Assembly (NCBI GenBank): GCA_012728785.1
Contig: JAAYEK010000143.1
Location: 1 to 33,749, forward strand
Source of the DNA: Bacillota bacterium
GTDB taxonomy: Bacteria > Bacillota > UBA4882 > UBA8346
Length of the DNA: 33,749 nt
Reading direction: 5' to 3'
A model generated the notes under the pieces. The model saw nothing but the letters and a program-made list of their open reading frames with translations, was not told where the DNA came from and searched no databases. Position numbers and translations under genes: made by a program. Within the stretch, counting starts at the first letter, position 1, and each line of letters starts with the position of its first letter. This document shows positions 1 through 33,749 of the stretch, piece by piece.

Positions 1-3000
1 GCGGAATCTTTTAATTGGATAACTCCTCCACCTGCCACGCCGGCGGAATGGATTATGCCGTCGATCTTGCCATACTGTTGAATAATTTGTTCGAAAAGCG
101 CTTTCATGTCCTCAAAACTATTGACATCTGCCTGGGCCACGGTTATTTCCGCCCCGTTTTGTTCAAAGCCTTTGATTATTTCAATTTTCTTTCGAATCTC
201 ATCCTGTTCATCATGGGTCGCTATCCAATTATCCCATTCATTCTTTTGGGGAAAGGCGGATCTTCGCGTTAAGATCAACTTGACATTTTTAATACCGGAA
301 AGGTGTTCGGCAATTGTTAATCCAATACCGCCTATCCCACCGGTAATCAAATAGATACCACCATCTTTCAGTTTGGCCGGTTTCTCCGGCTTTTCTTTTA
401 TTTCATCCAATTCTAATTTATCGAAAACTTGAACATAACGCTCATGCCTGCGATAAGCAACCAAAGGCTCAACTTGATGGTGGCGCAATTCGGCTAAAAT
501 ATCATCCACAAACGAACTCCAATCGATTGGAGCGGAGGACAAGGGTATGTCAATATCAATATTTCGACAGGATATCTGCTGGAACTCCTGGGATATAACT
601 CTGCATGGACCTGTAATGACAGCCTTTTCAGGATATAATATATTATTATCAAATACGGGATGCAGGTTATTGGTGATCACAAAGAGTTTAATTTTATTAG
701 TATCCTTTTTAGTCAAAGCTTGGGTTAAAAATAGTAGACTGTTAAAACCGAGTTCGATACATTCTTCCACAAAGTCCAATCTTGAGGTTATATTCTGAGG
801 CGGTTGGGTTAACCATAAATGGGCGATATTTTCCGGTTGCCGCCCAGAATCAAATAAGTTCCGGATTAAGGAATCATAATCTTCTTTTACGGAAGGGTTA
901 ATCGTAAATAAATCATCGCTCAACTGCTCGAATTTCTGTCCCTGCTTGACGATGATAACTTGATTATCTTTTGGTAGCAGCCGTTCTTTGATTTGCCCAC
1001 CAATACCCAAAGCATCGGTGAAGATTAACCATACTTTGTGGGATTCCAGATCTTCCCCATCAATTCGGATGTTAAAAGACCGCTTCCACACAGGCGCATA
1101 TACCCATTCTGCAATATTATCATTCTTTTTGATCTGCTTATTAGAGGAAAAAGCAGTCGTTTGGTTATCGTCACCCTCAAACCAAAAATGTCGTTTGTTA
1201 AAAGCATATGTCGGCAACGGAATTCTTCGCTTTTTATCTTTACGGTAATATTTACGCCAGTTAATATTCTTGCCGTTTTGCCATATTTGGGTTAGCGCCG
1301 ACATAAAAACTTTGTCATCCTCCCCATTCTGGGCCGGATGTGGTAAAGTAGTCAAAACCACATGTCCGGATTGGCCTTCTATATTACTCTTGGCCAAACT
1401 GGTTAAGACTCGACCGGGCCCTATCTCTACCAGTATTTTATCCGAACCGTCGAGAAGGCCCTGAATCCCCTGACTAAATTGTACAGTCCGCCGCATATGT
1501 TGGGCCCAATAATTAGGATCTGTCGCTTCATGGGCCTCAATCCATTTGCCGGTCACATTAGAAATGTAAGGGATCTTCGGGGGATTAAGCTTTATTTTTT
1601 GCAACGCTTGCGTAAATTCCCCAAGTATCGGCTCTACCATCGGCGAATGGAAAGCATGGGAAGTCATCAGCCTTTGGTAATGAATCTGTTTTGAATTAAA
1701 AATATTTTCCAAGGCCGTAATCTCTTCAAAAGGGCCGGCAACCACATTCAAACCAGGGGCATTATTCACCGCCAAGGCCAGTTTATCCCCTAATAAAGGC
1801 AGTAAATCCTCCTGGGTTGCTGAAATGCTGAGCATTGCCCCTTTAGGCAACTTTTGCATGAGTTTACTACGAGTAACCAGAATGGATAAAGCATCGGTTA
1901 TATCAAATACACCAGCAACGCAAGCAGCAACATATTCTCCCAGACTATGACCAATCATATATTGAGGCGTTATTCCAAAACTTTCAAATAGCTTTACCAA
2001 CGCATACTCGATAATAAATATGGCGAGCTGGGCGATTTGTGTTTCATTGATCTGAGCCGATGCATTGGCAATATCCGATTCTTCGGGAAAGATTATTTTA
2101 TGTAAATCCAGATCAATCTTTGAAGTTAAAAATTCACAACAAAAATCGACTTGTTCTTTAAATACTCTCTCACGTCGGTATAATTCCTTCGCCATATTCA
2201 CATGTTGGGAACCTTGTCCGGTAAACATGAAAATTAATTCTTTCCGGTTTTTTTCGTTATTGAAGGTAAATGAGTTGGTTTCTAGCTGATCAACTAGCCC
2301 ATCAATCATTTCCTGAATGTTACTCCCCATAACCAGGCGACGATAATTAAAATGCTTACGACCCGCCTGTAAAGTATAGGCCATATCGGTCAAGTTTACC
2401 TGGGGATTCTCTTTCAGATACTGGATTAAATTCTCCGTATTCTTGTTAAGAGAAATTTCCGATTTAGCGGAGAGAGGAATTAGGTGAATCGATTGGTTTT
2501 CTTTTGTCTCCTCCACTAAAGGAGCTTCTTCAAGAATAAAATGGGCGTTAGTTCCTCCAAATCCAAAAGAACTGACTGCCGCCCTACGGGGGTATTTTGT
2601 TGTTTTCCAGTCAGTGAGAGTAGTATTAACATAAAAGGGCGAGTTTGCAAAATCTATCTCCGGATTCGGTTTTTTAAAATTAATCGAAGCCGGAATCTTT
2701 TTATTCTTTAAGCATAACACTACTTTAATGAGTCCCGCGATCCCCGAAGCAGCATCCAGATGGCCAATATTTCCCTTCACTGAGCCAATCGGGCAATATT
2801 GTTTTTGATCGATTTCGGTGCGATAAGCTTCGTTTAACGCTGCCATTTCAATGGAATCACCTACAATGGTTCCTGTTCCGTGGGTTTCAACATATGAGAT
2901 AGAATCCAGTTCCACTCCCGAACTAGCCAGCGCTTCCAGAATAACCATGGATTGCCCTTCAATGCCGGGAGCAATAAAAGAAGCTTTCGAGGCGCCGTCA

Positions 3001-3839
3001 TTATTAACGGCAGATCCTTTGATCACGGCATGAATCGTATCTTTATCCGCAAGAGCATCCTCCAGCCGTTTTAAAACAATAACTCCTATGCCATTACCAA
3101 AGAGGGTTCCTTTGGCGTCAGCGTCAAAGGGTCTACAATGCCCGTCGGGCGAGAAAATACTACCCGGCTGATAGGTATAACCGGCTTTCTGTGGCACATT
3201 AATTACGCAGCCCCCGGCTATGGCTATTTTACACTCATCCAACAGCAAACTTTGACATGCAAGATGGACAGCGGTTAGCGAAGTGGAGCAGGCGGTCTGA
3301 ATGTTATAAGTGGGTCCAAACAAATTTAACTTATAGGCGATACGGGTGCTTGTGGAATAGATACCATTACCTGTTGATACATTAGAGTTTTCAATAATCG
3401 AACTGGCTGTCATAGGAATGTATTTCAAAATATGAAACAGATATGTATTCATCTTAGTCCCGGTAAAAACTCCAACGGATTTTTCTCCATCAATATAACC
3501 CGCTCCCTCCAGAGCTTCCCAGGCGCATTCCAGCAACAAACGCTGCTGAGGGTCGATCATGATAGCTTCCGCAGGTGTACAGTCGAAAAAATCCGAGTCA
3601 AAAAGGGCTATATCATCAATAATGGAGGCTGCCTTGACATAATTTGGCTTTTGAAGTTCCTCCGGTTCGACCCCATTCTCCAGTAACTCATCATCACTAA
3701 AAAAAGTGATGCTTTCTTTTTCGGCGCACAAGTTTTCCCAAAATTCTTCCGGACTCTTCGCGCCTGGTAAACGACAGGCCATACCTATTATAGCAATATC
3801 CAGACCTTGCCCTTCGTTATTCTTATCGGGTTCACTCAT
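1..3839 (-). CDS. Type I polyketide synthase KS-AT-KR, 3' end cut off by the window
   Basis: The reading frame opens with ATG at 3839 and stays open to base 1, giving at least 1279 residues. The KS (about 10-435) has a normal active site, QTACSTSL with Cys184, and the HGTGT and NIGH histidine motifs. The AT (about 540-830) is complete: GQGSQ near 541, GHSLGE with nucleophile Ser632, and HAFHS at 728-732, a motif usual for malonyl-CoA specificity. A KR structural half follows (about 912-1160), then the NADPH-binding TGGIGGIG at 1166. The sequence ends inside the KR, so its catalytic Ser/Tyr and any carrier or release domain are not visible. The start overlaps the stop of the upstream PKS gene by 8 bases and has an AAGGAG-type ribosome site inside that gene, so the two are probably translationally coupled. 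This is the only intact AT of the three PKS proteins and may also serve the other two (inference). Confidence 0.95.
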   Translation of the reverse strand, partial: MSEPDKNNEGQGLDIAIIGMACRLPGAKSPEEFWENLCAEKESITFFSDDELLENGVEPEELQKPNYVKAASIIDDIALFDSDFFDCTPAEAIMIDPQQRLLLECAWEALEGAGYIDGEKSVGVFTGTKMNTYLFHILKYIPMTASSIIENSNVSTGNGIYSTSTRIAYKLNLFGPTYNIQTACSTSLTAVHLACQSLLLDECKIAIAGGCVINVPQKAGYTYQPGSIFSPDGHCRPFDADAKGTLFGNGIGVIVLKRLEDALADKDTIHAVIKGSAVNNDGASKASFIAPGIEGQSMVILEALASSGVELDSISYVETHGTGTIVGDSIEMAALNEAYRTEIDQKQYCPIGSVKGNIGHLDAASGIAGLIKVVLCLKNKKIPASINFKKPNPEIDFANSPFYVNTTLTDWKTTKYPRRAAVSSFGFGGTNAHFILEEAPLVEETKENQSIHLIPLSAKSEISLNKNTENLIQYLKENPQVNLTDMAYTLQAGRKHFNYRRLVMGSNIQEMIDGLVDQLETNSFTFNNEKNRKELIFMFTGQGSQHVNMAKELYRRERVFKEQVDFCCEFLTSKIDLDLHKIIFPEESDIANASAQINETQIAQLAIFIIEYALVKLFESFGITPQYMIGHSLGEYVAACVAGVFDITDALSILVTRSKLMQKLPKGAMLSISATQEDLLPLLGDKLALAVNNAPGLNVVAGPFEEITALENIFNSKQIHYQRLMTSHAFHSPMVEPILGEFTQALQKIKLNPPKIPYISNVTGKWIEAHEATDPNYWAQHMRRTVQFSQGIQGLLDGSDKILVEIGPGRVLTSLAKSNIEGQSGHVVLTTLPHPAQNGEDDKVFMSALTQIWQNGKNINWRKYYRKDKKRRIPLPTYAFNKRHFWFEGDDNQTTAFSSNKQIKKNDNIAEWVYAPVWKRSFNIRIDGEDLESHKVWLIFTDALGIGGQIKERLLPKDNQVIIVKQGQKFEQLSDDLFTINPSVKEDYDSLIRNLFDSGRQPENIAHLWLTQPPQNITSRLDFVEECIELGFNSLLFLTQALTKKDTNKIKLFVITNNLHPVFDNNILYPEKAVITGPCRVISQEFQQISCRNIDIDIPLSSAPIDWSSFVDDILAELRHHQVEPLVAYRRHERYVQVFDKLELDEIKEKPEKPAKLKDGGIYLITGGIGGIGLTIAEHLSGIKNVKLILTRRSAFPQKNEWDNWIATHDEQDEIRKKIEIIKGFEQNGAEITVAQADVNSFEDMKALFEQIIQQYGKIDGIIHSAGVAGGGVIQLKDS

Positions 3840-6800
3840 CGTTTCCTTCTCCTTCCGAAAACTTTAGCTGATGTTTTTTATTAAGTAGCTGATTCCGGCG
3901 GCTCAATGCTTCCTTTCTTTTACTTAAAATTTCCGATCTCATCTGTTTGGCGGAAGCATCCTCCTCCCCAAGCAACTGGGAAAGATCACGAATCGTTGCT
4001 TTTTGATAGAGTATCGCAGCCGGTATTTTTCGACCAAAAGCCGAGCTTATCTCATTCATAACATTAATTGAGATCAACGAATCGCCTCCGAGATCAAAAA
4101 AGCTATCATCGATACCGATTTTGTCGATACCAAGGCAATTCTCCCAGATAGCGGCTAACTTTTTTTCTGTCTCACTCCCAGGGGCAATAAAAAGTGTTTT
4201 AAGTTCAGGCCTTGGATGCTTAACATTTGCAGATTTTTTTTCGGTTTCATTGATATTCAAATGGACATTACCAAGTTGTAATATTCTCATCTGTAAATTT
4301 GTTGTTGATACAATGAGCCGACTACCGGTAAAAGCTGTAATAATTTTTTGAAAAGCCCGAATACCCTCCTCCGGTTCAATCGCATCTTTATAAATTCCTT
4401 CCTGAAGGCGCCGGTTCTTGCCAGTTAACTGCCAAATATCCCAACTGACAGAAAGCCAATAAGCGCCTTCCCGAGCTGCAAAACTATCCAGAAAAGAACA
4501 TTGCGCCGCATTAATGATCTGTCCCAAACCGCCTAATAACGGCGCCAATGATGAAATGAGCATTAAAAAGTCAAGTTGATACGGGGCTAGCGCCTTTTTT
4601 AAATGATAGACACTATTAATTTTAAGGTTGAAGTAATCGGCTGGTTTCCCATAATCAATTTCCTGTATTGGATAAAAGCCGGTATGGTTAAAATCATCTG
4701 CGCCATGAATAACGCCATGTAGTGCTCCATAGCTTTCAATAACCTGTTTTATTAATTGCTCTACTGGTTCATATTCACTTAAATCCATACAATCCCATTG
4801 TAACCTGCCGGTTTCTTCTAAATCGATGATTTTTTGAATTTTATTACCAACAATCTCTTCTTTATTTGACCATAAAGACCAAGAACCACGTTGGGGAAAT
4901 GATTTGTTTTCAATTAGTATAACCTTCGCCTGGCATGTCTTTACCAAATATTCGGCTATCAATAAACCGATACCGTTTGAATCATCAGTCACAAGATAGA
5001 CGCCTTCCCGGCGAAGAGGTTTATGGAGTTCCTTTAACTGTATCTGCTCATAGTTTGGTAACCAACGACGTTTGCCACGAAAAGCGATGATTTTATCAGA
5101 ACCGGCGGTTTGGATCTCTTTGAAAATCCGGCTGACATTTTCTACGACACCCGAAGAAGATATATTTGTTTGTTTCAAATCTAGGCAATAGCAATCAATA
5201 TACGGATACTCTATAGGAATAACACGCACAGGCGATAAAAGCGTCGCTTTCTCCGGACAGATGATGTCGTTATTTTCCACTTCCAAAAGATGGTCGGTTA
5301 TAATCCACATTTGATAGCTGAAATCCGGTAAAGAAGGCTTTTCCAAAGCGACAGCCGTATAAATTACACTCCAAAATCCTTTTTCCTGGAATGCGTCAAA
5401 AGTAGTTGTATCGGTTAGGCTATCCTTACCAAAGTCCGGATCATTATTCAAGCTCCATAGGTGGAGAATTTTACTAGGAACCACATCTTGGTCTTTCAAA
5501 GTAGTGAATAAAGCTTGATAATCTCTTTGCTGCCCGGGGTGAATGCTGTAACAATCTTTAGCCAACGTCTGAAATGAGCCTCCGGCATAAACTAGAATGA
5601 CTCGTTGCTTATTTGCCTTTAAATACCTGTCTAGCTCGGAGGAAAACGGTGATTGATCACAAAATACCAGCCATTTTTCTTCTTGTTCAAAAACATAGTC
5701 CTTATTCGGTAAATTGGAACTTTTCCAACCCGGAAAATAGAACCAGTTGTCGGGATCATTTTCTTTAATAATATTCTTTTCTATGGATGGGCGCGCGTCT
5801 TCTTCCAAAGCTCCTTGCTGTATGCGTTCGATCCAATAACGCTCCCTCTTAAAAGGATAAGTCGGTAAGGGGATCCTTCGTCTGGTTTCATTTATGTACA
5901 AACCTTGCCAGTCGATTTTCACTCCTTTTAACCATAATTCTCCAAGGACATGGAAAAAAGATGATACATCGGATTCGTTCCCCTGATAATCATTATTGGT
6001 TCGGTAGATCAAAGCATTTTTCAACCCTGTCATTGCATCCGAGTTAAGGCTTGATCGACCGATTTGCAAAAATATTTTTTCCGTTTCATCGTCGGTAATC
6101 TTAAGTAAACCGCTGGTAAACTGTGACGTTGTTTTTCGAACTGCCAGCCAATAATCGGCAGACAATGCTTCACTATCGCTAATCCAATGTCCAGAAATAG
6201 CTGATATAAAAGGGATTTTCGGCGCATTTCTTTGAAGTTCCCGGATGGCATTTTGAAAATCAAAATGCGCCTGTTCAGATATGTTATTTTCCGCAGAAAG
6301 ATCCTGTCCAAGATATAGCAAGAAAACTTGTTCAACTGAGAGCACCCCGGCAACGCAAGCAGTAGTGTATTCTCCTACGCCCTCGCCAATCATAGCCTCC
6401 GGAATGATACCGATGGTGATGAGAAAAGCCGCAAGTGAGTACTCAGTTATAAAATGATCAATCTTCTTTAGTATAGGAGACCCTTCGAGCTCATAGATGG
6501 ATTGACGGGTAATCCGAACATTAGGCTGACCGGTTTTGCTTAACAATTCATTTAAGATGTCAAGACATTTATCGTATTTTTCTTTGAAAAGCGGTTCATG
6601 TTCATATAAACCACAAGGTATATAATCTTCCTGATTATCCTCCCCCGGGAAAACAAAAACAACCGGTCTGTTTTCCAAATCAGTAAATGAAGAAACGATT
6701 TTGGAGTTGTCGCCGGACTGTAAAATAGCGACTGCCTCTTTAAGATCACTAAATACAGCAAATAATCTGTAGTTGAAATCCTTTCTGCCTGTCTGCAGTG

Positions 6801-8253
6801 TAAAGGTCACATCCGCCGGATTTAGCCCGCTGTTTTGGCGAAGTGATTCCACTAGTGCTTCTCTGGTAAGAGTTAAAGCGTTTTCCGTTTTTGCGGATAA
6901 GAGCAACAAATGACAATTCCTTACACTGTCGGTCACCTTTACTTCCGGCGCTTCCTCAAGCACAAGATGGACATTGGTGCCTCCGACTCCAAAAGAACTC
7001 ACCCCAGCGCGACGTAGTGGATGTTCCCATTCTTTTAATTCGGTATTAACGAAAAATGGTGTGCTTAGAAAGTCTATTTCCGGATTGGGCGCCTTAAAGT
7101 TCAAACTGGCCGGAATTTGGCGGTAATGTAAAGCCAAAACAGTTTTTATTAAACTGCTGATACCGGCTGCTCCCGCTAGATGCCCAATTTGCGTTTTCAC
7201 AGAGCCGATAGCGCAATAATTCTTTTCGGTGGTCGTCTGCGCTTTAAATGCTTTCGACAAAGCTCTGATTTCCACCGGATCGCCCATTTTCGTGCCCGTT
7301 CCATGAGTCTCTACATAACTAATGGTCTCTGCGCCACAACCGGCTACGGAAAGAGCTTCGGCGATGACAGCAGCTTGACCATCCACTCCGGGCGCGGTAT
7401 AACCAACCTTATCCGCCCCGTCGTTATTCATAGCCGAACCTTTGATAATGGCAAAAATGGTATCGCCTTTGGCTAAAGCATCTTCCAGACGCCTTAATAC
7501 CACAACTCCAACGCCACTCCCAAAGACCGTTCCGTTGGCCTCCGCGTCGAAAGCCCGGCAATAACCATCCGGACTTACAATACTGCCGTCCGAATACTGA
7601 TAACCATACTGTTGCCGTACATCAATGGAAATCCCTCCGGCAATTGCAATATCACTTTCTTGATTAAGCAGATTTTGGCAGGCCATATGAACAGCCACTA
7701 AAGAGCTGGAACAAGCTGACTGTACTGTACAACTCGGTCCGGTTAGATTCAATTTATAAGACACCCGTGTGGCCAGATAATCATTTCCATTACTCACATC
7801 GATCTGAACCGGGTCCAATTGATTTAATAGTTCCGGGTTTGATAACAGATTATAGAGTAAATAAGTATTCGTCGTAGCGCTGGCGAATACGCTGATAATT
7901 TCAGCGGTCTTTTCAGGAGAATAACCTGCGGATTCCAACGCCTCCCAGGCGCATTCCAAGAAAATCCGATGCTGAGGATCCATTAATGCCGCTTCTCGCG
8001 GTGTATATCCGAAGAACGACGCATCGAATAATTCTATATCGTCAAGCATAGAGCAGACTTTTACATAGCCTGGTTTTTGTAAGCTTCGGCGATCCACTCC
8101 CCTGGATAATAATTCTTCATCATCTAGAAAGCGTATCGCCGGAATACCGTTTTTCAGGTTTTGCCAGTACGCCTCGATGCTATTAGCACCGGGGAAACGG
8201 CCACTCATGCCGATGATAGCAATTTCACAACCCGAGTATTCTCTCTCTTTCAT
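3832..8253 (-). CDS. Type I polyketide synthase, KS with inactive AT and inactive KR, ACP (1473 aa)
   Basis: Domain order is KS (about 8-435), AT remnant (about 530-750), KR (about 830-1320) and ACP (about 1360-1428). The KS looks active, with Cys181 in QSACSSSL, His317 and His358. The AT is degenerate: the GHSxG motif reads GEGVGE (623-628), so the nucleophile Ser is Gly625 and its neighbouring His is Glu624. About 70 residues holding the small subdomain and the HAFH histidine are missing, and the N-terminal GQGSQ is lost. The KR keeps Lys1211 and Ser1235, but the catalytic Tyr is Asn1248, the following Asn is Cys1252, and the cofactor loop reads VTDDSNGIG, so reduction is not expected. The ACP has the phosphopantetheine Ser1392 in LGGDSL. 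A charged helical tail (about 1436-1462) follows. The gene lies 30 bases after the upstream PKS gene and overlaps the next. It probably extends a chain only if malonyl units are loaded in trans. Confidence 0.95.
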   Translation of the reverse strand: MKEREYSGCEIAIIGMSGRFPGANSIEAYWQNLKNGIPAIRFLDDEELLSRGVDRRSLQKPGYVKVCSMLDDIELFDASFFGYTPREAALMDPQHRIFLECAWEALESAGYSPEKTAEIISVFASATTNTYLLYNLLSNPELLNQLDPVQIDVSNGNDYLATRVSYKLNLTGPSCTVQSACSSSLVAVHMACQNLLNQESDIAIAGGISIDVRQQYGYQYSDGSIVSPDGYCRAFDAEANGTVFGSGVGVVVLRRLEDALAKGDTIFAIIKGSAMNNDGADKVGYTAPGVDGQAAVIAEALSVAGCGAETISYVETHGTGTKMGDPVEIRALSKAFKAQTTTEKNYCAIGSVKTQIGHLAGAAGISSLIKTVLALHYRQIPASLNFKAPNPEIDFLSTPFFVNTELKEWEHPLRRAGVSSFGVGGTNVHLVLEEAPEVKVTDSVRNCHLLLLSAKTENALTLTREALVESLRQNSGLNPADVTFTLQTGRKDFNYRLFAVFSDLKEAVAILQSGDNSKIVSSFTDLENRPVVFVFPGEDNQEDYIPCGLYEHEPLFKEKYDKCLDILNELLSKTGQPNVRITRQSIYELEGSPILKKIDHFITEYSLAAFLITIGIIPEAMIGEGVGEYTTACVAGVLSVEQVFLLYLGQDLSAENNISEQAHFDFQNAIRELQRNAPKIPFISAISGHWISDSEALSADYWLAVRKTTSQFTSGLLKITDDETEKIFLQIGRSSLNSDAMTGLKNALIYRTNNDYQGNESDVSSFFHVLGELWLKGVKIDWQGLYINETRRRIPLPTYPFKRERYWIERIQQGALEEDARPSIEKNIIKENDPDNWFYFPGWKSSNLPNKDYVFEQEEKWLVFCDQSPFSSELDRYLKANKQRVILVYAGGSFQTLAKDCYSIHPGQQRDYQALFTTLKDQDVVPSKILHLWSLNNDPDFGKDSLTDTTTFDAFQEKGFWSVIYTAVALEKPSLPDFSYQMWIITDHLLEVENNDIICPEKATLLSPVRVIPIEYPYIDCYCLDLKQTNISSSGVVENVSRIFKEIQTAGSDKIIAFRGKRRWLPNYEQIQLKELHKPLRREGVYLVTDDSNGIGLLIAEYLVKTCQAKVILIENKSFPQRGSWSLWSNKEEIVGNKIQKIIDLEETGRLQWDCMDLSEYEPVEQLIKQVIESYGALHGVIHGADDFNHTGFYPIQEIDYGKPADYFNLKINSVYHLKKALAPYQLDFLMLISSLAPLLGGLGQIINAAQCSFLDSFAAREGAYWLSVSWDIWQLTGKNRRLQEGIYKDAIEPEEGIRAFQKIITAFTGSRLIVSTTNLQMRILQLGNVHLNINETEKKSANVKHPRPELKTLFIAPGSETEKKLAAIWENCLGIDKIGIDDSFFDLGGDSLISINVMNEISSAFGRKIPAAILYQKATIRDLSQLLGEEDASAKQMRSEILSKRKEALSRRNQLLNKKHQLKFSEGEGNDE

Positions 8254-8283
8254 CTTCTAATACCTTCACTCATTTCCCACATA

Positions 8284-11200
8284 TTATTTATTCCGTAAAA
8301 TACGTTCCCGCCTTTTTTGCCCTCGGTCAAGGCTTTTCTGTATTTGTTCCGTATCATCTTCCGTTCCTTGATTACGGCTTAATATTAATGAACTGAGCAT
8401 TTTAATGGTCGGGCTTTCATAAATGTCTAGTGAAGACAATTGATAATTGTACCGATTCGTTATGTCAGCAATCAATTCAACTCCAACCAGGGAATTACCG
8501 CCTAACTCAAAAAAGTTATCGTTAATACCAACGGATTCCAGTCCCAATACCCTCCCCCATACTTCGGCCAATTCTTTTTCCAGTTTAGTCTGAGGAGCAA
8601 TATAACTATTCTGTAGTGCTGGCCGTGGTAAACGAGCCACATTTTCCTTTTTTAGCGGTTGTTTATTTGCATCCGTCCGCGATGAATCCTGGTTCCCCAG
8701 CGTCCATCTTCTAAGCCGCCTATCCAAACTACTCGTCGAAACAAGGTATTGATTCCGAAGCGGATAATTAGAAAATATGCGTATGAACGTGTCTTCCCCT
8801 TCTTCAGCGGTGATAGCCAAATCAAGCAAAGGTGTTCCAAAATCCTTATACATGAGGCTAGTGGAGGAGAAGGCATCCCAATTGACACTCATCCAAAAGC
8901 TAGTGGAAGATTGGTTACAGCTGTTAGCAAAAGCATCCATAAAAAGGTTTCCGGCCGCATATTCGGCCAACCCTAATCCACCAAGCATAGCCGAAAGGGA
9001 AGAGCATAACAGACAGAAATCCAAAGTTTCTTCTTTTAAAACCTCTTTCAGTACATAAAGGCCGTTCCATTTGGTTTTAAGATTACCAGCCGGATCCCGG
9101 AAGCTGATATTCCGGATTGGTTTGAAAATCTCATCATTAACTGCGCCGGCTGCGTCGATAACGCCATTTAGGCCTTTAAACCTCGTTTTGACGTATTGGA
9201 GCGCCGCTTTCATCTGCTCCGCATCAAGTAAATCCGCTTTTAAATAGATAACTTCACAATCCATTTCATCTAAAACTTGCAGCTTTTTTATTTTTGAAGA
9301 TATCGGATCGTCCTCTCCATGAGCGAGTAACCAAGCATCCCATTGTTCCTTTTCCGGTAACGAAGTAGAGCCGGTAAGCGCCAGCTTCACTTTACCTTGC
9401 TTGGCCAAGGCTCTTGCCGAACAGTATCCGATGGTGCCCAATCCGCCTAAAATCAGATAGACGCCGTCTGCTTTGAGGAGGGGTTTACCTCCAGTTTTAG
9501 GCAGTCGTAAAGCTTCCACCGTCTGAATAAAGCGTTGCCCGCCCCGACAAGCGATGACTTGATTTTCAGTTGCGCCATACATCACTTCCTGCGTCAACTC
9601 CATCACCAACTGTTTTTCTTGGACGCTACCGGGCACCGGGAGAACAACATCCAGATAGCGGCAGGTAATATGCGAGTATTCCTGGGGTATAACCTTGCAT
9701 GCCCCTAATAAAGTGGTTTTTTCCGGAGATATTGGCTCAATCCCGCTTACATCCAGTGTTTGGCTGGAAATAATGGTAAACAGCATATTTTTCCGGGAAA
9801 GGCCATTCAAGGCAGTACCTTGTTCGATAGCTTTAACCAAAAAAAGCAGGCTGTTAAAACCATTAGCTAAGCAGTCACTCAGATAATCAGTGTTTACGCC
9901 ATCCCGTTTCGAAACATATAAACTCCTGAAGTCAATTACATTACCCGGCTCCAAACCATTCTGATTTAAATCCTCGATCAACCGTTCGTAATCCTCAAAT
10001 ACCAGGGGATTCATCTGGTAATGATCTGAGGTTAGCCTAGCAAAATTCGGACCGAAACTGACGATTATGACCTGTAAGTCATGGCCTTTCAATATATTGA
10101 TGCATTGGTCGATTAACGAATCATTTTGCTGTTTTGTCTGTTCAGGAAGTAAAACCAGATATGGGCCTTCCCTCCGGACACTAGCAACATCGATGTTGAA
10201 GTTCTCCTTTTTCCACGCCGGCGCATAAAACCAGTTTTCGGGGGCCATTTTTAAATCTTCCGGTGGGAGTTCCGCCTCATTATCCTTGGTTTCCATTTTT
10301 ACCGGTTCGACCCAATGGCTCTTATATTCAAAAGGATAGGTGGGTAGAGGTATACGGTGAGAAATATCTCCTTCAGGATGATGCAACTTTTCTATATCCG
10401 GATTACAACCGGCCAGCCACAATCGGCCGACGGTTTCGAGTAAGGCCGCATATTCCGTCCGGTAGCCATATGTCTTGGAACTGCAATTTAGTAGCTGATA
10501 TTTTCCTAAATCCAAATTCTCAGCGAGAATCTCCCGCTTTATTCTATCTGTTAACTCAGTCCCCGAATTTACTTCCAGGAGAATCGCGGCCGAATCGGCC
10601 AATAGGCTTTTAATGATCTCGATAAATCCGACAGCTTCGTGTCGCTGTTGCCAATAGAGAGAATCCGTCGCTTCCGCCTTCGTTATCCAATTACCGGACA
10701 ATCCCGAAAGGAAGGGAATCATAGGTTCATTGAATACCGACGGGTTTATCGGAGAAAAGTTATTAGCAATATTGTTGATATTAATTACCAAGCTTAAAGC
10801 ATCTTGCAAACTCATAACCTCTGACAGGCATGCAGCAACGTATTCACCGACACCTTGCCCCAGCATACCCTGGGGTTTAATGCCCCAATCGAGCAAAACT
10901 TGAGCCAATGCATATTCAATCGTGAAAATTACCAGCGGGGTTATACCTTTTTTATTAATCTCCTCAAGAGATGCCTGCATTTCCTCTTGATTCGCCGCAT
11001 AAAAGTACTTTTTAAGATCTGTTGTCAGGAAGGGACTTACATATTCCAGGCAGGTATCCAAAGAGCTTTTAAAAAGGGGAATATCCCGATATGTATCGGT
11101 GGTAAAGTATTCAAAGCGGGTTAGTTCATCAGGGAACAAAAAGAATACTAACCGGTTTCCCGCTCCCTCCGCCGCATCTGTGAAAACACGTTCAGGTGTA

Positions 11201-12741
11201 ACTGATTTTAAGGCCTGAACTGCATCGTCGATACCGGTACAAACCAGAGCCCGTCTATAATCGAATCGGTTTCTGCCCGCATGTAGAGTATAGGAGACAT
11301 CGCCCAAGTCGACATTTGAATCTGTTTCCAGATAACGGACTAAATTCCGGGTAGCTTTCTCCAAAGCGGTCTCCGTTTTGGCAGATAAAAGTAGTAACGA
11401 GGCTGACCTCGGATTACCCTTTTGTTCAGCTTCCGGGGGTTCAGCGACAATTATATGTGTATTGGTTCCCCCCATGCCAAAGGAATTCACTCCTGCGATC
11501 CGGTATGTGGAGTCCCAGTCGCATAGTTTTGGATTGATATAAAAAGGGCTGTTTTCCAGATCCAATTCCGGATTCGGTGTAGTGAAATTAATATGTGGAG
11601 GAATCTTTTTATGTTTTAACATTAAAACGGTTTTGATAAGACCTGCTATACCAGATGCGGAATCTAAATGGCCAATGTTGGGTTTAACCGACCCAATGGC
11701 GCAAAAATTCTTTTTATCGGTTACTGCCTCAAATACCTGTTTAAGAGAGGTCATCTCAATTGGGTCGCCGACTCTGGTACCGGTACCATGGGCCTCAATA
11801 TAGCTGATGTCTTCGGAGGTAACCCCTGCAATAGCCTGGGCAATGGCAAATACCTCGCTTTGTCCTTCGACACCCGGCGCCATATAACTGACTCTCACCG
11901 CACCGTCATTATTAACGGCGGAACCTTTAATCACCGCCCAGATGGTATCACCATCCGCAAGCGCATCCGCTACCCGTTTCAGTAACACAACACCAGCGCC
12001 ATGTCCTGCTACAAATCCATCCGCAGCAGCGTCAAAAGCCCGGCAATGGCCGTCGGAAGAAGTCGTGCCGCCTTCCATGTATAGATAACCGGATTTTTCG
12101 GGGAAATGTACGGAAACACCGCCCGCTAACGCCATATCGCTTTCATAATTCAATAAGCTCTGGCAGGCATAATGCACAGCTGTCAAAGAAGTTGATGACG
12201 AACTCTGGATGGTTACCGCCGGACCTTTTAAGTTTAAGCGGTAGGCGACTTCTGTGGTTAAACTATCTTTATCATTTCCAATGGAAACCTGTAAACTTTC
12301 TACCGATTCAACATTTCGAATCAGATGCAACAGATTATGCAGCATATAGGTATTCATGCTGGAACCGCCGAAGATACCGACACGCCCTTGATGATTATCC
12401 GGGCAATATCCTGCGCTTTCAAAAGCTTTCCAGGCGCATTCCAGAAAGAGACGATGCTGTGGATCCATTAAAGCGGCTTCCCTGGCATGTAATCCAAAAA
12501 ACTGGGCATCAATCAGATCAGTGTTGCCCAAAACGCCCCTTGCTTTAATAAAATTAGGTTTTTTAATCAATTCCGGATCAATACCGGATTCTAACAATTC
12601 TTCATCGGAAAAGAATGAAATGGATTCGATACCGTTACAAATATTATGCCAATATTGCTCCACATTTTCCGCGCCTGGGAAGCGTCCTGCCAGACCTATA
12701 ACAGCAATGCCTTCTTTTTCGTTTTGCTTAAAATTGTACAT
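8284..12741 (-). CDS. Type I polyketide synthase, Cys-less KS with inactive AT, intact KR, ACP (1485 aa)
   Basis: Domain order is KS (about 10-435), AT remnant (about 530-760), KR (about 835-1345) and ACP (about 1383-1455). In the KS the active-site Cys is replaced by Ser182 (QSSSSTSL, against QTACSTSL in a sister protein), while His318 and His358 remain. The AT motif reads GQGVGE (628-633), with Gly630 where the nucleophile Ser should be. About 80 residues, including the HAFH region, are missing. The KR looks functional: LGGLGTIG cofactor loop (1098-1105), Lys1224, Ser1248, Tyr1261 and Asn1265. The ACP carries Ser1417 in LGGNSL, within a DNFFELGG context more typical of peptidyl carriers. 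A charged tail ends the protein. A GAAGGGAT ribosome site precedes ATG 12741, 36 bases after the NRPS gene. A KS with both His but no Cys recalls decarboxylating loading KS domains, so elongation by this KS is unlikely (inference). Confidence 0.95.
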   Translation of the reverse strand: MYNFKQNEKEGIAVIGLAGRFPGAENVEQYWHNICNGIESISFFSDEELLESGIDPELIKKPNFIKARGVLGNTDLIDAQFFGLHAREAALMDPQHRLFLECAWKAFESAGYCPDNHQGRVGIFGGSSMNTYMLHNLLHLIRNVESVESLQVSIGNDKDSLTTEVAYRLNLKGPAVTIQSSSSTSLTAVHYACQSLLNYESDMALAGGVSVHFPEKSGYLYMEGGTTSSDGHCRAFDAAADGFVAGHGAGVVLLKRVADALADGDTIWAVIKGSAVNNDGAVRVSYMAPGVEGQSEVFAIAQAIAGVTSEDISYIEAHGTGTRVGDPIEMTSLKQVFEAVTDKKNFCAIGSVKPNIGHLDSASGIAGLIKTVLMLKHKKIPPHINFTTPNPELDLENSPFYINPKLCDWDSTYRIAGVNSFGMGGTNTHIIVAEPPEAEQKGNPRSASLLLLSAKTETALEKATRNLVRYLETDSNVDLGDVSYTLHAGRNRFDYRRALVCTGIDDAVQALKSVTPERVFTDAAEGAGNRLVFFLFPDELTRFEYFTTDTYRDIPLFKSSLDTCLEYVSPFLTTDLKKYFYAANQEEMQASLEEINKKGITPLVIFTIEYALAQVLLDWGIKPQGMLGQGVGEYVAACLSEVMSLQDALSLVININNIANNFSPINPSVFNEPMIPFLSGLSGNWITKAEATDSLYWQQRHEAVGFIEIIKSLLADSAAILLEVNSGTELTDRIKREILAENLDLGKYQLLNCSSKTYGYRTEYAALLETVGRLWLAGCNPDIEKLHHPEGDISHRIPLPTYPFEYKSHWVEPVKMETKDNEAELPPEDLKMAPENWFYAPAWKKENFNIDVASVRREGPYLVLLPEQTKQQNDSLIDQCINILKGHDLQVIIVSFGPNFARLTSDHYQMNPLVFEDYERLIEDLNQNGLEPGNVIDFRSLYVSKRDGVNTDYLSDCLANGFNSLLFLVKAIEQGTALNGLSRKNMLFTIISSQTLDVSGIEPISPEKTTLLGACKVIPQEYSHITCRYLDVVLPVPGSVQEKQLVMELTQEVMYGATENQVIACRGGQRFIQTVEALRLPKTGGKPLLKADGVYLILGGLGTIGYCSARALAKQGKVKLALTGSTSLPEKEQWDAWLLAHGEDDPISSKIKKLQVLDEMDCEVIYLKADLLDAEQMKAALQYVKTRFKGLNGVIDAAGAVNDEIFKPIRNISFRDPAGNLKTKWNGLYVLKEVLKEETLDFCLLCSSLSAMLGGLGLAEYAAGNLFMDAFANSCNQSSTSFWMSVNWDAFSSTSLMYKDFGTPLLDLAITAEEGEDTFIRIFSNYPLRNQYLVSTSSLDRRLRRWTLGNQDSSRTDANKQPLKKENVARLPRPALQNSYIAPQTKLEKELAEVWGRVLGLESVGINDNFFELGGNSLVGVELIADITNRYNYQLSSLDIYESPTIKMLSSLILSRNQGTEDDTEQIQKSLDRGQKRRERILRNK

Positions 12742-12777
12742 TCCATTTGATCCCTTCTATATTATCTGTTTAGATTG

Positions 12778-15700
12778 TTATCGTAAACGATTCATTTTAT
12801 TTTTAAGCATCTCATTGCGTTGTCCCAGGATTTGCTTTCGTTTTTCCATTTCGTCTTGGATTTCATTGAATATATTCTTTTGATTATCATTTTCACTAAT
12901 GCTCTGGGCCAATAATCGAATCGTCGGATGTTTGAACATGTCTACCAAAGGTATATCACATTGGCAAGTAGCTTTTATCCTTTGATGCGCCTGAGTGATC
13001 AAGATGGAATTTCCGCCTAATTCGAAAAAGTTATCATTGATACCGATTTTATCAATCTTCAATATATCCTGCCAAATTTGTAAAACCTTTTGTTCCGTTT
13101 CGTTTTCGGGGGCCAGATATGCAGTATTTAAAACCGGTCGCATGGCTGTCGGTTCCGGTAAAGCGTCCCAGTTAACCTTCCCGTTGGAATTAAGCGGGAT
13201 ACTGTCCAGTCTTTCAAAAGCAGCGGGAACCATATAAAACGGAACCTTTTGGACCAACCAATTGTGCAATTCGCTATGGTTCAAACGGTCATCGTCAGAG
13301 ACAAAGTAGGCGACCAGCTTTCGGTTACCGGACGGATCGTCTCTGGTAACGGCCACAGCATCCGAAACTTTAGGATGTTTACGTAAAGCGGTTTCCACCT
13401 CGCCTAATTCGATCCGGTAACCCCGGATTTTCACTTGTTGGTCCTTTCGACCGAGATATTTTAAAACCCCTTCCGGTAACCAAGCGCCGAGATCACCGGT
13501 TTTAAAGAGCCGTTCTCCCGGTTTAAAGGGATGGGCGATAAATCGTTCATCGGTAAATATCGGATTATTAAAATAACCGCGCGCCAATCCTAAACCACCG
13601 ATGTATATTTCACCCGTACAACCCGGCGGCATGAGCTCCAACTGTTCACCCATCACATAAACGTCGGTATTGATAATCGGACGGCCGATTGGCAGTCCCC
13701 CCATGAATTGCTCATTGATTTCTTGGATTGGATGATATGTGGAACAAACTGTTGTTTCCGAAAGACCATAAGAATTGATGATCGCGACCGAGTTTGTCAA
13801 AGTGTCGATATCATTAATTTGCAGGGCTTCTCCACCACTCAAAATAAGACGTAGGCGGGCAAGATCCTGTTTCTTATGATTCAAGCCGGCAATGAATGTC
13901 GGTACGGTGCTTATGATCGAAACATGGTGGTCCGCAATTAAGGAAAACAATTTTTCCGGATCAAGATAATCCTGGGGTCTAGATAATACCAGAGTCCCGC
14001 CGGCACAGATCAAAGGAAGTATCTCCCCGACAAAACTTGCGGAAGCAATGGAGGTTAATGGCAATATCTTATCTTCGGTAGTCGGATTGTAAGTAAGAAT
14101 AAACGAATGAATCAAATTAGTGATCCCTTGATGAGTAAGCATTACACCCTTAGGAATTCCCATGGAGCCGGAAGTATAAATGATACAAGCCAGGTTATCC
14201 GATCCCGCTTTTTCCCCTTCCCTGTCTCCTTTTACCGGGAAACGATCAATGCTTTCCCATTCCCGATCAATAGCGAGAATCCTAACTTCCGAAGCTTGAC
14301 CTTTCAGTTGCGGCGTTAAATAATCCATCGATAAGACAAATGGACATCCTGTCTCGGATAAAATAAAGCCGATCCGTTCTTCCGGCCAACCAGGATCCAA
14401 CGGCAAGTAAGCTCCACCAGCCATCAGAATCCCTAAAATGCTCACCAGCAGCTCCAAGGAGTGCTCCATGTATATACCGATACATGTCTCCGGTCCTATT
14501 CCGTTTTCAAATAAATATCCAGCCAGTTTACCCGCGCGGAGACACAATTCACCGTAGGTCAGCTTTTCTCCTTTATACTCTATGGCGACATGTTCCGGAG
14601 TTTTAGCAGCCTGTCGCCGGAATAATTCCACAATGGTTGTACCGACATAAGTGTGATCCGTATCTCCATTCCATTCTCCAAGCAGCTTTTCCCTTTCGAC
14701 TAGGGAAAGTAACGGTAATTCCGTTAAGGGAGATGAAGGTTGATTAATAATTCCTGTAAGCAAAGTTTCCAAATGAACACACATACGCCGGATAGTTTCT
14801 TCTTTATATAAATCCTTGTTAAATTCGAAAGAAGCAACCAAATTGTTATCGGCTTCTCCCATGGTCAAGGTCAAATCGAATTGCGCAACCTTCTGATCCA
14901 GCACCATCGATTCAAGTTTTAGCCCCGCCAACTTCATTGGAGCGCCCTCAATGTTCAGTGAGAAGGCGGTTAACCCTTCCTTATTAAATTTATAAGCTCT
15001 TTGATAGGCGAACATAATCTGAAACAATGGTGAACGGCTGTAATCCCGTTCCGGTTTTAGTTCGTTCACCAATAGATCGAATGGATAATCCTGTCCGGCC
15101 AGCGCTTCCAGTAGGTATGTCTTTGTCTGGTCTAATAAATCGGTAAATGAGAAGTCAGGTTGCGGTTTAGACCTTACCACCACCGAATTAACAAAATAAC
15201 CTAAAGTTTGTGTAAATTCCCTTTCGCTACGACCGGTTGTGGGAATACCGATTAAAAAATCCTCCTGTTTCGTATATCGGTAAATAAGGAGCTGGAACGC
15301 TGCCAAGAGTAATGTATGCATGGTAACATTAACTTTCCTGGCGAATTCTTTTACTTTTTCCGAAAGCGTTGCGTCAAAGCGGACCGTATAAATTTGTCCT
15401 TGATAGGTTTGTACGGGCGGACGCGGAAAATCCACCGGCATGTTCAGAACCGGCAACTGCCCGGCTAATTGTTTCATCCAATAAGAACGTAATTTTTCAC
15501 CCTTGGCCGAAGAAAGCATCGCTTTTTGCCAATGGACAAAAGCGGCGTAGTTTTGGGTTCCCGCTAATGAGGCGAAATCCTGTTCTTGAGCTTCAGGATT
15601 ACATTCTGTGGTATAAAACTGGCCCAATTGTTCAATGATCAGACTAAGAGACCAGAAATCCGTAATGATATGATGCAAGACCATCAGTAAAATGGTTTCT

Positions 15701-18213
15701 CGATCAGATTTTCTAAACAGAACGATCCGCAATAACGGGCCCTTTTCAAGATCAAAAGGCCTTCTTGCTTCCTGTTCTATCCGACTATTTATAGTTTCAT
15801 CGTTCAAAACCGAGGCGTCGACGAGGTAATACTCCGGTTCTAAAGTCTCATGAACCTTTTGCACCTCAGTCTTCAAGATATTGGAATAGTTAAATGTGGT
15901 CCGTAAAATCCCATGCTGCCGTACTAATTTTTGGAAAGCCCTGAATAAAGCATCTGCATTTAATCCGTTGGTGATTCTCACCGCGCAAGGAACATTATAG
16001 GCAGAACTTTCCGGCGCTAACTGATACAGGAACCAGAGCGCCTTCTGTCCATGAGATAGGGGATATTCGGCGTAATTATGAGAAGGGACAAATTCCAAAG
16101 CGTCTGAAAATTCCGATTCTTTTTGGATGGATGGCTCGTTAAGTTCCCGGATGATCAGCTCACTAATCTGAACGACGCTAGCCCCCTGCAAAATATCTAT
16201 AATTGGGATATTAACACCTAAGTTGCCATCAAGTATGTTCTTTATTTCTAAAGCTGTTACGGAGTCGACGCCTAGCGAGATAATCGAGGTCTGGCAGTCA
16301 ATGCGGGAAACCGGCAGAGCCAATGCCTGGGAAAGTTGGATCTGCAGGTAACGGCAGAGAAGTTGCCCTAATAATGCAGGATCATCTTCATTTTTGATAT
16401 CCGCTAAAAGATCCGGTTCCTCAACCGACTGCATAGAGGCCACAGAAATCTTCGCGGTACTGATGCCGACAAGTTCCAGTCCCTGATTGATAAATAAATC
16501 CCGACAGCGGTAACGTTGGATTTTTCCGCTAGTGGTTTTGGGAATACTAAAATATCTGATAAAAGCAATGGTATGTACCGGAATCTCATAAACTTCCGTA
16601 ATCGCCTGCCTTATACATAGGGCTATTTCTTCAAGGTCGATATTTTTATAATCCCGTTTTAATTCTTCAACGATTACCAGCTCTTCACATCCATCCATCT
16701 CAACGGAAAAAGCGGCGCAAGCTCCGGTGTTCAAAGCAGGATGGGCTTCACTCGCTATAAGCTCAATGTCCTGGGGATAATAGTTACGTCCTTTATAGAT
16801 GATCAAATCCTTGATTCGTCCGGTGATATATAGTTGATTTTCACAAATAAAACCCAAATCGCCGGTACGGAGATAAGGTCCGGCTTGGGTATCTTTAATA
16901 TAAGCTTGAAAAGTATCCTTGCTCATCGCCGGCTTCCGCCAGTATCCTTGCGCGACACTTTCACCGCTAACCCATACCTCGCCAATTTCGTTATCCAAAC
17001 AGAGTGTACACTCCTGCGGATTTACAATGACAACCCTTTGATCGGCGTGAGTTTGGCCGCAACCAACCATGGCAAAATAATCGGTTCTGAAATCATTCTC
17101 AGCGCCGTTAATGTCCGGCGGACATGGAGTAGTGCAATGAATAACTTTATTTTGAGAAAGAGCGTTTTTGCTGATAAAACGCACTGTCGGTTCCAGCTCT
17201 TTTTCAACGCCGGTAACAAACAAAGTCGCTTCGGCCAAACCATAACAGGGATAAAAAGCTTTACGTTTAAATCCACATGACTTAAATGCCTTTTCAAAAC
17301 GATCCAACACTTCACTATGTATCGGTTCCGCGCCATTAAAAGCTAGATCCCAACTGGATAAATCGAATTTACTCTTTTCTTCCTGGGAAATTTTATTGAC
17401 ACATAAATCATAAGCAAAGTTAGGACCCCCACTGGTTGTAGCCTTGTATCGGGTAATTGCATGTAGCCAACGGTCAGGTTTTTGAATGAAATCAAAAGGA
17501 GACATCAAGGTAACTGGAAATCCGCCATACAGGGGTTGCATAATTCCACCGATTAAACCCATATCGTGATAAGGGGGTAACCAGATCACGCCCCGGCTTG
17601 AAGAATCATGCCCGAAACATGAGTAAATCTGGGATAAATTGTGCATGATGTTGCCGTGACTTACTATCACACCTTTAGGAGAAGCCGTCGAACCTGATGT
17701 ATACTGAAGAAAAGCGGGGCTATTCTTTTCGACAAAAACCGGAGTCTCCTCCTCCGGCTGATCCTCAGCAGGATCGTCGATTAATATCCATATTACCGTA
17801 TCAAGTCCATAATGATTGATAAATTTTAGCCGAACTTTATTGGATATCTCTTGATTTGTCAGAATAATCCCTACATTGGCGTCACTCAATATTGCTTTGA
17901 TTCGTAAATCCGGCTTATTGATTCGCGGCAACGGAGTTGGAATGGCTATTGCCCCGGCGTATAAACATCCAAAAAAAGCTTTGACAAAATCGAGTCCGGG
18001 TGAGAAAAATAATAATACAGGTTGTCCGCTGCCTCCATTCCTGATGATTTTGGAAGCAATCTCGCGGGCTGCGAAGTCCAGTTCGGCATAATTCAAGTTT
18101 ACTTCTTTAGTTTCACCGTCTAATAGATAGGTATATCCAATTTTTTGAGATTGGTTTTTTGCGCGCCATTTTAATATGGCCGCCAAAGATGCACATGAAT
18201 TCAAGTTCAACAT
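12778..18213 (-). CDS. Hybrid FAAL-ACP-C-A-PCP nonribosomal peptide synthetase (1811 aa)
   Basis: The N-terminal fatty acyl-AMP ligase (about 1-585) has the AMP-binding YTSGSTASPKG (171-181), the YHDMGLIGG segment and RIKDLIIYKGRNYYP (466-480), as in FAAL enzymes that pass acyl-adenylates to a carrier protein. An ACP follows (about 612-690; Ser651 in LGVDS). The condensation domain (about 716-1165) has the active-site HHxxxDxxS at 847-855. The adenylation domain (about 1195-1690) has YTSGSMGIPKG (1346-1356) and the A10 Lys1679. The final PCP has Ser1736 in LGGNS, and a charged tail follows. By alignment to GrsA the specificity code reads A-S-G-S-I-S-S-V-C-K. The usual Asp235 is Ala1392, which argues against a standard alpha-amino acid. 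There is no epimerase, methyltransferase or thioesterase. It is the first gene of the operon and collinear with the PKS genes, so it probably starts the product with a fatty acyl chain. Confidence 0.95.
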   Translation of the reverse strand: MLNLNSCASLAAILKWRAKNQSQKIGYTYLLDGETKEVNLNYAELDFAAREIASKIIRNGGSGQPVLLFFSPGLDFVKAFFGCLYAGAIAIPTPLPRINKPDLRIKAILSDANVGIILTNQEISNKVRLKFINHYGLDTVIWILIDDPAEDQPEEETPVFVEKNSPAFLQYTSGSTASPKGVIVSHGNIMHNLSQIYSCFGHDSSSRGVIWLPPYHDMGLIGGIMQPLYGGFPVTLMSPFDFIQKPDRWLHAITRYKATTSGGPNFAYDLCVNKISQEEKSKFDLSSWDLAFNGAEPIHSEVLDRFEKAFKSCGFKRKAFYPCYGLAEATLFVTGVEKELEPTVRFISKNALSQNKVIHCTTPCPPDINGAENDFRTDYFAMVGCGQTHADQRVVIVNPQECTLCLDNEIGEVWVSGESVAQGYWRKPAMSKDTFQAYIKDTQAGPYLRTGDLGFICENQLYITGRIKDLIIYKGRNYYPQDIELIASEAHPALNTGACAAFSVEMDGCEELVIVEELKRDYKNIDLEEIALCIRQAITEVYEIPVHTIAFIRYFSIPKTTSGKIQRYRCRDLFINQGLELVGISTAKISVASMQSVEEPDLLADIKNEDDPALLGQLLCRYLQIQLSQALALPVSRIDCQTSIISLGVDSVTALEIKNILDGNLGVNIPIIDILQGASVVQISELIIRELNEPSIQKESEFSDALEFVPSHNYAEYPLSHGQKALWFLYQLAPESSAYNVPCAVRITNGLNADALFRAFQKLVRQHGILRTTFNYSNILKTEVQKVHETLEPEYYLVDASVLNDETINSRIEQEARRPFDLEKGPLLRIVLFRKSDRETILLMVLHHIITDFWSLSLIIEQLGQFYTTECNPEAQEQDFASLAGTQNYAAFVHWQKAMLSSAKGEKLRSYWMKQLAGQLPVLNMPVDFPRPPVQTYQGQIYTVRFDATLSEKVKEFARKVNVTMHTLLLAAFQLLIYRYTKQEDFLIGIPTTGRSEREFTQTLGYFVNSVVVRSKPQPDFSFTDLLDQTKTYLLEALAGQDYPFDLLVNELKPERDYSRSPLFQIMFAYQRAYKFNKEGLTAFSLNIEGAPMKLAGLKLESMVLDQKVAQFDLTLTMGEADNNLVASFEFNKDLYKEETIRRMCVHLETLLTGIINQPSSPLTELPLLSLVEREKLLGEWNGDTDHTYVGTTIVELFRRQAAKTPEHVAIEYKGEKLTYGELCLRAGKLAGYLFENGIGPETCIGIYMEHSLELLVSILGILMAGGAYLPLDPGWPEERIGFILSETGCPFVLSMDYLTPQLKGQASEVRILAIDREWESIDRFPVKGDREGEKAGSDNLACIIYTSGSMGIPKGVMLTHQGITNLIHSFILTYNPTTEDKILPLTSIASASFVGEILPLICAGGTLVLSRPQDYLDPEKLFSLIADHHVSIISTVPTFIAGLNHKKQDLARLRLILSGGEALQINDIDTLTNSVAIINSYGLSETTVCSTYHPIQEINEQFMGGLPIGRPIINTDVYVMGEQLELMPPGCTGEIYIGGLGLARGYFNNPIFTDERFIAHPFKPGERLFKTGDLGAWLPEGVLKYLGRKDQQVKIRGYRIELGEVETALRKHPKVSDAVAVTRDDPSGNRKLVAYFVSDDDRLNHSELHNWLVQKVPFYMVPAAFERLDSIPLNSNGKVNWDALPEPTAMRPVLNTAYLAPENETEQKVLQIWQDILKIDKIGINDNFFELGGNSILITQAHQRIKATCQCDIPLVDMFKHPTIRLLAQSISENDNQKNIFNEIQDEMEKRKQILGQRNEMLKNKMNRLR

Positions 18214-18676
18214 AGCATTTCACTCTTCAAATAATTAGTATTTTTGTAAGAAAAAATATTAAATCTATCTATCAATAATCAATTAATAACAATAGTAACA
18301 CAAACGTAATAATTTGTATATATATAATATTAATAAAATAAATTAATTGATATTTGATAAAAAATGAAAAATAATAAATAAACACCTCTTCCTTTGGTAT
18401 AGAAAGTTGAAAGGTTTATTTTCGGAATAAATGTTATAGAAATGTTTTACTGTAAAACCTGCCCAGACATTACTGGGATTGAGATAGGTTTGTAGACAAC
18501 AGCCCAGGGGATTTGGCAAGGGCTATTAAAATTATATTTAGCCTGGTGTAAAAAGATGGGTTCTTGATTAGCTATTTAATTCATGTAAAAACATTCAAAG
18601 AGATTGAAGATAGAAGTCTAGAGGACCCTTTCCCTTGAAAGGAATTAGCTGGAATTGAGGGGAATTCAAAATTTAT
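18214..18676. other. Non-coding, very AT-rich leader upstream of the NRPS/PKS operon
   Basis: No convincing gene is present. The part from about 18230 to 18385 is almost entirely A and T and must hold the promoter of the NRPS/PKS operon, but several overlapping TATAAT-like and TTGATT-like strings make any single assignment arbitrary. The part from 18420 to 18676 is more balanced and contains small weak hairpins, for example CCTTTC/GAAAGG at 18627-18642. I see no riboswitch or tRNA. Confidence 0.5.
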
Positions 18677-18700
18677 AAAAAAAGCCCGATCATAGGGCTT
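18677..18700 (-). terminator. Rho-independent terminator after the Fic gene
   Basis: On the minus strand the stem AAGCCC/GGGCTT encloses a 7-base loop and is followed by a run of T. It begins 9 bases past the stop of the Fic gene, so it should close the small cluster and insulate the NRPS/PKS operon from it. Confidence 0.8.
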
Positions 18701-18708
18701 AATCTTTC

Positions 18709-19512
18709 TCATTCTATATATGTAAGCCTGTTTTTAATAATCCTCTCAAACTCTTTATTATTACCGTCAAAACTTTCCCGGCTGGCGAAGATCATATATT
18801 CTTGGGATACATCTGAAAAATTCAATCGATAACCCGCCTTTATCGCCAATTGGCGTAGAAACTCCCGTTGGGTACGGCCATTACCTTCCCGAAAGGGATG
18901 CAAAGCATTCAAATCTCCCAAAAATTCGGCGGCATCTTTGGCAAACTCCGCCGGTTCCAACCCTTGCAAGTAATCTTCCTTTTTCAGACGTCCAAAAATC
19001 TGCTGTTGATAACTTATCAGACATTCCGTCCGGCAAAACCAGTGACCGCCTTTGCCGATATCGACATTGCGGGTCTTTCCGGCCCACGGAAACAAGTCCT
19101 GAAAAAACTGAAAATGGATTGCCTTAAGATAGTCAAAGTCAAACTTGCCTTGGATCGGGTTGCGCCAATGTTCGATCATGCGAAAGCCGGTCAGATTCCG
19201 CTCCGCCTCTTGGAGCAGTACCCAATTGTTGATCCCGAAGTTATTTAGCAATACATTCGTTTCAGGGTAGAGATAACCTACAACATCGGATTCCGCAGCG
19301 CCATAAAAAATTTCAGGGCGCTCCTCACTTAATTTCTCGATTTTAAATAAATAATTCTGCCGTGCTTCTTCAACGCCGATCTCCCCATTTCCGATTTTAT
19401 GAAATAGGGTTTCTTCCTCCGCGGTAAACTTGAAGCCCTCCATCCGAATGTCAGCCAATATTGAGGCCACAATTTGGAGTTCGGGATTGGTTTGATCAAG
19501 CTTCATATTCAT
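18709..19512 (-). CDS. Fic-domain protein with VbhA-like N-terminal region (267 aa)
   Basis: The complete Fic motif HPFREGNGRTQR is at 205-216, with the catalytic His205 and the anion-binding loop intact. Family members transfer AMP or other phosphate-containing groups to target proteins. Residues 10-60 resemble the VbhA-type antitoxin fold: a helix ending DIRMEG (21-26), then a short GEI segment (43-45). In known Fic regulators the inhibitory motif is S/T-x-x-x-E/D-G/N. Here Glu25-Gly26 are present but Asp21 takes the Ser/Thr place. I read it as a self-restrained Fic enzyme with toxin and antitoxin parts in one chain, although the substituted residue leaves the inhibition uncertain. A GGGG ribosome site lies 7 bases before the ATG. 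It follows the Myb/SANT-like ORF by 43 bases and ends at a terminator, so it is probably the last gene of a short operon. The target is unknown. Confidence 0.92.
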   Translation of the reverse strand: MNMKLDQTNPELQIVASILADIRMEGFKFTAEEETLFHKIGNGEIGVEEARQNYLFKIEKLSEERPEIFYGAAESDVVGYLYPETNVLLNNFGINNWVLLQEAERNLTGFRMIEHWRNPIQGKFDFDYLKAIHFQFFQDLFPWAGKTRNVDIGKGGHWFCRTECLISYQQQIFGRLKKEDYLQGLEPAEFAKDAAEFLGDLNALHPFREGNGRTQREFLRQLAIKAGYRLNFSDVSQEYMIFASRESFDGNNKEFERIIKNRLTYIE

Positions 19513-19555
19513 CGAAAACCCCCGATCCGATTCAATATAAATCTTACCTACTTAC

Positions 19556-19810
19556 TTATTTCGATAACTGGATTTTCCCAAACTTCTCCAACCTAAGCTC
19601 AATGGCGTGTAATGTCCGCTTATGAATCTTTGATAATTCATGACTGCTTTTACCTGAATCAAACTCCTTCAATAAAGCGTCATCCTCATCGGATGACCAA
19701 GCTAATCCAATATTAGATTTGTTATCCCGCCATTTTTGTGATGCGAGAATATCCATTTCTCTTTTCGATTCGCGGAGTTTCCGGTAATAATTGTTCTGCC
19801 TTTGCCTCAT
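19556..19810 (-). CDS. Small Myb/SANT-like or HTH protein (84 aa)
   Basis: The C-terminal half carries a small helical DNA-binding pattern. A Trp-Ser-Ser-Asp-Glu-Asp helix start (about 38-43) is followed by a second helix with a Gly turn, and then by RTLHAIELRLEKFG (64-77), the recognition-helix pattern of bacterial SANT/Myb-like domains. The N-terminal third is highly basic (MRQRQ at the start, several Lys/Arg). The start at 19810 lies inside the preceding sigma-like ORF, overlapping it by 89 bases in another frame, and lacks a well-spaced ribosome site. An internal ATG at 19756 would give a 66-residue protein that keeps the whole domain. It may be a transcription factor or adaptor for the region-2-like protein upstream, or the second half of a protein joined by frameshifting. 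The function is not known. Confidence 0.6.
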   Translation of the reverse strand: MRQRQNNYYRKLRESKREMDILASQKWRDNKSNIGLAWSSDEDDALLKEFDSGKSSHELSKIHKRTLHAIELRLEKFGKIQLSK

Positions 19811-20096
19811 CCTTAAGAATTTGTTCCCTTGATATATATGTATTTTCAGTATTTAAGCAATTCAAATTATTGAAGCTCGCAAAGAAGTTAAAAAACGAAC
19901 AAATACCTTCATCCCACGCTAAACATAGATCGCCTTTGAAAACAGGTAGACTTTTAATAATGTGAACCCATACCTCCTGTTCGACGTCTTTGGCGATCTC
20001 CGGGTTTTGAATCAACCTGCGGCAGATGGAAGTAATCATAGGCCCGTATTCCCGGATCGCCTCATCTGATAGACTTACACCATTATTGGATTTCAT
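19722..20096 (-). CDS. Sigma-70 region 2-like protein, short or truncated (124 aa)
   Basis: Residues about 10-54 match the first part of sigma region 2 as found in ECF factors. A helix with YGPMITSICRRLI is followed by an acidic KDVEQEVWVHI segment and then SLPVFKG, where ECF factors have a Phe-x-Gly before the DNA-melting helix. After Gly55 the similarity fades, and no region 4 helix-turn-helix is present. The ORF ends at 124 residues, whereas a full ECF factor has about 160-200. A GGGGGA ribosome site lies 5 bases before the ATG, which supports translation. The downstream Myb/SANT-like ORF overlaps its 3' end in a different frame, so a frameshift or decayed gene is possible. Alternatively it is a genuine small region-2 protein whose partner is the next ORF. 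Activity as a sigma factor is not established. Confidence 0.6.
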   Translation of the reverse strand: MKSNNGVSLSDEAIREYGPMITSICRRLIQNPEIAKDVEQEVWVHIIKSLPVFKGDLCLAWDEGICSFFNFFASFNNLNCLNTENTYISREQILKDEAKAEQLLPETPRIEKRNGYSRITKMAG

Positions 20097-20227
20097 CCTC
20101 TTCCCCCGAAATTTATCATCTGGAATTTAAGCATATACTTAAAGATTTAATCCCAATAATCCTTCCCTAAAAATTACTCTTAACAAGAGTTAGAAATTAA
20201 CAATATGAATTCAATTTTAAATACCAT

Positions 20228-21328
20228 TTACTCTCCCCAACAAGGATAGTCCTTGCTCCCCGATCCTTTACTGACCATGATCCATTCGAAATTACTACCA
20301 ATTTTTACCATATATATATCAGTACGGGAGGTATAAACGATATTTGCCGAAAAGTAAATAGTATTCTCCTGTCCTGACCAAGTGGGATGACGATGTTGTT
20401 CTTTTGGCCCAGTTGGTTTTGTTATTGGTTGCATAATAGCAGACCAAAAAGGTTCTTGAATATAGTAGATTGCTCTTTGCCCTTCTGCATCTGAATATAC
20501 TTCAAAAGCTATTTTTGTACCGTCAGGACTCCAACAGGGGTTGTCTAGTTTAAAATCTCCTCCCGGTGTAAAGCTAACTTCAGAGCCATTAATGTTTATA
20601 TACAAACTTAAACGATCACCTTTGGTGTAAGCAACCTTTGAACCCTTACGACTGATTACCGGGTTCCAACCTTTAGCAGTGTAAGGTATATTACCAGTTT
20701 GAGGCTCATATTTAATAATAGCTCCGTTTAGCTTATAAACCATATTATTCCCGGTTTGGTCAAGTGAAGGGTGTTCTCCCGCGCCAAAAAACTCAATCCC
20801 TTGGCTTTTTGGATTTAGAAACTGGATAGTTGCACTATCGCCTCTGCCCTTTTGAAATGCAATCAATTCCGTACCGACCCAACAAGGGTTGGTTTCATCC
20901 GTATCCGGCAGTTCTTTGAGTTTACTGCATGACCGAGTTCTTAAGTCAAGCACGTATAATTCTCTGTCAATCTTTGACTTATACAGACTGTAAACAATTC
21001 TACCGCTCAACTCCTCATTCGGTTGAAGATAAAACCGGACCAATTCCGGCTTTCCCAGGTGATTATAACTTAATTCTTTCGCGCGATAACAGCTTCGTTC
21101 CATTTTGAGCCGATATTCTCCAGGATCTAAACCGACCAACGAAAACTTCCCCATAAGATCGGTCGTATCCGCTTTATCCCCAATACTTACATTTACCCCT
21201 GGAACCGGTTCTTTAGTTAGTGAATCGAGCACAACAGCATTAAAATCACCAGTCCGAGACTTTGGTTTCGGGAGGCAACCTGTAACTCCAAATACAATAA
21301 TCAGAATTATGATTACTTTTTTAAACAT
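20228..21328 (-). CDS. Lipoprotein with carboxypeptidase-regulatory-like domain and beta-propeller (366 aa)
   Basis: The N-terminus is a lipoprotein signal: two Lys, a run of Ile/Val, then VTGC with the lipidated Cys18. A carboxypeptidase-regulatory-like beta-sandwich follows (about 28-105; pattern PVPGVNV then a GKFSLVGLDPGEYRL loop). The rest (about 115-366) contains TolB/WD40-like blades with recurring NPCW, HPSL, DNPCWSPDGTKIAFE, HPTW and DYPCWGE elements, the usual signature of a PD40-type propeller. I chose ATG 21328 because GGTGAT lies 7 bases upstream; starts at 21337 (ATG) and 21340 (GTG) are also open. The gene sits after a terminator, so it has its own promoter. It is likely anchored in the cell envelope and may bind protein or sugar ligands. 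No catalytic motif is seen, so it is probably a binding or scaffold protein. Confidence 0.85.
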   Translation of the reverse strand: MFKKVIIILIIVFGVTGCLPKPKSRTGDFNAVVLDSLTKEPVPGVNVSIGDKADTTDLMGKFSLVGLDPGEYRLKMERSCYRAKELSYNHLGKPELVRFYLQPNEELSGRIVYSLYKSKIDRELYVLDLRTRSCSKLKELPDTDETNPCWVGTELIAFQKGRGDSATIQFLNPKSQGIEFFGAGEHPSLDQTGNNMVYKLNGAIIKYEPQTGNIPYTAKGWNPVISRKGSKVAYTKGDRLSLYININGSEVSFTPGGDFKLDNPCWSPDGTKIAFEVYSDAEGQRAIYYIQEPFWSAIMQPITKPTGPKEQHRHPTWSGQENTIYFSANIVYTSRTDIYMVKIGSNFEWIMVSKGSGSKDYPCWGE

Positions 21329-21405
21329 CAATTCCATCACCAGGAATTTAGTTCGTTATTTACCGTCAATTTCCTTCAAGTTTTTTACTTTATTATTAAC
21401 TTATT

Positions 21406-21434
21406 CAAAAAACCACTCCCTAAAAAGGAAGTGG
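21406..21434 (-). terminator. Rho-independent terminator after the small membrane protein gene
   Basis: On the minus strand CCACTTCC and GGAGTGG form a stem with one mismatch around a short loop, followed by six T. It lies about 30 bases past the stop at 21464 and upstream of the lipoprotein start, separating the two transcripts. Confidence 0.8.
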
Positions 21435-21463
21435 CTAATGATAATTATTTAGTTTTCTTTAGA

Positions 21464-21796
21464 TTAGTCCATATCCCAATGAGCTACATGATATACGAAG
21501 GGCACTTTAAAACACTCTCCCAACCAGCACCGGAATGCTAAGAAGACGGCCAAACACACCCAGATATAAGCTAACAGATTGAATAGCGAATGGCCTAACC
21601 CGGGGATCATCCTCAAAAAGCATCCACTTACCAAATAAAATACCGAACCGCAAATACCGAGAATTAAAGCTTGGTAACCATGAAACCTCAGGAACTGATC
21701 TTTCTTAAGTTTGGTAGCAACAATCAAAATACTAAAGGGCCAAAAAAAGTAAGCGATCACGGCTATTAATTTATGCCGAACACTGACTGTTTTCAT
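21464..21796 (-). CDS. Small membrane protein, DUF4870-like (110 aa)
   Basis: Three hydrophobic segments (about 9-29, 42-62 and 70-92) suggest a polytopic inner-membrane protein. The pattern IAYFFWPFSIL, then KKDQFLRFHGYQA (31-43), is characteristic of the DUF4870/Tic20-like group, where an RFHxxQA motif follows the first membrane helix. ATG 21796 was chosen because GGAGGG lies 6 bases upstream; a longer frame reaches 21814 but lacks a ribosome site. It follows the transglutaminase-like gene by 55 bases and is closed by a terminator, so it is the last gene of a three-gene unit. The family has no firm biochemical role. Confidence 0.85.
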   Translation of the reverse strand: MKTVSVRHKLIAVIAYFFWPFSILIVATKLKKDQFLRFHGYQALILGICGSVFYLVSGCFLRMIPGLGHSLFNLLAYIWVCLAVFLAFRCWLGECFKVPFVYHVAHWDMD

Positions 21797-21851
21797 AACA
21801 ATCCCTCCTACCAATATAAAGTTATTCCCTGTGCTCCTAAAATATATTTGC

Positions 21852-22820
21852 TTATTTTCGAAGCAAGGTCCGTACAGTAAGTTTCAAATTGGCCGGATTT
21901 CGAGGATCATGTTTCCAACTACAGTTCGGAGCGTTATCACGTATATAACTAAAAAAGAGATGCCGATCGGTTTTATCGATCTTCCCAAAGAAATCATAAC
22001 TTACTTGTTTTATTCCATTTACACTATAAGTAAAAGTTGGTTCCACCGTTATCCAACCTTCTGCCGGTAAATTAACTTCCACCCAAGCATGGGCAAATTC
22101 TTTCAGGTCGGTTTCACCGGATCTAAGGTCGTTGGCACTGAACCGATAGCCTCTAACCAGCCGGGCCGGTATTCTGGCAGCACGGCATAGTGCTATATAA
22201 ACTAGGCTAAAATCTTCGCAAACCCCCTTTCCGATTCTGATAGTCTCTAAAGCGCTATGAGAATCCTGCTCGATTTTTTGATATTTAAAAGTGGTGTTTA
22301 CATACTCAAAAAGCTTACGGGCTTTATCCATTTGGGTATCACAACCGGCCGTCAAGTTGCGGGCTAAATTAACAATAGTTTTTGAATCCGATTCTATTCC
22401 GGTTTCGCTTTGAAGATAACGCTTTTCAACCGAGCTATAACCTTTATACCCATTGGGCTGATAATCAATGGCATAATTAACAAAGGTATATTTGAATTCC
22501 AAAGTTATTTGCCGCCCTTTGTCAAGAAGCGGCGCCAAGTATACCGCATTTTGTCCTTCGGCTAGTTTATTGATTTTTATGCCACGGGGCTCCTGATAAA
22601 ATACTAATTTTTGATAAGGAGGCAGCTTGTCCGTGTTAAAAACCGGCAGTTCAATTTCAATCTCCTTGGCTGGTCCGGCTGTATTTTCAACCTCGACCAA
22701 ATACCTAATCCGGTACTGTTGTGGATCGCTAATAGTATAGCGCCCGTCCGCCTGGATTAGGGGAACCGTCAAACATAAAATTAAACTAAGCAAACAGAAT
22801 GAGCGATAAATTATTTTCAT
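21852..22820 (-). CDS. Exported transglutaminase-like protein (322 aa)
   Basis: A signal peptide (about 1-24, ending IQA before Asp25) indicates export. Residues about 30-115 form a beta-rich N-terminal domain. A transglutaminase-like papain-fold core follows (about 155-265). The catalytic Cys201 lies in GKGVCEDFS, followed by RIPARLVRGY, and His244 lies in FAHAWVEV. The third position, usually Asp in a VDPT context, is Glu260 in VEPTF, a conservative change that may still support catalysis. Members act as proteases, amidases or cross-linking enzymes, and many envelope forms have no known substrate. It lies 61 bases after the GH13 gene, with GGGTGATC near the ATG, and 55 bases before the small membrane protein, so the three are probably co-transcribed. 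Confidence 0.88.
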   Translation of the reverse strand: MKIIYRSFCLLSLILCLTVPLIQADGRYTISDPQQYRIRYLVEVENTAGPAKEIEIELPVFNTDKLPPYQKLVFYQEPRGIKINKLAEGQNAVYLAPLLDKGRQITLEFKYTFVNYAIDYQPNGYKGYSSVEKRYLQSETGIESDSKTIVNLARNLTAGCDTQMDKARKLFEYVNTTFKYQKIEQDSHSALETIRIGKGVCEDFSLVYIALCRAARIPARLVRGYRFSANDLRSGETDLKEFAHAWVEVNLPAEGWITVEPTFTYSVNGIKQVSYDFFGKIDKTDRHLFFSYIRDNAPNCSWKHDPRNPANLKLTVRTLLRK

Positions 22821-22881
22821 TCGATCACCCAGGTTAATAGTTTGACAAATTTAGTCATAATCCTGCCATGATTATCACAGA

Positions 22882-25155
22882 TTATTGATAACTGTTTTCC
22901 CTTTCCCATTTATAAATAAACCCGCTGCTTGACGGTAAGGTGAAGTTGTCAAAATATCCCGAAGTTTCAATTGTAGCCGGCTCCCGGACTGTATTTGAAC
23001 CAAAGGGCGGTATATCGTTAACCTGGTCAATATCAGCCAGTTTAACCCATTTCCCCGGTGAACCAAAATCAATTCCAAGGGAAATATCATAAGGCTCAAA
23101 ATTGAATAACACCACCATTTGTTCCCAAGGATCACCGCTCTTTGGGTTAACCCGCCAACCAATCACCGAACGACTTTTTCCTTGTTCCAGCCACGGCCCG
23201 ATAATAAATTGAAATTTACCATTTTCGCTTAATTCAGCACCGGTCATCCTTAAACCGGGATAACGCCGTCTTAGGTTAACTAACCCTTTGGCCCATTGGT
23301 AATACTGATGCCGAGATAAATCCTCCGGCCAGGTGAATTGAACTTGGTTCCGAGGACGATCAATATTGAACTCTTGTCCCATATAGATCATGGGTTGTCC
23401 CAAAGCCGCTAACGTTGCCATCAAACCCAACCGGGCCTTTCTTTCCTTAGCCGGACCGGTTTGCAGCGCCGGTCCGTCGGTGGCAACTTCATAAGGGAGG
23501 CTATTTTCATCGTGGCTTTCCGAGTAATTAATGGCATTATTAGTATGTAAGGCGTAGAAATTCCGGCTAAAGTAAAATACATCTCCTAAATGTTGCGGCG
23601 AATCATCCACCCAGTCTTGATAAACTCCTTCCCTTAACAAGGCTTTGATCTTATCGTGGAAAGGGTCGTTCCACTGGGCAAAACCGTTCCAGCCTTTCAA
23701 ATTCAAATCCGGTTCGTTGGGAAGGTTTTCGGCGATTAAAATACAGTCCGGTTTAAAACCGCGATCTCTAATCTCATATTGGAGACGGCGCAAAAAGGCA
23801 TGATCCATCCAACTGGAATGAGTGGCATCAAACCTGAACCCATCAACCCGATACTCCTTTAACAGCAATTTAGTCACATCAATTAGGTAATCCTGGACCT
23901 CTTCCCGCTCGGTAGCTACCCGGTTCCCCCATGGGGTCCCGCCGCTGAAATAAAACCCTCCGGGCCCGTCAGCGCTGATTGCGTCCCAAAGCGGATTGAA
24001 AGTATTGGAAGTATGGTTAAAAACCAGATCCTGCAAAACAGCGATCCCATGTTCATGAGCGGTATCTACTAATTCTCGGAACTCGTCGGGGGTCCCGAAA
24101 TCCCGTTCGATGGAAGCGAAACCGCAAGGATCATAACCCAATGCAGTCGGCCCTTGTAATGATGGCGCTTCGGAGGTCGGCATCAATCCCAAAGTATTAA
24201 TCCCCAAATCCTTAAAATATCCATTTTTAATCCGGCGGGTCACTCCCGCAAATTTTCCTTGTTCTGCGGCTGGAATATCAGGGTCCCCTTCAGTAAAACC
24301 GTAAACGTTCATTTCATAAATGATTAGCTTGGAAAGATCCGGCGTTTGCCAGTTGGTTTCCTTCCAATGATAGCGGGTGGGATCGATTACCAGACAAGGA
24401 TTATGGAAATAGTCCCCCCGGTAACACCGGGTCATTGGGTCATGGAGATAACGTTCCGGATGCCGGTTTCCGTCCAAGGGGACCCCGCCAATGACATAAA
24501 AAAGATACTCCGTCTTTTCCCGGACTTGGTCCGCCGGAAGCCGCAAGAGCCAAAGATTAGGATAATCATAGTAACCTTGGTATAAATCAAGAGCTATAAA
24601 TTTTTCCGGATCGGGCTGGGAATGGGCAGGGCATTGCCAATCGTTAAAGTTTCCCACCAGATAGACCTGGGCTGCCTTGGGATGAAATAGTCCGAAAAGA
24701 ATCGACCCGTCCTTTAATAGATTCGCGCCCAACATCGATTTTTCCAAAGACTGCTTTTTACCGGGTTGGGGTGGAATCCCCTCCCGTAGGTAGCTGATAT
24801 CCGTCTCCGCTAAAAACAGCCCCTCAGGGACCAGATGCTTAATATGGCTGTAAAATTCGTTGGCATGCCCTTTAATTGAAGCCGGCTTTACCGAATAAAC
24901 ATCGGGCCGATCCGGCAAACACCAAACTTCCCGGCCAAGATAGTCTCCGTAAAAACGTTCAAAACCCGGATCGCCTTCCAAACCATTAAACCGAAAATTA
25001 AAAGAACTGGGCCCAGTCGTGATCCGAAACAGAAGTTCATCTTGATTGCTTTCTTCCGGCCCAATCCGGTGAACTTGTCTTCGGTAACGATGGGTATGCC
25101 AGTATTCCAGCTTTAGATCGGCTTGGTTAGTCCTTAGATGAATAGTAACTTCCAT
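22882..25155 (-). CDS. GH13-family alpha-glucan enzyme with CBM48-like domain (757 aa)
   Basis: The catalytic (beta/alpha)8 barrel (about 275-640) has all four GH13 regions: DLVFNH (376-381), GFRFDA with nucleophile Asp443, IAEN with acid/base Glu476, and ESHDEN with Asp549. A CBM48-like beta-sandwich precedes it (about 145-255; VYLVGNFNDWQ), as in branching and debranching enzymes. The first 140 residues form an additional N-terminal domain, and the C-terminus is a beta-rich domain. There is no signal peptide, so it should act on cytoplasmic glycogen or maltodextrins. The overall build is nearest to branching-enzyme-like GH13 proteins, but amylase or debranching activity cannot be excluded. 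ATG 25155 is preferred because GGAG lies 9 bases upstream; an ATG at 25164 directly abuts that site. It is the first gene of a three-gene unit. Confidence 0.9.
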   Translation of the reverse strand: MEVTIHLRTNQADLKLEYWHTHRYRRQVHRIGPEESNQDELLFRITTGPSSFNFRFNGLEGDPGFERFYGDYLGREVWCLPDRPDVYSVKPASIKGHANEFYSHIKHLVPEGLFLAETDISYLREGIPPQPGKKQSLEKSMLGANLLKDGSILFGLFHPKAAQVYLVGNFNDWQCPAHSQPDPEKFIALDLYQGYYDYPNLWLLRLPADQVREKTEYLFYVIGGVPLDGNRHPERYLHDPMTRCYRGDYFHNPCLVIDPTRYHWKETNWQTPDLSKLIIYEMNVYGFTEGDPDIPAAEQGKFAGVTRRIKNGYFKDLGINTLGLMPTSEAPSLQGPTALGYDPCGFASIERDFGTPDEFRELVDTAHEHGIAVLQDLVFNHTSNTFNPLWDAISADGPGGFYFSGGTPWGNRVATEREEVQDYLIDVTKLLLKEYRVDGFRFDATHSSWMDHAFLRRLQYEIRDRGFKPDCILIAENLPNEPDLNLKGWNGFAQWNDPFHDKIKALLREGVYQDWVDDSPQHLGDVFYFSRNFYALHTNNAINYSESHDENSLPYEVATDGPALQTGPAKERKARLGLMATLAALGQPMIYMGQEFNIDRPRNQVQFTWPEDLSRHQYYQWAKGLVNLRRRYPGLRMTGAELSENGKFQFIIGPWLEQGKSRSVIGWRVNPKSGDPWEQMVVLFNFEPYDISLGIDFGSPGKWVKLADIDQVNDIPPFGSNTVREPATIETSGYFDNFTLPSSSGFIYKWERENSYQ

Positions 25156-25320
25156 AAAAATCATCTCCGCATATAGAATGGTATTTAGCTTCGGAATTAT
25201 TTTAAGTTGCTCTATTCCACCATGATTTAAAGATGAAATAGTATAATTCCATTTTATTTCAGGTTAGCTAAAAGCACATTTTTTATTATTGCGCATTCAA
25301 ATTAGGATATACGGAAGATT

Positions 25321-25354
25321 AAAAAAAATAGCGGACCAAACCTGATCCGCTATT
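25321..25354 (-). terminator. Rho-independent terminator after the CsgG-like gene
   Basis: On the minus strand AATAGCGGA and TCCGCTATT form a perfect 9-bp stem with a 10-base loop, followed by eight T. It lies about 165 bases past the stop at 25518 and before the GH13 gene. Confidence 0.88.
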
Positions 25355-25406
25355 TCCAATTGCTTCTATTTTAAATTAGGCGGTTTCGTAATTCCAAAAT
25401 TTATCA

Positions 25407-25464
25407 TTTTAATACAATATATTGATAGACTAATCTGGGTTGGACACTATATATTGTATTAAAA
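25407..25464. repeat. Perfect 16-bp inverted repeat with 26-base centre
   Basis: The arms TTTTAATACAATATAT (25407-25422) and ATATATTGTATTAAAA (25449-25464) are exact reverse complements around a 26-base centre. The transcript could fold into a long AU-rich hairpin just past the CsgG-like gene. It may be a second transcript-end structure or the ends of a small decayed element; the sequence does not decide. Confidence 0.7.
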
Positions 25465-25517
25465 GCTTACTAAAGGTAATTATGAAACACGCTCAAATAA
25501 CAATTAATTTAACCTGT

Positions 25518-27098
25518 TTAATATTTTAAAACCGCCCCAATAGTTACTCCCGTTAAATCCTGCTTATCATCAATCTTCATCATATAAGAACGATATCCGA
25601 TGTAAACAGCGGCCTGTTCCGAAAAATAATAGCTGATTTTACCTTTAATCGTTCCCAAACTACCTCCGGTTTTATATGAGCCGTCAAGCCAGTAATCGAT
25701 GGAGGCCCCGTAACCGTATGACATTTCGAAAAAAGTCTTCTCGGCAATCTCATACTCGGTATCCACTCCAAAAATCCAGCTTGAACAATGGAGCAATTCA
25801 TCCCCACCGGACTCCACTTCTAAGTCAAATTTCGCAACAAATAATTCGATCTGGATATCTTGGACCGGATTCAGGTTATATCCTAATTTATATTCGGAAA
25901 CAGCTATTTTGGGAGAAGAATCAATATCAATCTTCCCGTCCAAAGAACACTCGCCCGCTAATTTATAACGGCCAAAGATAGCCTGACCACCAATGAAAGC
26001 AATGGAACTATCCATGATTCGCTCATCTTCAGGAAGGGCGCTATCGGTATATTCTCCTTTTGGCGTCCAATCAGCGTAAAGTCTGAATTCCCTCTCGTTT
26101 CGCGGTCCCTTTTCTTCTTCCAGAGGGGGCAGTTCCGGTAATACCAGTTCTACTGCTGTTTTAGATTCAACCAGATCAGCTACGGATATTTGATATTGAT
26201 CGTTAATTGCTGTGAGAATATTACAGGTAGCCGACTTATCCTTAACCTTTATAACTGAAATTTCAGCTATCGGTTCGGTAGCTTCCCCGATTACTTCACC
26301 GGTGGTCGGATCTTTGATAGTTTCAATCTTATGGGCGACCTTAAAAACCATGCCCGGTTCAACCCCATCATTTTTCCCGATATTGATAACAATCCGATCG
26401 GGGCCGACATAGGCGATCATTCCGGTCAAAGTAAACCTGGTCATCCCCTGGTAAGCTTTGACCGCTAATTGCCTCGCGGTAGATACGACGGCCATGCGAA
26501 GGGCCTTACCCAGATCGGTCTTTTCAAAGTTCTTATCGCCAAAATACATTCCACCTTGTTTACTGACAATCCCCACATCAACGGTTTTCTTTTTTCCCGT
26601 CCCCGTAACACTGGTCAAAATTTCTGCTGTAGTAGCGTCAACCATCCGGGCATCGATCGCCACCCGTGAAGTGCTGGTGGTTATGACCATTCCCATAGGA
26701 TTTTCATCATTAGGATTGGCTAAAATATCATTGTCATCATCAGTAGTAAACTCGGTAATTCTTCCGATAACCAAATACTGAACGCCTAAAATCTTCCCGA
26801 TTTTAGCCGCGGTCTGAGGGTCTAACAATCCATCTTTGCCGAGATTTTGTTCCTCAAGGACCTTATTAACCTCTTCCCGTTCAATGATTCGAAATCGCTC
26901 CGTCTCCAGCAAATAGGTTATAAGTTCGTCAGCGACACCTTCACCAAGGCTATATTCTTCTCCCCAAGTTTTTTTGATTGAACCGTCATCAAAAGGTAAA
27001 ACCGCTATCCGGTGCAGATTGATTGCTCCCAACGCCGGTAAGGCAACCATTACCATGATAATGGTTAGTAATATCATCCATATCAAATTTCGTTTCAT
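25518..27098 (-). CDS. Secreted CsgG-domain protein with FlgT-like and beta-barrel-like parts (526 aa)
   Basis: A signal peptide spans about 1-25. Residues 29-215 match the CsgG/curli-assembly fold: RIAVLPFDD (30-38), LGEGVADELITYLL (51-64), FRIIEREEVNKVLEEQ (69-84) and a GVQYLVIGRI strand (105-114). Residues 224-310 resemble the FlgT C-terminal domain, with a GKNDGVEPGMVFKV motif (241-254). After a Pro/Glu-rich linker (about 315-335), residues 336-526 consist of alternating amphipathic strands rich in Tyr and Gly and end in LKY, as outer-membrane barrels do. AAGGAGG before ATG 27098 fixes the start; a frame open to 27251 has no signal peptide. It is probably an envelope assembly or secretion factor. 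No curli subunit genes are nearby, so the substrate is unknown. It is transcribed alone. Confidence 0.85.
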   Translation of the reverse strand: MKRNLIWMILLTIIMVMVALPALGAINLHRIAVLPFDDGSIKKTWGEEYSLGEGVADELITYLLETERFRIIEREEVNKVLEEQNLGKDGLLDPQTAAKIGKILGVQYLVIGRITEFTTDDDNDILANPNDENPMGMVITTSTSRVAIDARMVDATTAEILTSVTGTGKKKTVDVGIVSKQGGMYFGDKNFEKTDLGKALRMAVVSTARQLAVKAYQGMTRFTLTGMIAYVGPDRIVINIGKNDGVEPGMVFKVAHKIETIKDPTTGEVIGEATEPIAEISVIKVKDKSATCNILTAINDQYQISVADLVESKTAVELVLPELPPLEEEKGPRNEREFRLYADWTPKGEYTDSALPEDERIMDSSIAFIGGQAIFGRYKLAGECSLDGKIDIDSSPKIAVSEYKLGYNLNPVQDIQIELFVAKFDLEVESGGDELLHCSSWIFGVDTEYEIAEKTFFEMSYGYGASIDYWLDGSYKTGGSLGTIKGKISYYFSEQAAVYIGYRSYMMKIDDKQDLTGVTIGAVLKY

Positions 27099-27307
27099 AA
27101 ATGGTCCTCCTTGAAAGTACACAAATCCCTTAAAACAGCCAAGTTTTAACTCATATGACAATTTTACCACATTAACACTGCAAAGAACAGACTTTATAGC
27201 CAAAATGCCGATAGTCTCCACCCAACTTTTTGCATCTAGAAAATACTTCAAACCCTATTCTCATTCTTACATGTGACCCGGCTGACCGCAGTGGACGACT
27301 ACCTATA

Positions 27308-27339
27308 AATATAAACAGACCATTCGGCCTGTTTATATT
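27308..27339 (-). terminator. Hairpin ending the arg operon
   Basis: AATATAAACAG and CTGTTTATATT form a perfect 11-bp stem with an inner CC/GG pair and an ATTC loop, about 53 bases past the argG stop. The descending arm is U-rich but there is no long T-run after it, so I call it a probable terminator. The remaining DNA between 27099 and 27392 is non-coding and should contain the CsgG-like gene promoter. Confidence 0.65.
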
Positions 27340-27392
27340 AAACGCGTAACTCAGTAGAAAGTTGATTTCTAACTATCAAAATGCAAATTAGT

Positions 27393-28607
27393 TTATTTCT
27401 TCACTTTCTGTTCCAAACCAGCCTGGACCTTAATGGGCAGACCAAAGAGGTTGATAAACCCTTCGGCGTCTTTCTGGTTATATACTTCGTCCGCGCCAAA
27501 GGTGGCCAAATCTTCCTGATAAAGGGAGAAAGGCGACTTCCGGCCGACTGTTTGAGCGCTTCCTTTATATAGTTTGACTTTAACAGCGCCGGTGACCCTG
27601 TTTTGAGTCTCATCGACGAATGCGTCCATCGCTTTCTTTAAGGGAGTGAACCATTGGCCATTATAAACCAACTCCGCATAACGCCCGGCCATCATCTGTT
27701 TATAATGAAGCGTATCCCGATCGAGAGTAATCGTTTCCAAAGCATGATGGGCTTCATAAAGAATCGTGCCTCCCGGCGTCTCATAAACGCCCCTGGATTT
27801 CATACCCACCAGCCGGTTTTCAACGATATCAACCCGTCCGACTCCGTGTTTACCACCTAGCTCATTGAGTTTAAGAATCAAGGCCACCGGATCATAACCC
27901 TGACCGTTAATGGCCACCGGAACACCTTTCTCAAAATCAATGGTGACAATCTCCGCTTTGTCCGGGGCTTTCTCCGGGGAAACCGTATAAAGAAACATAT
28001 CCTCGTTATATTCATTCCAAGGGTCTTCCAAAATCCCCCCCTCATAGCTGATATGTAAAAGGTTCCGGTCCATGGAGTAAGGCTTTGCCTTGGTTACCGG
28101 CACGTCAATCCCACGTTCTTCGGCATACTCGATCTCTTCTTCACGGGACTTAATATCCCATTCCCGCCAGGGAGCGATGATTTTCAAATCCGGCTTTAGA
28201 GCTTTAAAGGTTAGTTCGAAACGGACCTGATCATTACCTTTACCGGTTGCCCCATGAGCTACCGCATCAGCGCCCTCTTTGATGGCGATCTCCACCTGGC
28301 GTTTGGCAATCACCGGCCGAGCCACCGAGGTGCCCATCAAATATTTGCCTTCATAAACCGCGCCTGCTTTAAGCATTGGATAGATAAAATCCTGAACGAA
28401 TTCCGTCTTCAAGTCCTCGATATAAATCTTACTGGCCCCGGTTTTGATCGCCTTTTCATTCAAAGGATCAAGTTCCTCACCTTGCCCGACATCGGCGGCA
28501 TAAGCGATTACTTCACAACCGTAATTTTCCTTCAACCAGGGGATCAAAATCGATGTGTCCAATCCGCCCGAATAAGCTAGTACTACTTTCTTTGCCCTCT
28601 GTTCCAT
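27393..28607 (-). CDS. argG: Argininosuccinate synthase
   Basis: The enzyme joins citrulline and aspartate with ATP to make argininosuccinate, the penultimate step of arginine synthesis, in the cytoplasm. The N-terminal ATP pyrophosphatase loop AYSGGLDTS is at 10-18. The conserved [23 protein letters not shown] and SPEKAPD segments follow in the usual order. Length is 404 residues, the usual size. ATG 28607 has GAGGAGG upstream; a frame open to 28772 is excluded because it runs back into argD. It is the last gene of the operon, 32 bases after argD. The argininosuccinate lyase gene argH, often next, is absent here, since the following genes are unrelated. Confidence 0.97.
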
Positions 28608-28639
28608 GATAATCCTCCTCGTATGGTAGCGCCATTCAT

Positions 28640-29824
28640 TTATAAGTTTTTCAATACCTTCTTGAAGATGGCCAAACCCTCGTCCAAATCTTCCCGGCTG
28701 ATGTTTAACGCCGGTAAAATTCGAATCCCAGTCTCGGAAACGGCATTTACCACCAGTCCTTCTTCTAAGCAAGCCAACATCACTTGTTTACTGGGAACTT
28801 TCAAGTCCAGCGCCAGCATTAGGCCTAATCCACGACAACCATCGATTACCGGCATCTCCCGCCGCCAGTATTCCCAGGTGTCTTTGATATAATTCCCTTT
28901 GCGAAGAACCTCATCCAAAAAACCAGGTTCTTGCAGGAGCCTGAGGGTAACCAACCCCGCGGCATAGGCCATTGCGCCTCCGCCAATAGTGGTGCTATGA
29001 TCGCCGGGAGTAAAGATATCGGCTTTCTCATTCACCATCAAAGCGCCACAGGGAACTCCGCCGCCAAGACTTTTAGCGATGGTAACAATATCCGGCTTCA
29101 TATTAAAATGTTCGTAAGCGAATAATTTTCCGGTCCTGCCCAAACCGGTCTGGACTTCATCAACAATCATCAATAGATTGTATTTATAACAAATCCTAGC
29201 CAACCCTTCTACAAAATCAGGGTCTGCCGGATATACCCCGCCTTCTCCTTGGACCAGTTCCAGCATTACCGCGCATGTCTGTTCGGTAATCGCTCCCAGC
29301 CAGGATTTGAGGCTGTTATACTCGGCATAGGCAAAACCGGGGACTAGCGGCTGAAAGTCCTCTTGATATTGGGGTTTACCAGTTGCGGATAATGCCCCCA
29401 GAGTCCGCCCATGGAAAGACCCTTTAGCAGTAATAATTTGATACCTGCCGCCTAATTTGGTTTTACCATATTTCCGGGCCAATTTAATGGCCGCTTCGTT
29501 GGCTTCCGCTCCACTGTTAGCAAAAAAGACGCTGTGGTAATTGGTCAATTTCGTCAATTCATGGGCTAATTTAATCTGTTCTTCAAGATAAAAATAGTTT
29601 GATACATGAAGGATCTTCCCGGCTTGGTCCCTTAGGGCGGCGGTAATATCAGGATGACAGTGGCCAAAATTATTTACCGAAATCCCGCTCAGAAAATCGA
29701 TGTACTCCTTGCCATCCGCATCCCATAATCGGGAGCCCTCGCCCCGGGAAAAGGTAACGGGTAACCTGCCGACATTCTTCATTACCACTTCCTGGCCGAC
29801 TTCCACCGAACCTGCATTATTCAT
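28640..29824 (-). CDS. argD: Acetylornithine aminotransferase
   Basis: This PLP enzyme converts N-acetylglutamate semialdehyde to N-acetylornithine using glutamate. The class III aminotransferase pattern is complete: [15 protein letters not shown] for cofactor phosphate binding, [19 protein letters not shown] with the PLP-contacting Asp, and TIAKSLGGG with the Schiff-base Lys (Lys251 from this start). The protein is 394 residues, a normal length. I prefer ATG 29824, with AAAGG about 11 bases upstream. A GTG at 29833 is also in frame but sits only 2 bases after that site. It begins 15 bases past argB, so the two are tightly coupled. It could also serve in lysine synthesis as succinyl-DAP aminotransferase, as in some bacteria. 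Confidence 0.95.
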
Positions 29825-29839
29825 TCTTTTCACAACCTT

Positions 29840-30730
29840 TCATTCCACTACCATAGTTCCAATCCCTTTATCGGTTAAGATCTCCAGTAACATTGAGTGC
29901 AGTTGTCTGCCGTCGATGATATGGGTCCGGTTTACACCGGCTTTTAGGGCGGTAATACAAGCTTGAACTTTAGGAATCATTCCACCCTCGATTTGGCCTT
30001 GGTTAATCATTTGATAAGCCCGTTCCACTTTTAGAGCAGAAATTAAGCTCCCTTTATCCTGATAATCCTCGAAAATCCCTTCCACATCGGTGAGCATGAT
30101 CAGTTTTTCCGCTTTCAAGGCAGCCGCCAACTCCCCGGCGGCGGTATCAGCGTTAATATTATAACTGGCTCCGTCCTCTCCCGCCCCAACCGATGAAATT
30201 ACCGGAATGTAATTGGAGGCGATCAACTCTTCTAAGATATGGGTATTGATTTTGGTTACTTCTCCAACGAATCCGATATCCGGAATCTCGCCCTGATAAT
30301 CATCGGGCATAGTTGGCGCTGTTTGCTTGGCCACCAGCAAGTTGGCGTCTTGTCCGGAAAGACCGACAGCGTTACCGCCTAACAAATTCAACTTGGCGAC
30401 AATTTCTTTATTCAATTTTCCGACCAAAACCATTTGGACTATTTCCATGGTTTCACCGTCGGTAACCCGTAATCCTTGCACAAATTGGGATTTCTTGCCG
30501 ACCCGGTTTAGCATTTGGGTTATTTCCGGTCCTCCGCCGTGAATCAGAACCGGATTGACCCCCAAGAACTTCAAAAGGACGATATCCTGCATCACGCCCC
30601 GTTTCAAATCTTCGTTAATCATGGCGTTCCCGCCGTACTTAATGACGAAAGTCTTCCCAAAATACTTACGTATATATGGTATCGCTTCGATTAATACTTC
30701 CGCTTTGGCGACTAACCCATTCATCCTCAT
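29840..30730 (-). CDS. argB: Acetylglutamate kinase
   Basis: This amino-acid kinase phosphorylates N-acetylglutamate, the second step of the acetylated ornithine pathway. Family motifs are present: FVIKYGGNAM near the N-terminus, the LIHGGGPEI glycine-rich loop, GLRVTD, and the C-terminal LTDVEGIF and EGGMIPKV segments. It has 296 residues from ATG 30730, which follows AAGGAG by 4 bases; a second in-frame ATG at 30724 is also well placed. The frame extends to a TTG at 30775 overlapping the argJ stop, but no ribosome site supports it. Arginine-sensitive forms carry an extra N-terminal helix, and the first 20 residues here could form it, so feedback inhibition by arginine is possible (inference). 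Confidence 0.96.
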   Translation of the reverse strand: MRMNGLVAKAEVLIEAIPYIRKYFGKTFVIKYGGNAMINEDLKRGVMQDIVLLKFLGVNPVLIHGGGPEITQMLNRVGKKSQFVQGLRVTDGETMEIVQMVLVGKLNKEIVAKLNLLGGNAVGLSGQDANLLVAKQTAPTMPDDYQGEIPDIGFVGEVTKINTHILEELIASNYIPVISSVGAGEDGASYNINADTAAGELAAALKAEKLIMLTDVEGIFEDYQDKGSLISALKVERAYQMINQGQIEGGMIPKVQACITALKAGVNRTHIIDGRQLHSMLLEILTDKGIGTMVVE

Positions 30731-30771
30731 TACACTCCTTGTGTCAATCAATTCAATATGACGACCCCTAC

Positions 30772-31974
30772 TCAAGTCCGGTAACTACCATTAATTTTGA
30801 CATAATCGTAACTCAAATCGCAAGTCCAAACCGAAGCCGATTCGGTCCCGTCACCCAAATCGATCTTAATCAGTATTTCTTTTTGCGATAAGATCCCTTT
30901 CGCCTTGGCCTCATTAAAGACCAAACCGATTCCTTTTTGATAAACCAATAAATCCCCTAAGTAAATCAGGATCTGTTCCGGATCAATCTCAACTCCGGAA
31001 TACCCCACTGCCGCCAAAATCCGACCCCAATTGGCATCCTCGCCGAAGAGCGCCGTCTTCACCAAGTTGGAGGTAGCTACCGATTTACCGACTTTGACTG
31101 CTTCAGCCTCAGTCTTAGCGCCCGTAATATTAATCTCCACCAATTTGGTAGCCCCTTCGCCGTCCCGGGCCATCATCTTCGCCAGTTCCAAACAGACCTG
31201 GGTCAAAGCCTGAACAAAAGTTAGATAATCGTTATTAGCCGTGGTAATCGGCGGATTTTCCGCAAGACCATTGGCTAATACGAATAAAGTATCATTAGTG
31301 CTGGTATCGCCATCAACGGTAATCCGGTTAAACGAACATTCCCCCGCCAGGGCGATTGCCTTTTGAAGCAAACTTTGCTCAATCTTGGCGTCGGTGGTGA
31401 TAAAGCCGAGCATGGTGGCCATGTCGGGATGAATCATTCCCGAACCTTTAGCAATACCGCCAATCCGGACGGTTGCCCCACCCAATTCAATTTCGACCGC
31501 CACTTCCTTGGGAAAAGTATCGGTAGTCATAATCGCTTTGGCTGCCGCTGGGCTGCCATTCTCCGTAAGCATAACGCTTTTAGCCGCTAAAACGGTTTCA
31601 ATCTTTTCCACCGGCAAGGCCACGCCGATCACTCCGGTAGAAGCCACCAAAACCGAATCCATCGGAATATTAAGGGCTGTTCCAACGGCAGTGGCCATCC
31701 TCCGGGCCGCCTCCATGCCTACTGCTCCCACACACGCATTGGCGTTACCACTATTGGCGATAATAGCCTGGGCTTTGCCTTTCTTTAAAAACTCTTTACT
31801 TAGGATAACCGGAGCCGCCTGAACTTGATTGGTAGTAAAAATCCCAGCCGCATCAGCCGCAACTTCGGAATAGATCAAGGCCAGATCGGGTAATTGATTT
31901 TTTTTAATACCGCAGGTGATCCCGGCCGCTTTAAACCCTCGCGCCGCCGTAACCCCGCCGGAAATGGTCTTCAT
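30772..31974 (-). CDS. argJ: Ornithine acetyltransferase / N-acetylglutamate synthase (ArgJ)
   Basis: ArgJ moves the acetyl group from N-acetylornithine to glutamate, so the pathway recycles its acetyl groups; bifunctional forms also use acetyl-CoA. The precursor cuts itself at the Ala-Thr bond in HPDMATMLG. Here that places the new N-terminal nucleophile at Thr187. The TVDGDTSTNDT segment and the SGNANAC and ASTGVIG motifs are intact. It has 400 residues from ATG 31974, with TGGAGG about 9 bases upstream. It lies 87 bases after argC, a gap filled partly by a palindromic repeat. With argJ present and no argA or argE nearby, the operon uses the cyclic pathway. Whether it is bifunctional cannot be told from sequence alone. 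Confidence 0.96.
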   Translation of the reverse strand: MKTISGGVTAARGFKAAGITCGIKKNQLPDLALIYSEVAADAAGIFTTNQVQAAPVILSKEFLKKGKAQAIIANSGNANACVGAVGMEAARRMATAVGTALNIPMDSVLVASTGVIGVALPVEKIETVLAAKSVMLTENGSPAAAKAIMTTDTFPKEVAVEIELGGATVRIGGIAKGSGMIHPDMATMLGFITTDAKIEQSLLQKAIALAGECSFNRITVDGDTSTNDTLFVLANGLAENPPITTANNDYLTFVQALTQVCLELAKMMARDGEGATKLVEINITGAKTEAEAVKVGKSVATSNLVKTALFGEDANWGRILAAVGYSGVEIDPEQILIYLGDLLVYQKGIGLVFNEAKAKGILSQKEILIKIDLGDGTESASVWTCDLSYDYVKINGSYRT

Positions 31975-32037
31975 TGGAAAAACCTCCAATTAAATTTGAT
32001 TATATCATATTTCCCATGGAATAAATGAATTTTTATT

Positions 32038-32065
32038 GTAGGGCCGATTCATGAATCGCCCCTAC
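32038..32065. repeat. 28-bp palindromic repeat at the 3' end of argC
   Basis: The arms GTAGGGCCGATTCA (32038-32051) and TGAATCGCCCCTAC (32052-32065) are reverse complements with one mismatch and no loop. The argC stop codon (32062-32064) lies inside one arm. Palindromes of this GTAGGG...CCCTAC type occur as dispersed intergenic repeats in many bacterial genomes, as I recall. Here it may act as a hairpin between argC and argJ in the message. Confidence 0.75.
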
Positions 32066-33105
32066 GGATAAACCGGCCATTGCTGTTGCAATCCCATGGT
32101 TTCAGGTAGGTCGCAGATGAGGTTCATGTTTTGGACCGCTTGCCCGGAAGCGCCTTTTACCATATTGTCAATGACCGAGACCACAATCATCTGGTTAGTG
32201 CGTTTATCAACCCGAACCCCGATTTGGCAGCAGTTAGTCCCGACCGCCCATTTCAGTTCCGGCAGTTGCGGCTCTTTAAGGACTTTGATGAAGGGTTCGC
32301 CTTGATAATACCGGGCTAAAATCTCCTCAACCTCCTGGGTGGTCACACTCTTAGTTAAACTAAGATGGATGGTGCTCAATATACCACGGGCTACCGGCAA
32401 CAGATGCGGGGTAAATGAAACCTTAACCGCTCTACCGGCCCCATGTGACAGCTCCTGTTCAATCTCGGGAGTATGGCGGTGACCGGCTAAACCGTATGCT
32501 TTGAAGTTTCCGAACAACTCCGGATAATTATACGCTGCTTCCGCTTTACGCCCGGCCCCGGAAACCCCGGATTTGGAATCGATAATAATCCGGTCCGGAT
32601 CAACCCAACCTTCCTTCAACAGGGGATAAACCGGCAAAATGACGCTGGTGGGATAACAGCCGGGATTACCAATGAGCATTGCCTGGCGGATCTCCTTCCG
32701 GTAGATCTCGGGCAACCCATAGGCAGCGGTTTTGGTCAACTCGCCTTGGGTATGGGTAAGTTTATACCAGGTTTGATAGGTAGCGGCATCCCGAAAACGG
32801 AAATCAGCTCCCAAGTCAATCACCTTTTGCCCTTTTTCCAGTAACGGAGGAACCAGTTCCAAAGCTACGCCATGGGGCAACGCCAGAAAGACCACGTCAC
32901 AACCGGCGACTGCATCGGGAGAGTCGGAACCGCTAAAGACCGGCCCGTTCCAACCTGTGAAATTGCCGTATACTTCTTCCAACTTCCGTCCCGCATTGGT
33001 CCGGGAAGTAATTGCCGTAATTTCAGCCTCGGGATGATTGGCCAAGATTCTTACCAATTCATTGCCCGTATATCCCGTAGCTCCAATAATACCAACTTTA
33101 ATCAT
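32062..33105 (-). CDS. argC: N-acetyl-gamma-glutamyl-phosphate reductase
   Basis: The enzyme reduces N-acetylglutamyl phosphate with NADPH to the semialdehyde, the third step of the pathway. The Rossmann loop is GIIGATGYTGNEL (5-17). The catalytic Cys150 lies in GNPGCYPTS, and the active-site His in the GLAGHRHTPE segment. Length is 347 residues, as usual. The ATG at 33105 follows AAAGGAG by about 9 bases. It is the first gene of the operon, about 32 bases past the predicted transcription start, with an ArgR-type operator further upstream. Its final codons run into a palindromic repeat that supplies the stop codon, so the last few residues may not be ancestral. Confidence 0.97.
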   Translation of the reverse strand: MIKVGIIGATGYTGNELVRILANHPEAEITAITSRTNAGRKLEEVYGNFTGWNGPVFSGSDSPDAVAGCDVVFLALPHGVALELVPPLLEKGQKVIDLGADFRFRDAATYQTWYKLTHTQGELTKTAAYGLPEIYRKEIRQAMLIGNPGCYPTSVILPVYPLLKEGWVDPDRIIIDSKSGVSGAGRKAEAAYNYPELFGNFKAYGLAGHRHTPEIEQELSHGAGRAVKVSFTPHLLPVARGILSTIHLSLTKSVTTQEVEEILARYYQGEPFIKVLKEPQLPELKWAVGTNCCQIGVRVDKRTNQMIVVSVIDNMVKGASGQAVQNMNLICDLPETMGLQQQWPVYP

Positions 33106-33143
33106 TTGATCATGCTCCTTTTAAGGATCTAAGTTTATTTATA

Positions 33144-33172
33144 ATTATACAAAATATATGTATATTTAGCAA
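33144..33172 (-). promoter_or_regulatory. Sigma-70-type promoter of the arg operon
   Basis: On the minus strand TTGCTA (33167-33172) and TATAAT (33144-33149) are separated by 17 bases, the optimal spacing. The -10 is a perfect match and the -35 matches 4 of 6. Transcription would begin near 33137, leaving a leader of about 32 bases before argC. The -10 also overlaps a weak ARG-box-like string (33138-33151). Confidence 0.75.
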
Positions 33173-33224
33173 GAAAAAATTCTTTTGTTTAACTATATTT
33201 AACTACTATCTTGCTTATGCATCG

Positions 33225-33242
33225 AATGAATAATTATTCTTT
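33225..33242. promoter_or_regulatory. ARG box, probable ArgR operator
   Basis: The 18 bases AATGAATAATTATTCTTT match the ARG box core TGAAT-wwww-ATTCA at 13 of 14 positions. The site lies 50-70 bases upstream of the -35 of the argC promoter. ArgR represses arginine synthesis genes when arginine is abundant, so this operon is probably under that control, perhaps by looping to the weaker site at the -10. Confidence 0.7.
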
Positions 33243-33370
33243 ACCCCTCGGTTAACGCATCATAATTCCATATACCCTAATGATTTCCTGCAATCAACAA
33301 AAATATATTGGCAACTTCGGAGACAATCTCATTTCTAACTTTCAATTTTGAAAATGGTCGCGAACTTCCC

Positions 33371-33580
33371 GTAGGAACCGTTCAACAAGCCGTAGAAGTC
33401 AATAAACAAATGGTAGGAAACGCCGGTCAAGCCGTAGGAGTCGTTGAGTAACTTGGAGGAATGACTGTGCAACTAGTAGGAGTAGTTGAATAACCAGTAG
33501 GAATAGTTGAGTTAATTGTAGGAATCGTTAAGCAACACGTAGGAACCATTGGACGACTCGTAGGGGTGAATGGAAACCCG
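33371..33580. repeat. Ten tandem copies of a 21-bp repeat
   Basis: Ten units follow without a gap, each 21 bases, nearly all beginning GTAGGA (unit 2 GTAGAA, unit 5 GGAGGA, unit 10 GTAGGG), often with GTTGA or GTTAA at positions 10-14. Position 1 of every unit falls on an exact 21-base step. In one plus-strand frame units 1-4 read as heptapeptides beginning Val-Gly or Val-Glu, but TAA stops in units 4 and 6 break the frame. It is not a CRISPR because there are no spacers. Confidence 0.9.
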
Positions 33581-33599
33581 ACTCACCCGGCCTCCGGCC

Positions 33600-33649
33600 A
33601 CCCTCTCTGCTTTGAAGTTTGTTTCGCATGCAGTTTCAGCAAAGAGGGT
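33600..33649. repeat. Imperfect palindrome, ACCCTCT arms
   Basis: ACCCTCTCTGCT (33600-33611) and AGCAAAGAGGGT (33638-33649) pair with one mismatch around a 26-base loop. A small GGCC-TCC-GGCC hairpin precedes it (33589-33599). The block lies next to the tandem array and looks like a dispersed intergenic repeat rather than a terminator, since no T-run follows. Confidence 0.6.
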
Positions 33650-33679
33650 AAGGAAACCGACAAGTACCGATCTTTCTAG

Positions 33680-33727
33680 CCTCTCTTTCCTGAAAAGCCA
33701 ATCAGAAATAGCTTCCGAGGAGAGAGG
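33680..33727. repeat. Second palindrome with CCTCTCT arms
   Basis: CCTCTCT (33680-33686) and AGAGAGG (33721-33727) are exact reverse complements, with an inner AAGC/GCTT pair between them. It resembles the ACCCTCT palindrome about 30 bases away, so the two may be copies of one repeat family. No gene is visible between 33172 and the right edge of the window. Confidence 0.5.
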
Positions 33728-33749
33728 GGCAAATCATTTCCGACTATAA

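What the first reader, a model, noticed from the sequence alone, without database searches (positions are those of the whole stretch)
1..12741. Three consecutive PKS proteins have complementary broken and intact domains
Seen in sequence: the protein at 8284-12741 has no KS cysteine and no AT serine but a full KR tetrad. The protein at 3832-8253 has an intact KS, no AT serine and no KR tyrosine. The partial protein at 1-3839 has an intact KS and AT. Both damaged proteins keep intact carrier domains and long open frames. Inference: KS from the second, KR from the first and AT from the third act together, so one working extension module is spread over several polypeptides that still look like full modules. 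This would break simple collinearity of module and product.
Basis: partly seen in the sequence, partly recalled or inferred. Interest (0 to 1): 0.85.

Follow-up and report, generated by a model that had tools for sequence, protein, structure and literature searches.

The report
Complementary broken domains in polyketide synthases
In one bacterial biosynthetic cluster, two neighbouring polyketide-making proteins have each lost different catalytic parts but stay under selection, so they probably work as one shared unit fed by an acyltransferase from elsewhere: an unusual variant of a known principle.

Summary
The genes run on the minus strand: 12778-18213 (FAAL-ACP-C-A-PCP), 8284-12741 (KS Cys to Ser, dead AT, intact KR, PCP), 3832-8253 (intact KS, dead AT, dead KR, PCP), then 3-3839 (intact KS and AT, KR cut by the contig end). 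Both dead ATs have lost more than the serine: GQGSQ and the whole ferredoxin-like subdomain are gone, while the alpha/beta core still folds (model pTM 0.82). Contig C190 of the same genome carries a third such KS-dead AT-PCP protein, and the amicoumacin assembly line of a Bacillus-type genome has another, of separate origin. Decay is unlikely: frames are open, sequencing error is very unlikely, and the Cys-less KS is about as conserved as its active neighbours. AT supply in trans is well supported and is a known principle (colibactin ClbG, irumamycin, amicoumacin). The supplier could be the third protein's AT, a discrete AT or FabD. A KR in the first protein serving the second is plausible but unproven. 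No orthologous cluster was found, so coupled loss could not be tested. Verdict: partly supported; a new variant of a known kind.

The parts
12778..18213 (-). P0001, first protein of the line: fatty acyl-AMP ligase, ACP, condensation, adenylation, PCP (1811 aa)
   Evidence: Pfam, NCBIfam FAAL hits; 42% identical paralogue on contig C144
8284..12741 (-). P0002: KS(Cys to Ser)-dead AT-KR-PCP (1485 aa)
11446..12714 (-). P0002 KS domain, structurally conserved (151 of 181 conserved sites)
12196..12198 (-). codon TCA (Ser182) at the KS nucleophile position; two base changes away from TGT/TGC
10306..11157 (-). P0002 dead AT: GHS to GQG, no GQGSQ, no ferredoxin-like subdomain
8869..9465 (-). P0002 KR catalytic domain, tetrad and GGxGxxG intact
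8386..8574 (-). P0002 PCP, LGGNSL intact
3832..8253 (-). P0003: KS-dead AT-dead KR-PCP (1473 aa)
6955..8223 (-). P0003 KS domain, Cys181 and both His intact
5818..6672 (-). P0003 dead AT: GHS to GEG, ferredoxin-like subdomain missing; core modelled with linker at pLDDT 76.8, pTM 0.82, nearest solved fold ZmaA AT
4429..5004 (-). P0003 KR, NADPH motif, Tyr and Asn lost
3970..4161 (-). P0003 PCP, LGGDSL intact
3..3839 (-). P0004: KS-AT-KR (KR cut by the contig end), overlaps P0003 by 8 bases
1305..2234 (-). P0004 AT, all motifs intact (GQGSQ, GHSLGEY, Arg, HAFHS)

Best explanation
P0002 and P0003 are long-established, selected, specialised paralogues, not wreckage. Neither is a full extension module. 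P0001 makes an N-acyl-aminoacyl-PCP. P0003 supplies the only condensing KS of the pair. P0002 supplies the only working KR, and its Cys-less KS serves as a scaffold or partner. Malonyl is put onto their PCPs in trans by a complete AT, most simply that of P0004, otherwise a discrete AT or FabD. P0002 and P0003 thus give at most one cycle of extension and reduction, and P0004 the next. Shown: the residue and subdomain losses, the intact partners, the open frames, the protein-level constraint on the Cys-less KS, and the retained AT core fold in a model. Inferred: AT supply in trans, reduction by the KR of P0002 of a chain made by the KS of P0003, and the order of transfer.
For: Motif table against 21 intact relatives. 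Conserved-site retention: KS of P0002 151/181 against 159/181 for P0003 and P0004; KR of P0002 14/15 against 10/15 for P0003; AT ferredoxin-like subdomain 24 of 29 conserved sites deleted in P0002, P0003 and C190. The P0002 KS has the same mean identity to relatives as the P0004 KS (0.57), and codon-position differences P0002/P0003 of 0.38/0.24/0.65 match P0003/P0004 (0.35/0.26/0.65), so it is still constrained as a protein. KS end branches are 0.7-0.9 changes per site, so the duplications are old. C to S needs two base changes, and the genes lie 36 and 30 bases apart or overlap by 8, with Shine-Dalgarno-like stretches. A dead-AT KS module also occurs on C190 with a KS keeping 173/181 sites, and in the amicoumacin line, whose described five malonate units equal the five KS modules counted here, one without a working AT (PMC4894447). 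ClbG loads PKSs that lack functional ATs (PMC8402462). In irumamycin, AT12 has GHS to Gly and AT11 is proposed to load T12 (PMC11672594). Cross-module enoylreduction is shown for azalomycin F (PMC9899208).
Against: No product is known and no orthologous cluster was found, so coupled loss of these residues is untested. The C terminus of P0004 and everything after it is missing from the assembly. The KS tree weakly puts P0002 with P0004 (93/80) rather than with P0003, though a P0002+P0003 clade is not rejected (p-AU 0.14). The KR of P0002 may act only on its own PCP. No retrieved paper described a ketoreductase serving another polypeptide's carrier in this family.
Confidence: 0.45

Rival explanations
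1. P0002 is a non-extending pass-through or skipped module, comparable to KSS domains. It carries or hands on the chain from P0001, its KR is idle or acts only on its own PCP, and P0003 extends without reduction. Malonyl for P0003 still comes in trans.
For: KSS domains (Ser for Cys) exist in polyene loading proteins directly after a ligase and ACP, as in RimA (PMC4540446), and P0002 likewise follows a ligase-containing protein. P0002 KS keeps both His and the Lys.
Against: RimA-type KSS modules have an AT and sit at the very start; P0002 has no working AT. An idle KR would be expected to lose its tetrad, as the KR of P0003 did.
Confidence: 0.27
2. P0002 and P0003 are simply two AT-less modules of a mixed cis/trans-AT line with one inactive KS and one inactive KR, used in order, with a discrete AT such as that on C12/C43 loading them; no special pairing.
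For: A discrete-AT fragment pair on C12/C43 and trans-AT-type KS proteins on C43, C274 and C16 in the same genome. ClbG precedent.
Against: The KS domains of C126 group with cis-AT cyanobacterial-type modules, not with the genome's trans-AT KS proteins. A dead KS in a module used in order blocks condensation on that module.
Confidence: 0.15
3. Plain decay: the cluster is being lost and the residues are gone by chance.
For: Several domains are dead, and no orthologous cluster is seen in close relatives.
Against: Open frames of 1473-1485 codons, constrained Cys-less KS, intact PCPs and spacing, the same subdomain removed from three ATs, and an equivalent dead AT in a producing antibiotic line.
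Confidence: 0.06
4. Assembly or sequencing error, or a chimera of two modules.
For: Fragmented assembly of 296 contigs; the contig ends inside P0004.
Against: Losses are many, in frame and spread over several domains; C to S takes two base changes; the same AT loss is on another contig.
Confidence: 0.02

Closest known systems
Amicoumacin assembly line (ami), first module of its second PKS as found in G163 (L104/L105)
   Same: KS-dead AT-carrier module among intact KS-AT-KR modules of the same family; AT shortened in the same region; line starts from an acyl-amino acid
   Different: That module has an intact KS and no KR; no Cys-less KS in the line; its AT loss arose separately (one clade rejected, p-AU 6.6e-5)
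Colibactin ClbC, ClbK, ClbO with discrete AT ClbG
   Same: PKSs without functional AT next to a PKS with cis-AT, loaded in trans (PMC8402462)
   Different: A discrete AT lies in that locus, none on this contig; complementary KS and KR loss was not noted there in what was read
Irumamycin module 12
   Same: AT GHS serine to Gly, neighbouring AT proposed to load the carrier (PMC11672594)
   Different: KS intact, no complementary KR loss; the proposal rests on a structure model only
Azalomycin F cross-module enoylreduction; aureothin AT
   Same: A domain of one module serves another; in azalomycin F on separate proteins (PMC9899208)
   Different: Donor module is active itself, and the recipient simply lacks the domain
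KSS loading proteins of polyenes (RimA, NysA)
   Same: Ser replaces the KS Cys, ligase and ACP upstream (PMC4540446)
   Different: They carry an AT and start the chain; P0002 has a dead AT and follows a C-A-PCP unit
Mycobactin MbtC/MbtD split module (own knowledge)
   Same: One extension module spread over two polypeptides
   Different: MbtC and MbtD simply lack domains, whereas P0002 and P0003 each look like whole modules

Membership tests
trans-AT (AT-less) PKS | modules lack a working AT | tested here: met
   P0002, P0003 and C190 lack Ser, GQGSQ and the subdomain
trans-AT (AT-less) PKS | discrete AT encoded with the line | tested here: inconclusive
   none on this contig, but the contig ends inside P0004; a discrete AT exists on C12/C43
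trans-AT (AT-less) PKS | KS belongs to trans-AT KS clades | tested here: not met
   KS groups with cis-AT KS-AT-KR modules, apart from the genome's C43 and C274 KS
cis-AT KS-AT-KR-PCP module | domain order KS-AT-KR-PCP | tested here: met
   AT remnant placed by alignment
cis-AT KS-AT-KR-PCP module | working cis-AT | tested here: not met
   P0002 and P0003 ATs dead by motif; only P0004 meets it
KSQ/KSS loading module | Cys replaced, His/His/Lys kept | tested here: met
   P0002 QSSSSTSL, HGTGT, SVKPNIGH
KSQ/KSS loading module | working AT in the module and place at the start of the line | tested here: not met
   AT dead; P0001 precedes it
split extension module (MbtC/MbtD type) | the active domains of one module lie on two proteins | tested here: inconclusive
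   by motif, KS active in P0003 only, KR in P0002 only, AT in neither; functional pairing is inferred
split extension module (MbtC/MbtD type) | each protein carries only its own part | tested here: not met
   both keep whole-module architecture with dead copies
KS-alpha/KS-beta (CLF) heterodimer | active KS pairs with a Cys-less KS | not testable with these tools
   no complex prediction available; Cys-less KS is conserved as a protein

The most novel reading that the evidence does not exclude
P0002 and P0003 form an obligate heterodimeric type I PKS module: the active KS of P0003 pairs with the Cys-less KS of P0002, as KS-alpha does with the chain-length factor in type II systems. The heterodimer holds one working KS, one working KR, two carriers and two pseudo-ATs that act as docking sites for a trans-acting AT.
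Probability: 0.1. Interest if true: 0.85.

Novelty: new variant of a known kind. Interest (0 to 1): 0.45.

Why it matters
Software and people assign one extension per module with a KS. Here two proteins that look like modules probably yield at most one, so a product predicted from the gene order would be wrong. The pair also looks like a stage on the way from cis-AT to AT-less lines: the AT keeps its core fold but has lost its active subdomain, at least twice independently. If the heterodimer reading holds, it would be a type I counterpart of the KS/chain-length-factor pair.

Tried and rejected
(1) Orthologous cluster to test coupled loss: none in 149 relatives, 398 phylum-wide, 29 of the class, 299 around G163 (mostly FabD hits) or the pattern scan of GTDB species (only relatives with intact domains). 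(2) Rest of the cluster: the contig start matches no other contig and no matching KR half was found. (3) Model of KS plus dead AT: too poor to use (pLDDT 54); linker plus dead AT alone was good. (4) One origin of all dead ATs: rejected when amicoumacin is included (p-AU 6.6e-5), not rejected for P0002+P0003 (0.14) or with C190 (0.065). (5) Docking tails: the C termini of P0001, P0002 and P0003 end in similar basic helices (by eye), which did not tell the order of contacts; not used. (6) NADPH-binding Arg missing in P0002 KR: looked damaging, but some intact relatives lack it too, so not counted as a defect. (8) A combined KS-AT core tree did not finish.
Full report
What is there. The window is the whole contig C126 of a 3.7 Mb, 296-contig genome. 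Every gene discussed lies on the minus strand. In reading order: P0001 (12778-18213; fatty acyl-AMP ligase, ACP, condensation, adenylation, PCP), P0002 (8284-12741), P0003 (3832-8253) and P0004 (3-3839), the last cut by the contig end. Gaps are 36 and 30 bases, then an 8-base overlap, with Shine-Dalgarno-like stretches before the starts, so this is one operon by its layout (inference).

Check of the residues. I aligned the modules with 21 intact relatives from cyanobacteria, Calditrichaceae, Thiotrichaceae and the amicoumacin line of G163. All 21 have the KS Cys and AT Ser. P0002 has Ser at the KS Cys, with His, His and Lys kept; its KR keeps GGxGxxG, Lys, Ser, Tyr and Asn. P0003 has an intact KS, while its KR has lost GGxGxxG, Tyr and Asn. 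P0004 has intact KS and AT. The PCP serines are intact in P0002 and P0003. The C to S change needs two base changes (TCA against TGT/TGC), which speaks against a read error.

More than a lost serine. In P0002 and P0003 the AT has also lost GQGSQ and the entire stretch with the malonyl-binding Arg and HAFHS, the ferredoxin-like subdomain (24 of 29 conserved sites deleted). What remains is the alpha/beta core and the linkers. An AlphaFold2 model of linker plus dead AT of P0003 is confident (pLDDT 76.8, pTM 0.82), and its best match among solved structures is the whole AT of ZmaA (TM 0.80 by query length; also the best sequence match). It reads as a pseudo-AT with a kept scaffold. A third protein of this kind (KS intact, dead AT, no KR, PCP) lies on contig C190 beside a second FAAL-NRPS on C144, a MATE-type exporter and a PvdQ-like acylase (the exporter was named by eye). 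The fourth case is in the amicoumacin line of G163: the first module of its second PKS has a dead, shortened AT. The gene order matches the published ami cluster, whose eight modules are said to add three amino acids and five malonates (PMC4894447). I count five KS modules with four working ATs, so that module must be loaded in trans. I found no statement of this in the passages I read, and I did not read the supplement.

Decay or design. The Cys-less KS of P0002 keeps 151 of 181 conserved sites, against 159 in P0003 and P0004. Its mean identity to relatives (0.57) equals that of P0004. Codon-position differences (0.38/0.24/0.65 against P0003) are those of a pair with intact motifs (0.35/0.26/0.65). 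End branches are 0.7-0.9 changes per site, with open frames throughout. Dead AT regions are less constrained (0.36-0.37 identity to relatives in the N-terminal core, against 0.54 for P0004) but still show fewer changes at second than at third positions. I read this as selection on the proteins as scaffolds, not wreckage. When the Cys was lost cannot be dated.

How it may work. If P0002 and P0003 are used at all, malonyl must come from another AT. P0004 has the only complete AT on the contig. The genome also has FabD (C19), a discrete AT probably split between C12 and C43, and PKS ATs on C38 and C185/C131. Condensation on this stretch can only be by P0003 (or P0004). Reduction can only be by P0002 (or P0004, whose KR is cut). 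The likeliest reading is that P0002 and P0003 together do at most one cycle of extension and reduction. The step from the KS of P0003 to the KR of P0002 is inference. Main rivals are a pass-through KSS-like P0002 and a plain mixed cis/trans-AT line. From my own knowledge, in animal fatty acid synthase a Cys to Ser change in the KS blocks condensation without raising decarboxylation, which argues against a KSQ-like decarboxylase role; I did not look this up.

Comparison with the known. Supply of malonyl-type units in trans to PKSs without a working AT is reported for colibactin (ClbG serving ClbC, ClbK, ClbO; PMC8402462). A Ser to Gly AT with a neighbouring AT proposed to serve its carrier is described for irumamycin (PMC11672594). 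Cross-module enoylreduction between separate proteins is shown for azalomycin F, where the aureothin AT is also cited as loading successive modules (PMC9899208). KS with Ser for Cys is known in polyene loading proteins after a ligase and ACP (PMC4540446). Not found in what I read: two successive proteins of whole-module layout with opposite KS and KR losses and the same AT loss. Hence a new variant of a known kind.

Limits. No ortholog, so no test of coupled loss. Unfinished P0004. The KS tree has weak inner support: P0002 with P0004 at 93/80, P0002 with P0003 not rejected (p-AU 0.14). No product. Only papers of the open library were searched. Activity is judged by motifs throughout; nothing was assayed.

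Noticed in passing
G000 contigs C144 (L026, L027) and C190 (L021): The contig ends overlap by 127 bases and join a second cluster: FAAL-ACP-C-A-PCP, MATE-type exporter, KS-dead AT-PCP, PvdQ-like penicillin acylase, with another acylase-like protein and sulfate-activation-type genes on C144. This looks like an acylated-prodrug pathway in which an acylase removes the lipid.
   Followed up: partly
G163 C1, L104/L105 joined at 23827-31074: In the amicoumacin-type line the first module of the second PKS has a dead, shortened AT, so one of five malonates must be loaded in trans.
   Followed up: partly
window 12778-18213: The adenylation domain of P0001 reads FVGEIL where amino-acid-activating domains usually have the Asp that binds the amino group (by eye), which may mean a beta-amino or non-amino substrate.
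   Followed up: no
window 19556-20096, minus strand: Two overlapping frames that look like one sigma-factor-like gene broken by a frameshift, next to a Fic-domain-like protein at 18709-19512 (by eye).
   Followed up: no
G000 contig C165 (L031) 1-500: A trans-AT-type KS start broken by frame changes at the contig end.
   Followed up: no
G000 contigs C12, C43, C274, C107, C16: Pieces of a trans-AT PKS-NRPS line, with a discrete AT probably split by an assembly gap between C12 and C43.
   Followed up: partly
G000 contigs C131 and C185: PfaA-like multi-ACP synthase pieces with KAS III-like and ligase genes.
   Followed up: no

What the first reader, a model, noticed from the sequence alone, without database searches (positions are those of the whole stretch)
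5838..11151. Both PKS proteins carry the same kind of AT remnant: Ser to Gly and loss of the small subdomain
The GHSxG motif reads GQGVGE in one protein and GEGVGE in the other, and both lack some 70-80 residues that hold the HAFH histidine, by comparison with the intact AT of the neighbouring protein. The flanking large-subdomain parts are kept. In trans-AT systems a shortened AT remnant can serve as a docking surface for a separate AT. Here the likely donor would be the AT inside the next PKS (Ser632), which would be an intact cis-AT also serving in trans. That is inference.
Basis: partly seen in the sequence, partly recalled or inferred. Interest (0 to 1): 0.75.

Follow-up and report, generated by a model that had tools for sequence, protein, structure and literature searches.

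The report
Dead acyltransferase stubs in polyketide synthases
Two neighbouring polyketide-making enzymes each carry a dead, trimmed stub of their building-block loading domain, and the same kind of stub turns up in a third enzyme of this bacterium and in about 3% of sampled cyanobacterial genomes, so a recurrent and apparently undescribed way of losing this domain has left modules that must be loaded by another enzyme or not at all.

Summary
P0002 (8284-12741, minus) and P0001 (3832-8253, minus) keep the AT large subdomain but lack 79 and 69 residues that hold the small subdomain and the catalytic His; Ser, Gln and Arg are lost too. P0004 next door has an intact malonyl-type AT (Ser632).

Going beyond the finding: a third stub (contig C190) lies in a sister FAAL-NRPS cluster of the same genome. 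The same excision was verified in 12 of 388 sampled cyanobacterial genomes, 5 further cyanobacterial plasmid records and 1 of 349 Pseudomonadota. A KS tree needs 14 changes for 20 stubs (4 forced by well-supported branches), so the loss recurs. One stub still holds Ser, Arg and a His, which suggests that excision comes first and the active site decays later. In the window's stubs the AT part is unusually diverged; KS and KS-AT linker are not. P0002 also lost the KS Cys, P0001 the KR active site.

New variant of a known kind.

The parts
8284..12741 (-). P0002, 1485 aa: KS(Cys182->Ser)-AT stub-KR-ACP
10528..11145 (-). AT stub of P0002 (residues about 533-738), large subdomain only; GQGVGE at 10843-10860
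   Evidence: AF2 model, VIA Z 36 to ZmaA AT 4qbu
12196..12198 (-). TCA (Ser182) in place of the KS active-site Cys of P0002 (two base changes from any Cys codon)
3832..8253 (-). P0001, 1473 aa: KS(Cys)-AT stub-KR(dead)-ACP
6049..6663 (-). AT stub of P0001 (residues about 531-735), large subdomain only; GEGVGE at 6370-6387
   Evidence: AF2 model, VIA Z 35.7 to 4qbu
4429..5004 (-). KR of P0001 with broken NADPH motif (TDDSNGIG) and catalytic Tyr replaced by Asn1248
   Evidence: P0002 KR keeps GGLGTIG, Ser, Tyr1261, Asn
3..3839 (-). P0004, at least 1279 aa: KS-AT(intact)-KR, runs off the contig end
1311..2234 (-). Intact AT of P0004 (GQGSQ, GHSLGE Ser632, Arg657, HAFH His731), malonyl-type motif
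12778..18213 (-). P0003, 1811 aa: FAAL-ACP-C-A-PCP, acyl-amino acid starter unit upstream of P0002

Best explanation
P0002 and P0001 are cis-AT type PKS modules that lost their AT by excision of the small ferredoxin-like subdomain followed by decay of the active site (the losses are shown by sequence; the order is inferred from relatives). The remaining large subdomain stays as a folded but dead filler between the KS-AT linker and the post-AT linker, which keeps the KS-linker platform intact (inferred from the predicted fold, the reading-frame retention and the relaxed but purifying selection in relatives). The KS of P0001 and the ACPs of both proteins look functional, so P0001 most likely still elongates with malonyl brought in trans, most simply by the intact AT of P0004, with the discrete AT of the genome or FabD as alternatives (inferred). 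P0002 probably does not condense (KS Cys to Ser) but offers an intact-looking KR and ACP; P0001 can condense but cannot reduce. The two may act as complementary halves of one elongation and reduction step (inference).
For: All four catalytic AT residues (Gln, Ser, Arg, His) lost in both; two-piece HMM match with positions about 126-202/216 missing; predicted AT large-subdomain fold, pTM 0.83 and 0.80, VIA Z 36.0 and 35.7 to ZmaA AT. ACP Ser motifs LGGNSL and LGGDSL kept; P0001 KS Cys-His-His kept. AT-part identity relative to KS is 0.60 (P0001) and 0.65 (P0002) against 0.84-1.26 in 39 intact ATs, while linker to KS (0.66, 0.76) is normal. In two orthologue pairs of cyanobacterial stubs dN/dS of the stub is 0.34 and 0.16, against 0.07 and 0.14 for KS and 0.14 and 0.11 for intact ATs next door. 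An intact cis-AT lies in the adjacent module in almost every stub locus, and nine of ten other stub genomes hold only one free-standing, FabD-sized AT.
Against: No biochemical or interaction evidence. The P0004 donor idea does not explain the sister cluster C144+C190, which shows no AT. The genome has a discrete AT (C43) that could do the job. Intact neighbours are expected in any cis-AT cluster, so adjacency discriminates weakly. Some relatives of the stub modules also lost the ACP Ser or the whole ACP, which suggests that at least some stub modules do not elongate. The AF2 alignments consisted mostly of intact ATs, which biases the models towards the AT fold.
Confidence: 0.5

Rival explanations
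1. One reading: the stubs are specific docking surfaces, and the intact AT of P0004 docks there and loads all three proteins.
For: Stub retained as an open frame and predicted to fold; intact P0004 AT; adjacent intact cis-AT in nearly all related loci and no dedicated discrete AT in nine of ten other stub genomes.
Against: The AT part of the window's stubs is strongly diverged and in the UHCC 0926/G702 pair it is the most relaxed part of the protein, not the pattern of a conserved interface; no complex could be predicted here.
Confidence: 0.22
2. A free-standing AT (the discrete AT on C43 that accompanies AT-less PKS genes, or FabD on C19) loads the ACPs of all stub modules in both clusters.
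For: Three stubs in one genome, and the genome has a discrete AT with GHSLGE and classical AT-less modules on C43 and C274; sister cluster has no AT on 37.5 kb.
Against: The C43 AT is not linked to either cluster in the assembly; the other stub genomes lack a dedicated discrete AT apart from FabD, G713 perhaps excepted.
Confidence: 0.3
3. The stub modules are non-elongating: they pass or modify the chain without adding a unit, so that no AT is needed.
For: P0002 lost the KS Cys; P0001 lost the KR; some relatives lost the ACP Ser (NIES-22 GMNYSM, G788 GLDYSM) or the ACP (G564, G466).
Against: P0001 and C190 keep a complete KS triad and ACP; 65 of 65 other KS parsed keep Cys.
Confidence: 0.25
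4. Assembly error or recent pseudogenisation of P0002 and P0001.
For: Draft genome of 296 contigs.
Against: Two full open frames, KS and linker under normal constraint, the same anatomy in independent genomes; Cys to Ser needs two base changes.
Confidence: 0.03

Closest known systems
Hybrid cis-AT/trans-AT assembly line of colibactin (ClbB/ClbI with ClbC, ClbK, ClbO, discrete AT ClbG)
   Same: One NRPS-PKS line whose modules receive an extender unit from a separate AT: ClbG is reported to load ClbC, ClbK, ClbO and ClbI (PMC5923317). That some of its modules carry an inactive AT is from my own knowledge. N-acyl starter, MATE exporter and a maturation hydrolase are also seen in the sister cluster here (FAAL, MATE, penicillin acylase-like).
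   Different: A dedicated discrete AT in the cluster is known there and not found here; whether the Clb modules share this exact excision was not tested. A solved ClbK chain (8cjh, 787 aa) matched the stub profile only in part.
Classical trans-AT PKS with AT docking domain (leinamycin, bacillaene type)
   Same: KS and KS-AT linker kept, AT activity absent, extender unit needed from elsewhere.
   Different: There the AT is gone (123-233 aa between KS and post-AT motif in the AT-less modules read here), KS domains form separate clades, and discrete ATs are encoded; here 349-367 aa remain and the KS domains are of cis-AT type.
PepC of the pepstatin cluster, described as a PKS with a truncated AT domain (PMC12081711)
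   Same: A truncated AT in a small NRPS-PKS cluster.
   Different: That paper classes it as a cis-AT PKS; the anatomy of the truncation was not examined here.
AT of one module serving successive modules (aureothin, as cited in PMC9899208)
   Same: One AT loads more than one module.
   Different: Within one protein there; across proteins here, and not demonstrated.

Membership tests
Catalytically competent cis-AT (Acyl_transf_1, PF00698) | GHSxG Ser and HAFH His | tested here: not met
   Gly in both at the Ser position, His absent
Catalytically competent cis-AT (Acyl_transf_1, PF00698) | Large and small subdomain both present | tested here: not met
   AT HMM positions about 126-202/216 missing
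Catalytically competent cis-AT (Acyl_transf_1, PF00698) | Homology and fold of the large subdomain | tested here: met
   HMM; VIA Z 36.0 and 35.7 to 4qbu; models biased by intact homologues
Classical trans-AT PKS module | AT absent, KS-AT linker joined to the post-AT linker by a short segment | tested here: not met
   359-362 aa in P0001/P0002 against 169-171 aa in AT-less modules of the same genome
Classical trans-AT PKS module | KS belongs to a trans-AT KS clade | tested here: not met
   Stub KS of the window lie among cis-AT KS; the AT-less KS of C274, C43 and Paenibacillus form their own clade, support 100
Classical trans-AT PKS module | Discrete AT encoded in or near the cluster | tested here: inconclusive
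   None on the window; contig ends inside P0004; a discrete AT exists on unlinked C43
Colibactin-like hybrid cis/trans-AT line | Intact cis-AT and AT-dead modules in one assembly line | tested here: met
   P0004 intact, P0001 and P0002 dead
Colibactin-like hybrid cis/trans-AT line | Dedicated discrete AT loading the dead modules | not testable with these tools
   needs loading assays
Non-elongating (KS0) module | KS without catalytic Cys | tested here: met
   P0002 only, Ser182; P0001 keeps Cys
Non-elongating (KS0) module | No ketide unit added to the product | not testable with these tools
   product unknown

The most novel reading that the evidence does not exclude
A recurrent, undescribed PKS module type: KS plus a large-subdomain-only pseudo-AT, which arises repeatedly by clean excision of the AT small subdomain in cis-AT clusters and is then retained as a scaffold or landing site, so that a neighbouring module's cis-AT (not a dedicated trans-AT) supplies the extender unit: an evolutionary halfway house between cis-AT and trans-AT PKSs.
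Probability: 0.35. Interest if true: 0.68.

Novelty: new variant of a known kind. Interest (0 to 1): 0.5.

Why it matters
How AT-less modules arise, and whether an AT inside one module can serve other proteins, are open questions for PKS evolution and engineering. A set of some 20 stubs at different stages of decay, with a plain anatomical signature and mostly without a dedicated trans-AT in the genome, makes both testable. It also warns that annotation can call such modules AT-containing and so mispredict products.

Tried and rejected
Allorhizobium/Agrobacterium vitis tblastn hits to the stub looked like stubs by length; reading the S4 protein showed a full AT with HAFH, so rejected. Continuing C126 into another contig: no overlap. 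No stub in the sampled genomes of the class beyond this genome (29 searched), nor seen in two samples of 398 and 367 genomes of its phylum. Literature searches for AT remnant, pseudo-acyltransferase and related phrases gave nothing on this anatomy; the library lacks most subscription papers, so absence is weak. The Foldseek and VIA lists did not show a solved structure of a stub; they print only the top 50, so this does not exclude one. Neutral decay was considered: the close NIES/PCC trio gives dN/dS 0.43-0.73 from few changes, but two wider orthologue pairs give 0.34 and 0.16, so pure junk is unlikely for those. A single inherited stub was rejected: 14 changes for 20 stubs on the KS tree, 4 forced by well-supported branches. 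A careful version of the first KS tree did not finish; the quick tree was used. The first dN/dS script failed and was rerun.

Full report
OBSERVATION. The window is contig C126 of a 3.7 Mb genome in 296 contigs. The genome probably belongs to the phylum of the Clostridium MAG behind locus L028: a genome drawn as 'same phylum' as the window (G163) and one drawn from the phylum of G418 (G1293) have the same match coordinates (inference). On the minus strand the order is P0003 (FAAL-ACP-C-A-PCP), P0002, P0001, P0004.

ANATOMY. Aligned to P0004 and to other intact ATs, P0002 and P0001 lack 79 and 69 residues, from near the catalytic Arg to past the catalytic His. An HMM built from intact ATs matches both proteins only at positions 1-117/125 and from 202/216 onward. 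Gln of GQGSQ is Glu in both, Ser is Gly, the following Arg is Ile and Gln, and His is gone. Predicted models of the linker-stub-linker region (pTM 0.83 and 0.80) match AT structures over about 350 residues (Z 36.0 and 35.7 to 4qbu); the alignments consist mostly of intact ATs, so fold agreement is partly built in. That the missing segment is the small ferredoxin-like subdomain rests on established knowledge of the FabD/AT fold and on an alignment with the genome's own FabD.

OTHER LESIONS. P0002 has Ser182 in place of the KS Cys, by a TCA codon two changes from any Cys codon, with both KS His kept; 65 of 65 other KS that could be parsed have Cys. P0001 has an intact KS triad but a dead KR (TDDSNGIG; Tyr to Asn); the P0002 KR looks intact. 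Both ACPs keep Ser. So the two proteins together hold one good KS, one good KR and no AT.

THIRD STUB IN THE GENOME. C190 encodes a 943-aa KS-stub-ACP protein with GLDWLGE. C190 joins C144 by an exact 127-base overlap (assembly-graph adjacency, not proof), which gives a second cluster: FAAL-ACP-C-A-PCP (40% identical to P0003), MATE, KS-stub-ACP, penicillin acylase-like hydrolase. No AT lies on these 37.5 kb.

RELATIVES. Searches with the stub profile over 388 cyanobacterial genomes gave 12 stubs verified by HMM, with motifs such as GSQIGE, GYGVGE, GQGVGE, GSGVGE, GNNVGE; a 13th candidate (G501) has only the first half recognised. Plasmid records add Nostoc C052 (GDGIGE), Calothrix NIES-22, Aulosira NIES-50 and Tolypothrix PCC 7601 (GHSVGE kept) and Gloeothece PCC 7822 (GQSVGE). 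One of 349 Pseudomonadota has a stub (GHGIGA). Only some candidates per genome were scored, so these counts are lower bounds. None was seen in the other genomes of the class (29 searched) or in the two phylum samples.

EVOLUTION. The distance between KS and post-AT motif is trimodal. On a KS tree 20 stubs need 14 changes, 4 forced by well-supported branches, and five stub modules form one clade (support 99), so there are both repeated losses and a long-lived stub lineage. On the first tree the P0002 KS is sister to the P0004 KS (support 94), but the second tree does not repeat this, so that detail is unsure. G713 lacks the small subdomain yet shows GQSVGE, RGRLM and KFHSP; the NIES trio and G624 keep Ser; others have Ser to Gly; the window's stubs have lost all four residues. 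No AT of intact length that was read lacks the Ser. This suggests that excision comes first and active-site decay follows (inference from present states).

CONSTRAINT. Relative to KS, the AT part of P0001, P0002 and C190 is more diverged (0.60, 0.65, 0.71) than in any of 39 intact modules (0.84-1.26), whereas the KS-AT linker is normal. Younger stubs (C052, G564, NIES-22) fall inside the intact range. In two orthologue pairs dN/dS of the stub is 0.34 and 0.16, against 0.07 and 0.14 for the KS. The stub is therefore kept, with relaxed constraint: a better fit to a scaffold or filler than to a tightly conserved docking face, though a small interface is not excluded.

WHO LOADS. In almost all stub loci an intact cis-AT lies in an adjacent module; the exceptions include C190 and the Pseudomonadota case. 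Nine of ten other stub-bearing genomes searched have one free-standing AT only, FabD-sized; G713 has two. The window's genome has FabD and a discrete AT on C43 beside AT-less PKS genes. This leaves three options: a neighbouring cis-AT, a free-standing AT, or no loading.

VERDICT. A real and recurrent dead-AT module type; the individual case is a new variant of hybrid cis/trans-AT organisation. The mechanism is open between the three options.

Noticed in passing
window 12196-12198 (minus): The KS of P0002 has Ser (TCA) instead of the catalytic Cys; the neighbouring P0001 has a dead KR while P0002 keeps a good one, a complementary pattern.
   Followed up: partly
L041+L042+L032 (C144 joined to C190): Second FAAL-ACP-C-A-PCP cluster with MATE exporter, KS-stub-ACP and two penicillin acylase-like hydrolases, plus sulfotransferase and sulfate activation genes: looks like an N-acyl prodrug, perhaps sulfated.
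   Followed up: partly
L141 7327-11994 (G713): AT without small subdomain that still has GQSVGE, RGRLM and KFHSP: a possible very young stub, or a minimal AT worth an activity test.
   Followed up: no
L089 13060-16290, L140 8748-11999: In these stub modules the ACP serine is replaced by Tyr (GMNYSM, GLDYSM), so AT and ACP are both dead while the KS is kept.
   Followed up: partly
L036 1-1105 (C43), L033, L039: Discrete AT and classical AT-less PKS modules: the genome has a separate trans-AT system split over several contigs.
   Followed up: partly
L035 (C131), L034 (C185): PfaA-like tandem-ACP PKS fragment and KS/3-oxoacyl synthase genes, apparently a PUFA-synthase-like cluster in the same genome.
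   Followed up: no
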